Source: Corallococcus carmarthensis (GTDB lineage Bacteria > Myxococcota > Myxococcia > Myxococcales > Myxococcaceae). From it: a stretch of 64,000 nucleotides of DNA. The position numbers and the translations under genes are program-made. Positions within the stretch are counted from its first letter, which is position 1. Every line of letters begins with the position of its first letter. The stretch lies in assembly GCF_003611695.1 (NCBI RefSeq), contig NZ_RAWE01000029.1:1-64000 (forward strand), written 5' to 3'. Positions 1 to 64,000 of the stretch are shown piece after piece. The notes under the pieces were generated by a model. That model was not told the DNA's origin, did not search any database, and saw only the letters and a list, made by a program, of their open reading frames with translations.

Positions 1-18
1 GGGCTTGCGGGGTGTCAT
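1..18 (-). CDS. Start of a minus-strand gene running off the left edge
   Basis: An ATG on the minus strand at 16-18 is preceded by an AAAGGA ribosome-binding site, and the reading frame continues out of the window. The leader upstream of it (about 41-70) is a near copy of the leader upstream of the next gene (about 409-438), so the two genes may be tandem relatives. Only five codons are visible and no function can be given. Confidence 0.35.
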
Positions 19-89
19 TGTCTAGTCCTTTCGTGCGCCTTGGGCGGCGCGCGTGAGGCATGTGCGCTCTGTTTTTCGTGTATGACAAG

Positions 90-386
90 TCATTGTGCGC
101 TGGGGTTTTGTAGATGCGCGAAGCACTCCAGGTCGATGGCGCGCGGGTCGAGATGCACGAAGGAGGTGGTTCCGTCCGGGTGAATGGGGGCCGCGTCGAT
201 GCAGTCCTCGGCCGTGACACCCCCGAGGCGCGCCAGCTTTTCGTTGTCATTCACGTAGTAGTCATCTGCGTCCGGGTTGGCGTCGGAGCGGAGGCTACCG
301 CGCAACACCGCGAAGATGCGGACCCTCTGCCCCCGGAGACCGGGGATTTCGTTGCCGAGGTAGGTGGTGTCGGTGCCGATAAACAT
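90..386 (-). CDS. Small phage protein, unknown function
   Basis: 98 residues beginning MFIGTDTTYLG. The ATG at 384-386 is chosen because GGGAG lies just upstream; the open frame extends further but with low-complexity sequence. It is acidic, with no recognised motif, signal peptide or membrane segment. It lies downstream of the tail fibre gene at the promoter-distal end of the virion operon, so a fibre accessory or fibre-assembly role is possible but not shown. Confidence 0.6.
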   Translation of the reverse strand: MFIGTDTTYLGNEIPGLRGQRVRIFAVLRGSLRSDANPDADDYYVNDNEKLARLGGVTAEDCIDAAPIHPDGTTSFVHLDPRAIDLECFAHLQNPSAQ

Positions 387-523
387 GCGTGTCTCCCTGG
401 CGCGCGGTGGGCAGCGCGTGAAGGCATACACGCTCTGCCTTGGGGGCATAGCAAGTCGAGGAACGAGGGATTCGCGACGTCCCGGGGCATCGCGGCGCGG
501 GGGGGGGTGCTGACAGTGTATGT

Positions 524-961
524 CTACTGACTGGACTCTTCAGGGGTGCGGGGCTGCTCGTCGGCGAGCACCGCGATTCGGAGGCCCTGCGGGAACCAGC
601 GCTCGCGAGCCTCCTGTGACAGGGGATGCGTCACCACCTGTGGGGCGCTTCCACCCTTCGGCTTGAGTGCCCTGTGTAGGCGCCCGCGCTGGACGAGCTC
701 TGCATGGAGATGGCCGACGAGGAGTCGGTGCAGGTGGCCGAAGCTGCCAGGCGCTGGATGCTCCGGCTCTCCTTCGGCCGCGCGAATGAGGAACTCGGAG
801 GAGCGGCAAGAAGCGCACGGAGGAAGTTGGACGAGGCCGTCGTCCACGTTCTCACGGCGGGCGACGCCTACCTCCAGGGAGTCGAGTGCGGAGCGGTTGG
901 TGCTGTCACACCGCGCACAGCGCTGCAGGACGTGCGTCTCGGCGATTTCGAGGAGGGCCAT
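524..961 (-). CDS. Zinc-ribbon-like small phage protein
   Basis: 145 residues beginning MALLEIAETH. Two CxxC pairs near the N-terminus (RCARCDS and PCASCRSSEF) are spaced as in a zinc ribbon. The start is set by a GAGGACT ribosome-binding site 8 bases after the stop of the tail-fibre gene. The rest is Leu/His/Arg-rich without a recognised domain. It may act in fibre assembly, but this rests only on position. Confidence 0.6.
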   Translation of the reverse strand: MALLEIAETHVLQRCARCDSTNRSALDSLEVGVARRENVDDGLVQLPPCASCRSSEFLIRAAEGEPEHPAPGSFGHLHRLLVGHLHAELVQRGRLHRALKPKGGSAPQVVTHPLSQEARERWFPQGLRIAVLADEQPRTPEESSQ

Positions 962-968
962 GGAGTCC

Positions 969-2882
969 TCAAGCGATGGCGATGTACGCGCCGAACCAGT
1001 ACGTGGCCCCAAGCGCGGGGATGGTTTGGTGGCTGTAGAAGGCGAAGCCGTCCCGGTCCGGCACCATGACGGTGGGGTTGCCGGCGAAGCTGCCGCTGGT
1101 GGCGTAGGGGGTGAAGGTGAGGGAGGAGGGCGCTGTGGGAAAGCGACTTCGAAACGTCACGGAGCCGCCGCCAGGAAGCAGGTCATGCGCCGCGGTGTCG
1201 CTGTTGCAGTACTCCATGCCGAAGCGGCCCTCCTCGCGCAGGCCGCTGCCCGTCAACTCGAAGGCGGAGTTGTTGGAGGCAGTGCCCATGGACAGCCTCC
1301 AGGTGCGCGTCCACGTGGTGAAGGTGGCGGCCATGCTGTTGTCGTGGAGGAACTCGGCTTCATTGCGCGAGAGGCGGAAGCCCCCAGCGGAGAGGGCGGT
1401 GTCGTCCCGGGCCCAGGCACTGCCATTCCAGTCGGCATTCAACACGAACCACACGGAGGCATTGTCGGCGAAGAGGCGCAGCCTGCAGGCCGAGCTACCG
1501 GCACCTCGGGAGTCGAAGAGAAGGACGCGACCGGCGCCCAGGACGGGCTGGACGATGGCCTTGTGCTGGCCCGCCGCCGCCTCGTTGCCGCGGAAGTGCC
1601 CGCCGCTGAAGGCAGTGAGGGCTTCGGCGAGGGCCGCCTCGACGGTGCCTGCCGTGAGGAGGTTGCCCGTGTCCGCGACGGAGACAGCGGAGGCCGCGTG
1701 AACCCCAGCCCCCTGGGTGACGTGCCCGTTGAGGATGCCCAGCAGCGCGGCCAACTGCTGCTGCAGGCTGCTGGCAGGAAGGGCATGGGGCGTCCCGGCC
1801 AGCGCGTCTCCTCCGACGCGAGACGCCCCCGGGCTTCCGGCCGTCGTCTCGCCGAGGCGGGTGACGACCTCCTGGAGTTGGGCCTGCACGCTGGTGGCAC
1901 TGACGTAGCCATGCGGCGAGGCGCCGATGGCGCTGGCATGGTGGGCCCCGGTGGCCGCGCCTTGGTGGGCGTTGAGGAAGCCCAGCAACGAGGAGAGCTG
2001 CGTGTCCACGGTGCCCGCCGGTAGGAGGTTGGGTGTGCCGGGCACCGCGTCCGCGCCGACACGGGAGGCGCCTGGGGCGCCTGCGACGGCGGTGGAGAGC
2101 TTGTCGACGACTTCGTCCACGGCCTCCTGCACGGTGGTGGAGGTGATGAAGCCGTGGGGCGCGTAGTCCACGGCATCGGCCCGGTGTCGCCGGGCGGCGC
2201 CGGAGAAGTGGCCGGCCAGCTCGGCGTCTACCTCGTCCAGCGTCGCCTGCACCGTGTCCGCGCTGGGGCTCAGGACGTCCCAGGTGCCACTCTCCACGGC
2301 CACGGAGGTGCCCCGGGCGAAGATGAAGGCCTGCCGGCGGGAGGTGTCCAAGTCCGCGGCGAGAATCTGCGTCTGCCCCGGGCGGCGCCGGACGTCACAC
2401 AACAGCAGCTCGTCGGGCTGGATGGCGGGCTTGGGCGCCTGGCCGACGGGGCCCTCCGGGGCCTGGCGCACCACCAGCTCGAAGGCCTCGTCGCGGCGGA
2501 AGTACACCTGCTGGGAGTTGCCGTCCGTGCGTGGCTCGGACAGCAGTCGGGTGAAGCGCAGGAAGATGCCCACCCACCGCTCGCTGCCCGAGGTGGAGAC
2601 GTCGGTGGGGATGCCGGAGACGTCCACCGCACAGTCCACTGTCTGCCCGGTGCCGAAGAAGATGCGCTGCCCGAGGTTGTCGTAGGCTCGGCCCGGGGCC
2701 GTCAGGTCGACAGAGAGGTTGGGCACGGGCGCGTGCGGCGCGGGCACCGCCCCGGAGATGACGCCGTGGACGCCCAAGTCAGAGGCGAGGTTTCGGTCCG
2801 CCTGCTCCGACTGCGCGAAAGCCAAATCCAACTCGGCCTCCGTCACGCGCTGCCTGAAGAAAAAATCCAGCCGGTTGCTCAT
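969..2882 (-). CDS. Tail fibre / receptor-binding protein
   Basis: 637 residues. The N-terminal about 200 residues look like a particle-attachment domain. Residues about 215-400 hold imperfect repeats of the form LPAGTVDTQLSSLLG, HHASAIGASPHGY and ASRVGADAVPGTP, which is typical of trimeric fibre shafts. The C-terminal third is probably a receptor-binding head, ending in aromatic-rich sequence (TIPALGATYWFGAYIAIA). The ATG is preceded by GGAGGG and by a copy of the recurrent phage promoter-like motif, so it is probably the first gene of its own late transcript. Host receptor unknown. Confidence 0.75.
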   Translation of the reverse strand: MSNRLDFFFRQRVTEAELDLAFAQSEQADRNLASDLGVHGVISGAVPAPHAPVPNLSVDLTAPGRAYDNLGQRIFFGTGQTVDCAVDVSGIPTDVSTSGSERWVGIFLRFTRLLSEPRTDGNSQQVYFRRDEAFELVVRQAPEGPVGQAPKPAIQPDELLLCDVRRRPGQTQILAADLDTSRRQAFIFARGTSVAVESGTWDVLSPSADTVQATLDEVDAELAGHFSGAARRHRADAVDYAPHGFITSTTVQEAVDEVVDKLSTAVAGAPGASRVGADAVPGTPNLLPAGTVDTQLSSLLGFLNAHQGAATGAHHASAIGASPHGYVSATSVQAQLQEVVTRLGETTAGSPGASRVGGDALAGTPHALPASSLQQQLAALLGILNGHVTQGAGVHAASAVSVADTGNLLTAGTVEAALAEALTAFSGGHFRGNEAAAGQHKAIVQPVLGAGRVLLFDSRGAGSSACRLRLFADNASVWFVLNADWNGSAWARDDTALSAGGFRLSRNEAEFLHDNSMAATFTTWTRTWRLSMGTASNNSAFELTGSGLREEGRFGMEYCNSDTAAHDLLPGGGSVTFRSRFPTAPSSLTFTPYATSGSFAGNPTVMVPDRDGFAFYSHQTIPALGATYWFGAYIAIA

Positions 2883-2901
2883 GCCTGTGCCCTCCAGAGG
2901 A

Positions 2902-2937
2902 AGGCAAAGGCAGGGCGCGAGAAATCGGGGACATGCC
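2902..2937 (-). promoter_or_regulatory. Phage late promoter-like motif, copy A
   Basis: On the minus strand GTCCCC, 17 bases, then CTTTG (boxes at 2927-2932 and 2905-2909), ending 22 bases before the fibre start codon. The same two boxes recur before several other minus-strand genes. The 17-base spacing resembles a -35/-10 pair. Confidence 0.65.
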
Positions 2938-2946
2938 GTAGGGCAT

Positions 2947-4284
2947 TCAGTGCAGCGTCGTCGTCTCGCCCAGTTCGCTGAGTCCCAGCTCCCAGTGCTC
3001 CGGGAGAATGGGCGGCAGGGGCTCCACCAGGTCCACGAAGTGGGTGTGTGCGGGCTTGAGGTACTCGATGAGGGTGCGCAGGCGCTGGCGCTCCGCGGGC
3101 GAGAGGAGACGCTCCACCTCGACGTTGAAGGCGTAGCGGGCGAAGCGCTCCGAGGGGCCCAGCACCCAGTCCACGCCCAACTCGGACTCGCCCAGCACGA
3201 GGGTGTCCGAGGCGAAGGGGGAGATGGCCCTCACCTCGATGCCGAGGAAGAAGCGAATGGCGTTGCGCAGGCCCAGTGCGGTGCCCTTCTGCTTGTACAT
3301 GTCCACGAGGATGGCGCCCAGGCGGCGCCGGGCGAGGCCGTCCAAATCGAAGGCGAAGGGGTTGCCCAAGTCCTGGAGGATAGCGTCCAGGAAGGCCTCC
3401 GGCGCGCGCTCCAGGTCAAAGACGTCGGGGAAGGCGTCCAAGTCGGCGAGGAGCAGGTCCGTCACCTCCTGGAGGCAGGAGATGAAGCGGCGCAGGTCGC
3501 CCGTCACGTCGTCCCGGCGGTTGTGGCGGGGCAGCATGTCCCAGAGCTGGAAGTGCCGGGAGGGCGGCCGGGCTGGCCGGAAGCCAGGAAAAGTGGCGCG
3601 GTGGTAGGGGGCGAGCACCGGGTTGCCGTGTGCGTCCGTCACGCCCTCTACTCGCACTTCGTACACCACGTCCGGCGTCAGCTCCGTGTCGAGGACGAGG
3701 TGGACGAGGGGGCCGTCCGCCGCAGCCTCGAGGGATGCGACTGGGACTGCGGGCGCACCGCGAGGCGTGAAGGTGAAGCGCGCCGAGGGCGGCACCCGGA
3801 CGGACTCGTCGAAGGCGAGGCGCACGGACTTCGGCGCCAGGGCCTGGGCGCCCACGAGACGGGGGGCCGTCCTGTCCTCCACAGTGAAGGTGTACGTCTC
3901 GTCGAGGAGGTGCGCGGCGCCTGCCGTGGCCGAGACGACGCGCACGGAGACGGGGGCCTGGCTGGCCAGCGGCACCGCCGGGTGCAGCACCACGCGCAAG
4001 GTGTCCGCCGACTGCGTCACCTCCGCCAGAGGCCCCGCGAAGGCGGGTGTCACCTCTGCGCTGGCGCCGCCCTCGAATGCGAGGACTCCACCCACCCAGA
4101 CGCGTGTGGCCGCCCGGGCGATGCCGTCCACGCCGACGTCCACCAGCTCCAGTTCCAGCACGGAGTCGACGGAGACGTCCTCCTCCCCTGGGCCCGGAGC
4201 GCGGTTGAGGAGAAGGGTGCGGCGCGTCTCGGCGAAGAGGGAGACGGTGTCGACGTAGAGGGTGGGCAGCTCAACCGTGGCCAT
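2947..4284 (-). CDS. Phage tail protein, gpI / TIGR02242-like, with beta-rich N-terminus
   Basis: 445 residues. Residues about 1-245 are beta-rich and look like immunoglobulin/fibronectin-type modules (for example [20 protein letters not shown]). The C-terminal about 180 residues match the tail protein I type found at baseplate edges, with [19 protein letters not shown], then an aspartate-rich helix pair and [18 protein letters not shown]. gpI-type proteins connect the baseplate wedge to tail fibres. It lies between baseplate J and the fibre gene, as in P2-like clusters. Start is ATG with AGGAAG upstream. Confidence 0.75.
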
Positions 4285-4293
4285 GGGGCTTCC

Positions 4294-4689
4294 TCACTGG
4301 GAGACGAGCTCCAGGCGGACGCCCACCGTGTGGACACCGGAGAGCTTCGAGACGTTGGCGGCCAGGTCCGCGACGAGGCGCTCGCGGCCGGGGCGCCCGA
4401 GGCAGCGGGCGTACTTCACCCCGCCCACGACGAGGGACGCTTCCCAGGCCAGGCCCGCGGGGGCGCCTGAAGGCACACGGAGGCGCAAGGCGGCGCGGAA
4501 CAGGTCCACGCCGGTGACGTCCACGGCTTGCGTCACCTCGGCGAAGTCCCCAGGGGCCAACTCGAATCGGCGCCCGGGCTCCTCGTCGCCGAGGACGAGG
4601 AGGTACTCGCCCGAGGCGGGCGTGCCCCGCTGGGGCCGGATGCGTCCCTGGCCCAGGCCGAGGCGGCTGGTAAAGGCGGTGAGGGCCAT
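4294..4689 (-). CDS. Small virion-associated protein, unknown
   Basis: 131 residues from the ATG (MALTAFTSRLG). A GTG three codons upstream, overlapping the previous stop as GTGA, is an alternative start. The MAL- start matches the neighbouring tail genes. The sequence is beta-rich with no recognised domain. It sits in a tightly packed run of four genes between gpJ and gpI-like proteins, so a baseplate or fibre-network part is likely. Confidence 0.55.
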   Translation of the reverse strand: MALTAFTSRLGLGQGRIRPQRGTPASGEYLLVLGDEEPGRRFELAPGDFAEVTQAVDVTGVDLFRAALRLRVPSGAPAGLAWEASLVVGGVKYARCLGRPGRERLVADLAANVSKLSGVHTVGVRLELVSQ

Positions 4690-4694
4690 GGGCG

Positions 4695-5390
4695 TCACAC
4701 CTGCCGGGACAGATCGAGCGAGTCGAAGTAAGCCCGGCGGGTGACGTCCCGCACGGCGAAGCCGAAGCCGCCACGGCCCGAGGTGAGGGGCTGGCTGCCG
4801 GAGTTGATGCCGAGGGCGTCGTCGATGAAATCGGCCATGCCCGGCACGGGCTGCCAGTCGGGAGGCGTACCGAGCGGGTGCGCGGCCAAGTCGCTGTGGA
4901 AGGCCTTGAGGACGACGTCGCCGTTGGCGTTGACGATGACGTCCAGCCGCAGGTGCAGCCAGGTGCCCTGCGAGAAGCTGGCCGAGGACTTCAGGAGGAC
5001 GCCGGGGCCGTCCGCGTCAGGCAGGCCCGTGGCCACCGCGCCCTTGCGCAGCACCACCCGGTGCGGCTCGTCGTCGGAGAGGCCCAGGAGGTAGGCGGAG
5101 TCGTTGACGGAGGTGCCCTGGCCGCACAGGAAGAGGAAGGGCGAGAAGCCGGTGGGACCGCCACCGGTTCCGCGCTGGAGGCAGCCGCGGATGCTGCCTC
5201 CCTTGGCCATGGGGGCGAAATCGGGGAGGTTGGCGAAGAGACCCACTGCGCCCTGCGCGGCGGTGAGGGAGTTGAAGGCGAAGAGGAAGTTGCCACCGCC
5301 CGGGGGACGGGCAATGCCCGCCGTCACGCCCCTGTCCACGGTGGCGATGTCCAGTCCGCCGTTGAGGTAAGTCCAGTCTGCGAGTGCCAT
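4695..5390 (-). CDS. Putative tail protein with concanavalin/LamG-like fold
   Basis: 231 residues. The pattern of short beta strands (FLFAFNSLTAAQGAVGLF, PHRVVLRKG, WLHLRLDVIVNANGDVVLKA, RGGFGFAVRD, ending RAYFDSLDL) resembles jelly-roll LamG/concanavalin domains that bind surface carbohydrate. It lies between two other accessory tail genes. A role in cell-surface recognition is inferred from fold impression and position only. Confidence 0.55.
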   Translation of the reverse strand: MALADWTYLNGGLDIATVDRGVTAGIARPPGGGNFLFAFNSLTAAQGAVGLFANLPDFAPMAKGGSIRGCLQRGTGGGPTGFSPFLFLCGQGTSVNDSAYLLGLSDDEPHRVVLRKGAVATGLPDADGPGVLLKSSASFSQGTWLHLRLDVIVNANGDVVLKAFHSDLAAHPLGTPPDWQPVPGMADFIDDALGINSGSQPLTSGRGGFGFAVRDVTRRAYFDSLDLSRQV

Positions 5391-5397
5391 GGTGTCC

Positions 5398-5928
5398 TCA
5401 TTGCGTGGCGGCCAGAGGCCACCCGGTGTCGAAGTCCTCGGTGGGCTGCGTGGTGCTGAAGAGGGCCTCGCGCGCCGTCACGTCTTCCCAGCGCCAGGCG
5501 TAGGTCTCGTTGGTGTGCCAGCGCTGCCCGAAGTCCTCCTGCGGTGAGTTGCTGAAGAGGCCCGCCAGGGAGGTGACGTCCGTCCAGTCCTTGAGGAAGA
5601 GCCCTTGGCCCCACGTCTCGACGGCCTGCCCCTCGAAGCGGTGCGGGACGAGTTGCGCGGGCGGCAGCTCGAAGAGGAAGCCGTCGTTGTCCCAACCTCG
5701 GGAGAAGGCCTCGAAGCCCTCGCGCTGGCCGGAGAAGAAGGCAAGGGCAACAGCGCCGTCGGAGAGAGAGGCACGCCACGTGTACCAGCGCTCGAAGTCC
5801 TCGCAGGACTCCTCCAGCACACCGAAGCCCGCCAGGGCTTCGAGGCGAGCCACCGCCGTCAGTGTCCAGTGGGCAGCCTCGCCGGGCCGTCCGCCCGCGT
5901 CCTCGAAGCTGGGGTTGAGGAGGGCCAT
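5398..5928 (-). CDS. Tail protein with repeated E-x-F-x-x-x-W modules
   Basis: 176 residues. It opens with [11 protein letters not shown], an entry seen in carbohydrate-binding modules. Short modules then follow: [51 protein letters not shown] and a final EDFDTGW. The modules are spaced about 25-35 residues apart and are very rich in Trp, Phe and acidic residues. The gene is tightly packed behind gpJ. Each module may be a small beta unit; function unknown. Confidence 0.6.
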
Positions 5929-5929
5929 G

Positions 5930-7441
5930 TCAGAGGAGCCCTCCGGTGTCCCCGTCCTGCAGGGTGACGCTGCCCAGCACCGACAGCTCCCGCACCGTCA
6001 GCTTCACGTCCGCCGGCAGGCCGTTCAGCGTCAGGTCCATGCGTGAGTCGCCCATCTTCCGCACTCCAGGCACATCGCGGATGACGTTGAAGACGTCCGA
6101 CCAGGCCACCTCGCCGGCCGGGAAGCCCTGGGCGTCCTTGAGGTTGAATCCAAAGTCGATGCGCGGGTTGGGTGTGCCGTCAGGCTCGCTGACGCGGAAG
6201 TGGGCAGCCAGCGCCTGGCGGACGCGCGCGGCGACGTCCTGGGCTGAGGCGCCCTGGCGCAGGAAGAGGCGCGCGGAGATGTCCACGCGCCGGTACACCG
6301 GCTCCTGGACGGCCACCTGGAAGGTGAGGGTGCAGGGGTAGACTTCCGTCACCTGCCGCAGCACCTGGGCCTTGAGGGCGGGCGTGGGGACTCCGCCGCC
6401 CTGGGGCACCACGTAGAGGATGCCGGCATTCTCGGCGATGGTGGCGTCCTCGTTGGACGTCAGCATCAGGGCGCGCGCTACTCCGGGGAGGCGCCGGGCG
6501 TTGATTTCGAAGTCCTCGCGGGAGACGGTGCGCGTCAGGGCCCGGAGACTCTCGGGGGCGAGCAGCTTCGCGGAGGCCACCGTCTGCCTGTCCGCGCCGC
6601 CGGAGGCAGGGGCGGCGTTGCTGACGGACACCTGCACCGCGTGGCCGTGGGCGTCCCGGAAGCTGCCCTCCACGACGACGAGGCGCCCCGCGTCTACGTT
6701 GCCGGCCGCGCCGCCACCCGTCCTGTACACCACCGCCACGGTGCCAACGGGCGGCAGGCCGTTGACGCCGTTGCCGAAGCGGACGGTGGCCTTGTCCCCC
6801 TGGTCCACACTGACGAGGAAGTGGGCGTCGGAGGCGCGGGAGTTGAGGAAGGTGTCCACCTCGCTGAATGCACCCTGGGCAGTGGACACGAGGGCGGTGC
6901 CATCGAGGTAGGGCGCGAAGTCCAGGTGCGCCTCGAAGTCGGCGAGGCCGCGCGCGTCGAAGAGCTGGGTATGCGCCTTCGAGTGCTCCACGACGGCGAG
7001 GACGCGCGGTGGGTTGGCGCCGGCCGGAAGGGTGACGGACGAGAGGAGCTGGAAGCGGACGGCCTCCGTCACCTCCTGGGTGCGGACGACGGTGCCGGTG
7101 GGGAAGGTGACAGGGGCGGCGGGAGGCTGGGCCAGGCGCAGCTCCACTTCGGCTGTGGCCGCCTGCGCGCCGTGAAGCCGGTAGCCCAGCATGCGCGCCA
7201 GGGCGATGACGTTACGGCGCTGAGTGGCCGTGGAGAGGCGTGATTCGCGGGCGAGGTTGTCCTGGTAGAAGCCGAGGACGTCGCCGAGAAAGGCGTGCAT
7301 CTCCAGCAGGACGTTGCCGAAGCTGGCGACGTCGAAGTCGCTCCAGTCCGGGAAGACGCTCTTCGTCAGCGCCACGAGGCGCGCGCGCAGGGCGTCGAAG
7401 TCGCGGTGGGTGTAGTCGGTGGACGCAGGAAGAAGTGGCAC
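5930..7441 (-). CDS. Baseplate wedge protein, gpJ-like
   Basis: 503 residues from the GTG at 7439-7441, which follows GGAGG. The longer open frame upstream covers the promoter-like motif and is unlikely to be translated. Typical baseplate J features are an N-terminal helical part ([20 protein letters not shown]), then a central region with [20 protein letters not shown] and [20 protein letters not shown]. gpJ builds the baseplate wedge with gpW/gp25 and gpI. A promoter-like motif copy lies 25 bases upstream. Confidence 0.85.
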
Positions 7442-7462
7442 GTCGGCGAAGGCCTCCACCAG

Positions 7463-7498
7463 GAGACAAAGACCTTCGGCCCACTTCTTCAGGGGACA
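7463..7498 (-). promoter_or_regulatory. Phage late promoter-like motif, copy B (20-base spacer)
   Basis: On the minus strand GTCCCC (7492-7497), 20 bases, CTTTG (7467-7471), followed by TCTCC, a ribosome-binding site and the gpJ start. The spacer is 3 bases longer than in copies A, C, D, E and G, so this copy is less certain. Confidence 0.45.
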
Positions 7499-7772
7499 CT
7501 GGAGGCACTTCTCCTGGTGATTGCCGCCCAGTGCAGTACTGTTTTGGTGCGTGGCGGTGACTGCTGCGGGATAGGGCGCGCCGTGTAGCGCCGTTCGCGC
7601 GTGTCTCGCCGGGCACAACCTCAAATGGTAGTCCCTGCTGCGTAATGATATCAGATGCGCAGCACCGTGCCTATTGCACTTGAGTGCCGAGCCGGAGCGC
7701 TCCCAGACATAGATAGTACGAGGGTCGGCTCTATGTCGCTTGGTCGGGTTACAGCAATGGAGGAACTCCGAA

Positions 7773-8066
7773 ATGGCTCAGTGGCTCTACAACTCGTCGG
7801 GTCAACCGGTTGCATTCGTTAGTGGTGGAGACAAGGTGTTTTCACACAGCGGCCAGTTCATTGGTCGCCTGGATAAGGACGAAGTGTGGCATGGCGCCTA
7901 CAAAGGTGAGGTCGTCCAGGGCGACTTGTTTCTCTATAAGAATGGCAAGGGTTCAACGATGAGGGGTACCCCTGGCACCCCTGGCACCCCTGGCATACCA
8001 GGGAGGCCTGGGACGCGCGGGGCGCGCGGACTGCCATTCGGATATTCCGACGTCGACCTCGATTAA
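7773..8066 (+). CDS. Collagen-like Gly-X-Y repeat protein on the opposite strand
   Basis: 97 residues from ATG 7773 with TGGAGGAA upstream. Residues about 1-60 are beta-strand-like ([19 protein letters not shown] and [17 protein letters not shown]). They are followed by about eight Gly-X-Y triplets rich in Pro and Thr, and a short tail, [10 protein letters not shown]. The gene faces the surrounding tail operon, is AT-richer, and sits between gpJ and gp25, so it is probably acquired cargo. Gly-X-Y tracts occur in phage fibres and in secreted bacterial collagens; which applies here is unknown. Confidence 0.7.
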
Positions 8067-8084
8067 AGATCGGTTCAGGTAAGT

Positions 8085-8129
8085 GGCAGTACTGCTGGAA
8101 CTAACTCTTCGGATGCCCAGTAGACTGCC
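8085..8129. terminator. Possible bidirectional hairpin between convergent genes
   Basis: GGCAGTACTGCTGG at 8085-8098 pairs imperfectly with CCAGTAGACTGCC at 8117-8129. It lies between the collagen-like gene (+) and the gp25 gene (-). There is no long U tract. Confidence 0.3.
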
Positions 8130-8134
8130 GCTGC

Positions 8135-8515
8135 TCAGCCAGGGAGGGGAACGTCGAAGTCCGCTGTCGTGTCACCCTCGCGTACTCGCACACAAAGCGT
8201 CAGCATGGCTGCATCCTGCTCGACGCGGACCTGCACGAACTGGACGCCAGGCAGCCAGCGAGCGAGGGCATCACGGACGTACACACGCGCCAGCTCCGCC
8301 AGCACGGTGTCGTTGCGCTGGTGGCGAAGGCGCGAGAGTCCGGCCCCGAAGCTGGTGCGCCAGGGCAGCTCGCCGGTGGAGTGGGGCGTGGCGCCTTCCG
8401 TCAGCAGCACCTGCCGCACCTTCGAGGCGAGCAGCTCGGCCCCGGTGCCGGAGGCGAAGTCGCGCTTCTTGTCTCTGCGGAAGGGGACAAGGAGATTCTG
8501 GAGCGCCCGACTCAT
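8135..8515 (-). CDS. Baseplate protein, gpW/gp25 family
   Basis: 126 residues from the ATG at 8513-8515 with GAGGAGG upstream. The central sequence (VRQVLLTEGATPHSTGELPW followed by SFGAGLSRLRHQ) matches the conserved core of GPW/gp25, the small baseplate wedge protein that also seeds the sheath. The C-terminus is the usual beta hairpin region ending in DFDVPLPG. It sits next to gpV/gpD, as in other contractile systems. Confidence 0.8.
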   Translation of the reverse strand: MSRALQNLLVPFRRDKKRDFASGTGAELLASKVRQVLLTEGATPHSTGELPWRTSFGAGLSRLRHQRNDTVLAELARVYVRDALARWLPGVQFVQVRVEQDAAMLTLCVRVREGDTTADFDVPLPG

Positions 8516-8525
8516 GACGTCCTCC

Positions 8526-9200
8526 TCACGGAATGGGGATGGCCGCGCGCACCTGCTGCAGCGCGCGGACGATGGCGTCGAGGGGCGCAGTGGCCTCTTC
8601 CAGGGCGCTCCCCTCGAGGCTGGAGAAGTCCGGCACCTGGGGGCCGCCCACCAGCCCCAGGAAGACGTTGAGGAGGGCCATGAGCTGGGAGAGGGCGGCC
8701 AGGGCCTTGCCGACGTTGGCGGCCTCCTGGGCGACGTTTGCCTCCGCGCAGCCGGCCACCGCGAGGAGGCCCGCGTCCCCAATCTGGGCGGCACGTTGCC
8801 GGGCCCGCGCCACACTCGAAAGGCGCAGCTGCAGGTGCAGGAGTTGACCACGGGCATGGCCCAACTCGCCCAGGACGATGTCGATGACGCCGACCACCGT
8901 GTACGGCACCGAGAGCTGGGGGACGAGACGGAGCAGCTTGGACACCTTCTCGGCCAGCTTCGGCAGTGCTGCTGCGATGGCCGTCGGATCCGGCGGAGGT
9001 CCCAGCGCGTCAGGTATCGCCTTCACGACGTCGACGAGGGCCAGCACCGCGCCGATGATGTCGAAGAGGGGCGTGAGCGGCGCGAGCGCTGGCTGGACGG
9101 CCTGCAGGAGCTGGTGGTGCTGTAGGGTGGCGCCGCCGGGCAGGGTGAGCGTGGGCGCTTCGGGAAGCGGGGGGATGTGGATGCAGATGGGCAGCGCCAT
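8526..9200 (-). CDS. Hydrophobic tail-operon protein, unknown
   Basis: 224 residues beginning MALPICIHIPPLPEAP, with GAGGAAG upstream. The N-terminus is Pro-rich. Two long Leu/Ala/Val-rich helical stretches follow (about 45-115 and 130-200). It lies between gpV and gp25, where contractile systems often carry a PAAR spike-tip or hub accessory. No PAAR motif is seen. The function is not recognised. Confidence 0.55.
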   Translation of the reverse strand: MALPICIHIPPLPEAPTLTLPGGATLQHHQLLQAVQPALAPLTPLFDIIGAVLALVDVVKAIPDALGPPPDPTAIAAALPKLAEKVSKLLRLVPQLSVPYTVVGVIDIVLGELGHARGQLLHLQLRLSSVARARQRAAQIGDAGLLAVAGCAEANVAQEAANVGKALAALSQLMALLNVFLGLVGGPQVPDFSSLEGSALEEATAPLDAIVRALQQVRAAIPIP

Positions 9201-9208
9201 GGGCTTCC

Positions 9209-9787
9209 TCAAATCGGCTCGGCGATGGGTCGCACCACCCGCCCGGCAATGGTGACTTGGGCTGCTTCCAGAGAGATGGCTCCCACCGCACGCAGACTGA
9301 GGGCGGTGGTGGCTTCCAAGGTGACGGTGTTCTCCTCCGCGTCGAAGGTGAGGCAGTCGCCCGTCTTCCGGTTGGTGAGCTTCAGCTTTCGGTGGCCAAC
9401 CGACTCGTTCAACTCCACGCGGAAGGTGGGCGTAGCGAGGACGCGGTTGTCGGGCGGAGACACCTGGGCTTCTTCGGGCACCTCGCTCTGACCGCCGGGC
9501 CGCCCCCAGTGCGCGCTGAGGTAGTAGGGGGCGTCCACGTCTCCCTGGTTGAAGAAGACGGCCACCTCGGCGCCCACGTGCGGCACCGCGAAGAAGCCCG
9601 TGTCCTTGGCGCCCCCGCCGGAGGTGCCCAGGGGCCAGGCCCAGGCGGACTCAGGCTCGAGGACGCCGGGGATGCACACGCGGACGCGGCCGAGTCTCTC
9701 CGCGTCCTCGCGCTGCGTGACGTAGCCGACGTACATGCCCAACAGGCGCGTGTCGTGGGTGAGGAGGTCGTCGTCGAAGGTGCTCAT
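9209..9787 (-). CDS. Baseplate assembly / tail spike protein gpV
   Basis: 192 residues. The N-terminal half is an OB-fold of the gpV/gp5/VgrG type ([19 protein letters not shown], then [20 protein letters not shown] and [19 protein letters not shown]). The C-terminal part ([16 protein letters not shown] through the ALSLRA, ISLEA and VTIAG repeats) is the beta-helix needle. gpV forms the membrane-piercing spike under the tube and partners gpD just upstream. Confidence 0.85.
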
Positions 9788-9797
9788 GGTGCGTTTC

Positions 9798-11081
9798 TCA
9801 TGGTGGGGGACTGCCGCTCGCCTCGGGGTCTCCCGCGCCGAGAGGCTGCCCGTTAGCGCGGTACTCGACGTGTGTGCGTCCCGACTTCTCGTCGACGACT
9901 TCCAGCTCCGTCAGCACACCGCCCGTCGCGGGCGCACAGACGTTGGGCTGACCGCCCTGGGGCTGGCCCTGCTTCTCAGCGCTGGCTTGCTGACGCTGCC
10001 CCGTGCCGTCACGCGACAGCTTCAAGTCCGTGGTGTAGCCGGAGGAGGAGAGGACGTGCTTCGCCTCGGTGACGTAATACTTCCCGGACAGGAAGCTGGA
10101 GATGCCGCGCACCTCCACGACGGACTTCGCGCGCAAGCTGGGGTTGCCCACCACCTGGAGGGACAGCTTTACGGTGCCGGCTTCCGCGCGCCGGAAGCGG
10201 GCCTCGGACTCGCGCTGGGCCTGGGCAGGTGTCGACGCCGAGGTGGGCTGGACGCTGGTTGTGCTGTTGCGAAGTTGCAGCGAAGTGGTGCCCGTGCGCT
10301 TGTCCACCACCTCGAGGAAGTCCGCGAGGGTGGTGCGCTCCACGGTGGCGCTGCTCGCCTGGGCTTCGATGTTCGCCTTGGCCATGGCGTCCCGGCCACG
10401 CACTTGAGCCTTCCCCACGCGGCGGCCCAGTTCGGACTCGACGTTGACGGAGAGGATGTCGCCCCGGCCCGCGTCGGAGTACCACCACAGCACATGGGTG
10501 GGGGCTGAGGCCTGGTTTCGCGGGGCGAAGGTGAGGCCCCTGTCGTCGACGTGGAACTCGAACTCCTCCCGCGCGGCCAGGCGCCGGAGGAGGCGCGCAT
10601 CCGTCTCCCCAGCCTGATGGATGGTGTCGAGGGGCTCTCCCGTGTCCTCGACGTGGACGGAGTTCCCCTCGTAGCCGTACTCGGCGGCCACCTCGCGCAC
10701 CACCTGGCCGCGCGTCTTGCCCGTCCAGGTGCGCGTCTTCGCCTCTCGGTGCATGAGGGTGCTGAGGGCTTGCCCCTCGACGGTGAGCACCTGGAAGCCC
10801 TTCAGCTTCTTCACGACGACTCGCCGCGGAGGAGCCATGAGCCCCGGGTAGCCCCAGGACACCTCCAGCACCGCGCCGCCCACCAGCTCCACCCTGTCGA
10901 AGAGGGCCAAGTCGAAGTTGTCCAACTGGAGAGACAGCTTGTCGGCCTTCTTCGCGGAGTCCTCGAAGGTGAGGCTGAGGACGCGGCCCTCGAGGGAGAG
11001 GGGCTCGCCGCTGCGGGCCTTCTCATGTGCCAGCAGCGTGAGGCGCACGCCAGGCGCGCTCCTGTCGAGGGGGGACGTCAT
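9798..11081 (-). CDS. Baseplate hub protein, late control gene D (gpD) family
   Basis: 427 residues from the ATG at 11079-11081, overlapping the LysM gene end by 4 bases. It has gpD/gp27-like hub features: [19 protein letters not shown], then [35 protein letters not shown] and [15 protein letters not shown]. The C-terminal about 100 residues are a Gln/Pro/Gly-rich extension. It should form the trimeric hub on which the gpV spike sits. Confidence 0.85.
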
Positions 11082-11419
11082 TCGGACACCCTCCGCCGCT
11101 GCTCGCTGAGGATGACGTCGGTGAGGACGCGCAGCGAAGGGATGAAGAGGCGCCGGCCAGTCTCCAACTCCAGCGTCGCGTCGATGATGGGCTCCGGCTG
11201 GAAGTCGGCGAGTGCCCACCAGAATCCGCAAGCGCGCGGCAGGGGCGCGAAGTAGCGGCCGGCCAGCCCCCAAAGGGAGTCACCCTGGGCGACGAGGTGG
11301 ACGCGCGTGTCCGCATGCGGCTGGAAGCCGTAGGGGACTCTCTCGGTGAGGAAGAGGCAGCCCACCTCGTCCCGCACACCGAGGCAGAAGGAGTAGCGGC
11401 TGCCGGCGTGAGGGGCCAC
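11078..11419 (-). CDS. LysM-domain tail protein (gpX / Afp8-like adaptor)
   Basis: 113 residues from GTG 11419, overlapping the previous stop by one base, with GGAGG upstream. A LysM-like segment, HLVAQGDSLWGLAGRYF, is central. The region after it (ALADFQPEPIIDATLELETG) resembles gpX and LysM adaptor proteins that join tube end and hub in contractile systems. Its place between the CIS-tube protein and gpD matches that role. Confidence 0.75.
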   Translation of the reverse strand: MAPHAGSRYSFCLGVRDEVGCLFLTERVPYGFQPHADTRVHLVAQGDSLWGLAGRYFAPLPRACGFWWALADFQPEPIIDATLELETGRRLFIPSLRVLTDVILSEQRRRVSE

Positions 11420-11931
11420 TACGGCACCTCCTGCCGGAACTGCTCGGAGGTGACGCGCGTGTCCAACACCTCCTCGAAGGTGACGGTGGCGGTGTAAACG
11501 AGGACGCGGCCGTCGACGGCGAACTGGCGGTACTGGAACTCCACGCTGGCGACGACGCACTCCACGGTGAGGACGCCGGGCCAGAGGACGAGGACGCGCG
11601 GTGGCACCGTCGTCAGCACACCCTCGGTACCGGCCGGGGGCACGGTGAGAGCGCGCAAGAAGGCACGGAACGCCATGATGTTGGACGTGTCGGCCTGCTG
11701 GGTGGCGAAGAAGGCGTCCAGGTAGAACTCCACGCCCGCCAGTTGCCGGTTGGAGGTGCTCTGAAATTGGAGCACCTGGTGGGAGAGGCCCGGCACCGCG
11801 AGGCGGTTCCAGTTCACCTGGAGCTTCTCCACCAACTGCGTGGGGTTGAAGAGGCACTCCATGGCCTCGCCGGTGAGGACATTCGCCAGCACGCAGCGAG
11901 GAGGACGGGCGAGGCCAGCAGCGAAGGACAC
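11419..11931 (-). CDS. Contractile-injection-system tube-like protein (tube terminator/hub adaptor)
   Basis: 170 residues from GTG 11931. It has the CIS_tube signature: [19 protein letters not shown] near residue 30, a hydrophobic strand [13 protein letters not shown], and the late segment [17 protein letters not shown] followed by TATVTFEEV. In Afp/PVC-type particles and many myophages this protein links the tube to the baseplate hub together with the LysM protein encoded next. Confidence 0.75.
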
Positions 11932-11945
11932 GTGGGGCCTGCCTT

Positions 11946-14630
11946 TCAGTAAGACGCCATGGGGGAGAAGCTGCGGGAGGCGGCGTCCCTCTCGGCGCGC
12001 GCCGTGGCTTGGGCAAGCACCTCTCCGTCCACCTGGACACTCACGAGGACGGGGTTGCTGGCAGGTGCGCCCGGCTGCGAGGAGAGCACCTCGGCCTGGG
12101 GCAGCGAGGCCTGGAGGGCCGCCACCGCCGGCATGGACGAGGACTCCAGGGGCCACTCCGCCGGCAAGGTGGAAGCCATGGTGGCGACGGGCGTCGGGGC
12201 CGCGTCGGGAGAGCCCTCGAGGCCGAAGGCGACGGACAAGTCCCGGTGGAGGGTAAGCCGAGCCGTCCGCAGCGCCTGCTGGAGGCCCGTGTCCTTGCCG
12301 AAGAGGCTCGCCACGGCGTCCACGACGCCGAGGATGGCGCCCACCAATTCCAAGAGGACGCCCGAGATGGCGTCCACCACCCCGAAGACGATGAGCTTCA
12401 GGCCCGTCCACGCCTCGGCCCAGTTGCCGGTGAGGGCGCCACTGAGCGTGAGCACGACGCCCCAGAAGACGTCTAGCACGCCGGAGAAGGCCGCCAGGGC
12501 CGCGTTGAGGATGCCCCCTACCACCGACACCACGAGGGAGACGGCGGACACCAACACGCCAATGACGGTGGTGATGTTGCCGATGGCAAACCCGATGGCT
12601 TCCCCCATGAGCGTCCACCCACTGGTGCCCTGCTGGACAGCGGAGGTGGTGCCAAAAAGGCCTGAGAGCGCCCCGCCGAGGACGCGGCCCAGGTGCCCCA
12701 AGCTGCCCAGGAGGACGTCGACGCCGGCCTTCATGTAGTGCCATTGCCCCGCCAGGCCTTCCGCCACCTCTGCACCGGCCGTCATGCCCATGACGACGAA
12801 GTCGAAGACGCGGGCGAGGGCGCGTCCCACCGTGGCCCCCGCGTCGCCGAAGGCGGCGAACTTCGCGGCGGCCGTGGCCGCGTCGTCCCTCTCGGAGAGG
12901 AAACCCAGCGCTTCGCCCACCCGCCCTAGCGTCGCCTGGAAGGCCTCGAGGGTGGGGCGCGCGGCTTCGAGTCCGGAGGAGAAACCGTCGGCGAGGCCCG
13001 AGAAGAAGCTGTGGATGCGATGGCCCCACAGGTAGATGTTGATGAGGAAGTCCTTCAGCCCGGCATTCTCGGCCCGGCCCAACTCCTCCCGAACCGCGTT
13101 GGAGAAGCCTCCGTCAGTGAAGAGCTGGACGAGGCCGCGGAAGGCGAGCGTCACCCGCTCCTGCACACGCTGGACGAAGTCGCCCAGGCCGCCGAGGTTG
13201 TTACGGCTGGCGTAGGCGAGGCCCGCCACCGCGACACCCAGGAGGACGACAGCGGCCACGGCCGGAAGCACCGTGGCCAGGAGGCCCCCCAGCGTGAGGC
13301 CCAGCACCTTGAGGCCCACCACCATCAGCGCCAGGCCCACCTGGCCTGAGACGACGGCGCCGACGAGGGCGATGACGCCTCCGGCCGCCAAGGTGAAGGC
13401 CGCGAGGGCGCGCTTCACCGGACCGGGCATTGCGTCGAAGACGCCCAGCACCTGCTTCACGGCGTCGGCGACGAGGGTGACGAGGGGCTTCAACACCTCG
13501 TCGAAGGGCTCGCCCAGGACGACGGCCAAGGCCTCCATGCGTCCGGCCAGCAGCTTCTTCTGCCCTTCGTAGGTGTCCAACATCTGCTGTCGGAACTTCT
13601 CGGCCGTGCCGCCTGCATGCTTGAACTCGTCGCGCAGGTACTCGAGGGCCGCGGCGCCGCGGACGACTTCGCCGGTTTGCTTGCGAACGCCGCCAGTGAG
13701 CTGCGTGAGGATGGCGTTGACGCCGCCGAGCGCCTCGCGGCCGAACGTCTTCAAGAGGAAGGCGGACCGTTGCGCCTCCGTCATGTGCTCAAGGGCGGGG
13801 GACAGCTCGTTGAGGATGCCGAGGAAGCTGACGAAGTTGCCTCCAGCGTCCGTGACGGCGACCCCGACGCCGCGCAACTGCTGCTGCACCTCCGGGTCCG
13901 CCATGCGCTCCATGGCCACGGCCACGGCGGTGGAGGCGCGCTCCACACCCGGGACGACATTCTTCACGAGACCCAGGGCGATGAGCGTCTCGGGCAGCTC
14001 CTGGTTGAGTGCCTGCGCGCCTCGGGCTGCGGTGCCGAGGGCCAGGGGCAACTCATTCGCGCTGAGGGCGAAGACGTTGACGGCCTGGAGCATCTGGTCG
14101 ACGGAGAGGGAGGCCTTGTCGGTGGAGATGCCGAAGGCCTTCATCGCCTGGGACGCGAGGCCGGCCGCACCCTGGGGTGTCAACTCTCCCAGCGAGCCAC
14201 CGGCCAGGTCCAACACGGGCTCCAGCAGCTTCATGGCCTCGGCGGCGGTGAAGCCGGCCTGGGTGAGCTCGCGCAGGCCCAGCACGGACTCGGTGGGGGT
14301 GAACTGCGTGGCGAGGCTTGCCTCGAGGGCGGCGTCACGCAGCTGCCGCAGCTCCTCGGCCGAGGCGCCGGAGACGGCTGCCACCCCCGCCACGGCCTGC
14401 TCGAACTCCCCGGCGGCGTTGGCCAGGGAGAAGGAGGCGCCGATGGTGACGGCGCCGGCCGTGAAGAGGGCCATCGCGACACCGAGTCGCTGGAAGGCGC
14501 CCTCAATTCGCGCCGTGCCCAGCCCCACGCGCCTGTCCAGGCGCGTGAAGTTGACCTCGAGCTGGGTGAAAACTCCGGAGGCCAAGTCTCTCGCGGTGAA
14601 GACGAAGCCCATGCCGAGGTTGTTGAGCAC
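11946..14630 (-). CDS. Tape measure protein
   Basis: 894 residues from GTG 14630 with GGAGGT. The N-terminus and central part have the TP901-type tape measure pattern ([58 protein letters not shown]). Long hydrophobic segments lie about residues 400-470 and 660-740. Tape measures set tail length and later help DNA cross the inner membrane. It is the largest gene of the tail cluster, just downstream of the baseplate/tail chaperone pair as expected. Confidence 0.85.
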
Positions 14631-14633
14631 GTG

Positions 14634-14825
14634 CTACCTCCGCTTCGCGGACTTCTCCAAGGCCTTCGCCTCGCGACTGCGCTGCTGGCCGACGCGCTCG
14701 AGGAGCCAATCCCTGTCCGAGATGGGCAGCTCCAGGGCGTCACCGAGGGGGACTGCGAGGCCGCTGCCGCCGTGCTGGTGCCAGCACAGGTTGAAGAGGC
14801 CCTCGCGCCACGTCTCCAACGTCAC
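14634..14825 (-). CDS. Small tail assembly protein
   Basis: 63 residues from GTG 14825, overlapping the stop of the preceding gene as GTGA. Sequence features are [17 protein letters not shown], then a highly charged helix ending EKSAKRR. A small gene immediately before the tape measure is usually a tail assembly chaperone partner. The GTGA overlap indicates translational coupling rather than a classic G/GT frameshift. Confidence 0.6.
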
Positions 14826-15595
14826 GCCTGGGAAGAGGTGGAGCGCTCCCGGCGCCTCGCTGTCCGGGCTTGCCCCGGAAGGAAGAAACCCCGGTCGAAA
14901 GGGAGCTCCACCTCCTGGCGCATGAAGCACTCGGGGCACTCGACTTCGAGGGTGGTGTCCACGCCGCAGTCCACGCGGTCGAACTCGTCGACGAGGTAGT
15001 CGGCGTCGCGCAGGGTGAGGTCCTCGAGGAAGCGGCGCTTGTCGCGCGCGTCCACGCCATCAACGTCCTGCACCCGGTAGGCGAGGACGGAGGACAACAG
15101 CTTCTCCGGCGCCGCGCGCTGCAACTGCGGCAGGCGCCGCTCGTCCTCACCCGTCATCAGCTTGAAGCGCACGCGCTTGCCGGCGTCGGGCAGCGTCGTC
15201 TCGAAGCGGTTGCCGGCCATGAAGGCCGCGCGGCTGGCGTCCGAGAGGGAGCGCACCGGCAACTGCGTCAAGTCCAGCTCCCAGTCGATACGGGCCCGGC
15301 AGGTGGCAGCCTGACAGGGGACGGCGAAGGCGTACTCCGGCCCGTAGGTGAGGACGCGCACCTGGAGGAGCGCGTAGAAGCGGTCCCCCTGCAGCACCTT
15401 GCCCCAGTCCACCTTCGTGTCGGCGAACGTGTAGGGGCCTGCCTCCTGCGTTTCCTCCCAGCACGCGGAGAGCAGCTCGTCCACCTGGCCGCCGCTCTTC
15501 GCCAGCTTCCTGTCCGCGAGGACGCGCTCCTCCCGCACTCGCATTCCCCGAATACGGCCCGCCAGCCCCGAGGGGCATGAAATGATGTCCGCCAT
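14822..15595 (-). CDS. T4-like baseplate protein / tail assembly chaperone with zinc site
   Basis: 257 residues. The C-terminal section carries [19 protein letters not shown], typical of the T4 baseplate-type family (PF12322-like). An earlier pair, [17 protein letters not shown], gives four cysteines suited to a zinc site. Position right before the tape measure supports a chaperone for baseplate or tape-measure assembly. The ATG lies 20 bases after a promoter-like motif, so this begins a transcript. Confidence 0.7.
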
Positions 15596-15611
15596 GTCGT
15601 CCTTCCTCCAG

Positions 15612-15647
15612 GAAGGACAAAGGCCTCGAACTACAAATCGGGGACAT
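15612..15647 (-). promoter_or_regulatory. Phage late promoter-like motif, copy C
   Basis: Minus strand GTCCCC (15638-15643), 17 bases, CTTTG (15616-15620), 20 bases before the start of the baseplate-chaperone gene. It closely matches copies A and D, including the GAT following GTCCCC. Confidence 0.65.
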
Positions 15648-15685
15648 CACGAACCTCGTCGACACCACTCATGCAGGGGAACTCT

Positions 15686-16219
15686 ATGGCACAGAAGAAG
15701 AGCCAGTTTGAGATGAAGGCGTTCAAGGTACATGGCCCGTTCAAGGTGCCACTGGAGCCAGACAAGCACGGGAAGATGGTTGCTCGCGACCTCTCAGGAT
15801 TTTGGACTGGGGTTGGCGATGTGCGAACGATGCGAGGGGTCTATGTGTTCGCGATGCGTGCTGGTCGTGGCTATACCCCGCTCTATGTCGGTAAGGCAGC
15901 GAAGCAGTCATTCGAATGCGAAGCCTTCGCACATCACAAGCTGGCGGATCACTATGTCCCCTCGCTCCTAGACTACAAAAGAGGCAGCGCGGTCATGTTC
16001 TTTGTCGTGCACCCTTCAGGTCGAGGTGCGATTAATAAGAGGCTTATCGATCAAGTTGAGACGTTCATGATTGATGCCGCTTCAGCCAAAAATCCAAGCC
16101 TTAGCAATGTTCGCAAGAGGCAGGTCCATGAGTGGCGAGTATGCGGAGTTGTTCGTGGAGGTCGTGGTGAGGCAACATGGTCTACAGGAGCACTGAAGAA
16201 GGCCGTTGGGCTCCTGTAG
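15686..16219 (+). CDS. GIY-YIG nuclease-like protein on the opposite strand
   Basis: 177 residues from ATG 15686 with AGGGGAA upstream. Residues about 51-69 carry the GIY-YIG core, seen as GVYVFAMRAG then PLYVGKA. It is a small standalone protein with basic C-terminal half (NVRKRQVHEWRV). It is AT-richer than its surroundings and opposed to the tail operon, between the tail tube gene and the chaperone gene. It could be a homing-type nuclease, a phage-competition nuclease or a defence enzyme. Confidence 0.7.
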   Translation: MAQKKSQFEMKAFKVHGPFKVPLEPDKHGKMVARDLSGFWTGVGDVRTMRGVYVFAMRAGRGYTPLYVGKAAKQSFECEAFAHHKLADHYVPSLLDYKRGSAVMFFVVHPSGRGAINKRLIDQVETFMIDAASAKNPSLSNVRKRQVHEWRVCGVVRGGRGEATWSTGALKKAVGLL

Positions 16220-16231
16220 TCGGGAGTATGG

Positions 16232-16696
16232 CTATCGCATGGCCAGCTCGAAAAAGTCGTAGGTGAGGGTGACGCTTTCGATGACATTTTCATCGGACTC
16301 GTTGTCCCACTCGCCCGCGACGAACTTCACCGGCCAGGCCCGGGAGAGGCTCCACCGACGCAGCGTGGTGCCGTCCCTGTCTTGCTGGACGATGTCGAGG
16401 TTGCGCTTGTAGAGGCTGCCCGGCAGGCCCAGGCCGCTGGTGGTGTGCACGACGTCCTGGAACCAGTCGAAGAGTTCGTGGTCCTGCGTGGCGCCGCGCT
16501 CGAGGGTGACGTCGGAGAAGGTGAGACGCCCCGGCGACTTATTGGGGATGAGGCTGCCGCCTTCGAAGTATTGGACGTTGGCGACCTCGACGGACAACTC
16601 GCTGCACTTCTGGAAACCGGAGTGCCCGAGGCCGTCAGCCTCACAGAGAAACTTGAAGCGCTTATGGAAGCTGCGCGGCTGTCCGATGATGGCCAT
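16232..16696 (-). CDS. Tail tube protein (T4 gp19 family)
   Basis: 154 residues beginning [20 protein letters not shown]. The features of contractile tail tubes are all present: a [21 protein letters not shown] segment, then [22 protein letters not shown], the loop [12 protein letters not shown], and final [11 protein letters not shown] with [11 protein letters not shown]. It follows the sheath directly, the usual sheath-tube order. The ATG at 16696 has GAGGAGC; an in-frame start five codons earlier is possible. Confidence 0.88.
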
Positions 16697-16707
16697 GGAG
16701 AGGCTCC

Positions 16708-18925
16708 TCACAGGCCCGCTGAAGCCAGCTCGGCTTCGAGGGCGCGGGTGTCCTGGGCAATGCGCAGGACGATGAATTCGGCGGGCTTGTTCGTGGCGAG
16801 CCCGATGCGCGCCACCAGCTTGCCGGCGAAGACGACGGACGGTGGGTTGAGGGCGTCCGAGACGTCGACGAAGAAGGCCTTGGCGGGCTCCTGGCTGCGG
16901 AAGGCCCCGTTTCGCAGCTGCGCGAGGAGGAAGGCCGCAATGGTGCGCCGCACCTGCGCGCGCAGCCCCTCGGTGTTGTTGCGGTGCCGGGCGAATTGCA
17001 GGCCCGACTTGAGACTCCTCTCAATGAAGGACACCCCGCGCCGCTCGGCGACGTAGGGGAAGTTGCCGCTGGCCTTCAGCGTGCGGCTGCCATCGATGAA
17101 GCGCGGCAGGCCGGGCCCGGTGGTGAGGGGATTGATGCGGCGGGGGTAGACGACGTCCCGCTTCTTCTCTTCGAGGCACTCCTTGGACTCGAAGCCCAGG
17201 ACGCCGAACATGCGCCCGGCCTCGATGCCCGCGGGCGCGTCATACACACCACCGGGGCGCGCGCCGTCGTTGCGCGCGAAGACGCCGGCGATGATGCCGG
17301 AGGGCGGGACGACGAACTGCTCCACGTTGCCGAAGACGCCGCGAGCGGGGTTGAGCACCGTCACGCGAGGCCAGTAGAGGGCCGCGTGCTCAGAGAGCCC
17401 TTCGAGGGCGGCCTCCTGCGAGACGTAAGAGACGATGTCCGTGGCGCTGTAGCCCGCGGGCGAGTCGAGGATGGCGAAGACGAGCCCGTCGCGTGCCACC
17501 TCGCAGTAGCGCACCATGGCGTTGTGGACGGCGGGCGTGGCGCGCCCGGGCACCAGGAGGAGGGAGAGGTCCTGCACTTCATCGAGCGCGTAAAAGACCG
17601 CTCCGGCCGGCCTCGGAGCCGATGAAGTCCGTGTCGTCCAAGCCGACGAGGCCGTCCGCGCCGCCCGAGAGGGCCACCGTCTGCACGTCCGGAATCGCGT
17701 CCGGCTGCACCATGAAGGCCCGGACGTAGGTGGAGCCGGTGCGCTCGTCATTGAGGACGCGCTCGACGTAGCGCGCGTCGCCATCGACGGTGGAGAGGTT
17801 GGGGAAGGACTCGCGGTAGGCGCCGTCCTCGAGGACGAGGACGTCGAAGGTGTCGGGAGCGCCATTCGTCGGGGGCCGCACCTCCACCTCGAGGCGGTTG
17901 GCGTAGGCGCCCGCGTCCTTCGCCTCCAGGTGGAGGACGTCGGTGGCGCCGGAGGCGTCGCCCGTGTGCAGGAGCGCGTCGAGTCCGAGGCCGGAGCCCG
18001 CGTCTCCCTGCACACGCAAGGAGGCACCAGGCCCCGTGGACTGGGTGAGCAACTGCAGGGCCCCCAGGGAGGACGGGGCCACGCGGACACCCGCCACCGC
18101 CGCCTCCACGAGGGCGCGCACCTCGGCCAGCTCGACGGCGCGCAGGCTCTGGACGTTGCCGCTCCCCACCTGCGGGCCGCCCGCGAAGCCGAAGACGGTG
18201 TTGGCCACCGCGTCGCCCACCTCCAGGCGACTGGAGGCGCCCTGGGTGTCGCTGGCGATTCTCAGCACACCGGCCTCCACGGTGGCGCGTCCGCCGATGA
18301 GTCCCGCGTTGAGGACGGCGGCCACCTGCTGGGCAGTGGCCTGGGCGATGTCGCCGAAGTCCTCCTCGCTGAAGGGGATGAAGACGTCCCGCCCGTCGTC
18401 GACGCGCACCCGGAGCGACTGCCCGGCGGTGAGGGTGTAGGGGCCGGGGCGGCCCGCGGAGACGGAAGCCGCGGTGCCGGAGAAGACGACGTCCACCGCC
18501 TCGGCGCCGTTGGCGGACACCTCCAGGCGCTGGCCGTCGGCCAGGGTGAAGGGGGGACGCAAGGTGCCGCGCACGACGGCGGGCGTGGGCCCGCCGCCCG
18601 TGGTGAGTGCCGCCGCAGCAGGCGTGGCCGTGTGCGACTCGGGGTCGGAGGCGTCCTCGTAGTGGGCGGTGCGGACCGCCCACAAGTGAGTCCCTCCGTT
18701 CTCGAAGAAGCCCATGGCGGCGAGGGTCAAGTCCGAGTCCGGCGTGAAGCCGCCGAAGGTGGCCTGGTACTCCTCGAAGGAGGTGCACAGCACCGCCTGG
18801 CCGATGGGGCCGCGCTCCGCCAGGCCCACGGCGCCGGCCACGGAGGTGGGCGCCGAGGGAATGCCACGGACGCGCGGCTCCTCCTCCTCCACGACGATTT
18901 TCGACGACAGCAACTCACGACTCAT
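16708..18925 (-). CDS. Tail sheath protein, reading frame shifted by one base near codon 444
   Basis: Expected product about 738 residues. Frame one runs from ATG 18925 ([20 protein letters not shown]) to a stop at 17579; the C-terminal part continues in the +1 frame to 16708. The break is at the minus-strand sequence CTT-TTA-CG (17591-17596). Skipping one T would give GLYALDEV, the usual sheath sequence at this point. The N-terminal part shows [20 protein letters not shown]; the C-terminal part shows [18 protein letters not shown] and [15 protein letters not shown]. As sequenced, the first frame ends after about 448 codons. It may be programmed, mutated or an assembly error. Confidence 0.8.
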
Positions 18926-19251
18926 GAGGCACCTCGCTTCTTGCGGGACGCGCGCGCCGACACCTCCGGCGCGGCAGAGGGTGGCGACGACGGCGGGGCC
19001 GTGGGGGCTTGCCGCTTCAGGGCGACTTCGCCGCGGCGAATGGCAGCAGCCACCGCGGGCACGCAGAGAGTGGCCTCGGGCACGTCCTCCAGCGACACAC
19101 CCGTGGCCAGGGTGAGGGAGGAGGGCAGGCGTCGGCCGCCACGGCCTGGCTGCACGCCGCAGGCGCACTCGCCGCGCGCGACGCAGTACGACTCATGGGG
19201 CAGGAGGAAGGTGACGAGCCTGCCCAGGGCGTTGGTGAGGGTGACACTCAT
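18922..19251 (-). CDS. Small protein upstream of sheath, unknown
   Basis: 109 residues, overlapping both neighbours (ATGA-type overlaps), so translationally coupled. Two cysteines (ECACGVQPG) lie near residues 29-31, and the C-terminal third is Ser/Pro/Ala-rich and basic. No domain recognised. Position between the TIG-domain protein and the sheath suggests a tail completion or sheath-assembly accessory. Confidence 0.55.
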   Translation of the reverse strand: MSVTLTNALGRLVTFLLPHESYCVARGECACGVQPGRGGRRLPSSLTLATGVSLEDVPEATLCVPAVAAAIRRGEVALKRQAPTAPPSSPPSAAPEVSARASRKKRGAS

Positions 19252-20150
19252 GAGGTGCCTCCAGAGAGAGAGTCCGTTTCGAGGTGCGTCCCGGCGACGG
19301 CCTTGCCGAGGTCGAGGGGCAGGCCCGAGTCCACGTCGAAGCCGCGCACCACCAAGCCCCAGGTGAAGGCGCGCACGTTGTCGCGGCTGCCGAGCTGCGT
19401 GCGCACCTCGCCGTCCGCGTCCATCTCCCAGCGGACGGTGCCGCGCGAGGCGTCCTCGGCGTCCCTCGGCATGGCCAGCCAGCGGTTACGGTTGAGGAAG
19501 GTGGCCACGGCGGCCATGAGGTTGAAGAGTTCGGCGGTGCGCTCGGAGGCCACCGTGAGGGTGAAGGCCAGGTCCACCGTGTACGCGGGGCGCCTGCGCA
19601 CCAGCTCCGCGCCGGAGGGGCCCTGCACGACGTCCTCGTGCAAGACGTTGGTGGAGTAGCGACGACTCGTGCGCATCGTGGGGCCTGACAGCACCACGGA
19701 GGGCAGCGCGGCCATGGCGATGACGTTGAGGCCGTCTGCCACCGTGTCGTCGTAGTCGACGGAGACGCTGGCGCTGACGTTGGCCACCACCTGGCGCTTC
19801 AACTCGCGCAGCAAGGTGCGCACGAGTCGGGTGAGGTCCGCTTCCTTCGTGACGCGTGGGCGCAGGTAGCGGTACGCGCCCGGAAGGACAGCGGCCTCGC
19901 CTGGGATGGGGCTGCCCTCCGCGGAGAGGTTGAACACCTCGACGTCGACGGTGCCCACCGCGTGGGCCGGCGTCCTCACGTCCGCGAAGTGAGTGCCCAA
20001 CTCCACACGAAGCGACAGCACTTCGGCGGGCACTCCTCCCAAGCGCACGGCCACCCGCGCGGCGAAGCCAGTGCCGGCGAGGCGGAGAATGTCGCCGCCG
20101 CTGGTGGGCCCCGAGGAGGGCGTCACGGAGGTGAGGGAGGGGAGGGCCAT
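19248..20150 (-). CDS. Tail protein with N-terminal IPT/TIG domain
   Basis: 300 residues. Residues about 4-90 form an IPT/TIG Ig-like domain (SVTPSSGPTSGGDILRLAGT followed by AVRLGGVPAEV). Residues 95-300 look like a tail terminator or neck protein, with LTRLVRTLLRELKRQVVANV and FTLTVASERTAELFNLMAAV. It overlaps both neighbouring genes by 1-4 bases. Ig-like domains on phage particles usually help surface adhesion. Confidence 0.65.
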   Translation of the reverse strand: MALPSLTSVTPSSGPTSGGDILRLAGTGFAARVAVRLGGVPAEVLSLRVELGTHFADVRTPAHAVGTVDVEVFNLSAEGSPIPGEAAVLPGAYRYLRPRVTKEADLTRLVRTLLRELKRQVVANVSASVSVDYDDTVADGLNVIAMAALPSVVLSGPTMRTSRRYSTNVLHEDVVQGPSGAELVRRRPAYTVDLAFTLTVASERTAELFNLMAAVATFLNRNRWLAMPRDAEDASRGTVRWEMDADGEVRTQLGSRDNVRAFTWGLVVRGFDVDSGLPLDLGKAVAGTHLETDSLSGGTS

Positions 20151-20752
20151 TACCCGGGCCCTCCGAGGCCCAGCTCTTTCGCGACGCGCGCGAGGAAGCG
20201 GCGGCTGGCGCCCTGGCGAAACCGTGCGAAGGCTGGCCGCAGGAAGGGGCGCGCTGGCGTCTGCGTCACAATGACGCCGCGCCCCCTGCCGCTGTTACGC
20301 GACTCGCCGGCCAGGCCGGCTTGGCGCAGCAGCGCGAAGAGGAAGCGCCGCATCTTCGGCGTCATGGGGATGACGACGGGTGGGCCTCCGTACTCCTGGA
20401 GCTGCGCCACGTCGACGAGGGACTCGCCGTCCGGGCTCTTCGCCGAGCGCGAGACGCCGATGAAGGCCTCGTCGCCCTCCAGGACGACACTGATTGAGTT
20501 GCGCAGCGCGCCCGAGACGAGGAGGGACTTCGTCCCGCCGAATCCCGCGAACTGGCGCGCCGCGAGCGTGAGGGGGGAGGGCGGGCGGAGTGGCTCGCCA
20601 CCCGGTGCCTGCTGGGTGAGGCCCTGCACCACCTCCTTGCGCAGGGCGTGCGCCTCCTGGCGCAGGGCCGTCTGCAACGCCCCTTCAAGGCGCGACGAGC
20701 CCGCCGCCAGCAGTTGGCGGGCCCGTTCCCAGTCTCCGGTGCGCGAGACGGC
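20150..20752 (-). CDS. Virion morphogenesis / tail completion protein
   Basis: 200 residues from ATG 20752. It has the gpS/HK97-gp10 tail completion pattern: a helical N-terminus ([20 protein letters not shown]), [20 protein letters not shown], an [20 protein letters not shown] stretch, then [10 protein letters not shown]. Such proteins sit at the head-tail interface. Tightly packed with the TIG protein downstream. Confidence 0.7.
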
Positions 20753-20762
20753 CATGGACGCC

Positions 20763-21404
20763 TCAGCCCTGCTTGGCCCGCAGGTGGGGGACGTGCGAGT
20801 TGAGCCACTCCAGGGCCACGTTCGTGGCCTCACTCACCACCGCGCCGTGGCGGACGGACACCGAGGTGAGGGCCAGGGTGTGGGCGGTGACTTCCACGTC
20901 CTCCGGCCGGCAGCCGTAGTGCTTGAGGCCCTCGGCGATGGGGCGCACGGCGGGCAGGGTGCCGTAGCGCCAGGAGTGCAGCTCCAGGTTGCAGGTGTAC
21001 GCCTCGGCCTCGTAGCGGGCGCGCGCGGAGGCGCTGGTGAGGTAGGCCAGCTCGTAGCTGGGGCCCTCCTCGTCGTGCTGGACGACATGCTGGTGCTCGT
21101 GGACGCACACCACCACCTGGGCCCACAAATCCCAGCCCCCCTTCGGCACGCCCACCTCGAAGGGCAGGTAGAGGGTGCGGCCCACGGTGGTGGCGTACTT
21201 CTCCAGGAAGCGCTGCCTGTCGAGGATGCCCATGCGCTGCAGCGCCTCGGCCGCCAACTGCATCTCGAGGGAGTCGGTCTTGTTGGCCGTCTTGGTGCGC
21301 AGGCGCGACTGCATGTGCTGGTAGAAGGCCCACACCTCGGCGGGCTGGATGTCGCGCTGGAAGAGAGTGCCCACGCCGGGGAGGGACTGGAGGTAGCCCT
21401 TCAC
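20763..21404 (-). CDS. Putative zinc metalloprotease in the head-tail operon
   Basis: 213 residues from GTG 21404 with AGGAAGGGGG. A zincin motif, HEHQH (HExxH), lies at about residue 100 in [15 protein letters not shown]. It is followed by [14 protein letters not shown], where a downstream acidic residue could be the third ligand. No signal peptide. It is coupled to the small exported Cys-rich protein gene by a 4-base overlap. Substrate unknown; virion protein processing or cell-wall entry are possible. Confidence 0.6.
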
Positions 21405-21694
21405 AGAGCACCCCCTTCCTCGACACCCGCGTCGACGGTGCCAGCGTCCACAGTGGTGGGCAGGCACGTGTGGCCGGTGACGCCCTCCTCGTTGACGTAG
21501 GCGCAGGTGAAGGCAGCGTTGCTGTGCTCGCTGACCGCGTCGCAGTCGGCGAGCACCTGCCAGTTGCCGTCGCCGTTGCAGATTTCGGCGACATTACCGG
21601 CGCAGCGCGTGGATACCGGCGCGCACCCGTCTGGCGCGCGGCAGCGGGTGAGGAGGGCGGTGGCGAGAAGTGGGGCGAGTAGCAGTGCTTTCAT
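21401..21694 (-). CDS. Small exported Cys-rich protein (possible lipoprotein)
   Basis: 97 residues. The N-terminus, [20 protein letters not shown], is a clear signal sequence; the cysteine after LLTR is a poor but possible lipobox. Several more cysteines follow in the spacing of small disulfide-rich secreted proteins of myxobacteria ([20 protein letters not shown], then DCDAV and FTCAY). It overlaps the metalloprotease gene start. It could be an outer-membrane lysis protein, an exclusion factor or a partner of the protease. Confidence 0.6.
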
Positions 21695-22215
21695 GCGAGT
21701 CCTCGGGCTTGGGGCCTGTCGTTGAATGTGACGAGAAGGAGGTTTCTGCGAGGCCTCCGGCGGTGGAGTCCGAAGCCCGTGGGGCGCGCCTCCGTGACGT
21801 ACAGCCCGGGAGGCGTCCTCACGGCCTGCACGAGTGCGCCCATGACGTCGTAGAGGGCCCCCAGCCTGTCGCTGGGGCGGATGAGGGCGTCACCCGTGGC
21901 CGCGTCGACGAGGCCGAGGCGCTCCAAGTCGCGGAAGTGGAAGACGAGTTCGAAGCTCGTCCGGGGGCTGTTGCCGGAAGGAGTCATGCGCAATGACTCA
22001 AAGGCATCCGGCTCCACCTGGCAGGGGACACGCACGGGCGGAAATTCGCGGCGGAAGGCTTCGGCCAGGCCGTCGTCGTCCTCGTCCACCAGCACCGGCT
22101 CGCGGAAGTCCGCGTCGTACCCGCTGGCATGAGGGCCCGGGCCGGGCCCCGCCATGGCGACGGAGTCCAGGCGGTGCATCTCGGCCAAGAAGGGGAAGAT
22201 GAGCTTGCCCCTCAT
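21691..22215 (-). CDS. Head-tail joining protein, putative
   Basis: 174 residues. The pattern [19 protein letters not shown], then [18 protein letters not shown], is like head closure or stopper proteins. Start and stop both overlap neighbours by ATGA. It lies between the connector-like gene and the Cys-rich exported protein. Assignment rests mainly on gene order. Confidence 0.55.
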
Positions 22216-22853
22216 CAGGCGGCCCCGGGCAAGGAGGGCTTCACGTAGGGGGCAAGGAGGGTGTCCACCTCCGGCTCGCCGGTGAGAGGCCGCACCGCAG
22301 GGCGGATGCTGTCCAGGCGGTAGCTCTGCTCGCGCGTCCTCTCCTCCACCACCCGCCAGCGCGTGCGCTCCTCCAACGAGTCTTCATCCGCCAGGGGCGA
22401 GAGGCTGCGCAGGACGAGGAGCATGCAGGCCCGGCGGATGGCGAGCGGTGTGCGCCCCTCCGGCGTCCCGTCCGTCTCCGTGTAGCCCCAGCGCGCGCCC
22501 ACCGTGACGTTGCCCTCGCCGCGCGGGAAGACACGGCCATGGCGGAAGGTGAGGCGGGGCCCGTCGAAGCCCGGGCCCACCGGGGCACCCACCACCACCA
22601 GGCGCTCCTTGGAGAAGGACACGTCCTCCCCGTACAGCGCCAGGCGGTAGAGGCGGATGGGCGGTACCGGCGGCCAGAGAGAAGGAGTGCCGCGCCCGTC
22701 GAAGTGCAACGTCGCCGAGCGCGGCTCGAAGTGCCACCCCGTCACCTTGTCGATGGTGCGCGTCGCCTCCTCGAGGAGGACGGCCAGTCGGGTGTCGCCC
22801 GCCATGGCCGGTGTGACGCCCTCGGCGCGCATGTCGGCCACCGTGGCGTACAC
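22215..22853 (-). CDS. Head-tail connector (gp6/gp15-like), putative
   Basis: 212 residues from GTG 22853. The opening [19 protein letters not shown] then [19 protein letters not shown] is the typical N-terminal helical pattern of phage connector/adaptor proteins that bind the portal. VRWGY-like beta sequence follows ([20 protein letters not shown]), then a helix [15 protein letters not shown]. It lies downstream of the capsid gene as expected. Confidence 0.65.
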
Positions 22854-22854
22854 G

Positions 22855-23232
<378 letters not shown>

Positions 23233-23240
23233 GGTGAGCC

Positions 23241-24181
23241 TCACAACTGCACGTTGATGGCCTTGGCCGTGCCGGACTCCTCGGCGAACTTCGCGTCGAA
23301 GCGCAGCGTGGCCACCACCTTCAGCGTGCCCTCGGAGATGTCGCGCGCCGACTCGATGCGAATCTGCCGCCAGATGCCGACGTGGATGTTCTTGGGATTG
23401 GTCAGCAACACCGCCGTGCGGTCATTCGTCGCACCGAGGTTCTCCGGCCAGAGGGGGATGGGCCGCACCGGGACGCCCGAGTAGAGGACCGGCGCATCGC
23501 CCTCGAGGAACTTGTCGCCGACCGCCGTGGCCCGCTCCGCGAGCGAGTTCCGGTAGTCCAGGTCCGCGTCGACGCTGGTAAGAGGAACCCCATGCTGCCC
23601 TTGTCGCGCAGGTGCTCCGAGGGCAGCGACTTGAGCAGGTCGCCGAGGACGTCCTTGCTGATGGGGGCGCCGGCCGCGTCGACGACGTTGCTGGTGGCCT
23701 GCTTCAGCACGCCATCCATCGTGGCGAGGAAGGGGTCCGCCGAGGCCGTGTCCCCGTTGACGAGGATCTCCTCCATGTCCCTGGAGATGGCGTCCGCGAG
23801 CATCTCCATGAGCGTCTGTCGCAGCTCGCCGCGCTCGACGCTGTCTTCGAGCACTTCGTCGGAGAGGCGCACCTCGCCCTTGAAGAGCTTGGCGTCCAGC
23901 TCCACCTGGGAGAGGTCCGGCTTCACGCGCTGGGCGGCGGGGACGGCGGTGGCCTCCTGACCCGGGCGCAAGATTCGGCTCCCGAACTTCAGCTTGGAGA
24001 ACTGCTGCTTGGGGGCCGCCATCGGGACGACGGTGCACTGCTGCAGCAGGACGGACTGCTTGATGAGCAGGCGCAAGAACTTCTGCGCCTGGGCGGGCTG
24101 GAGGATGCCGCCGCCGGCCGTGAGGTCGGCGAGGGCCAGGTCCGCCTTGGCCAAGAGGGTGCTGTTGTCGATACGACTCAT
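23241..24181 (-). CDS. Major capsid protein, reading frame shifted near codon 200
   Basis: Expected product about 313 residues of the HK97-fold type. Frame one runs from ATG 24181 ([20 protein letters not shown]) and fails at minus-strand CTC-TTA-CC (23579-23584), stopping at 23402. The C-terminal part ([46 protein letters not shown]-type helix and [10 protein letters not shown]) is in the -1 frame. Re-reading one C would give [11 protein letters not shown], a natural join. A scaffold gene precedes and connectors follow, which supports the capsid call. Confidence 0.78.
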
Positions 24182-24226
24182 GGGGATTCCTTCGGCGTTG
24201 AGGCTTCCTGGTGGCGGGTGGGGACG

Positions 24227-24921
24227 TCAGACGTCGTGGAAGGAGAGGGCCTTGTCGACGCTCTCCCGGTTGAGGGGCTTGTTCATGTCGAGGGGCCAGC
24301 CGACGTCCTCGACGGCGGGCTTGGGCGGGCGCTCCGCGGGGGCGCTGCTGTTGGGCAGGCCGTGCTGCTTCTCCACGCGCCCCAGTCGCTGGTGCTGCTC
24401 CTTCACGGAGCCCTCCAGAGCGCGGACGGCGTCGGTGAGCTTCGTCAGTCCTTCCATGACGCCGGAGGCGTCGGGGCTCGGCGCGGGCGGAGTCGGCTGA
24501 GGAGCCGGCACGGGGTTGGCGGCCTTGGCGCGCGCCTCGACGTCCTCCTCGACCTCGTCCTCGGAGTCGTCTTCGTCCTCTTCCAGGGCGTCGGCGAGCG
24601 CGCGCAGGTGCTGGGCCACCTCCACCACGCGCACGCAGTCGATGCCGTCCGTGGAGGTCAACGCCTCGACGAGTGCCGTCACTGCTTCGAGGGCCTGTTG
24701 GGCTGCGGCGAGGACTGCGTCATTGGCCTTGGAGGTGTCCGAGGCGGCGTGGTTGTCGCCCTCGGCCTGCGAGGTGTCCTGGGGAGCGTCGTGCATGGTG
24801 TCTCCGTCTCGCTTCACCAAGAGGAAGCGGTGCTTGTTGGCGGCCCTGTCCACGAGGGACACCTCCTCCACCACCATGTCGACGAGGCGGTGGACGGAGG
24901 CGGGGCCTTGGGTGGTGCTCG

Positions 24922-24925
<4 letters not shown>
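24227..24925 (-). CDS. Capsid scaffolding protein, putative
   Basis: 232 residues. The N-terminus has [20 protein letters not shown], a signature often seen where phage scaffold or prohead-protease proteins meet the capsid. The middle is very acidic ([20 protein letters not shown]), then Pro-rich, then a coiled-coil-like helix ([20 protein letters not shown]). Location between the protease and the major capsid gene fits an internal scaffold that is degraded on maturation. Confidence 0.7.
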
Positions 24926-26269
<1,344 letters not shown>

Positions 26270-26277
<8 letters not shown>

Positions 26278-26455
26278 CGCGCAGTCCCTCCGGGTCGAAG
26301 CCCCACGCCAGCTCTCCCGAGGTGGGGAGGTTGAGGTCGCGAGGCCAGACGACGGGCGTCGCCTCGGCCTTGGCCGTGGAGGTCGACTCCTGCGTCGTCG
26401 CGTTGCCCTCCGGCGTCGGAGGTGAGGTGGGGGTAGGTGTCGAGGTGGCCTGCAT
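26270..26455 (-). CDS. Small Thr/Pro-rich leader-type protein
   Basis: 61 residues beginning MQATSTPTPTSPPTPEG, low-complexity first half, ending PTSGELAWGFDPEGLRDG. It starts 22 bases downstream of promoter-like motif D and overlaps the methylase-protease gene start by 8 bases. It may be a translated leader that couples expression. No domain recognised. Confidence 0.5.
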
Positions 26456-26474
26456 GGCGTTTCGTCTCCGAAAG

Positions 26475-26510
26475 AGACAAAGGCCTGCGACGCGAAATCG
26501 GGGACATCAC
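26475..26510 (-). promoter_or_regulatory. Phage late promoter-like motif, copy D
   Basis: Minus strand GTCCCC (26500-26505), 17 bases, CTTTG (26478-26482). It occupies almost the whole gap between the gp7-like head gene and the next small gene, so head genes downstream would have their own transcript. Confidence 0.65.
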
Positions 26511-27590
26511 TCAAGTGACGGCGAGCGTCGTCGTGCGGCAGAGGCCGTGGTACGGCGGGAAGCCCACGCCCGCGTCCGCGAGCTGCCTGTCCGAAGCGAG
26601 CGCGCGGAACTCGCCGACGTCGTCGCGTGTGCCGGCGGCCGAGCGGAGCACCTCGGCCAGGCGCGTCTCCTGGCCTCCTCGGTTGACGTAGAGGAGCGAG
26701 CGCCCCGTGTCCGCGTCGAGGCGTTCGCGCACCCAGGGCAGCTCCTGCTTCACATCCTCCGGGCGCTCGAGGGACTCCAGTCGCTCGAAGCGCTGGAGGG
26801 CCTCGCCCACGGAGAATGCCTTCCCGTGGAGGAAACGGCACACCTGGGTGGTGGCCTCGTCGAGGATGGCCTCGATGCGGTAGCGGCGGATGCCGGCCTC
26901 GGCGTAGCTGCTCACCTGGGCGAAGGAGCGCCCCTGGCCAATGAAGTGGCTCGCCACCACCTCCCAGTAGAAGGGGGCACGCTCGATGAGTGTGCCGCGT
27001 GCGGCCCGCTCCAAGGACTCGGCGATGTCGCTTCGCCCGAGGCCGGCCTCCAGCCCCTCGGCCACGAGGCGCCGGGCCTCCTCGCCGAAGGCGTCCAGCC
27101 GGCGCCCATACTCGTCCCGCACAAAGTTGCCCTGGGTCCGGACGATGTGTTGGGCCACGCGCCTGTCGACGGCGTTGAAGCGGGCGGCGAGGGCGAGGCC
27201 CTGCTCTCGCCGGGCGTGGCTGCGCGTGGACGCCACCACCTCGTCGGCTGCGTCGCCGAGGGGCGCCTGGATGCGGGAAGGGATGACGGCCGTCCGCCGG
27301 CCCGCAGCCTCCAGGGATTGGGCGACGAGGCGCCTGCGCTGGGCGGCCGTCGTCTTCCTCCAGTCCACGTCGAGGACGGCCACCGCCTCTCGCATGGCGT
27401 CCACGTCCGCGCGCCCGACGGCGCGGCGCAGGCGCGCGGCAAGCAGGGCCACGGCGCGGTCCATGCCTGCAGCGGTGCCGACGTCCAGGGCCTTGGCCAC
27501 CGGCAGCCGGAGGACGTCTCCCAGGAGAGCGTCCGCCACCTCCCGCGCCTCGTGCAGGAGGAGGAGGCTGTCAGCGGGAGCCGTGCACAT
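26511..27590 (-). CDS. Minor head protein, SPP1 gp7 / Mu gpF family
   Basis: 359 residues from ATG 27590 with AGGAG. The C-terminal domain shows the family core: YRIEAILDEATTQVCRFLHG with KAFSVGEAL, then the metal-binding-like end GFPPYHGLCRTTTLAVT. The first 230 residues are long helices. gp7/gpF proteins bind the portal and enter the head or protect DNA ends. Order portal, zinc-ribbon protein, then this gene fits phage head operons. Confidence 0.8.
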   Translation of the reverse strand: MCTAPADSLLLLHEAREVADALLGDVLRLPVAKALDVGTAAGMDRAVALLAARLRRAVGRADVDAMREAVAVLDVDWRKTTAAQRRRLVAQSLEAAGRRTAVIPSRIQAPLGDAADEVVASTRSHARREQGLALAARFNAVDRRVAQHIVRTQGNFVRDEYGRRLDAFGEEARRLVAEGLEAGLGRSDIAESLERAARGTLIERAPFYWEVVASHFIGQGRSFAQVSSYAEAGIRRYRIEAILDEATTQVCRFLHGKAFSVGEALQRFERLESLERPEDVKQELPWVRERLDADTGRSLLYVNRGGQETRLAEVLRSAAGTRDDVGEFRALASDRQLADAGVGFPPYHGLCRTTTLAVT

Positions 27591-27848
27591 GGGGGGGCTC
27601 CTGCGTCACCAACTCCACGGAGCTGCGGCGCTTGGCGCGCACTTCGACTCCTGCCGTAGTGGGGGAGAAGACGACGTCGTGGCTGGCCGCGCACCTGTCA
27701 CACAGGGCGAAGACGAGGAGGCCGTTGCGCCAGAGCGTCGTCGTCTCCTCCAGGGGGCCGCGCCTTCGGCACATGCGGCACTCCAGGACACCGCGCTCGG
27801 CGTCGGCCTGGGCCTGGAGTACCCACGCGCGCTGAAGCTGCTCAGGCA

Positions 27849-27852
<4 letters not shown>
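27571..27852 (-). CDS. Zinc-ribbon protein in head operon
   Basis: 93 residues. Two CxxC pairs, ECRMCRRRG and LCDRCAASH, separated by about 23 residues give a zinc ribbon. It overlaps the portal stop (two adjacent ATG codons at 27847-27852) and the next gene by 20 bases, so it is translationally embedded. The role is unknown; it may assist portal or head-protein assembly. Confidence 0.6.
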
Positions 27853-29644
<1,792 letters not shown>

Positions 29645-29648
<4 letters not shown>

Positions 29649-29845
29649 GGACGGTCCTCCACGTAAGCCAGGAGGCCCGTGGGGGTGTGAGAAACGGCGC
29701 GCACGCGCTGGCCGCGTGCCGCCAACTCGGCGTGGACTGCCTCCAGCAGTCCGTCGTGGGTGGAGGCCTCGACGGTGAACTCCGGCCCGGGGTGTGGCGC
29801 GCCCGAGGGAGAGGCGAGGACGAAGACTCTGACGACGCTCTGCAC
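29645..29845 (-). CDS. Small protein at head of the late operon
   Basis: 66 residues from GTG 29845 with GGGAGG upstream, ending in a GTGA overlap with the portal gene. Sequence VQSVVRVFVLASPSGAPHPG then LLEAVHAELAARGQRVRAVS, compact alpha/beta-like. Function not recognised. It would be the first gene of the transcript from motif E. Confidence 0.6.
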
Positions 29846-30146
29846 ACGGGCCTCCCGGACCAAGTGGAGGCAAGGCGCGCGGTGGGAGGGGTGCCCTCGA
29901 TGTGCGAGGGCGTTGGGGGCCGCGCGCCTCACCTCCAGCGAGGACAAAGGCTTCGGGCCCAATTTCGGGGACATCCGGCGCGCGCTTTTCGCTCAAGGCC
30001 CGCGCCTCAATGAGTTGCCTTCGTCGGGGGACAGAGCGCTATTGGCGACACCTGCGGCTGACGCGGGAGCCCGCGCGCGAGCCGAAGCGCATGCGTGAAG
30101 GCACCTGCACTGCCGAGAGTCACAGAGACGATTGGGAGGGCTGCTG
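29846..30146. other. Intergenic region between divergent units, contains promoter-like motif
   Basis: About 300 bases between the portal operon (leftward) and a small plus-strand gene. It holds motif copy E at 29942-29976. A plus-strand ribosome-binding site GGGAGG sits just before 30147. No further gene is supported. Confidence 0.5.
29942..29976 (-). promoter_or_regulatory. Phage late promoter-like motif, copy E
   Basis: Minus strand GTCCCC (29967-29972), 17 bases, CTTTG (29945-29949), about 100 bases upstream of the first gene of the portal operon. Confidence 0.6.
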
Positions 30147-30428
30147 ATGAATTCAAACCCTGAGTGCTTGATGCGAGAAGAGGACGCGCGCGGCATCGCG
30201 CCCGCCGGTGACGTTGCCGCCATGATGGCCGACGTGACGACGTGCCCATGTCCGTGCTCCGAGCGAGAGGACGAGGCACACCATCCGAGCGACTACCTCG
30301 TGGCGGCCGAGGAGTACCCCGAGCACCCTGCTGCCCAGGCCGGCTACGTAGGGTGGGTGTTCTGCCTCCACTGCGGCGCGTGGCGCGCGGACGATGACGA
30401 CGCGCCCGACGCGGACTGGGTGCCCTGA
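30147..30428 (+). CDS. Small acidic protein with cysteine pairs
   Basis: 93 residues from ATG 30147 with GGGAGGG. CPCPCSERE and FCLHCGAW could bind a metal, and the C-terminus is acidic (DDDDAPDADW). It is the first gene of the plus-strand accessory region. No family recognised. Confidence 0.5.
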   Translation: MNSNPECLMREEDARGIAPAGDVAAMMADVTTCPCPCSEREDEAHHPSDYLVAAEEYPEHPAAQAGYVGWVFCLHCGAWRADDDDAPDADWVP

Positions 30429-30476
30429 CGCGCGCTGCGCCCGTGCGGAGAGCGGGCTGCACGAACCCCGCTCCTC

Positions 30477-31060
30477 ATGGCAGGACCGGCTCTGTCCTTC
30501 GTCCATGGCGAACACGTTGGAGCCCCTCTTCAACGTGGAGGAGACACCAGAGACGCCTACCGTGTCGCGAAACTGCCCGCGCGCCTGCGCGGCTTCGCGC
30601 AGCCGGACACGAGCACGCAGCCCGAAGGCTACGTCGAAGCGGGCGGCTACCTCGTGCTCGAGGAGAAGGCTCGCCACCCCACGCCCGACACCGACTACGT
30701 CCGGTTGCTGGTGCCGCAGTTGCGCGGGCTCGACACCTGGGTGTGCACGCGCTGGCACACCCAGCGCTACGCGACGCTCGTCTCCCAGGAGCGCTCGCCC
30801 GCCATGGCCCGGCTGTTGTTCGACAGCGAGCCGCTCGCCGTCTTGGAGGAGCGGCTCACCACGCTCCTGGGGGCGTTCCTCGACTACAGGTATGACGGGA
30901 GCAGGGCGTACTACCCGCGGGCGCTGCCGGGCGTTCGCGTCCCACTCGCGCCGCCTCGGCTGAACAACTGCTGCACCTTCGTCGAGGCCCTGCTGGTGAA
31001 GGACTTCTCCGAGGCGCATGGCGCGTGGGACCGCGTCGCGCGTGCGGACGGTCATCAGCG
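30477..31060 (+). pseudogene. 5-prime part of a split gene (decayed copy 1a)
   Basis: The frame encodes a continuous stretch (YRVAKLPARLRGFAQPDTST through TLLGAFLDYRYDGS) to PPRLNNCCTFVEALL. Homology to a second copy at 35062-35577 stops soon after about 31040. The matching 3-prime half of this copy reappears at about 34160-34510, so about 3.1 kb of DNA separates the two halves. No good ribosome-binding site or intact start was found. The intact protein may have been papain/NlpC-like (a Cys in NNCC, a His in SGHTF); that is inference. Confidence 0.55.
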
Positions 31061-31379
31061 ACCGTCGGGCGGCGGAGGAGGTGCTCGGCAACCTGGGGGG
31101 CCTATCGTCGCACTCGCAGCCCACGCGAGCGCAGTCGCCGCCGCAGCCGTGTCCTTGGGGCTTGACCGACCGCGCGGGAGACGCGGAGAGAGCTGCCTGA
31201 GGAGCCCCCGGGAAAGGGCCGGTATGCCCTGCGCCTGAAAGTCTCCCCGACCGCCTGAACCAAGAATCTCTGCCGGGTCCCGTGGCAGCGATGTGGGGTT
31301 GCCCCCGACCGTCGTCGCCCGGCAGAGTCCGAGGATACGGAGCATTGTCCTTCCTTCACCTTCGCTGGCACAAGCACTC

Positions 31380-33836
31380 ATGGAGAGACGTCGAAGCGCC
31401 GATCCGGGCCGTCCGCCTCGACGGGAAGCCGCCGGAAGCAGCCGCCATCCCACGGCGCAGGACGTGGTGGGCGTTCTGAAGGAGGTGCGGCCCAGCGGGT
31501 TCGGCTTCGCGCAGCCGCTCACCGGCGAATCTCGCGACGACATCTTCCTCAACGAAACCCGGCTGGCCGCCCTGGGCCCGGCGCAGGAACGACGTCCCCA
31601 GGCGCTGCTCCTGCTGGGCGTCATCGAGAAGGGCGACGGAAAGCGCTCGGCCGTGCGCGCTCGACCGCTCGACCTCCGAGATGCGCGCACAGCCTCGCTC
31701 CTATGGGACCGGGTGTTACAGGGAGGGAGTCGAGGGCTCGACGTCGAGCGTCTGCGAACGCTGGTGCCCTCCTTGCCCGTTGCGCTGCCGCTGCTCTTTG
31801 TTCTGCTCGACGAGCGGCCGGGCGACATGGGCCTCTTCGACACCATCGTGTCCCTGATGCCGGGCAGCATCTGGCATGAGCCGGCGCTGCGGCCGATTCT
31901 GCACCTGGCGCCTTCTGCAGCGCGTGGCGACGTCTTCCTCGAAGCGCTGCGGCACGATCCCGAAGCGGCGCTCTCCCTGCTCGTGGATTGGAACGCGAAG
32001 CGCCGGCTGTTGGTGAAGGCGGCCTGGCTGGAGACGTTGTGGCGGCAACTGCCCGCCCGGTGCGCGACGCTGGTCGAACTCGCCCAGAGCACCGGCCCGA
32101 GCGGCGAACCCGAAGAGAGGCTCCAGTGGGCGCGCCGTGGCATCGACCTGGGTGTCGGCGACCGCGCGACCTGGTGGGAACGGATCGCCAACGCGGTGGG
32201 CGAGCTGGCCGCCGCACCGGCGAGCCGAAAGAACGCGCCCGACGCGGCCATGGACGATTGGACGCCGCTTGCCGTTGCACCGTCGTCCGTCGTCCGCGCA
32301 CTGCTGCGGCGGTGGTATCCGGACATCGCCGCTGCCCTGCAAACCCTGGAGTCGGTGGCTAACTGGAGCCGCGAACAGGCGGCGATCCGGGCGGACGCGT
32401 TGTTGAAGGACCTCGACGCGCAGGACCGTGAGCTGGCTGAACAGTGGGTGCAATCACGAGCGCTCGGCGAGAACACGGAGCTGCCGGTCCGCGCGCAGAT
32501 GCTCACGGCGCGCGCCGCCGAGAAGTGGGCATCGCGCTATCTGCAGTCGCTGGGACTCGGGGTGCGTGATGTCTCCATCGAGCAGCTCCAGCCGTCACTG
32601 AAAGAGTGGGTAGCGATGGACCTGCAGGTCGACGGGCGCCACGGCGTCGACGTGAAGAACTGTAGGCGTACCGTGAACGGCGGCATGCGCAGCGGCCGCT
32701 GGAAAGTGAAGACGTTCAAGGCGGACGCCGCGGGACGGAAGGTGACCCTCTGTGGCGTCAGCAGCCCATACACGCGGTGCGCCGACGACGGAACGCTGTC
32801 GGTCTCCGGGGTTGAGTACATGGTGGTGCTGGGGGTGACGCACGCGGCGGAGGTGGATCAGTTGCTGCGGAGCTTCCGCGACGTCTTCGACGCGCACACG
32901 CCCGCGCGCACCACCCTGAAGGAAATGCCTGCCTGGGCGTGGGACTATCCCGACGCGCACTACCGCAAGCGCAATGACGCGCTGATTGCGCTGCGGGCCG
33001 CTGCAGGCGACGGCGTGTCGGTGCTCGCGCGCCGGTGGCATCGGGAGCTGCCGCCACTGCTTTGGTCCATCTGGAACGTGGAGTCGCCGGGCTTTGCGCA
33101 ACTCGATGATCAGCAGCGTGCCTTCCTGCGCGATCTCGGGGAAGCCTGGCGCAAGACGCAGACCGGCGATGCCGTTCCGTCGTCCGTGCCACGCCTGCCC
33201 TGGCTCTACCTTTTCACCCTGCATGCGTGGTTGCGATGGCGCCGGTCGGGACGCCCGTCGGATGCAGGTCGTTTGAAGGCGCTGTTCACGTCATGCCCAG
33301 AGCCTTCTGCCGAGACAGACGAACCGTTCGAGGAGCTGCATGATGCGGTCGACGAGGACGAGCAGGACGGAGAGGTGACCGAGGAGCCATCCCTGTCGAC
33401 TCGAACCGGCGGTGCGCCGCTGGCCGCGGGCATCGGCATTGCCGATCCCGCTCACACCCTAGACTATCTGCTCGATGCCCTGGGAGTGCTGGATCAGCAC
33501 CTGTCGGCCGCGGAGTTCCAGCGCATCGAGCGGTTCACGTTCCACCCGAATGGCGTGCTGACGGGCACGTATGGCGATGGCAAGCGGCGGACGTTGCTCG
33601 CGCACTGCGGAGGCCAGCTAGAGAAGCGGATGGTGGATTGCGGCCACTGGCCGCTGACCTTTGGCCGCAACGAGACTTGCGCATGCGGCCGGCTAATCTG
33701 CCATATGTGCTCGTGCTGTACGGCATTTGGTCAACCCACCTGCCCACATGAAGTCGAACGGAAAGAGCGTGCGCGCGAAGCCCTCAGCCGCCTGATGTCA
33801 CCCCGGGCCAGGAGACGACACTCGAGTCGCTCGTGA
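31380..33836 (+). CDS. Large protein with cold-shock-like domain, PD-(D/E)XK-like core and Cys cluster
   Basis: 818 residues from ATG 31380; a GTG at 31293 would add 29 low-complexity residues. Residues about 30-65 resemble a cold-shock/S1 nucleic-acid-binding unit (VVGVLKEVRPSGFGFAQPL, then DDIFLNE). Around residues 390-430, AAEKWASRYLQSLGLGV then DLQVDGRHGVDVKN looks like a restriction-endonuclease-type core ending in D-x-K. Near 765-790 a cysteine cluster (CACGRLICHMCSCC) could bind zinc. It lies in the segment that splits a decayed gene. Defence function is an inference from this architecture and its cargo position. Confidence 0.6.
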   Translation: MERRRSADPGRPPRREAAGSSRHPTAQDVVGVLKEVRPSGFGFAQPLTGESRDDIFLNETRLAALGPAQERRPQALLLLGVIEKGDGKRSAVRARPLDLRDARTASLLWDRVLQGGSRGLDVERLRTLVPSLPVALPLLFVLLDERPGDMGLFDTIVSLMPGSIWHEPALRPILHLAPSAARGDVFLEALRHDPEAALSLLVDWNAKRRLLVKAAWLETLWRQLPARCATLVELAQSTGPSGEPEERLQWARRGIDLGVGDRATWWERIANAVGELAAAPASRKNAPDAAMDDWTPLAVAPSSVVRALLRRWYPDIAAALQTLESVANWSREQAAIRADALLKDLDAQDRELAEQWVQSRALGENTELPVRAQMLTARAAEKWASRYLQSLGLGVRDVSIEQLQPSLKEWVAMDLQVDGRHGVDVKNCRRTVNGGMRSGRWKVKTFKADAAGRKVTLCGVSSPYTRCADDGTLSVSGVEYMVVLGVTHAAEVDQLLRSFRDVFDAHTPARTTLKEMPAWAWDYPDAHYRKRNDALIALRAAAGDGVSVLARRWHRELPPLLWSIWNVESPGFAQLDDQQRAFLRDLGEAWRKTQTGDAVPSSVPRLPWLYLFTLHAWLRWRRSGRPSDAGRLKALFTSCPEPSAETDEPFEELHDAVDEDEQDGEVTEEPSLSTRTGGAPLAAGIGIADPAHTLDYLLDALGVLDQHLSAAEFQRIERFTFHPNGVLTGTYGDGKRRTLLAHCGGQLEKRMVDCGHWPLTFGRNETCACGRLICHMCSCCTAFGQPTCPHEVERKERAREALSRLMSPRARRRHSSRS

Positions 33837-34160
33837 CGCTCTCCGCAGACGCCGCAGCCGGTTGCTGGCGCGGATGGAGCGGCGGCTAGTGCGCACGGTG
33901 TGGGCCTGGTAGGGGCGATGCGCAAAGCGGCTGGAGGCGACGGGCAAGCCGGGCGCGGGAACTGGGCACACTGGGTGGAGCGATGTAACAGCTCGCCCTG
34001 CCCCGGGGTGGAGCAACCCGCCAAGCAGCCGCGTTCCACTCGGAGTGGGAACTGGGCGCGGCGAACGCTGACTCGGTGTCCGTCTGGCGGGCTCCCCACG
34101 CTCGGCAGGCCGCTGCTTCTCCGCTTCTCGGACGGGGTACGGCGATCAGATACGATCTCT
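33837..34160. other. No gene recognised
   Basis: About 320 bases after the large nuclease-like gene. Open frames here are shadows of GC-rich composition. The stretch ends where the 3-prime half of the split gene resumes. Confidence 0.4.
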
Positions 34161-34540
34161 CCTCCTCCGTGACGGCTACATACCGTCGAGTCCGGAATGG
34201 CCCTGCCAGCACCGTCGGCGGATGTGCCGCCCCAGCCCTCGACGCTCATCCAGGGCTGGCGCGGCCAGTGGCGCTCCGGGCACACCTTCCTCGCGGTGGA
34301 CTACCAACCCGGAGACGGACAAGGTGCTGGTGCTGGAGTCCAACGCTGCCTACGGCCTCGACGGCGTCAGCTACCGTGGCCTCGGCAACCTGCGGGACGT
34401 CGGCCTCCAGCCGCTTGCGCAGTGGTGGACGCGGAGCGAGGTGTGGACGTGGCGCCGCATCTGCTCGACGTACTCCTTCCGGAGGCAGGCTTGGTTGAAG
34501 GTCAATGAGCGTGGAGCGGCGCGGCTAATCGGGAGATTCT
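34160..34540 (+). pseudogene. 3-prime part of the split gene (decayed copy 1b)
   Basis: It is highly similar at nucleotide level to 35255-35590. The segments PSTLIQGWRGQWRSGHTFLAVD and KVLVLESNAAYGLDGVSYRG fall in two different frames because of a one-base insertion near 34310 relative to copy 2. It ends in ICSTYSFRRQAWLKVNE. It is the continuation of the gene begun at 30477. Confidence 0.55.
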
Positions 34541-34595
34541 GAACATCGAAAGGGAGCAGGCGGCGCATCGACGGTTCCTGCGGAAGTTCAAGAAC

Positions 34596-34781
34596 GTCGT
34601 GGTACTGACGCGGCAGGATGCAGCGGAGTTGCGCAACGCGAGCCGCATCAAGGAGGTCGAGAAGATCCTTCGCGATGCCGCGAACAGGTTAATGGCGGGC
34701 TTGGGAAACAGGGCTCGGAAGTACTGTGAGTCAGACCAATGGCTTTATTTGGCGCTGTATCTGCGCGGTCTGTCGTGCTGA
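34596..34781 (+). CDS. Short fragment, helical, unknown
   Basis: About 60 residues of charged helix (VVLTRQDAAELRNASRIKEV). The frame is open upstream to 34509 but without a start codon there. It may be the remnant of a longer gene. Confidence 0.25.
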   Translation, partial: VVVLTRQDAAELRNASRIKEVEKILRDAANRLMAGLGNRARKYCESDQWLYLALYLRGLSC

Positions 34782-35055
34782 GGCTGATGTGGTGTTCCAT
34801 GCCCACGTGGGGCTCCTGGACGATGAGGACTTCGCTCCGGGCGAAGACGTCTTCGGGCGCACGACGAACAAGAGGCGGCCCGTCTATGGCCCGAAGTACG
34901 AACTGCGCGACGGAAGTTTCTGGGCCTATGGCGTGGGCAAGTGCTCGTGCTGCCGGACCGAGTTCTGGGGAAAGGTCGTGGTGAGGGGCGGGCGGTTTGA
35001 TTCCGTAGCGCTCGTATCCCCGCCAGAGAATTCCCTGGATTGGGGGGAGTTGTGA
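34726..35055 (+). CDS. Small zinc-ribbon-like protein
   Basis: 109 residues from GTG 34726 with GGAAG upstream. Two cysteine clusters, RCICAVCRAE and KCSCCRTEFWG, about 60 residues apart, suggest metal binding, with FRRP-free acidic sequence between (LLDDEDFAPGEDVFG). It lies between the two decayed copies of the duplicated gene. No family recognised. Confidence 0.5.
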   Translation: MSQTNGFIWRCICAVCRAEADVVFHAHVGLLDDEDFAPGEDVFGRTTNKRRPVYGPKYELRDGSFWAYGVGKCSCCRTEFWGKVVVRGGRFDSVALVSPPENSLDWGEL

Positions 35056-35061
35056 CCGTAG

Positions 35062-35577
35062 GGCCGGGGGAAAGGAGTTGCCGATCTTGCGGCGGCCTAT
35101 CCCCTGGCGCCGCCTCGGTTGAACAACTGCTGCGCCTTCGTCGAGGCCCTGCTGGTGAAGGCCTTCTCCGAGGCGCGCGGCGCGGCCTTCTCTTGGGACG
35201 CGCGTCGTCACCGGCAGATGATGATCGCCTCCACGACCGACTACTTCTCCCCGGTGACGGCAGCCATCGAGTCCGGCATGGCCCTGCAGGCGCCGTCGGC
35301 GGATGTGCCTCCCCACCCCTGGACACTCATCCAGGGGTGGCGCAGCCAGTGGCGTTCGGGGCACACCTTCCTCGTCCTGGACCACCACGCGGAGACGGAC
35401 AATGTGCTGGTGTTGGAGTCCAACGCTGGCTTCGGGCTCGACGGCGTCGGCTACCGTGGCCTCGGCAACCTGCGCGACGTCGGCCTCCAGCCGCCTGCGG
35501 ACTGGTGGACGCGGAGCGACGTGTGGACGTGGCGCCGCATCTGCTCGACGTACCCTTCCGGCGGCAGGCTTGGCTGA
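35062..35577 (+). pseudogene. Decayed copy 2 of the duplicated gene (5-prime truncated)
   Basis: The frame opens after stops at 35053 and 35059 without a start codon and reads LAAAYPLAPPRLNNCCAFVE, then YFSPVTAAIESGMALQAPSA and SGHTFLVLDHHAETDNVLVL. A one-base deletion near 35550 relative to copy 1b changes the last residues and causes an early stop. It preserves the middle part that copy 1 lost. Both copies are therefore broken. Confidence 0.55.
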
Positions 35578-35709
35578 AGGTCAAGGCGCGCAAGATGTAG
35601 AGGCTCTAGAACGGTGAGCACTGCGGCAGCTCGAAAGAGCATTCCGACGGTCCAAGAACTTTCAGGGCAGCAGCCTGATTACAGAGTCCCGGTTGGCCTG
35701 CGATGGGCG

Positions 35710-37182
35710 TTATTCCTCTTCAACGCTATCATTGGTCTGACGCCCCTCTCGCAGCTTGCAGTACTCCTTGAGACCTTGGTGAACCTTGCCCTTGGTTGCT
35801 CCTTGGTCCCATCGCGCCCCTGGTTGCTGATATCGGAAGATCCAGCTGCTCCCACCGTATCCAGAGGCCTGTTGATAGCCAATGATTGAGAAATTAAAGA
35901 GAAGTTCAAGTGCGAGGGCGGTGGTTGGTGAGTCCGGACTGCGACGACTTTCGTATTCTCGGGCGAAATCGGAGACGTTGAATGTGATTGTTCGGATTGC
36001 GCTCAAGGCATCAAGGGCGACTGTCCAGTTCTTCCAGTGGGGGACTACCTCGTCGTCGAGTTCGAGTTTTAGATAGGTTGAATAGTCGGAGCGTGCCTCG
36101 GAGATGTCCGGATTTGTGAAGTAAGGGGGCGGCTGCTGTCGGGACTTCGTTATTTCGAGTGCCACGTTGCAGTATTTGATGACGTCTCTGGGGCGAAGAT
36201 AAGTTCGTGCGCAGATGTGGTTCCATTTGCTTTGGGAGCCTCTCATTAGCTCGGAGTCTTCCATGTCGGACCAAGAGACCTTTTGGTCGAGTTTGACGCG
36301 CGCACGCTCCTCAAGAAGCTTCCGGAGTTCTTCGGTTGTCCATTCAATTGTTATTGCTTGAGATTCGGCTAGCTTGTTTTTGTCGGAAAATTTCAGGTCT
36401 TCCCAGAGGTCGGTTCGTAAATACACTATGGGGGAGATGGTTGGCGTGGTGCGCTCAAATCTCCTTCGGACCTGTCGCGCTGCCAGGATTAAGCCGATCA
36501 GCATGTTGGCGCGGCTTTCGTCAAGCACGGACAGGCCTTGGTCTAGTTCATCGAAGTGCAGAAGTATTGTATGGCTGCCCAATTCTTCGCTGGCAACCTG
36601 CTCGATGCTCTCAAATATTGCGCTCGACAAGGCGTCGAGTTCTCGACCTAGCTTGGTGTCTCCGGAGCTTCTTTTGAAGTCTAGCTTCCCAAGCTTATTC
36701 CCAAGGATGGTTGGTTCAAATGAGCCATCAATCTGGAGTTCATCGGGTAGGAGGATGTTGCCTGTTTCGGTATTTATTGAGCCGTAGTTACTCTTTAGGA
36801 ATTTCTCTATCTTCTTTGCGTGCGGTCGACTGGGATCTTGGGCTCGCGCAAGAACTAAGGAGCTGAGTTCGACTGCTATGAAGAACTCCCACGATGCTCT
36901 GTATGCTTCGATGGCGCTGGCCCCGGCGTCGATGCGCTTTGCATGCATTGACCAGGGGTATGATTTGAACTTCAGTGCTTTTGAGACGATATTTCCGGCC
37001 GTGCGCTCTGTGAATGCCCTGACCAAGGCTGTTTTGCCGGAACCTTTTCGGCCGAGCACCAAGAGTCTAGTCCCAGCCGCGATCGATTTGTGTGCGTTGG
37101 TTGAGAGGAAGTATTCTAGGACCGCATCATCTTCTGCGGCGACTTGGCCGAACTCATCGATGCGAGTGATGTCGACGGGCAT
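35710..37182 (-). CDS. P-loop ATPase, Sll1717-like
   Basis: 490 residues from ATG 37182 with GAGGCACC. Walker A GRKGSGKT is at about 44-51 and Walker B LLHFDELDQ at about 207-215. An arginine-rich stretch follows (ARQVRRRFERTTPTISPIVY). The layout fits P-loop ATPases of the Sll1717 type, some of which occur in mobile or defence contexts. The gene is strikingly AT-richer than its neighbours, pointing to recent acquisition. It sits just downstream of the terminase gene on the same strand, as phage cargo. Confidence 0.65.
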   Translation of the reverse strand: MPVDITRIDEFGQVAAEDDAVLEYFLSTNAHKSIAAGTRLLVLGRKGSGKTALVRAFTERTAGNIVSKALKFKSYPWSMHAKRIDAGASAIEAYRASWEFFIAVELSSLVLARAQDPSRPHAKKIEKFLKSNYGSINTETGNILLPDELQIDGSFEPTILGNKLGKLDFKRSSGDTKLGRELDALSSAIFESIEQVASEELGSHTILLHFDELDQGLSVLDESRANMLIGLILAARQVRRRFERTTPTISPIVYLRTDLWEDLKFSDKNKLAESQAITIEWTTEELRKLLEERARVKLDQKVSWSDMEDSELMRGSQSKWNHICARTYLRPRDVIKYCNVALEITKSRQQPPPYFTNPDISEARSDYSTYLKLELDDEVVPHWKNWTVALDALSAIRTITFNVSDFAREYESRRSPDSPTTALALELLFNFSIIGYQQASGYGGSSWIFRYQQPGARWDQGATKGKVHQGLKEYCKLREGRQTNDSVEEE

Positions 37183-37300
37183 ATGGTGCCTCGGATTGGA
37201 TACTTGCGCTGGCGCAGTACGTTACCCTATGTCACTGCGCGTTGAATAGCGTGGTCCGATGGACTGGTGGGTCTTTCGCGATATCGTCGAAGGACAAGCT

Positions 37301-38735
37301 TCAGCCAAGCACGCGCACGCCGATCTCCCCGCTACCTCGCCGCTCCGGCCCCCGTTCGCGCTGGCAGGCCAAGGCCACGGCCCAGAACTTGTCCGCGTGC
37401 CCACGGTTGGTGCGCTCGGCGTCGAAGGAGACCTTCCCGGAAGGGAGCACCCGGCGCTTGATGGAGTGAACCTGCCCGACAAGCTCACGCTCTCGCGGAA
37501 GGGTGACGTCGCGCCGCTGGAGGAGAATCTTGAAGTCGGTGGCCCAGCGCTCCTTGGACTCGTTCGTGAAGTTCTCCGCCACCACCTGGGGGAAATCCCG
37601 AGCGAGGTTCTCCGCGAGATTCATGCCGATGCCGCTGCGGTCGACGGACATGCGCGCCACGGGCAGGACGGAGAGGATTCTGCGGAGGTGGGCCTCCTGC
37701 TCCGCGAAGGGGACACCCTCGAAGCTCTTCAGCATGCGGCAGGTGAAGCGGCCCTGCGCTTCCTCGAAGACGGCTAGCTCGGAGCGGTCTCGGGTGCGCC
37801 CCACGTCGAAGCCCGCCACTAGGCGGCCCTGGGGCGCGGGCATGTCGGAAGCGTCCTGGGCCAACACCAACTCGTCGGTGGTGCACGGGAGGATGAGCTC
37901 GTAGGGGAGGAAGCTGTAGGACTCGTCGACGTAAAAGGCATTCAAACTCCTGCTGGAAGTCCTCCTGCGGCAGGGAGTCGAACTGCTCCACCAGCACGGG
38001 GCGCCCGAAGCGAACGACGCGCTCCTCGGTGGGCATGAGAGGGGCTTCCACCGCGGCGCGTCTCACGTCCAGGCTGAAGAATCGGCACAGCCACCAGGGC
38101 ACCTGCTGGCGCGTGTGGTGCGGGTACTTGCGCAACTCCTGCGAAGCGATTTCCCAGAAGATGCCTCGCCGGCCCAGCGGCGTGCTGCAGCCCGTGAGCT
38201 GCCCGTGGGAGCGGAGGATGAGTGCGGTGCTTCCGGTGTAGACCTCGCGGTCGTTCACGTAGTGGGCCAACTCGTCGAGGTACGCGTCGCCGCGCTTGCC
38301 GCGAGGTGGCTTCGAGGGCACGGAGATGATGCGCGAGAGGCGGCGGCCCTTGGCGTTGGACTCGAAGGCCAACTCCGTCTTCGCGTCGGTGACGAGCTTC
38401 TTCTTGAATGCGGTTGGCAGCTCCTCGTACACCTGCCGGGCGATGAGCACCTTCTCCACGGCGTCGCTCAAGTTGTACGAGACGAACACCGCCGTATGGC
38501 CGTCACGCAGGTGGCAGCGCGCGAGGGCTTCCAACGCGAAGAGGAAGGAGAAGCCCACCTGGCGGCTCTTCGCCACCCAGCGGAAGCGGGAGCGGTTGTC
38601 CAGCAGCGCCTGCTGGTAGGGCTCCAGCACCACGGGCTCGCTGTCGTAGTGGCACAGGCCGGAGATGAATCCCGACTCGGTGGCGAGCCACTGAGTGAGG
38701 TCGTTCTCGGTGCGTTTGACGATGCTGAGCGTCAC
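37301..38735 (-). CDS. Terminase large subunit, reading frame shifted by one base near codon 267
   Basis: Expected product about 477 residues from GTG 38735 with GGGAGGA. The ATPase half has [20 protein letters not shown] (Walker A-like), then [10 protein letters not shown] (Walker B). The nuclease half has [20 protein letters not shown] and [20 protein letters not shown]. The two halves are in different frames, meeting at minus-strand CTT-TTA-CG (37932-37937). Skipping one T gives [12 protein letters not shown]. As in the sheath gene, the break is +1. It powers DNA packaging through the portal. Confidence 0.82.
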
Positions 38736-38815
38736 GCTGTCCTCCCTGCTTGTGTCGTTGCTTTCTCTCGGCACCAGAGCGTGCATGGCCGCGTCCTCTT
38801 CACGAAGGAGTCGCC

Positions 38816-39430
38816 ATGTCTGCCTATGCTGCTGTCGCCCGCGCACCCCGCACCCTCACGGAGAAGGAGGTGGCGCTCCTGCTGCGCGCCACGGGGGAGC
38901 ACCGGGATGGATTCCGGGACCACTGCCTGTACAGCCTCGCGCTGGCCTCGGGCCTGCGTGAGCACGAACTGGTGGCCCTCAACATCGGTGACATCTTTGA
39001 CGAGCGCGGGCGCGCACGCCGGCACGTGCTGCTGCACGTCTTCAAGGGCTCCCGCCGGCACCCGCGCCCCCAGGAGGTTGTCCTCTCGGACACGGTGCGC
39101 GCGAAGCTGGAGAAGCTGCTGCGGCTGAAGCGCTCGCAGGGGCACGACGTGGGGCCCCTGGCACCGCTCTTCCTGAGCCGCCTGGGACTGCGCCTGTCCA
39201 CGCGGCAGGTGCGCCACGGCTTCGGAGTCTGGCAGCAACGCGCGGGCTTGGAGAGACACCTCAACTTCCACGCCGTGCGCCACACCGCATGCACCGGGGT
39301 GTACCGGAGGACGAAGGACATCCGCCTCACTCAGCGCTTCGCGCGCCAGCGCAGCATCGACTCCACCGTCATCTACACGCACCCCTCGGACGACGAGCTG
39401 GTGCGCGTGACGCAGGACCTGCCCTGCTGA
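38816..39430 (+). CDS. Tyrosine recombinase, catalytic domain only
   Basis: 204 residues from ATG 38816 with AAGGAG. Catalytic motifs are [10 protein letters not shown] (Arg about 48), [10 protein letters not shown] (HxxR, about 152-155) and a tyrosine in [13 protein letters not shown] (about 187). The usual second His is replaced near RFARQRSID. There is no N-terminal core-binding domain, so it is shorter than XerC/D (about 300). It is divergent from the terminase gene. A second recombinase of a different family (serine integrase at 54.7 kb) exists, so this one may resolve dimers or be cargo. Confidence 0.7.
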
Positions 39431-39550
39431 TGGGGAATGCCGCCTCCGCGCTGAGGGCCCGCGAGAGCCCCTGGTTGGGCCGGGGTGCCGCGCGGAGGCG
39501 GCGAGGCGCGGCTTTGCCCGGGGCCCGCGCGAGCTGGCCCAGACGCGGCC

Positions 39551-39584
39551 GGCGAAAGTGAACAGCGCGAGGCGTTCACTTACC
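39551..39584. repeat. Inverted repeat with AAGTGAAC/GTTCACTT arms
   Basis: CGGCGAAAGTGAAC on the left is mirrored by GTTCACTTACCGG on the right, about 10 bases apart. It looks like an operator for a dimeric protein. Similar half-sites continue across the next 900 bases. Confidence 0.45.
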
Positions 39585-40045
39585 GGCCGCAAATGATCAG
39601 GGGAGGGGTGTTCACTTTTTCGGGGCTGACCCTCTCGAAAAGGGCCCCAGGTACACGCCCCGGCGGCGAGGCTCGCACGAAAAAACGCACCACCCCCCAC
39701 CCTGGCGTCAGGGGTAGGCGGGGTAGGCGTGCTGGCGTCATCGGTAGGCATGGTTGCGCCCGGCAGGGGCAGGCAGTGAAGGTGACGGGGAGGAGCTGCG
39801 CCGCGCGGCGGGCGGCAGGCGGCCCCAACCAGCGGAAAGCGGCCATTGGCCTCGGCGCTTCGGCCCCCCACGAGGGCTCGTAAGCGCGCGAAACAGCGTG
39901 GGGGCGGTGACGCCGAATGGCCGCCTTTGCCTATTTTCGGCCATTCGGCTCGGCCCTGGTAACGGCACGCGCGCCCAGGTGCGCGCGGGGCGGAGGGCCG
40001 GTGCTTCGAGGGCAGCTCGGGGGCTCGTGGGGCTCACGAGGAAGA

Positions 40046-40076
40046 CAAAGGCCTGCGACGCGAAGCGCGCGGGGAC
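40046..40076 (-). promoter_or_regulatory. Promoter-like motif, copy F (20-base spacer)
   Basis: Minus strand GTCCCC (40071-40076), 20 bases, CTTTG (40046-40050). Its internal half is identical to copy D for GCGTCGCAGGCCTTTGTC. The nearest minus-strand gene downstream is the terminase, 1.3 kb away with the recombinase gene between. Confidence 0.35.
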
Positions 40077-40468
40077 ACGCGGGCACGAACGGGGCGCCAC
40101 GCGGCGGAGGCGTTGGCGCGCGGGGCTGACCGGGGGCTCGCGCCAGGTGGGCCACGTGGCGGCCAGCGGGGCGCAGCGGAGCAGGGCGTCCCGGGCCGGG
40201 GAAGTGAACGGCGCGCTGGCGTCCGGCCCGCTGGACGGAGTGTGCTTCCGGGCGCGAGTTCAGGCCCAAACTCGTACCGCGGCGCTCATGGACCTGGTGG
40301 CTGTCCGCCCTAACCTCGCGAAACTACGAAGGCTGTGGCGCCAGGCGTGTGCTTCTGCGCGCTAGGTGGAGCTCCCGGGGGAAAGTGACCAGGCCAGGCC
40401 TGGCGCGGCGAAAGTGAACGGCGAAACTGAACGCGAAAGTGCCCGCGTTCACTTACCGGAGGGCACTC

Positions 40469-41464
40469 TCAGGCGGGGTCGGCGGGGGGCGCGACGTCCG
40501 TCGGTGGATCCACGAGGACGTCGTCCTTGGGGCTTTCCGAGGAGGCCGTGTCGAGGTCCTCGTCGTCACTCGCCGTCACCTCCGCGTCCACCTCGCCGCG
40601 CACGGCGGGCGTCGTCTCGCGCGCAGCTCGCAGGGCCTGGGCGTGTCGGGCCTGGAGGCCCTCCAGCGAGAAGCTGGCGTGCAGCTCCTGGCGGGAGTCG
40701 GCGCCGCCTTGGACGAACTCCTTGAGCCTCACCATGGTGTTGAAATCGGTGGGGTTGTCGACGCGCACGCGGCCCTCGGACAGCGCCTCCTCGAAGCCGA
40801 GGAGGTAGCCGTCAATCATCTTCAGGGCGTCGTCCTTGGAGACGGCGATGGCGTTGGCGCGCAGTTCAATCAGCTTCTGGTCCGCCTTGGTGGCGATGCG
40901 CGTCTTGGCCTCCTCGCGGCGGCGCAGGCAGTTGTGCTCCTTCGCGTAGTTGGCGACGAGCGAGGTGGCGACACCGAAGCGCTCCGCCAACTCGCGGTAC
41001 GAGGCGTAGGACGTCATGGTGGAGCCGTCGGGAAACGTCTTCACGTCGCCGAAGACGAGGGCGCGGTCCAGCTCCTGGCGCGGGAGCGCGGGCTCCTCGG
41101 ACTTGCGGGGGCGGCCCGTTTTTCGCTTCGGAGGAGGAGGAGGCGCTTCGTCCAGTGCGGCCATCTCGTCCGGCGCAGGCGTCTCGTCCGGCGCGTGCGT
41201 CTCGGCCGGCTGCTGGCCCGCGAGGAGGCGCTTGCGGCGGCCGAGGCAGTCGTGCTGCTGGGCGTACTTGGCGACGGCGCTGTGGGCGACGCCGAAGCGC
41301 TCGGCCAACTCGCGGAGAGAGGGGAAGCGCCGCTTCACACGGCCCCGCGTGGTGGGCACCTCTTCGCCCTCCACGAGGAGCCGATCCACCTCGTCATGAG
41401 GAAGCCGGGGGCCTTCGGCCTTGGTGGGGCGCCCCAGCTTCTTGAGGGGCTTCTTCTGGGCCAT
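40469..41464 (-). CDS. Probable terminase small subunit with two tandem DNA-binding modules
   Basis: 331 residues from ATG 41464. Two related modules each begin with an AT-hook-like GRP element ([20 protein letters not shown]). Each continues with an LP-x-E-x-D-R segment, then the helix-turn-helix [20 protein letters not shown] or [20 protein letters not shown], ending HDCLGRR or HNCLRRR. A helical oligomerisation-like region follows ([26 protein letters not shown]), then an acidic tail. Gene order relative to the large terminase fits TerS. A transcription regulator is the main alternative. Confidence 0.6.
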
Positions 41465-41472
41465 GCCTTCCC

Positions 41473-42282
41473 TCAGCAGCCACTGGAGGGCTGCGCTGCG
41501 GTGTCCACGGCCTGGGTGCGCAGGCGCTGCATCAGCCGCGTGCGCTGGCGCTTCAGGCGCTGGTACACCCGCTCGACCTCGGTGGTGTCGCCCTCGACGA
41601 GGCGGCTGGCGTAGGCACGCAACTTCTCTCGCCGGACGACGGTGGCCATGAGGACCTCGACGTCGCTGCGAGGCAGGGTGGCCTGGGCCAGATGCACCAG
41701 CACGGCGTCGCGCTTCACGAAGCTGCGGCGGACGCTGGGCCGCCTGGGGCTCTCCACCAGCGTGGCGTGACGGGTGTCCGGCAGCCACTCGGCGAGCTGC
41801 GCCTGCGTGTACGTCTCGTGCTGTTCCGCGCGCTCCTTACGGAGGTGCCGGAACACCTCGCGCGCTGTCTGCTGGCGCAGGCGGACGGCCGTCCAGTCAC
41901 CCCAGCGGGAGAGAGGGAAGGCGCGCGCGACGGAGAGGAAGGTGGCGAGAACGAGCTGGTCCAGGTCCTCCCGGGGCACCGCGCTGCCGAGGAGGCGGCG
42001 GCGCAGGCGCCGCAACATGGGGGCGTAGGCTGCGGCGAGGCCCGCCGTCCACGCGGGGCTGGAGGAGGCCTGCATTTCGGCCACCAAGGCCCGAGTGAGG
42101 GCTTCCCGCTCCGGGTACGTCTCCTCCCGCGCGTCAGCCAACGCGACCAGCACCGATTCGAGAGTGGAGTGGCGCGCGAAGGCGGGCCGCCGCGTGCGCG
42201 CAGCCGCGAAGACGGCGTGGTGCCGAGGGGAGAGCGCCTCCACACGCAGCAGGCCGAGGAGGTGGCCGAAGAAGTCATTCAC
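41473..42282 (-). CDS. Sigma-70-like factor (leftward operon)
   Basis: 269 residues from GTG 42282, overlapping the previous stop as GTGA. A region-2-like block is [20 protein letters not shown] with [20 protein letters not shown]; a region-4-like block is [20 protein letters not shown] with [19 protein letters not shown]. Its arrangement parallels the protein at 46734-47582, suggesting paralogy. It immediately precedes the small-terminase gene and may direct RNA polymerase to late promoters. Confidence 0.55.
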
Positions 42283-42617
42283 CGAGGACGGGCCTCCCAC
42301 CACTCGCGCACCAGTTCGAGGAAGTCATCCAACTGCATGGTGACGAGGGGCGGCTGCCCGTCGTCCTTGCACACGGCGAGCGGCCAGCGACCCTGCGGGC
42401 ACGTCTCCACCGCCTGACGCATGGCCTCGCGGACGTTGGTGCGCTGGTGGGCCTTGGCCTCGACCCAGAAGCACGGCACCTCGACGTCGGACATCTCCTG
42501 CCCGGTGCGGTACTGGAGGCCGCGGCGAATGAGGGCCTCGGGCATCGCCTCACGGAAGCGGTGGACGAGGGCGCGCTCGAAGTCGGCACCCTTGCGACGG
42601 GAGGACGCGCCGCTCAC
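42279..42617 (-). CDS. Holliday-junction-resolvase-like PD-(D/E)XK nuclease
   Basis: 112 residues from GTG 42617. GASSRRKGADFERALVHRFR, then RRGLQYRTGQEMSDVEVPCF with WVEAKAHQRT, form the E...D...ExK pattern of Hjc/resolvase-like folds. It is coupled to both neighbours by GTGA overlaps. It would cut recombination intermediates before packaging. Confidence 0.65.
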   Translation of the reverse strand: MSGASSRRKGADFERALVHRFREAMPEALIRRGLQYRTGQEMSDVEVPCFWVEAKAHQRTNVREAMRQAVETCPQGRWPLAVCKDDGQPPLVTMQLDDFLELVREWWEARPR

Positions 42618-43273
42618 GAGACACCTCCTGACTCTTCTAGCAGCCGCTCCATGTGCCCGCCACGGCTCATGCGCACGGCGAGGCGGCGAGCCACCTCCAG
42701 TGCGCAGCGGGCGTCCGCCATGGCGCGGTGAGGCGTGGGGCGGTGGATGCCGAAGTGCTTGGCCAGGGCGTTGAGGGAGAGGGACTCCACCTCGCCCGTG
42801 GCGAGCAGCGGCCATGCGAGGCTGGCGGTGTCGAGGCGGTGGTAGTCGACGCTGGGCAGAGCCAGCCCGGTACGGCGATACCCCTCGGTGAGGAAGCCCC
42901 AGTCAAAGCTGGGGACGTGACCGGCCACGAGGGTGCCCGCAAGCAGCGGCGTTGCGGTGGCCAAGACTTCCGGCAGGGGCAGCGCGTCCCGCCACTCCTC
43001 GTCGGAGTAGCCGCACACGGCCAGGGCTTCGGGCTGGGCGTCCGCCAGCCGGGTGGGCAGCACGCGCGCCTCATACTCCGCCAGCACCTTGAGGCTGCGG
43101 GCGTCGACGCGGAGGATGGCCACCTCCAGCACTTCGTGCCGGGAGGCGTCCAGCCCCGTCGTTTCCAGGTCGACGAAGCAGAGCGTCCGCAGGTGCGGTG
43201 GGAGGCTGGGGAAGAGCGGCGGGTGGAGGGCAGAGGCAGGGGTGGTGTCGGAAGCAGGGTGAGCGGACAGCAT
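42614..43273 (-). CDS. DnaQ-like 3-prime to 5-prime exonuclease
   Basis: 219 residues. ExoI FVDLETTGLD is at about 33-42, ExoII GHVPSFDWGFL about 117-127, and ExoIII HRAMADARCALE about 182. These give the DEDDh set (Asp, Glu, Asp, His, Asp). About 28 unstructured residues precede the domain. It sits in the replication/recombination operon between the RecB-like nuclease and the resolvase, so proofreading or DNA-end processing is likely. Confidence 0.85.
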   Translation of the reverse strand: MLSAHPASDTTPASALHPPLFPSLPPHLRTLCFVDLETTGLDASRHEVLEVAILRVDARSLKVLAEYEARVLPTRLADAQPEALAVCGYSDEEWRDALPLPEVLATATPLLAGTLVAGHVPSFDWGFLTEGYRRTGLALPSVDYHRLDTASLAWPLLATGEVESLSLNALAKHFGIHRPTPHRAMADARCALEVARRLAVRMSRGGHMERLLEESGGVS

Positions 43274-44449
43274 CTATGCGACCTCCTTGGCCCAGAAGCG
43301 GGGCGAGTGGTGTTTGGCGGCGAGGGAGTCCAGCTCGGCCTTCAGCAGCGCGACGCGCGCGGTGCCCAGGCGCTTGCCCGCGTCCTTCAGCAGCGCATCG
43401 AGGGCCTTCTTCTCGACGCTGGCGAGGCGCTGCATCAGCTCTTCACGGGGGAGGTCGGTGGCCCGGGCCAGCACCGCGACGGTGGGCTCCAGCGGGTAGT
43501 CGAGGCTGGTGGTGTTGAACATGCGGTAGCGCGTGCCGGCGAGGACGAGTTCGTCCTGTTCGGCGAGGTGGGCCCGGAGGACGCCCTCCAGCTCCGCCTT
43601 GCGCGCGTTGAGAATCTTCGCGAGGTGGGCGACTTCCTGGCGCTCGCGGGCGACGGACTCCAGGTCGGCCGTGTCCTCGCAGACGACGTCACGCTGTCCC
43701 TCCAGCGCCTTGGCGTAGGCGGGGCAGTTGCTCCGGTGGTCGCAGTACACGCAGTTGGGGTTGAGGCGGGCGGGGAAGGACTCCGCCTTCTCCATCTGCT
43801 GGCCCAGCGTCTCGACGTAGGCGAGGGCGGCGTCCAACTGCTCCTCGGTGCGTGTCGTCTCCTGCCGCACGCCGTGGCGCAGCATCCACATGGAGAGGCG
43901 CACCTTCTTGGCCCAGGGCCACATGCGGCGCGCGGCGAGGGCGTAGAGACTGAGCTGGAGGCTGGAGTCCAGCTCCTCGCGGGTGAAGAGCTGGTGGTTG
44001 GACTTGTAGTCCATGACGTGGACCGTCTCGTCGTCCACCCAGTCGACGCGGTCGATGAAGCCCAGGACGCTGAAGGGTCCCACCGGCAGGCGGAACTCCT
44101 TTTCCACGGCGAGGATGTCGCGGGAGTCCACGCGGCCCTGCTGGCGGACGAAGTCCTGGAGGATGCCGAGGCCCTGCTGGAAGAGGTCCAGGCCGGAGAG
44201 GCCAGAGGTGGCCCACTCTTCACGGTAGAGCTGGAGGGCACGCTCCTCGGAGAGCGGACCCGCGTACTCGGTGTCGATGACTTCCTGGAGGAGTCGCTCG
44301 AGGACGGCGTGCAATGCCTTCCCGAAGCTCAGCGGGATGCCGGGCTCGGCGGTGTGCTTGTCGAGGTAGTGGAGCCGGTAGGAAAGCGGGCAGGCCTCGA
44401 AGCGGCTCAGCCGGCTGTATGACAAATGCTCGTTTCGCAGGGCGCTCAT
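43274..44449 (-). CDS. RecB/Cas4-like PD-(D/E)XK nuclease with iron-sulfur cysteines
   Basis: 391 residues. The fold signature begins [20 protein letters not shown] and [13 protein letters not shown]. The catalytic strand is [20 protein letters not shown] followed by KSN (Asp about 133 and 147, Lys about 149), with [10 protein letters not shown] as the QxxxY helix. One cysteine at about 20 and three in [10 protein letters not shown] (about 233-242) match the Cas4/AddB 4Fe-4S arrangement. A C-terminal helical tail is extra. Probable recombination exonuclease. Confidence 0.85.
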
Positions 44450-44579
44450 GACGTGGGCCTCCGGGCCGGTGCAGTGGCGTGTCGCGAGTCAGTCATCACG
44501 CTCTTTTCGAGAGACACATCAAGTCGAAGGAGACAGGCGGCGCGGCCACCTGCGTGTGTTTCACAGGCGCGGGGCACCC

Positions 44580-45191
44580 TCATTGCGACACCTCATCCGC
44601 GGAGGCTTGCCGTTTCTCAAAGGACATGACGCGCGAGCCCGGGAAGGCAGACAGGACGCGCACCAGGGTGGCGGCGTGCTCCGGGGTGAGCTCCTTCCTG
44701 GCCTGGCCGGTGTAGGCCGGGACGAGCCACACCTCGCCGTAGGTTTCGGAGGCGAAGCACACCTCGGCACCAAGAGCCTTGAAGCTGGTGATGTCCTCGT
44801 CGGTGAGGCCGCGCAGGGCGGAGAGCGGGGACTCCGCGTCCAGCTCCTTCACATTGGGAGACGGAGCTGGCGGCGAGGGCCTGGAGGCGGGGGCGGGGGC
44901 GTTCTTCTTCGAGCCAGCCTCGGTCAGCGGATGACCGAAGAGATCCACAGCGCCCGTGGCGGACTTCGCTGGAGGAACGGAGGAAGGGGGCGCGACCTCT
45001 TCACGAGGAGCACGGGGCTGCCGATTCACCTTCAGCCACTCGGTGCACGTGGAGATGCTGGCCAGGGTGCAGCCCCCGCCAGTCCGGTAGTGCAGGCAGT
45101 GCTTGCCCTCGCCGCGGACATACGCTTCGCACGTCACGCCTGGCGGACGATGCTGTGCGGCGGTGGGCTGGAGGTAGTGCGTAAGGGCCAT
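44580..45191 (-). CDS. Cys-rich protein opening the leftward early operon
   Basis: 203 residues. Five cysteines in the first 50 residues (TCEAYVRGEGKHCLHYRTGG, then GCTLASISTCTEW) suggest a metal or iron-sulfur site. A Pro-rich linker and a C-terminal alpha/beta domain follow (SETYGEVWLVPAYTGQARKE). It is the first gene after two tandem promoter-like motifs. No family recognised; adjacency to the Cas4-like nuclease suggests DNA recombination. Confidence 0.55.
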   Translation of the reverse strand: MALTHYLQPTAAQHRPPGVTCEAYVRGEGKHCLHYRTGGGCTLASISTCTEWLKVNRQPRAPREEVAPPSSVPPAKSATGAVDLFGHPLTEAGSKKNAPAPASRPSPPAPSPNVKELDAESPLSALRGLTDEDITSFKALGAEVCFASETYGEVWLVPAYTGQARKELTPEHAATLVRVLSAFPGSRVMSFEKRQASADEVSQ

Positions 45192-45229
45192 GCGCGGGTG
45201 TCGGCGGCGCGTGTTTGCCGATACACCCT

Positions 45230-45258
45230 AAAAGCACCCCATCCCTCCGTTTCGGGAC
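45230..45258 (-). promoter_or_regulatory. Early promoter-like motif, left copy
   Basis: Minus strand GTCCCG (45253-45258), 18 bases, CTTTT (45230-45234), 39 bases before the start at 45191. The sequence around it (CCTGTCCCGAAACGG, then GGGGTGCTTTTAG) is nearly identical, in the opposite orientation, to the right copy at 47501-47529. This mirrored pair brackets the candidate origin. Confidence 0.6.
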
Positions 45259-45323
45259 AGGATTTCTTTTTGCCCGATTTCTTTTTTGATTTTCCGGGGC
45301 GAGCGACACGCGGCCATAAGGCA

Positions 45324-45357
45324 GAGCAAAGGCCTCCGGCGCGATTTCGGGGACACC
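45324..45357 (-). promoter_or_regulatory. Promoter-like motif, copy G, upstream of the leftward early operon
   Basis: Minus strand GTCCCC (45349-45354), 17 bases, CTTTG (45327-45331). It has the same boxes and spacing as the copies in the virion region. It lies about 70 bases upstream of the early-type copy, giving tandem promoters. Confidence 0.55.
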
Positions 45358-45410
45358 TGTATCGTCACCCTTTCTTCTCGCGTGCTTCAAAAGCCAACGA
45401 GGAGCTGGAG

Positions 45411-45698
45411 GGTGGCAGTGATGGCAGGCGCGATTCAAAAGACTGCCACGAAATTCCCCAGTGAAATCGCTGGAGTGGCGGAGGTGGCAGTGGTGGCAGT
45501 GTTTTCTGGGGTAATGCCGCCTAGGGAGAGTGTTCTTCTGAACCCCTATTGAATAGTGCCATTCAAATATGCGCGCGCCTGCTACGTAGGGGTACTTTTT
45601 GAAACACTGCCACCACTGCCAATTTAAGATAAGATAATGAATTTATAGAAGAAAAGAGTGGCAGGTAGGGCTGCCACCAGCTGCCACCGACTGCCATC
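45411..45698. other. Candidate phage replication origin: iterons and AT-rich core
   Basis: About ten copies of TGGCAG(T) or its complement CTGCCA lie within 290 bases: near 45413, 45422, 45443, 45485, 45494, 45606, 45615, 45658, 45671, 45681 and 45691, in both orientations. At 45622-45657 is a strikingly AT-rich stretch, the lowest-GC short run in the region. Divergent replication operons flank it. This is the layout of initiator-binding iterons beside a DNA-unwinding element. No search was run to compare with known origins. Confidence 0.6.
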
Positions 45699-46733
45699 AT
45701 CTTTGACTTTAGGTGAAAGTGTTGTGGCTGGTTGTGAAGAGGCTTGGAGGGCGTGGCTGGACGCGGTGGGGCCAATGCCTGTGAATGGCCGCTGGACGGC
45801 CGGAAACGGCCTCCACGTGCGTCGAAGCGGGCTGGGAGCTGCCCAGGGGCAGGGCGAAGGCCTTCCTCGTCACCTGCGCCCTGTCAGGGGGCTGTCGCTT
45901 CCCACCGTGAGGGGCGCAGCCCCCGACAACGGTCAGGTGCTCCCGTGACGCGACGGCGATGATACGGAGAGAGAACGTGTTTCACTTGGCGCGTGTCCGG
46001 CTGCGTGGACGGTCCCCGAGTGGCGACGTGCGGGCATGAAAGTCGCAAGCCGCGCGGCCGTGTCGCCGACTTCAATGCAGTCGGCTCGGATATCCCCACT
46101 GGAAAAGTCGGATGCGACGGAAGCGCCATTGAATGCGTGGCTGTCTGGGTATTGGGGACTTGGGGAGGGCTTGAGACATGAATAATAAGTATCACCCTGA
46201 AGTGCGGAGGGGGTGTTGGCGGTATGGGAGGAGTGGGCACGCGTTTTCTTCACGCCGTCACGCTTCCGTCACGCCCAGGATGCACGCTGTCGCACGTATT
46301 CCTTGAGGCCCTGTCGCGGCGCGGTGTCGTCCTTGGGCTGTGAAGGGAAGCTGCGTGAATTACGGTTTCAGCACGATGTGCTGTTTTGTTGTGAGCGGCT
46401 CGGCCCTAATGCCGAAGCGGTGCGCCGTCCGGATAGGACTGGGCCTGCGCCGTGAAAGCCGCGTCTTGGCCTTCCTGGGCACGCCGCGCTCCGGTTGTCG
46501 TGCCCCCATTCGGAAGGGGGCTCGCCCGTTACCCTAGCGAGGCCGCTCGGGGCTCGGGCGCGTGGAGCGCTCTCCTCTTCCGACGACTGACGCGCCGCAG
46601 CCACGAGGCTCCCACCGAAGGCGGGGCCACCTCGGAGGCGCTGGCGCCATTCCCTCAACGGGGCTCGGCCTTGTCTCCTCTCTCACCCGGCACCTCCCGC
46701 GCGCCGAGCGCAGGACCGGGACGGCATGCACCT
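45699..46733. other. Noncoding region upstream of the rightward sigma-like gene
   Basis: About 1 kb with no convincing gene. Open frames are short or have low-complexity, shadow-like composition. Several have no ribosome-binding site. It is moderately AT-rich near 46150-46400. Confidence 0.4.
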
Positions 46734-47582
46734 GTGAGTCGTGGTTGGGATGCTCTCCATCAAGAGCTTGGCGTGGCCCTCCGGACGGCCGAGGCGCAGC
46801 GCGCCTATCGCCTGGTGCGACGCAACTGGGAGGCGCTCGCCGACTTCGAGCAGCCGGAGGCCCTTGTTTCGTTTCTCACCGCGCGTGAAGGCGAGTCTCA
46901 CGTCAAGGATGGCTTGCTCGCGGGGCTCGTCGTCATGGTTCAGACGGGGGCCGCTGCCAGCTTCTTCGTGGCCTTGTTGTGGCTGAGCCTGTGGCCCGGG
47001 TTGGACAGCGTGTATCGCCGATGTCTCAGGCGAACGGAGCAACCGCCCGCGGAGGTGGTGTCCTCGGTGGCCGCGTCCTTCATGGCCCTCGTGGCACGCG
47101 TCAATTTGTCAGGCGTCCATCGCGTGGCTGGGACACTTGTGCGCGGGACGGAGCGCGACGTCCTCAAGACCTGGCGAAAGGAGCTGGTGGAGCAACGCCA
47201 GCGCGCGCGCCTTGAGTCGCTGACGGACGTGGACGGTGGGGCGCCCTCGGTGCCGTGGCTCACTCCCTTCGCCTCGCGAGCCCGCTCCTTCAACGCCGAG
47301 GTGGAGGAACTGCGCGCATGGCTCCTCCCGCTGACGGGGGAGGACACTGACCTGGTGGTGTCCCTCGTCCTTCGCGAAGAGGACGCTGTCGAGGTGGCAG
47401 CGAGCCTTGGGCTGTCGCCCGAAACGGCGCGCAAGCGCGTCCGGCGGGCCCTGGCTCGCCTGCGGAAAATGAAGAATAAAATCCCCGAAAAAGATTTCTT
47501 GTCCCGAAACGGCGGGTGGGGGTGCTTTTTAGAGTTTGTGGATTCTGAAACAACCGAGAGGGCACCGGGAGGGGGCGGCTGA
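46734..47582 (+). CDS. Sigma-70-like factor (rightward operon)
   Basis: 282 residues from GTG 46734; the open frame extends to 46452 but that part is low complexity, so the start is uncertain. Region-2-like sequence is EVVSSVAASFMALVARVNLS with GTLVRGTERDVLKTWRKELV. Region 4 is clear: EDAVEVAASLGLSPETARKR followed by VRRALARLRKMK, a sigma4 helix-turn-helix. Its last 30 codons overlap an early-promoter-like motif (47501-47529). With the paralog at 41473-42282 it is a likely phage transcription switch. Confidence 0.6.
   Translation: MSRGWDALHQELGVALRTAEAQRAYRLVRRNWEALADFEQPEALVSFLTAREGESHVKDGLLAGLVVMVQTGAAASFFVALLWLSLWPGLDSVYRRCLRRTEQPPAEVVSSVAASFMALVARVNLSGVHRVAGTLVRGTERDVLKTWRKELVEQRQRARLESLTDVDGGAPSVPWLTPFASRARSFNAEVEELRAWLLPLTGEDTDLVVSLVLREEDAVEVAASLGLSPETARKRVRRALARLRKMKNKIPEKDFLSRNGGWGCFLEFVDSETTERAPGGGG
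47501..47529 (+). promoter_or_regulatory. Early promoter-like motif, right copy
   Basis: GTCCCG (47501-47506), 18 bases, CTTTT (47525-47529), within the end of the sigma-like gene and directed at the rightward operon. It is the mirror image of the left copy; about 40 bases around the boxes are conserved. Confidence 0.6.
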
Positions 47583-47601
47583 CGGGCTGCGCGAATCGTA
47601 T

Positions 47602-47628
47602 GTCCCCTACGCGCGCCGCCTGACTTTG
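47602..47628 (+). promoter_or_regulatory. Promoter-like motif upstream of the rightward operon (16-base spacer)
   Basis: GTCCCC (47602-47607), 16 bases, CTTTG (47624-47628), about 110 bases before the first gene. It has the same boxes as the late-type copies in a plus-strand orientation, giving tandem promoters as on the left side. Confidence 0.45.
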
Positions 47629-47680
47629 GGGGAGTAACGGGGGCGCGTCGCGCCCCAATCCACGCCTGCTTTGACACGCC

Positions 47681-47700
47681 CTGTCCGCCGACGCGGACAG
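47681..47700. promoter_or_regulatory. Palindrome, possible operator
   Basis: CTGTCCGC and GCGGACAG face each other with a 4-base loop, right after a TTGACA hexamer (47671-47676) and about 40 bases before the gene at 47738. It could be a repressor operator or a short hairpin. Confidence 0.35.
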
Positions 47701-47737
47701 CGACGCCACTGTATTGCCTTCAACCTGGAAGGACTGA

Positions 47738-48073
47738 ATGAAGACAGCCGCGCGAAACAGCTTCGAGCACGATGAAACATACGTGCGCTTCTTCGCTCGC
47801 ATCGACGGGCACCGCCTCCGGGTGGTGAGCCGGGGCAACGCAGGGCCGGAAGCGGAGGGGCGCGCCGCGTGCCCCTGCTGCGAGTGCGAAGGGGCCAACG
47901 ACTACGTCCGCATGCCGGGCCTCTTCCGCCGCTGGGAACTCGAGCACGTCGTCGACAGCGAGGCGGACTTCAACGTCGAGCCGGCGGGCTGCACCGCGGA
48001 CGGCACCGAGTTGTTCTCGGTGTACCGGCGCGAGCGCCACGCCTCCACCACGCACTGCCAGAAGGAGGAGTGA
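47738..48073 (+). CDS. Small Cys-containing protein heading the rightward operon
   Basis: 111 residues from ATG 47738 with GGAAGGA. A CPCCECEG cluster near residue 46 could bind metal. The rest is charged beta-like sequence (FEHDETYVRFFARIDGHRLR). The SSB gene follows after 6 bases. No family recognised; a replication accessory is plausible from position. Confidence 0.55.
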   Translation: MKTAARNSFEHDETYVRFFARIDGHRLRVVSRGNAGPEAEGRAACPCCECEGANDYVRMPGLFRRWELEHVVDSEADFNVEPAGCTADGTELFSVYRRERHASTTHCQKEE

Positions 48074-48079
48074 AGCACC

Positions 48080-48817
48080 ATGGCGAACAACATGTGGGAG
48101 CAGACGGCCGCGATGGCCAAGCAGCACGAGCAGCAGGGCGGCGCCTGGCTGAAGCTCGCGAATGACGGGGACACCGCCGTCGTCGTCTTCCTCGGGGAAC
48201 CGCATCCGCGCGAGGTGGTTTTCATCGACAACAAGTTCGTCCCCTTCGACGAGAAGCTGAAGGCCCAGGGCCACAAGCCCTCGCTGCGCGTGGCTCTCAA
48301 CGTCGGCGTCTATGGGACGCGCGAGGTCAAGGTGATGGAGCAGGCCGTCACCTTTTTCAACACGCTGATGGAGCTCCGGGCGAAGTACGGCCTGGAGAAG
48401 TGGGCCTTCGAGGTCAAGCGCCGAGGGGCGGCCAAGGACACGAAGACGACGTACTCCATCCTCCCGGACCGGCAGCTCACCCACGAGGAGACGGCGGCCT
48501 TCCAGTCGTTGCAGCAACATGACCTGCCGAAGCTGTACGCGGCGGAGGCGGAGGGCGCGGCGAGCGGCGCGTCGCCCGCGGGCGCTCCCAACGCGAAAGC
48601 GAACGAGCCCATCGACGTGAAGCTGGCGCAAGGAATCGCCACGGCCCTGAAGGCACTGCCGCGCGAGGCCGTGGATCGCTTCCTTCAGAAGTTCGCCGTG
48701 CAGCGCATCCGGGACTTGCCGGCGTCGAAGGGCGAACTGGCGCGCGCCTTCGTCGACTCCCTCGTCGCTGAATACTCCGCGGAGAGTGTCGCGGACGTGG
48801 ACCCCTTCGGGCCGTGA
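48080..48817 (+). CDS. Putative phage single-stranded DNA-binding protein
   Basis: 245 residues from ATG 48080 with GGAGGAG. The core resembles OB-fold phage SSBs: GAWLKLANDGDTAVVVFLGE, then a central VALNVGVYGTREVKVMEQAV segment, and WAFEVKRRGAAKDTKTTYSI with LPDRQL. The C-terminal third is a linker plus a helical region and an acidic end (DVDPFGP) of the kind SSBs use to recruit partners. The neighbour genes are helicase and primase. Confidence 0.7.
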   Translation: MANNMWEQTAAMAKQHEQQGGAWLKLANDGDTAVVVFLGEPHPREVVFIDNKFVPFDEKLKAQGHKPSLRVALNVGVYGTREVKVMEQAVTFFNTLMELRAKYGLEKWAFEVKRRGAAKDTKTTYSILPDRQLTHEETAAFQSLQQHDLPKLYAAEAEGAASGASPAGAPNAKANEPIDVKLAQGIATALKALPREAVDRFLQKFAVQRIRDLPASKGELARAFVDSLVAEYSAESVADVDPFGP

Positions 48818-48904
48818 GCGTGCCCCGCTGAAGCTGGTTGCCGTAGCCATGCGCGGAGGGGGCCTGCTGCGTGCCCCCGACGCGCCTCACTGAGGACGAC
48901 AGAA

Positions 48905-50416
48905 ATGGTGGAAGACTTCTCCGAAATGCACGGGGACGGGGGACGTGTTGTCTCTCGCACCCAGGACTCCAGCGTGGGGGCCGCGCCGTCCGCGCCTGCG
49001 CGCGACACGAGCATGGGCACGCGGACGTTGCGCGTGCGCGTGGATGCCGGGCTGCGGCTCGCGGTGGGCGACGTGCCGCCGAAGATGGGGGAGGCCCTCT
49101 GCCGGGCGCTCTCCCTTCCCAACCCCGCGTATTTGAAGCTGGTGCGGCTGCGCAAGCGCCCCGGTGCGGAGCCCCAGACGCTGTACTTCTTCCGCCAGCA
49201 GGAGCGGGAGTTGGTGTTGCCGCGCGGGGCCATTCACGTGCTGCGACGGGCCGCGGACGAGGCGGGCCTGACGCTGTCCTTCGAGGACGCGCGGGTGCTG
49301 CCGCCCAATCGCCTGCCGAAGCTGCCGGCGGTGTCACTGCGCGACTACCAGGCCGCGGCCGTGGAGCGGCTGGCGAAGGCCACACAGGGGACGGCGGTGC
49401 TGCCATGCGGGGCCGGGAAGAGCGTCCTGGCCGTGGGGGCCATTGCGCGCTTGCGCACGCCGGCACTCATCCTCGTCCACACCTTGGATTTGGCGGAGCA
49501 GTGGCGAGAGCACGTGCGCGAGCGTCTGGGCCTGGAGGCGGGCCTCGTGGGCGCGGGGGAGGAGGAGGTGCGGCCCGTCACCGTGGCCGTCGTCCAGTCC
49601 CTGGCCCGGTGGGACGAGGCGAAGCTCGACGCCTTCCTCCACGGCTTCGGCCTGCTCGTCCTCGATGAGGCCCACCACATCGCCGCCAGCGCCTTCCACC
49701 GAATCGTGGACCGATGCCCGGCGCGCTACCGACTGGGCCTGACGGCGACGCCCGAGCGGGAGGACGGGCTGACGCCCCTGTTGCGCCTGTACCTGGGCGC
49801 GCTCCTGGCCGTGGTGAAGCACGAGGACCTCGTCGCGCGCGGCGTGCTGGTGGTGCCCGAGGTGCGCGCCGTGGAGACGGCCTTCGACTACCCCTACTTC
49901 CGCGCCGCGGACTACGCGCCCATGCTGGAGGCGCTGGCGGAGGACAAGGCGCGCAATGACCTCGTCCTCGGCGCAGTGGCCCGCGAAGCGTGGGCAGGCC
50001 ACCTGTGCCTTGTCCTCACGGGCCGGGTGGACCACTGCGAACTGCTGGCGCATCGACTCTCGGCCGCCGGCCTGTCGGCTGCCGCGTTGACGAGCGAGGT
50101 GCCGCGCGAAGCGCGCAAGACCCTCCTGGACCAGGCCCGCGCCGGGCGCGTCCGTGTGCTGGTGGCCACCAGCCTGGCGGATGAGGGGCTCGACTTGCCG
50201 CGCCTCTCGCGCGTCTTCCTGGTGTACCCCGGCCGCGCGCGTGGACGCACCGTCCAGCGTCTCGGACGCCTCATGCGTCCCCACCCGGAGAAGAAGAGCG
50301 CAGTCCTCATCGACTTCGTCGACGGGCAGGTACCGCTCTTGCGGCGCCACCACGCGGAGCGCCGCCAGCAGTACGCCACGGTGTTGGGAGTGGCCACCGC
50401 AGCCAATGCACGTTGA
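48905..50416 (+). CDS. SF2 helicase, XPB/SSL2-like
   Basis: 503 residues. About 110 residues of N-terminal DNA-binding-type sequence precede the motor. Motif I PCGAGKS is near 167, Motif II LVLDEAHH near 251, Motif III-like LGLTATPERED near 279, Motif VI QRLGRLMRP near 450. LRDYQAAAVERLAK is the Q-type motif. It belongs to the replication operon with SSB and primase-helicase. It could unwind forks or remodel recombination intermediates (UvsW-like role). Confidence 0.8.
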   Translation: MVEDFSEMHGDGGRVVSRTQDSSVGAAPSAPARDTSMGTRTLRVRVDAGLRLAVGDVPPKMGEALCRALSLPNPAYLKLVRLRKRPGAEPQTLYFFRQQERELVLPRGAIHVLRRAADEAGLTLSFEDARVLPPNRLPKLPAVSLRDYQAAAVERLAKATQGTAVLPCGAGKSVLAVGAIARLRTPALILVHTLDLAEQWREHVRERLGLEAGLVGAGEEEVRPVTVAVVQSLARWDEAKLDAFLHGFGLLVLDEAHHIAASAFHRIVDRCPARYRLGLTATPEREDGLTPLLRLYLGALLAVVKHEDLVARGVLVVPEVRAVETAFDYPYFRAADYAPMLEALAEDKARNDLVLGAVAREAWAGHLCLVLTGRVDHCELLAHRLSAAGLSAAALTSEVPREARKTLLDQARAGRVRVLVATSLADEGLDLPRLSRVFLVYPGRARGRTVQRLGRLMRPHPEKKSAVLIDFVDGQVPLLRRHHAERRQQYATVLGVATAANAR

Positions 50417-50444
50417 GCCAACACAGAGAGAGCGAGCACCTTCG

Positions 50445-53400
50445 ATGACGACACCTTCTGACATCACTCCAAGCACTCCCAACCCCGACTCCATCCGCGC
50501 CACCTGGCAGTGGCTCGCGCACGCCCCACACGGCGTCAGCGAAGTCCGCGTCATCCGCCCGGGCGGCGGTGGCATCGTCGGCCTGGGCTTCTTCGACGAC
50601 GAGGAGGCCTTCGTCGCTTCCTGCGTAGCCGCCAATGCCGGCGGCAACGTGTATGTGGGCATCCAGCCGCGCCCTCGGCGCCTGCTCGAACTGGCCCCGA
50701 ACGTCCTCCGCCCGTTGAAGACGGGGGCGGGCAGCAAGGACATCGAGGTGGTGACGGCCACGGTGGTGGACCTGGACCCCGTGCGCCCCAAGGACACGGC
50801 CAGCACCGAGGACGAGCTCTCGCTGACGATCCAGGTGGCGGAAGCCGCCGCGGCCTGGTGTGGAGCGCAGGGGCTTGTCCGGCCGCGGCTGATGATGAGC
50901 GGCAACGGGGCGCAGCTCTGGTTCGCCCTGCCGCCGCAGTCCCTGGAGGGCGAGAGCCACGAGCGAGTGCAGGCGGGCTTGAAGTCCTTCGAGGCCGAGT
51001 TCCGTGCCCGCTTCGCCTCCGAGCGCGTGCGCGTGGACTCCATCCACGACGTGGCCCGCATCATCAAGGTGGTGGGCACCGTCGCCCGGAAGGGGGCGGG
51101 GACAGCGGAGCGGCCTCATCGAGCAGCTCAGGCGCTCGCTGGCTTCGAGCGCGTGGAAGACGCAGGCCTCATGGCTCGCGTGCTGAGCGCGCCGGTGCAG
51201 CAGCAGGTGGCGAGCCAGGCGCGTCCAGCCCAGGTGGCGCTGCCGCTGGCGCCCTCGTCCTCTGCGCCTCAGGGGACGGTGAAGGCCCGCCGGACGGAGA
51301 CTGGGGAGCATGACTGGGCGCGCCCGGTGGAGATGTGCGGGCCGGTGCAGCGCCTGTGGGAGCAGGGGGCGGAGGACCGGAGCGTCGCCATCTTCAACAT
51401 GGTGCGCTTCTTCGCGCACAAGCAGCTCGGCCTCGATGAAATCACCGAGCTTGTCCTCGAGTACGACCGCCGGGGCCTCGGAAAGCTGAAGGGGAGAGAC
51501 GGCAAGGCGTACATCTCCAAGGCTTACGAGAAGGTGATGGCCACCGCCCGCGAGGACGGCGCCGTGGCGCCGCCCTGCCACTCCCTCCAGGGCTTGGGCT
51601 ACTGCCGCGTGAACCGCGAGCCCGACGTGCGCTGCGAGCTCTACGACGTCGTCTTCGACATCGAGAAGGCCGTGGAGGCGTTGGCCTCCGTGCCGGCCCA
51701 GGACGTGGAGTACCGCCTCAGGCCCATTCTCGAGGCGATTGCTCACCGTCCGCCGTCCGCGCAGGAGAAGTACTTGGCGCTGCTGGAGGTGCGCACGGGC
51801 CAGCCCGCGCAGAAGCTTCGGCTGTCCATGGCTCGCGCCGTGCGCACCCAGGCCGCAGGTGAAGGCGCGGACACCAAGGGCGGAGGGAAGAGCAGCAGCG
51901 GCGACGACACCATCGACGGCGAGGTGTTCGAGGACGCGTACTGCTACTACACGGTGACGCAGCGCGGAGAAGCGAAGGCGATTTCCTCCTTCACCTTCAC
52001 GCCCAGGGCCGTTGTCGAAACCGAGGAGGGGGAGGTGTTCCTCGGAGACATCCGCACGGACAAGGGCACCAGCATGGAGGGAGCCCGGCTGCCGAGGCGG
52101 GCCTTCAACTCGCGCAAGGAGCTGCTGCACCACCTGCCCTCCGTCCACACGCAGTGGACGGGCAGCGACAACAACGTGCAGGGCCTGCTGCGCGCGGTGG
52201 CGAGGCGCGCGGTGCCGCGGCTGCCGGGCACCAGCGTACTGGGAGACTTCAAGCGGGGGGCACACCATGTCTGGGTGGCGCCTGGGTGCACCATTGGGCG
52301 GGAGGGTTTTCTCTCGGCCTCCCCCGTGGCGTACCTGCCCAATGGGGCGTCGCTTGAGTCGCGCGTCCGCTACGAGGCCGCGGACGACGACGCCTTCCAT
52401 GAAGTGGCCAGCACGGTTTTCGAGTGCCTGCTCAAAATCAACACGCCCCAAGTGGTGCTGCCGATGCTGGGGTGGTTCTTCGCGACGCCGATGAAGCCGC
52501 GCTTCATGGAGAAGGTGGGCTCCTTCCCTCTTCTCTTTCCTTATGGGACGCAGGGCAGCGGGAAATCCAGCACCTGCACCGAAGTCTTCTGGCCGCTCTT
52601 CGGAGTGCCGAAATCAGACGCCTACAGCGTGACGGAGACGGAGTTCGCCCTGGTGAAGCTGCTGTCCGCCACGCGCTCGGTGCCGGTGGTGCTGGATGAG
52701 TACAAGCCCAGCGATATGCCGCTGCCCCGTCTCCACCTGGTGCACCGCTACATGCGGCGTCTCTACCGAGGGGAGACGGAGGAGCGGGGGCGCCCGGACT
52801 TGTCTGTGACGAGCTACCGCCTCCAGGCGCCGCTGTGCATCTGCGGCGAGACGCGTCCCACCGAGGCGGCACTCGTTGAGCGCATTCTCCCCGTCAGCCC
52901 GGACAAGGCGACGGTGCAGCGCCGTGAGTACCGGGCTGTCTTTCGCAAGCTGACTTCCGTCAACCTTGCCCTCTTCGCCCCTCGCTACATTCAATTCTGC
53001 CTGGGGCGTGACTTCGACAAGGACTACAGCCTGGCCCGTGCTGTCGCGGACTCCTTCGTGAAGGGGCGACAGGTGCCTCCGCGCGTCGCCGACAACGTGA
53101 CGGCCATGTTGCTGGGCATTCACCTCTTCGAGCAGTTTGCCCAGGAGTGTGGCTACCCGTTGCCCGCCGACTTGGGCGCTCGTGAGGCCGTGGACGCCGT
53201 GCTGAAGGACGTCCTCGAGGAAGAGACGGGTGTCCGTAACGCGCTGGATGCCTTTCTCCAAATGCTGAGTGTCATGGCGATTCAGGGGGAGCTGAAGCAC
53301 CGCGTCCACTACGCCTTCGACGAGGGGCGCCTGTGCCTCCACTTGGAATCCGCCTACGACGCATACCGCGCGCACTGCAAGCGCATCGACTATCGAGGGG

Positions 53401-53645
53401 AGTTGGTGGACACGAAGGCGCTGCGGCGACTCATCCATGAGAATCATCGCGCCGGAGAGTATGTCCTCTCGCCCAGTGAACGCGTCTGTTTTGCCGGCAA
53501 GGCCGTGCGTCGGTGTGCCCTCGTGATTGATGCCTCCAAGGCCTCCTTCATCTCCGCGGAGGACTTCCCGCACGCTGACGACGCAGGCCGCGGCTGGCGT
53601 TGGCGTGGCCACGACGAAGGCAGTCCCGAGGAGGTGGCCTCGTGA
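50445..53645 (+). CDS. Primase-helicase: AEP-type primase N-terminus with DUF927/SF3-like helicase
   Basis: 1066 residues from ATG 50445; the longer frame upstream is a shadow of the helicase gene. Residues about 105-205 carry AEP features: TATVVDLDP, then LMMSGNGAQLWFALPP and DSIHDVARIIKVVGTVARKG. The C-terminal half is an ATPase with Walker A FPYGTQGSGKSSTC near 698-711 and Walker B PVVLDEYKPSD near 745-755. The middle (SVAIFNMVRFFAHKQLGLDE) is helical. It is the main replication enzyme of the rightward operon. Confidence 0.75.
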   Translation: MTTPSDITPSTPNPDSIRATWQWLAHAPHGVSEVRVIRPGGGGIVGLGFFDDEEAFVASCVAANAGGNVYVGIQPRPRRLLELAPNVLRPLKTGAGSKDIEVVTATVVDLDPVRPKDTASTEDELSLTIQVAEAAAAWCGAQGLVRPRLMMSGNGAQLWFALPPQSLEGESHERVQAGLKSFEAEFRARFASERVRVDSIHDVARIIKVVGTVARKGAGTAERPHRAAQALAGFERVEDAGLMARVLSAPVQQQVASQARPAQVALPLAPSSSAPQGTVKARRTETGEHDWARPVEMCGPVQRLWEQGAEDRSVAIFNMVRFFAHKQLGLDEITELVLEYDRRGLGKLKGRDGKAYISKAYEKVMATAREDGAVAPPCHSLQGLGYCRVNREPDVRCELYDVVFDIEKAVEALASVPAQDVEYRLRPILEAIAHRPPSAQEKYLALLEVRTGQPAQKLRLSMARAVRTQAAGEGADTKGGGKSSSGDDTIDGEVFEDAYCYYTVTQRGEAKAISSFTFTPRAVVETEEGEVFLGDIRTDKGTSMEGARLPRRAFNSRKELLHHLPSVHTQWTGSDNNVQGLLRAVARRAVPRLPGTSVLGDFKRGAHHVWVAPGCTIGREGFLSASPVAYLPNGASLESRVRYEAADDDAFHEVASTVFECLLKINTPQVVLPMLGWFFATPMKPRFMEKVGSFPLLFPYGTQGSGKSSTCTEVFWPLFGVPKSDAYSVTETEFALVKLLSATRSVPVVLDEYKPSDMPLPRLHLVHRYMRRLYRGETEERGRPDLSVTSYRLQAPLCICGETRPTEAALVERILPVSPDKATVQRREYRAVFRKLTSVNLALFAPRYIQFCLGRDFDKDYSLARAVADSFVKGRQVPPRVADNVTAMLLGIHLFEQFAQECGYPLPADLGAREAVDAVLKDVLEEETGVRNALDAFLQMLSVMAIQGELKHRVHYAFDEGRLCLHLESAYDAYRAHCKRIDYRGELVDTKALRRLIHENHRAGEYVLSPSERVCFAGKAVRRCALVIDASKASFISAEDFPHADDAGRGWRWRGHDEGSPEEVAS

Positions 53646-53830
53646 CGGGGGTGGACGGGAAGCCCGGGCCTCCGGCAGATGAGTCCGACGCTTCTCACCA
53701 CCAGCTCCATCGCCAGGATGACGCGGTGGACGTCCTCACCGAGGCCCTCTGGGAGTTGTGGCTGCGTCGACATGCGCAGCCGCAACGACAGGCGCCCGCG
53801 TGGAGCGCGGAGGAGAGCGCGCATGGCTGA
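53642..53830 (+). CDS. Small protein coupled to the primase-helicase
   Basis: 62 residues from GTG 53642, overlapping the stop of the primase-helicase gene as GTGA. Sequence DAVDVLTEALWELWLRRHAQ is amphipathic helical; the remainder is disordered-like. Function not recognised. Confidence 0.45.
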   Translation: MTGVDGKPGPPADESDASHHQLHRQDDAVDVLTEALWELWLRRHAQPQRQAPAWSAEESAHG

Positions 53831-53921
53831 GCCGCGGACTCTCGACTTGTCTTCTTCTGGGGACAGAGCGTCCATGGTTTTCGCCCGAGGGCCTGCTGCC
53901 CTGGACGAAGGAGAAACCACC

Positions 53922-54527
53922 ATGGCGAAGAGAGGGACTGCACGTGCCGCGCGCACGCAGTTGGCGGACGTGCCACAGCAACTGGCCGCGCTGGCCAGCA
54001 TGTCGGTGCCGGAGCTGGCGGAGAAGTATCAGGAGCTGTACGGCGAGCCCACGCGCAGCCGCAACCGGGACTACCTGAAGAAGCGCCTGGCCTTCCGGAT
54101 TCAGGAACTGGCCGAAGGGGGACTCTCCTCGCGCGCCGTCGCACGCATCTCGGAGTTGGGCGACAAACTGCCCGAGCGCTGGAGGATGCGGCAGGTGGAG
54201 GAGGCGAACCCCGCCGCGCCGTCTCCTCCAGCCGCTGCCGACGGGCGCGCAGCCGCTGCCGACGGGCGCGCAGCCGCTGCGGATGGGGGCGCAGCCGCTG
54301 CCGACGGGCGCGACGCGCGCCTGCCGCCGCCGGGCACGGTGCTGACGCGCGTGTTCAAGGGGGCACAGCACCGGGTGACGGTGCGCGAGGGCGGGATTGA
54401 ATACGAAGGCCAGCTCCACCGCAGCCTCTCCTTCGTGGCCAAGCTGATTACGGGCACGGCCTGGAATGGCTACAGCTTCTTCGGCCTCAAGGACGGCGGC
54501 TCGAAGCAGAAGGCGGTGACGCGATGA
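53922..54527 (+). CDS. DUF2924-family protein
   Basis: 201 residues from ATG 53922 with GAAGGAG. The N-terminal domain has VPELAEKYQELYGEPTRSRN with YLKKRLAFRIQELAEGGLS. The C-terminal domain has TRVFKGAQHRVTVREGGIEY, then YEGQLHRSLSFVAKLITGTA and WNGYSFFGL. Between them lie four DNA repeats coding AAADGR-like units. DUF2924 genes are commonly found directly upstream of serine recombinases, as here, and probably assist recombination. Confidence 0.75.
   Translation: MAKRGTARAARTQLADVPQQLAALASMSVPELAEKYQELYGEPTRSRNRDYLKKRLAFRIQELAEGGLSSRAVARISELGDKLPERWRMRQVEEANPAAPSPPAAADGRAAAADGRAAAADGGAAAADGRDARLPPPGTVLTRVFKGAQHRVTVREGGIEYEGQLHRSLSFVAKLITGTAWNGYSFFGLKDGGSKQKAVTR
54231..54314 (+). repeat. 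Four tandem 21-base repeats inside the DUF2924 gene
   Basis: Units of about GCCGCTGCCGACGGGCGCGCA at 54231, 54252, 54273 and 54294. The third has two changes. They encode a repetitive Ala/Asp/Gly linker, so copy number is free to vary without breaking the frame. Confidence 0.7.
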
Positions 54528-54723
54528 GCGGCCCCTCCTTCTTCCAGACGCACATGGGGCAGCGCTTCTACGAGGGGACGATGCCGGCGCTCGTCCGTGA
54601 GTTGAAGCGCCTCAACGACAACATGGAGCGACTGGTGGCTGCGGCGGAGCGCCTTGCTGGGCAACCGCCAGCCTCGAGCGCCGAGCCCACGCGGTCGGCG
54701 ACGCCCGAGAATTCGGAGGGGGA

Positions 54724-54727
<4 letters not shown>
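54524..54727 (+). CDS. Small recombinase-associated protein
   Basis: 67 residues, overlapping DUF2924 and recombinase genes by 4 bases each. Motif GQRFYEGTMPALVRELKRLN, then a helix NDNMERLVAAAERLAGQ. Such a small helical gene is often wedged between DUF2924 and a serine recombinase. Function unknown; three-gene coupling suggests a shared complex. Confidence 0.6.
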
Positions 54728-56267
<1,540 letters not shown>

Positions 56268-56271
<4 letters not shown>

Positions 56272-56690
56272 GCGCAAGCCCCGAATCCCAGCCGGCGGAG
56301 GCCGGCCTCGTCAGCGCGCACTTCCACCGCGTGCGTCGCTCGAAGGTGCGCTTCCGAGAGGGGGCGCCGCCGTCGCCGCGAGAGGTGGCGCGCCGGCCGG
56401 CACACGCCGCGGGAATGCTGGCCCTGGCGCACCATGTGGAGTCCGCCATTGAGAGGGGGCTCATGGCGAGCGCGGCGGACGTCGCGAGTCAACTGGGCTT
56501 TACCCGGGCGCGTGTGACGCACCTGTTGGACTTGCGGTTGCTGGCGCCCGACATCCAGGAGGAGGTGCTGTTCCTCGAGGCCGTGGATGGGGAGGAGCCC
56601 CTCAGCGAGCGAGTCCTCCGGGCCGTTGCACACGCGGGGACGTGGGAGGTGCAGCGCGAGCGCTGGCGCGAGGTGAAGGCTTCATTCTGA
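56268..56690 (+). CDS. HTH protein downstream of the integrase
   Basis: 140 residues, overlapping the integrase stop by 4 bases. A helix-turn-helix is visible: SAADVASQLGFTRARVTHLL, then DLRLLAPDIQEEVLFLEAVD, which is a ParB/KorB-like pattern frequently encoded after serine recombinases. It probably modulates integrase or directionality. Confidence 0.65.
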
Positions 56691-56694
56691 GACG

Positions 56695-56716
56695 GGAGTC
56701 CGAATACCCGGACTCC
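56695..56716. terminator. Inverted repeat after the integrase operon
   Basis: GGAGTCCG, six bases, CGGACTCC, immediately after the HTH gene. A perfect 8-base stem. It lacks a long U tract, so it may be a terminator or an operator for the next gene. Confidence 0.4.
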
Positions 56717-56806
56717 TTGGTGTAGCGTGAGTGCAAGAGGCTGAATTGTTGTCCGCGTTGAGCGTGCGCGGGCTGGATGCCCCGCGAGGAAAGAGAGCGA
56801 GAGCAC

Positions 56807-57349
56807 ATGCAGAACGACATGAAGAGCACCATTCAGGCTGCGGTGGCAGAAGAGGTGGGGAAGGCGATGGCCCGGCAGTTGGATCTGCTGGAGAAGATTG
56901 CTCAGTTCCTGGGCATTGAGCCTGGCTCGAATCCCGCGTCGTCCGCGCCGAAGCGCACCCCTGTGCCTCCTCCCGCGTCGAAGCGCCCGCCCGCGCCCCC
57001 CACCGGGCCCGCGCCGAAGCGCCCGTCCTCGGTGCCCGTGCGGAAGTGGGTGAAGCCGAAGCCGGAGGCCGCGCCTAAGCCCACGAGGACGAAGGCCGCG
57101 CCCCAGAATCGCCGAGGGAGCCCGCGTGCGGCGGGACGTACAGCGGCGGTCGCCACGCCCAGCTCCAGTCCCAGCCCCGCGACGTCTGTCACATACGCGG
57201 AGGGGCAGGAGGTGCGCTACAAGCAGGGGCGGGGCACCTTCTCGGCGAAGGTGACGGCCGTCGACGCGAAGGCGAAGACGGTGACGGTGGAGCGCGTCTC
57301 CGATAACAAGAAGGTGGTGCGTCCCTTCGACAAGGTGACGCCCGCCTGA
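56807..57349 (+). CDS. Pro/Lys-rich protein with C-terminal KOW-like domain
   Basis: 180 residues from ATG 56807 with GAGAGCGAGAGC upstream; ATG 56777 is an alternative. The N-terminus is helical (IQAAVAEEVGKAMARQLDLL). A long basic Pro/Ala-rich linker follows. The last 55 residues form a small beta barrel (QEVRYKQGRGTFSAKVTAVD, then KTVTVERVSDNKKVVRPFDK). A DNA- or RNA-binding role is plausible. It is the last gene in the plus-strand series, near the prophage boundary; it may belong to prophage or host. Confidence 0.5.
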   Translation: MQNDMKSTIQAAVAEEVGKAMARQLDLLEKIAQFLGIEPGSNPASSAPKRTPVPPPASKRPPAPPTGPAPKRPSSVPVRKWVKPKPEAAPKPTRTKAAPQNRRGSPRAAGRTAAVATPSSSPSPATSVTYAEGQEVRYKQGRGTFSAKVTAVDAKAKTVTVERVSDNKKVVRPFDKVTPA

Positions 57350-57363
57350 GTCTGGGCCGCGAA

Positions 57364-57383
57364 GCGCCCTCTCCGGAGGGCGC
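57364..57383. terminator. Hairpin between convergent genes, near the prophage right boundary
   Basis: GCGCCCTC and GAGGGCGC enclose TCCG. It lies between the KOW-like gene (+) and the DUSAM gene (-), so it can terminate both. A prophage attachment site may also lie in this 80-base gap, but no repeat partner is in the window. Confidence 0.5.
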
Positions 57384-57430
57384 TCCTGCGGCCAGTCGCT
57401 CGAGGGTTGCAAAGCGAGCCGCGCTCATCG

Positions 57431-57811
57431 TTACGGCGCGTCGGCCATGTCTTCGAGCTGCCCCTCGGCGAGGGCGCGGTAGTGGGGCACGACTTCCACC
57501 TTGAGCACGTCCCGCATCTCCTGGCGGGCGCGGCCGAAGTCCCCCTTGTCTTTGTACTGGTACATCCGGTGCAACGCATCCATGAGCCTGTGGGAGCCTT
57601 CTCGGATGCGCTGAGACTCCTCACGTAAGAGGCCCAACGCTCCCTCCTCCGTGGCGAGCGCGCTCTCGGCTTCACTGTCGCTGATGCCCACCTCGGAGGC
57701 CGTGCGCCTCAGCAGTGCCTTCGCCTCAGTTGTGAGGGCCAGGCGCGCTCCTGTGGTGGAGACACGACGTGCCAATTCGCGGATCGGGCCCCAGTCAACG
57801 GTTTCACTCAC
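57431..57811 (-). CDS. DUSAM-domain protein (myxobacterial)
   Basis: 126 residues from GTG 57811 with AAGGGA. It matches the DUSAM pattern: MYQYKDKGDFGRARQEMRDV, then LKVEVVPHYRALAEGQLEDM. This domain is essentially restricted to myxobacteria and is a good host marker. Function unknown. It marks the start of host DNA to the right of the prophage. Confidence 0.8.
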   Translation of the reverse strand: MSETVDWGPIRELARRVSTTGARLALTTEAKALLRRTASEVGISDSEAESALATEEGALGLLREESQRIREGSHRLMDALHRMYQYKDKGDFGRARQEMRDVLKVEVVPHYRALAEGQLEDMADAP

Positions 57812-57956
57812 GAGTCATTTCCCTTTGCGAGCAGTCCAAGCCTGCGTGCGAAGCCAGAGCTGGGGCCTCTTGCACCCAGGGGAGGGATAGGCGCTCATGG
57901 GGCTGCGGCCTGTCCGCTGCGGGTGTCAGAGAGCTTCACAGGTAATCAAGGTCATG

Positions 57957-57984
57957 TTGATTCGACGGTCAAGTCAACTATACC
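57957..57984 (+). promoter_or_regulatory. Sigma70-like promoter for the first kinase gene
   Basis: TTGATT (57957-57962), 16 bases, TATACC (57979-57984), about 85 bases before the start at 58069. The leader carries AGGAGG. Confidence 0.4.
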
Positions 57985-58068
57985 TTGGCGTTCCCGGAAG
58001 GGTGCCCGGTGGCGGCGAGCCTCGTTGCCCCTGGGGCCGCACCCCTTCACTCAGGAGGATTCACAGCC

Positions 58069-59241
58069 ATGTCGAAGCGTTCGGAAGACGATGTGACGAC
58101 GGAGGATTTTCCGCGCAGAGTCCCCACCCTGTCTGCACCCAGCGGGGCGCACTTCCTCTTCGAGGTGGAGGGCGTGCGTTACGAAGCGGTGCGGGAGCTG
58201 GAGGTGCGGCCGAGTGGCGAGCGGCTGCTGAGGGCGGAGCGGCGCGTGGCGGATGGCGCGCTATCCGGCCCCTGTCTGGTCCGTAGGATCGCCAGCCCAT
58301 CCACGTACATGCAGCGCAAGCGGATGATTGAAGAGGTGCAGTTGGCCTTTCGCCTCAACCACCCCAACATCGCTCAAGTCTTCCACATGCAGGTGGATGA
58401 GGAGGAGGACGCCCCCTACGTCATCATGGAGGACGTGGGTGGGCCGTCGCTGGAGACGCTGGTATGCGCGGCGTTGGTGAGAGGGCAGCCCCTCTCGGAG
58501 GGCTTCTGCTTGTACGTGGGCGCGGAGGTGGCGGACGCACTGCACCATGCGCACACGCTGACGTCGGAGAAGGGAGTGCCCCTGGGCATTGTCCACCGCG
58601 ACGTGAGCCCTCGTCACATTGCGCTGGGGCAGCATGGAGAGGTGAAGGTGCTGGACTTCGGAGCGGCGTACTCGCTGCTGGTGGGGCGGGAGGAGTCGCC
58701 GGAGAATCTGCTCCGAGGCGACGTTGCCTATGCCAGCCCCGAATACCTGCGCAAGGAAGGGCTGACGCCGCGCTCCGATGTCTTCAGCCTGGGGGTGTTG
58801 CTGGTGGAGGCCTTGACGAACAAACACCTCTTCGAGGTGCACGACGCCCCGGTGGTGGCGGCGAAGGAGATCCGGTTCCAGACGGAGATGCAGCCCTCTC
58901 TGCCCTTGGGGCAGATGCAGGCTCTCATGGAGTCCTTCGGACCGGATGTTGTCGAGAAGGCGGTGGCCCACGTCAATGAGGACCTCAAGGCGGTGCTGCA
59001 CACCGCGCTGCGCCTCAATCCCGAGGAGCGCTTCGCGACGGCGGCGGACCTGCGGGATGCGCTGCGTGGTGCCGCCCACGCCCAGCTCCGCGAGCCCTAC
59101 GGGCGCGCGGAAGCAGCCAAGGAGACAGCCCGTGTCGTGTCCGAGGGCGGAGTGCTGCGTGACGAGGTGGAGTTCGGCGAGGCCGGCCTCTACCCGGTTG
59201 GGCTGGAGAAGCACGAGTTAGGTCTCCCGAAGAAGGAGTAG
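58069..59241 (+). CDS. Hanks-type Ser/Thr kinase, divergent active site
   Basis: 390 residues from ATG 58069 with AGGAGG. Catalytic loop HRDVSPRHI (about 176-184) has His where Asn normally binds metal. DFGAA follows at 196. The strand that should supply the ATP-binding Lys reads CLVRRI, with Arg in place of Lys. It ends in a charged tail with no membrane segment, so it is probably cytoplasmic. Myxobacterial kinases with altered residues may act as regulators or scaffolds; activity is uncertain. Confidence 0.7.
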   Translation: MSKRSEDDVTTEDFPRRVPTLSAPSGAHFLFEVEGVRYEAVRELEVRPSGERLLRAERRVADGALSGPCLVRRIASPSTYMQRKRMIEEVQLAFRLNHPNIAQVFHMQVDEEEDAPYVIMEDVGGPSLETLVCAALVRGQPLSEGFCLYVGAEVADALHHAHTLTSEKGVPLGIVHRDVSPRHIALGQHGEVKVLDFGAAYSLLVGREESPENLLRGDVAYASPEYLRKEGLTPRSDVFSLGVLLVEALTNKHLFEVHDAPVVAAKEIRFQTEMQPSLPLGQMQALMESFGPDVVEKAVAHVNEDLKAVLHTALRLNPEERFATAADLRDALRGAAHAQLREPYGRAEAAKETARVVSEGGVLRDEVEFGEAGLYPVGLEKHELGLPKKE

Positions 59242-59248
59242 GCCGCAG

Positions 59249-59631
59249 ATGCTCTGCTCTCGTGTGGCCTGCAATGGCCGGCACCTCGCCACCGCGGGGT
59301 GCCGGACTTCGGAGTCCTCTCCACCATTCTGACGTGGGTGCGCCGCCCCGACGACGAGTCCAACGCCGACCCGGAGTTGGAACTCCACGTGGGAGGCTCC
59401 GTGGGCAGGCAGTACGGCGAGAACCTGACGTGGTGTGACGTACCCATCCGCGCGGGCGACGTCCTTACGGTGGAGGTGCGTGACGACGTGGAGGCCGACC
59501 CTCCGCAGACGCGCCGTGTCGACGAAGAGGCGGGGCTGGACGACGTTTCCCGCCTGCGGTTGCAGCAGAAGCGTCTGGAGAAGCTACTCGCCGAGGTGAA
59601 CGAGGAGCTGCGGGAGTGCGGCGGGGCGTAG
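59249..59631 (+). CDS. Small host protein downstream of the kinase, possible frameshift
   Basis: ATG 59249 (MLCSRVACNGRHLATAG) is well placed after the AGGAG in the kinase 3-prime end, but its frame closes soon. The rest, beginning VPDFGVLSTILTWVRR and continuing LELHVGGSVGRQYGENLTW and LTVEVRDDVEADPPQTRR, is in another frame from 59299. Adding one G in the GGGG run near 59294-59297 would join them. The merged protein would be about 127 residues with a C-terminal helix. Either a genuine frameshift or a homopolymer error. Confidence 0.5.
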
Positions 59632-59853
59632 TGGGGTGCCTCCTCCTTCGGATGGGGAGGCGCTTCGTCATGCCGGGGACCGCTCATGCTGGGGGACGCG
59701 CGTGCTCCAGTGCAGGGCTCCGAGGTATGGGGCTCTGCCCGCCAGGCCTGCTCCCTGCTTGGAGTCGCCAGAGCGCTGGCCGCAAGTCGCTTGGCACTGG
59801 GGGAGAAGGTGGTGCGGGCCGTTTTGCGGCGCCCCTCCTCCCAGGAAGCTGCT

Positions 59854-60201
59854 TCAGCGGGCCAACTCGGTGGTGATGCGGACGAGGGCATCCAACTTCG
59901 CCGCATCGAGCTTCCGCGCGAGGAAGAGGAGCCGGCGCAAGGTGACGTCGTCGTCGGGCCGAGTTGGACTCCCGCTGCTGGGCGACTCGGTGAGGCCCAT
60001 CATGTCTTCCGGAGAGACCATCAACTCGATGCACAACTTCTTCAGCGTCTCGACGCTGGGAACCATGTGCCCGCGTTCAACTCTGCTGTAGACGGCAGGG
60101 GCCATCCCCACCCGCTCCGCGACTTGGACCTGCGTCAGGCTCATCTGCTCCCGGGCGAGGCGGGCGATGGCACCCAGGTGCGTTGCAAGCTGTTCGTTCA
60201 T
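59854..60201 (-). CDS. XRE-family regulator 1
   Basis: 115 residues from ATG 60201. Helix-turn-helix: LTQVQVAERVGMAPAVYSRV with ERGHMVPSVETLKKLCIEL. An acidic C-terminal region includes RPDDDVTLRRLLFLARKLDA. It is tandem with a closely similar gene upstream. It may control the neighbouring kinase genes; a link to the prophage is not excluded. Confidence 0.75.
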   Translation of the reverse strand: MNEQLATHLGAIARLAREQMSLTQVQVAERVGMAPAVYSRVERGHMVPSVETLKKLCIELMVSPEDMMGLTESPSSGSPTRPDDDVTLRRLLFLARKLDAAKLDALVRITTELAR

Positions 60202-60253
60202 AGGTACAAAGAAGTATACCCGAATTGCCAGTTGTCATGGGAACACCATTCCA

Positions 60254-60628
60254 TCAGCGCACGTCCCGCAGAAGTTGGATGAGGGCGAGCGCCTGGTGCG
60301 CGTCCAACTCGTGCACACGGCGGAGCAGGGCCTCCTTGGCGGCAGCGACGACGTCGGGTGGCAGCGAGGCGGTATAGCCCAATAACTCGTTGGGAGTGGT
60401 GCGGAGGGCGGGGCACAGACGGTACAGCGTCTGGACGCTGGGGAGCATTCGCCCCCGCTCGAGTCGGCTGTAGACGACGGGAGAGATGTCGATGAGATGG
60501 GCCACGTCCACCTGTGTCAGGTTGGCGCGAAGACGGGCTGCGCGCGCGGTGTCGCCGATAATGGCGGACAAGGGGCGGGAGGGCTCCTTCGGAAGGGCGA
60601 GAGTGCGGATGTCAGGGTGAATATACAT
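60254..60628 (-). CDS. XRE-family regulator 2
   Basis: 124 residues from ATG 60628 (a TTG two codons earlier is possible). HTH: LTQVDVAHLIDISPVVYSRL with ERGRMLPSVQTLYRLCPAL. Very similar in layout to regulator 1, 52 bases downstream. Both are convergent with the 58-59 kb genes and divergent from the second kinase, so they may regulate it. Confidence 0.75.
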   Translation of the reverse strand: MYIHPDIRTLALPKEPSRPLSAIIGDTARAARLRANLTQVDVAHLIDISPVVYSRLERGRMLPSVQTLYRLCPALRTTPNELLGYTASLPPDVVAAAKEALLRRVHELDAHQALALIQLLRDVR

Positions 60629-60829
60629 TCCCAAGGAACTGTACCTGATAGTCTAATTGACTTCACCTAGTCGAATGGCTTGGAGCTACTTGGGGATAGT
60701 GGTTGGAGGTGGGGGAAGACTTCGCGCGATTTCCCTGGGCTTCTGGTAGCGTGGCCCGGCGCGGGGAGGGAACCGCATGCGCGTGGCCGCAGTCCTGCTG
60801 TCCTACAGAGTCGCCAGGAAGACGTCGCC

Positions 60830-62752
60830 ATGAGGGACAGCGGCCCCCGGGCCGTGCTGTCCCCCGGGGACGTGGTGAAGGGCTACACGGTGGTGAGGCA
60901 CCTGGACCAGGGTGGCTTCGGCACCGTGTACCTCGCGACGCAGGAGGGGCAGCCCTACGCGCTGAAGCTCGTGGAGCGGCAGGGGCGGGTGGAGAAGGAA
61001 GTCACCATCCTCTTGCGCTTGAAGCACCCCAACGTGGTGGGGATTCGCGGCTTCTCCTACTGGCAGGCCGGGGAGCGCGACTTCGCCCTCATCGCCATGG
61101 AGTACGTGGAGGGGCGGAAGCTGAGCGCGTGGGTGAAGGAGGAGAACCCCTCGGCCCGGCAGATTGCGAAGGTGGCGCTCGACGTGGCGCGGGCGCTGGC
61201 GGCCTCTCACGCGGCGGGAGTGGTGCACCGAGACGTGAAGGACGCCAACGTCATGGTCCGCGACGCGGACGGCCTGGCGGTGCTGGTGGACTACGGCATA
61301 GGGGACTACGAGGGCGCACCTCCCGGTGTCACCCAGTCCATGCTGCCGCCCGGGACGATGGAGTACCGGCCCCCCGAAGCTTGGCTCTTCGTGGAGCAGC
61401 ACGCGGGGCACAGAGGCGCCCGCTACGTGTCCGTCCCCTCGGACGACATGTGGGCCCTGGGCACTGTCCTCTACCGCCTCCTCACGGCGAGGCTGCCCTT
61501 CGACGCGGCGACGGACCCGGAGTACGTCCAGAGTGTCATTCGCAAGTCGCCTGTACCCCCTCACCTCGCCAGCCGCTTCGTCCCGGAACGGCTGAGCATG
61601 TTGTGCATGCGGCTGCTGGAGAAGGACCCTGCTGCCCGTCCCGAAGCGAGCGCTGCTTGTGCGGCCCTGGAGGAACTCCTGTCCGGGGCGGAAGGGGAGG
61701 CGTGGGACACGCCCTTGTTCGATACGTATGGCCCGAACTCGGCCACCACCGAGGGCGAGGCGGGCGCGCTGGCTCGGTGGGCGAAGCGGCCCCTGCGCCA
61801 GATGCGCCGTGGCAAGGCGCCCGGGCCGGAGCTGCCGGGAGCGGGCCCGCCCGCAGATCTGCTGCCCCAGGCCTCTCCGGTGGCTGCTGCGCGGCCCGAG
61901 GAGGCGCAGCTGCCGGGCTTGGCGCTAGAGGAGGGGATGGCGGCGGAATCCGGGCAAGCGGCGCCTGTGGCCACCATCGTCGAGGTGGGGCGGCGCTCGT
62001 TCTTCTCGCGACTGATGATGGGGCGCGTGCTGGGGGCGGGGCTGCTGGCCGGCGCGCTGGTCGCAGGGGCTCTTCTCTCGCAACAGGCGCCCCCGCCACT
62101 TGGGACCCGGCCCTCCTCCGGTCCCGGCCAAGAAGTAGCGACATATACAAAGAAACCTCAAGCTGCCCGAGCCGCAGCTCCCACCGGGCCGGAGGCAACA
62201 CCTGCGGCCGTCGCGCCTCCTGCGACGCTTCCCGAGGTGACTGCCACCGTGACGACGACGAAGAGTGACTCCCCGCCCTCCCCGCTGGAGCCTGCCAAAA
62301 AGGCCACGAGGAGCGTCAGCAGTGCCTTGGCGACGACGGCCCTCTGCGGTGCGCTGGCCTGCTCGGGCCCACAGGTGCGCCCCGCTCCGGATCCTGAACC
62401 ATGCCCAGCAGGCGCCACCAAGGGCATGAAGATGCTCAGCATGGAGATTGGGGACGACCTGATCGGGAGCTTCGTCAGGGGGGAAGAAAAATACGTAACG
62501 GTGAGGGACGGCACTGCACAGATCATCTTGGGCTCGGACTACGCCACGCTGTCTGGGCGACTCATTATTGCCGACCGCGTCTATGTCCGACTGACTCGGG
62601 CCCGCACGAGCAAGGGAAGTTTCCCCGTGTGCCTGGAGGTGCAGGACGGCACTCGAAACCGCGGACTGGAGATAGAGGGCGGCGGAGGGGATACCGGTAA
62701 GGCACGCGTGTACTCTGCCGTTCGGGTCAAGGCAGTGAGTGAGTTTGAATGA
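60830..62752 (+). CDS. Membrane-anchored Ser/Thr kinase with C-terminal sensor region
   Basis: 640 residues from ATG 60830 with AGGAAG. Kinase domain about 18-290: LDQGGFGTVYLA, PYALKLVERQ (Lys about 46), HRDVKDAN (about 133-140), DYG instead of DFG (about 154) and GTMEYRPPEAW. A Pro/Ala-rich linker leads to one membrane segment (GRVLGAGLLAGALVAGALLS, about 398-418), then an outer part that includes ALCGALACSG and a small beta domain (KYVTVRDGTAQIILGSDYAT). It is followed by a DUF2381-type gene, a common myxobacterial pairing. Confidence 0.8.
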   Translation: MRDSGPRAVLSPGDVVKGYTVVRHLDQGGFGTVYLATQEGQPYALKLVERQGRVEKEVTILLRLKHPNVVGIRGFSYWQAGERDFALIAMEYVEGRKLSAWVKEENPSARQIAKVALDVARALAASHAAGVVHRDVKDANVMVRDADGLAVLVDYGIGDYEGAPPGVTQSMLPPGTMEYRPPEAWLFVEQHAGHRGARYVSVPSDDMWALGTVLYRLLTARLPFDAATDPEYVQSVIRKSPVPPHLASRFVPERLSMLCMRLLEKDPAARPEASAACAALEELLSGAEGEAWDTPLFDTYGPNSATTEGEAGALARWAKRPLRQMRRGKAPGPELPGAGPPADLLPQASPVAAARPEEAQLPGLALEEGMAAESGQAAPVATIVEVGRRSFFSRLMMGRVLGAGLLAGALVAGALLSQQAPPPLGTRPSSGPGQEVATYTKKPQAARAAAPTGPEATPAAVAPPATLPEVTATVTTTKSDSPPSPLEPAKKATRSVSSALATTALCGALACSGPQVRPAPDPEPCPAGATKGMKMLSMEIGDDLIGSFVRGEEKYVTVRDGTAQIILGSDYATLSGRLIIADRVYVRLTRARTSKGSFPVCLEVQDGTRNRGLEIEGGGGDTGKARVYSAVRVKAVSEFE

Positions 62753-62825
62753 CCTGCCGCCGTTTGGCAGACGCTCATGATCCGCCAAGGGCGTCGCTGC
62801 TGGCTTGGTCCAGGAGAAATGTCGA

Positions 62826-63746
62826 GTGCATCATTCCGTGTCGGCCGTTCTGCTTTTCCTACTCCTCGCAGGCGAGGGGACAGCTCTGGCGCAGTCGCCC
62901 CCGGCTACAGCGGGGCTGATCGTTCGCCGAATCGAGCTGGTCTCGGATGATGCTCAGCCAGCGGCTGAAGTCGCGGTGAGCCCAGGGCTCTCGACGGTGT
63001 TCATCTTCGATTCGGAGGTGAGTCGAGAAGGGCTGACGATCGAGGGACGCGAGCGTTTCGCGGTGGTGGACGCTGGGCTCACCACCTTGCGCCTGGTCCC
63101 GTCCGAGAAAATCTCGGCTGGAGAGCGGCTCAAGTTGACGGTGCGGTTTCTGGACGGAGCGGCCCCGGCGACTGCGACGTTTGTCCTGGCCGCGCACCCC
63201 GCACGGTCGGAGGCTCAGGTCGAGGTCTATCGGCGCAAGAGGAGCGTCGAGACATACCAGGAGGAAGTCCGCCAGGCGCGTATCGAGGCTGAGCAATGCC
63301 GAGAGGAGAATGAGCGCCTGCGCGCGGAGCGAAGTGCTCCTGATGGGCTGACGGGACTCATATCGACGGAAGTCCTCGGCAAGCGAGGCGTTGACTTCCG
63401 CGAAGTGACAAAGGCTGTAACCCAGGCCCCAGGAGGGGCAGCAGCCAAGAGTTTTGTCTTTGCATACCGCACGGCCCGCAGGGTGGCTGTTGAGGTCTCC
63501 CTCAAATATGCAGGGGATGCTCAACCGTGGACTGCAGTGGGGGCGTCGTTCAGGGGCAAGGCCAACGAGGAGTTGAAGGTGCTTCGAGTGTGGCAGTCGG
63601 GCCCCGTCGCCCCGGGCCCGGCTCTTCAGCGAGTGGTGGTGGAGGCCGAGTCCGCATCGGAGTCTTCGCAGGGGGTCTTCACGCTCAAGCTCTGGGATGC
63701 AGATATGCGCCGCACCGTCACGCTAGGCAACGTCACCTTCCCATGA
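62826..63746 (+). CDS. TIGR02268/DUF2381-family exported protein
   Basis: 306 residues from GTG 62826 with AGGAG; a TTG further upstream gives a longer frame. Signal peptide SVSAVLLFLLLAGEGTALAQ. Family features: RRIELVSDDAQPAAEVAVSP, FIFDSEVSREGLTIEGRERF, ISAGERLKLTVRFLDGAAPA and a coiled-coil with KRSVETYQEEVRQARIEAEQ. It is a Myxococcaceae paralogous family usually next to Ser/Thr kinase genes; function unknown. Probably periplasmic. Confidence 0.8.
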   Translation: MHHSVSAVLLFLLLAGEGTALAQSPPATAGLIVRRIELVSDDAQPAAEVAVSPGLSTVFIFDSEVSREGLTIEGRERFAVVDAGLTTLRLVPSEKISAGERLKLTVRFLDGAAPATATFVLAAHPARSEAQVEVYRRKRSVETYQEEVRQARIEAEQCREENERLRAERSAPDGLTGLISTEVLGKRGVDFREVTKAVTQAPGGAAAKSFVFAYRTARRVAVEVSLKYAGDAQPWTAVGASFRGKANEELKVLRVWQSGPVAPGPALQRVVVEAESASESSQGVFTLKLWDADMRRTVTLGNVTFP

Positions 63747-64000
63747 GCTGGAGTGTGCGCGGGTGAATGCGGCGCCTCACTGATGGCTGCGGGCGCCCTG
63801 ATCGCGACGCTCTTGCACCACCTTCAATCACTGCTCCTTGATGTAGGCATTGGGCTCGCGAACTGCGCAGGGGCCTCCTGCACCATATAAGGCACCCGCT
63901 GGCAGTCGTCGTGCGCGAGTAGCGGTCTGCGCTTCGTCGTGCAGCATGCCTTACGGACGCTGGGGAGCTCCGCCACGGTCATTCCGATTCGCGCGGTTGG
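63747..64000. other. No gene recognised at the right edge
   Basis: About 250 bases after the DUF2381-type gene. No supported open frame. Confidence 0.35.

Follow-up and report, generated by a model that had tools for sequence, protein, structure and literature searches.

A prophage of Corallococcus carmarthensis carries an inserted gene for a large protein in which a predicted cold-shock-like domain, a predicted PD-(D/E)XK nuclease domain and a C-terminal cysteine cluster follow one another in a single chain. We give about an even chance to the reading that this nuclease, with its putative nucleic-acid-binding domain, is prophage cargo that works on its own against competing phages, by restriction or by abortive infection. 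The window, i.e., the whole stretch of DNA analyzed here, comprises 64,000 nucleotides, and the features discussed are listed in Table 1.

Table 1. Positions of the prophage genes, the interrupted gene, the insert and the cargo protein in the window
Feature	Position	Strand	Remarks
Portal gene	27849-29996	minus
Terminase-like gene	37485-38846	minus	Score just under the Pfam cut-off
Serine recombinase	54724-56271
Interrupted gene, 5' half	30549-31025	plus	97% DNA identity to the unbroken G006 copy up to 31025
Interrupted gene, 3' half	34159-34512	plus	Frameshifted near 34315-34322; holds Ser-Gly-His (SGH) motif
Insert	31026-34158	plus	3,133 bp; junctions read against the unbroken G006 copy; same block in G002
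Shared unit of insert	31026-33985	plus	94.6% identity to G104, with other flanks there
Extra right-hand segment of insert	33986-34158	plus	Found only in the window and G002
Cargo protein ORF	31380-33836	plus	818 aa from ATG; 847 aa from GTG at 31293
Cold-shock-like domain (residues 27-96)	31458-31667	plus	AlphaFold2 model; VIA; Foldseek
Helical region (residues 102-337)	31683-32390	plus	AlphaFold2 model; part weakly like TPR/PPR-type repeats
Nuclease domain (residues 338-525)	32391-32954	plus	Isolated fold model, structural matches, conserved residues
Cysteine cluster (C743, C754, C767, C769, C774, C777, C780)	33606-33719	plus

The prophage, the interrupted gene and the insert

Portal, terminase-like and tail genes, together with a serine recombinase, mark a prophage in the window, and the same prophage is present in another genome of the genus (G006), to which window positions 21564-31025 and 37301-42934 align at 91-97% identity with short gaps. 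This alignment and the phage genes around the insert agree with the original prediction that the locus lies inside a prophage accessory region. The cargo stretch is situated between the portal and terminase genes, and the gene for the cargo protein is on the strand opposite to the structural genes. Prophage relatives carry different genes in this stretch; because the one in Corallococcus sp. CA053C (G002, the closest same-genus match of the window) holds a PD-T4-6/Stk2-like Ser/Thr kinase and another unknown gene there (L025:9970-11436 and L025:8271-9698), the portal-terminase interval looks like a cargo hot spot. The cargo stretch of the window also contains a minus-strand AAA ATPase-like gene (35710-37182; weak AAA_16, ORC-CDC6-like and PDC-M28C matches), which has 52% G+C, compared with 68% for the window, and lies outside the aligned part of G006.

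The insert had been thought to separate two halves of one gene, and in G006 the halves are indeed joined, forming an unbroken, 366-codon open frame (a 300-aa protein when counted from the conserved Met). Unbroken relatives of the gene occur in four further Corallococcus genomes (G001, G003, G007 and G011) at 76-79% protein identity. Read against the G006 copy, the left half stops at 31025 and the right half restarts at 34159, with 3,133 bp taking the place of 59 bp of the intact gene. This measured length matches the roughly 3.1 kb proposed from the sequence, and the earlier coordinates (halves at 30477-31060 and 34160-34540, insert at 31050-34165) are correct to about 35 bp at the junctions. 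In the 5' half, protein homology begins at 30552 (tblastn, 94% over 163 aa), and an Asn-Asn-Cys-Cys (NNCC) motif is found at about 30963-30974. Judged by eye from its NNCC and SGH motifs, the interrupted gene resembles a Cys/His hydrolase; a Pfam search gave no named family. As its right half is additionally frameshifted, the interrupted host gene is dead. Its 3' part is present a second time (35104-35590), about 600 bp further downstream, in a 5'-truncated copy that is 90% identical to G006 and retains both motifs.

A replacement event would have put the insert into the host gene. The insert contains no transposase or integrase gene, and its junctions display no evident terminal repeats or target-site duplication. 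Judging from its other copies, it is composite, consisting of a unit shared with G104 (a genome from another genus of the family) and an extra right-hand segment. Positions 31013-33985 are matched at 94.6% identity at a different site in G104; since the first 13 bases of this match also occur in the host gene, the true left edge of the insert is at about 31026. Window positions 30472-34511 are matched in G002 by a single unbroken alignment (95.2% identity), so the insert there has the same junctions. An alignment of the left end of the insert to the tail of an IS91-type transposase was equalled by 347/1000 shuffles and was dropped. Outside the window, in G104, a decayed IS91-like transposase fragment (L051:16931-17230) starts exactly at the end of the shared unit, which hints at how the unit may have moved there.

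An insert that splits a gene might also encode an endonuclease of the homing type or one that belongs to an intron or intein, and the PD-(D/E)XK homing enzyme I-Ssp6803I is among the top structural matches listed for the nuclease domain described below. The insertion is imprecise, however: it cost the gene 59 bp and ends on the right with an additional 173 bp; the right half of the host gene is frameshifted; an Rfam search for an intron gave no match; and G104 has the same unit at an unrelated site. The imprecision, the frameshift and the missing Rfam match led us to reject an intron or intein, and we regard this entire explanation of the splitting, already largely refuted, as highly improbable.

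The cargo gene and its predicted domains

The insert encodes one large protein, as originally proposed, and its ORF is open in all three lineages that carry it (the window, G002 and G104). Across the ORF, 112 substitutions separate the window from G104, along with three indels whose lengths (12, 6 and 3 bases) are all multiples of 3, and 0 stops were observed against 4.0 expected: when the same substitutions were placed randomly, the mean was 4.0 stops, and zero stops arose in 1.6% of trials (P about 0.016). The G+C contents at the three codon positions (0.72, 0.52 and 0.80) are as in coding DNA. On this evidence, we consider the cargo protein real. Its start is either the ATG at 31380 or the GTG at 31293, and relatives align from about residue 27 in ATG numbering.

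A dN/dS of 0.46-0.61 points to selection on the ORF, not strong in view of these values, and a ratio near 0.5 also fits relaxed constraint. The same ratio would suit a formerly active gene that hitchhikes in the prophage with little function left, as would the dead host gene around it and the condition of two relatives, the Belnapia copy being interrupted by an IS66-like element and the Synechocystis copy frameshifted. Such decay is countered by the 112 substitutions and three indels that brought neither stop nor frameshift, and by the retention of the catalytic and cysteine residues in all three myxobacterial copies, and we consider it rather unlikely.

The full-length AlphaFold2 model, built from a nine-sequence alignment, has a mean pLDDT of 77 and a pTM of 0.67. 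The nucleic-acid-binding beta barrel of the original prediction reappears in it as a predicted cold-shock fold, a five-stranded OB barrel of about 70 residues (residues 27-96) that matches CspA (2l15) with a VIA Z of 10.2 and 1.9 A over 68 residues and several cold-shock domains with a Foldseek probability of 1.00. Since Pfam sequence models gave no match to the window protein at E up to 1 (OB_RNB reached 0.16 in one relative), we term this domain a cold-shock-like fold and not a Pfam member. The helical region that follows gives VIA Z scores of 7.0-7.3 to PPR10 and MamA over 94-95 residues, within the range (Z < 8) where, as the tool warns, a match can reflect a common arrangement.

Because Foldseek matches of the whole model came mostly from the cold-shock part, residues 338-525 were also modelled alone, with a resulting pTM of 0.80. 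The core of the PD-(D/E)XK superfamily has the order alpha-beta-beta-beta-alpha-beta; the isolated model comprises, in domain numbering, a helix at 30-53, strands at 78-80, 84-91, 119-124 and 145-151, and a helix at 152-168. The VIA matches listed for this domain number 50, all of which we take to be PD-(D/E)XK superfamily enzymes; with Z of 5.5-6.2 and a Foldseek E of about 0.1, they are individually weak. They represent the SPARDA effector, Eco15I, NhoI, archaeal Hjc resolvases, I-Ssp6803I and, in numerous entries, influenza PA, a redundant listing in which many rows are the same protein and about five folds are independent. Among the residues of the domain, E381 is on a helix and D414 and D424-V-K426-N are on strands, with K447 following, and E381, D414, D424, K426 and N427 are invariant in 12 sequences at identities down to 21%. 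Thus, the PD-(D/E)XK motif (a D and a (D/E)xK, often with an E on the first helix) has its counterparts in D414, D424-V-K426 and E381. The assignment is credible because the weak matches agree on the superfamily and the E, D and DxK residues are invariant, and there is good reason to think that the cargo protein carries a PD-(D/E)XK nuclease. Structure prediction and fold search have in this way supported, through weak matches to a predicted fold, the nuclease-like core suspected at the outset. The C-terminal cysteine cluster, likewise noticed in the original prediction, comprises seven cysteines that are invariant in the 12 sequences and form a possible metal site. A sequence-profile search of the PDB with the cargo protein yielded nothing useful.

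Distribution and neighborhoods of the family

No model in Pfam, NCBIfam or PHROGs matched the window protein, nor did any family in PADLOC 2.0.0 with E up to 1. As far as can be told from these databases, the family is without an entry, and beyond the open-access literature covered here, it may go by another name. Its long members, with the cold-shock part, occur in Variovorax, two Solimonas and two Lysobacter, and its short members, without this part, in Roseomonas, Sinorhizobium, Microvirga, Belnapia, Rhizobacter and a Pseudomonadales MAG. The sampling, whose counts take in the center genome each time, recovered the family in 3/195 Myxococcota, 1/369 genomes of the Solimonas class and 3/249 genomes of the Belnapia family, and by these counts its occurrence in Myxococcota and Pseudomonadota is rare and patchy. 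A same-family match in G028 (E 9e-4) failed on translation, a weak check in which only the plus strand was translated. Two relatives are damaged: that on a Synechocystis plasmid (L005:6010-7388), which is cyanobacterial and far outside the other hosts, is frameshifted, and the Belnapia relative (L032:4955-9407) is split by apparent IS66-type transposon genes.

For a gene in a prophage whose structural region is long, a role in phage lysogeny or the lytic cycle, or as a counter-defense nuclease, would be natural. But the cargo gene is absent from the same prophage in G006, and a search of 50,697 phage records and IMG/VR found no relatives, such that a role of this kind seems improbable.

Several relatives adjoin genes of defense systems. 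The Sinorhizobium relative has Gabija GajA and GajB directly downstream (E 1e-227 and 2e-176); DpdD, DpdB and DpdJ were matched near the relative in Solimonas SE-A11, MzaD/MzaE and AIPR near that in Lysobacter A03, GmrSD_N and RelA/SpoT near that in Lysobacter A6, and KAP and Leo-like GTPases near that in Belnapia. Annotated genes for Vsr, HNH, cytosine methyltransferase, HEPN and DUF262 are close to the relative in Roseomonas OT10, and an annotated phosphorothioation-associated methyltransferase is close to that in Microvirga. At least 4 of the 13 non-Myxococcota relatives (Variovorax, R. gilardii, Solimonas marina and the Pseudomonadales MAG) have no evident defense gene nearby. At a threshold of 1e-15, distinct PADLOC-matched proteins, counted from family tables, amount to 10/60 in the neighborhoods of relatives, against 6/93 in controls (p 0.04); dropping generic matches, which was done on the neighbor side only, leaves 7/60 (p 0.20). 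The controls are nine stretches from six of the seven genome-collection hosts, each lying apart from the relatives, with plasmid loci left out, and both the counts and the assignment of DpdB, DpdJ and MzaD to loci were made by hand from summaries without member lists. Given the hand counts, the one-sided removal of generic matches and the omission of plasmid loci, the defense association is suggestive only, and the enrichment appears weak. The defense cargo of the original prediction remains putative: the Gabija, Dpd, Mza and GmrSD-like neighbors speak for it, and the relatives without an evident defense gene and the weak enrichment over controls speak against it.

A nuclease for DNA repair, recombination or RNA processing, serving the host or the prophage, would account for the archaeal Hjc resolvases among the best structural matches listed, for the cold-shock domain (such domains are common in RNA handling), and for one relative that lies, judged by eye, between parE-like and parC-like genes with a VapBC-like pair. 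The scarcity of the family, its mobile settings and the recurrence of defense genes as neighbors all argue against such a role, which we regard as unlikely.

Comparison with known systems and proposed function

Among the matches listed, the closest solved folds of the nuclease domain are Eco15I, NhoI and the SPARDA effector (VIA Z 6.0-6.2), with which no sequence relationship was detected and in which, to our knowledge, there is neither a cold-shock domain nor a C-terminal cysteine cluster. On paper, the cargo protein appears somewhat like two other systems, as follows, and we do not file it as a member of either.

(i) CoCoNuT. The CnuC protein of the Type I-A system (McrC branch) carries a cold-shock-like OB domain and a zinc ribbon alongside its PD-(D/E)xK nuclease, as well as DUF2357, coiled coils and a beta-sandwich, and it works with an McrB-like GTPase in a restriction system predicted to target RNA (PMC11090510). 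The cargo protein similarly has predicted PD-(D/E)XK and cold-shock-like parts and a cysteine cluster in a single chain, but it stands alone, in another domain order, and a GTPase partner was not seen adjoining. Pfam gave no DUF2357 match to it, and the AAA gene in the cargo stretch matched AAA_16 and ORC-CDC6-like models, not McrB.

(ii) TALON/TOTE. In this predicted immune system, TPR-CSD proteins act with a PD-(D/E)xK nuclease of NERD type, encoded by separate genes along with a YprA helicase and TBP (PMC12458937). The cargo protein likewise brings a helical region, a cold-shock-like domain and a PD-(D/E)XK nuclease together, as predictions and all within one chain, and no YprA-like helicase, TBP or separate TPR-CSD gene was named among the neighbors scanned, which are a part of the total.

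With moderate confidence, we regard the cargo protein as a defense factor that most likely acts by itself against competing phages, through restriction or abortive infection, and for its action we infer cutting, a substrate (RNA, ssDNA or dsDNA), a trigger and an anti-phage role. The N-terminal cold-shock domain, perhaps with the helical region, would bind single-stranded nucleic acid; the PD-(D/E)XK domain would cut phage or cellular nucleic acid, using metal ions held by E381, D414 and D424, plus K426; and the C-terminal cysteine cluster, which probably holds zinc, would complete nucleic-acid or partner binding. A bolder version, possible but doubtful, is that the relatives constitute a new family of stand-alone anti-phage nucleases, which occur in short forms (lacking the cold-shock domain) and long forms and which plasmids and prophages have distributed through Pseudomonadota and Myxococcota. 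In this family, recognition of single-stranded phage RNA or DNA by the cold-shock domain would set off cleavage by the fused PD-(D/E)XK domain.

The long and short forms provide a natural test of what the cold-shock domain contributes, and the same prophage without the insert (G006) can be compared with G002, where the insert is present. If the cargo protein is a defense factor, it would add an undescribed family to the PD-(D/E)XK immune nucleases, and its built-in cold-shock domain would be a simple sensor of single-stranded nucleic acid, with no second protein needed for the task.
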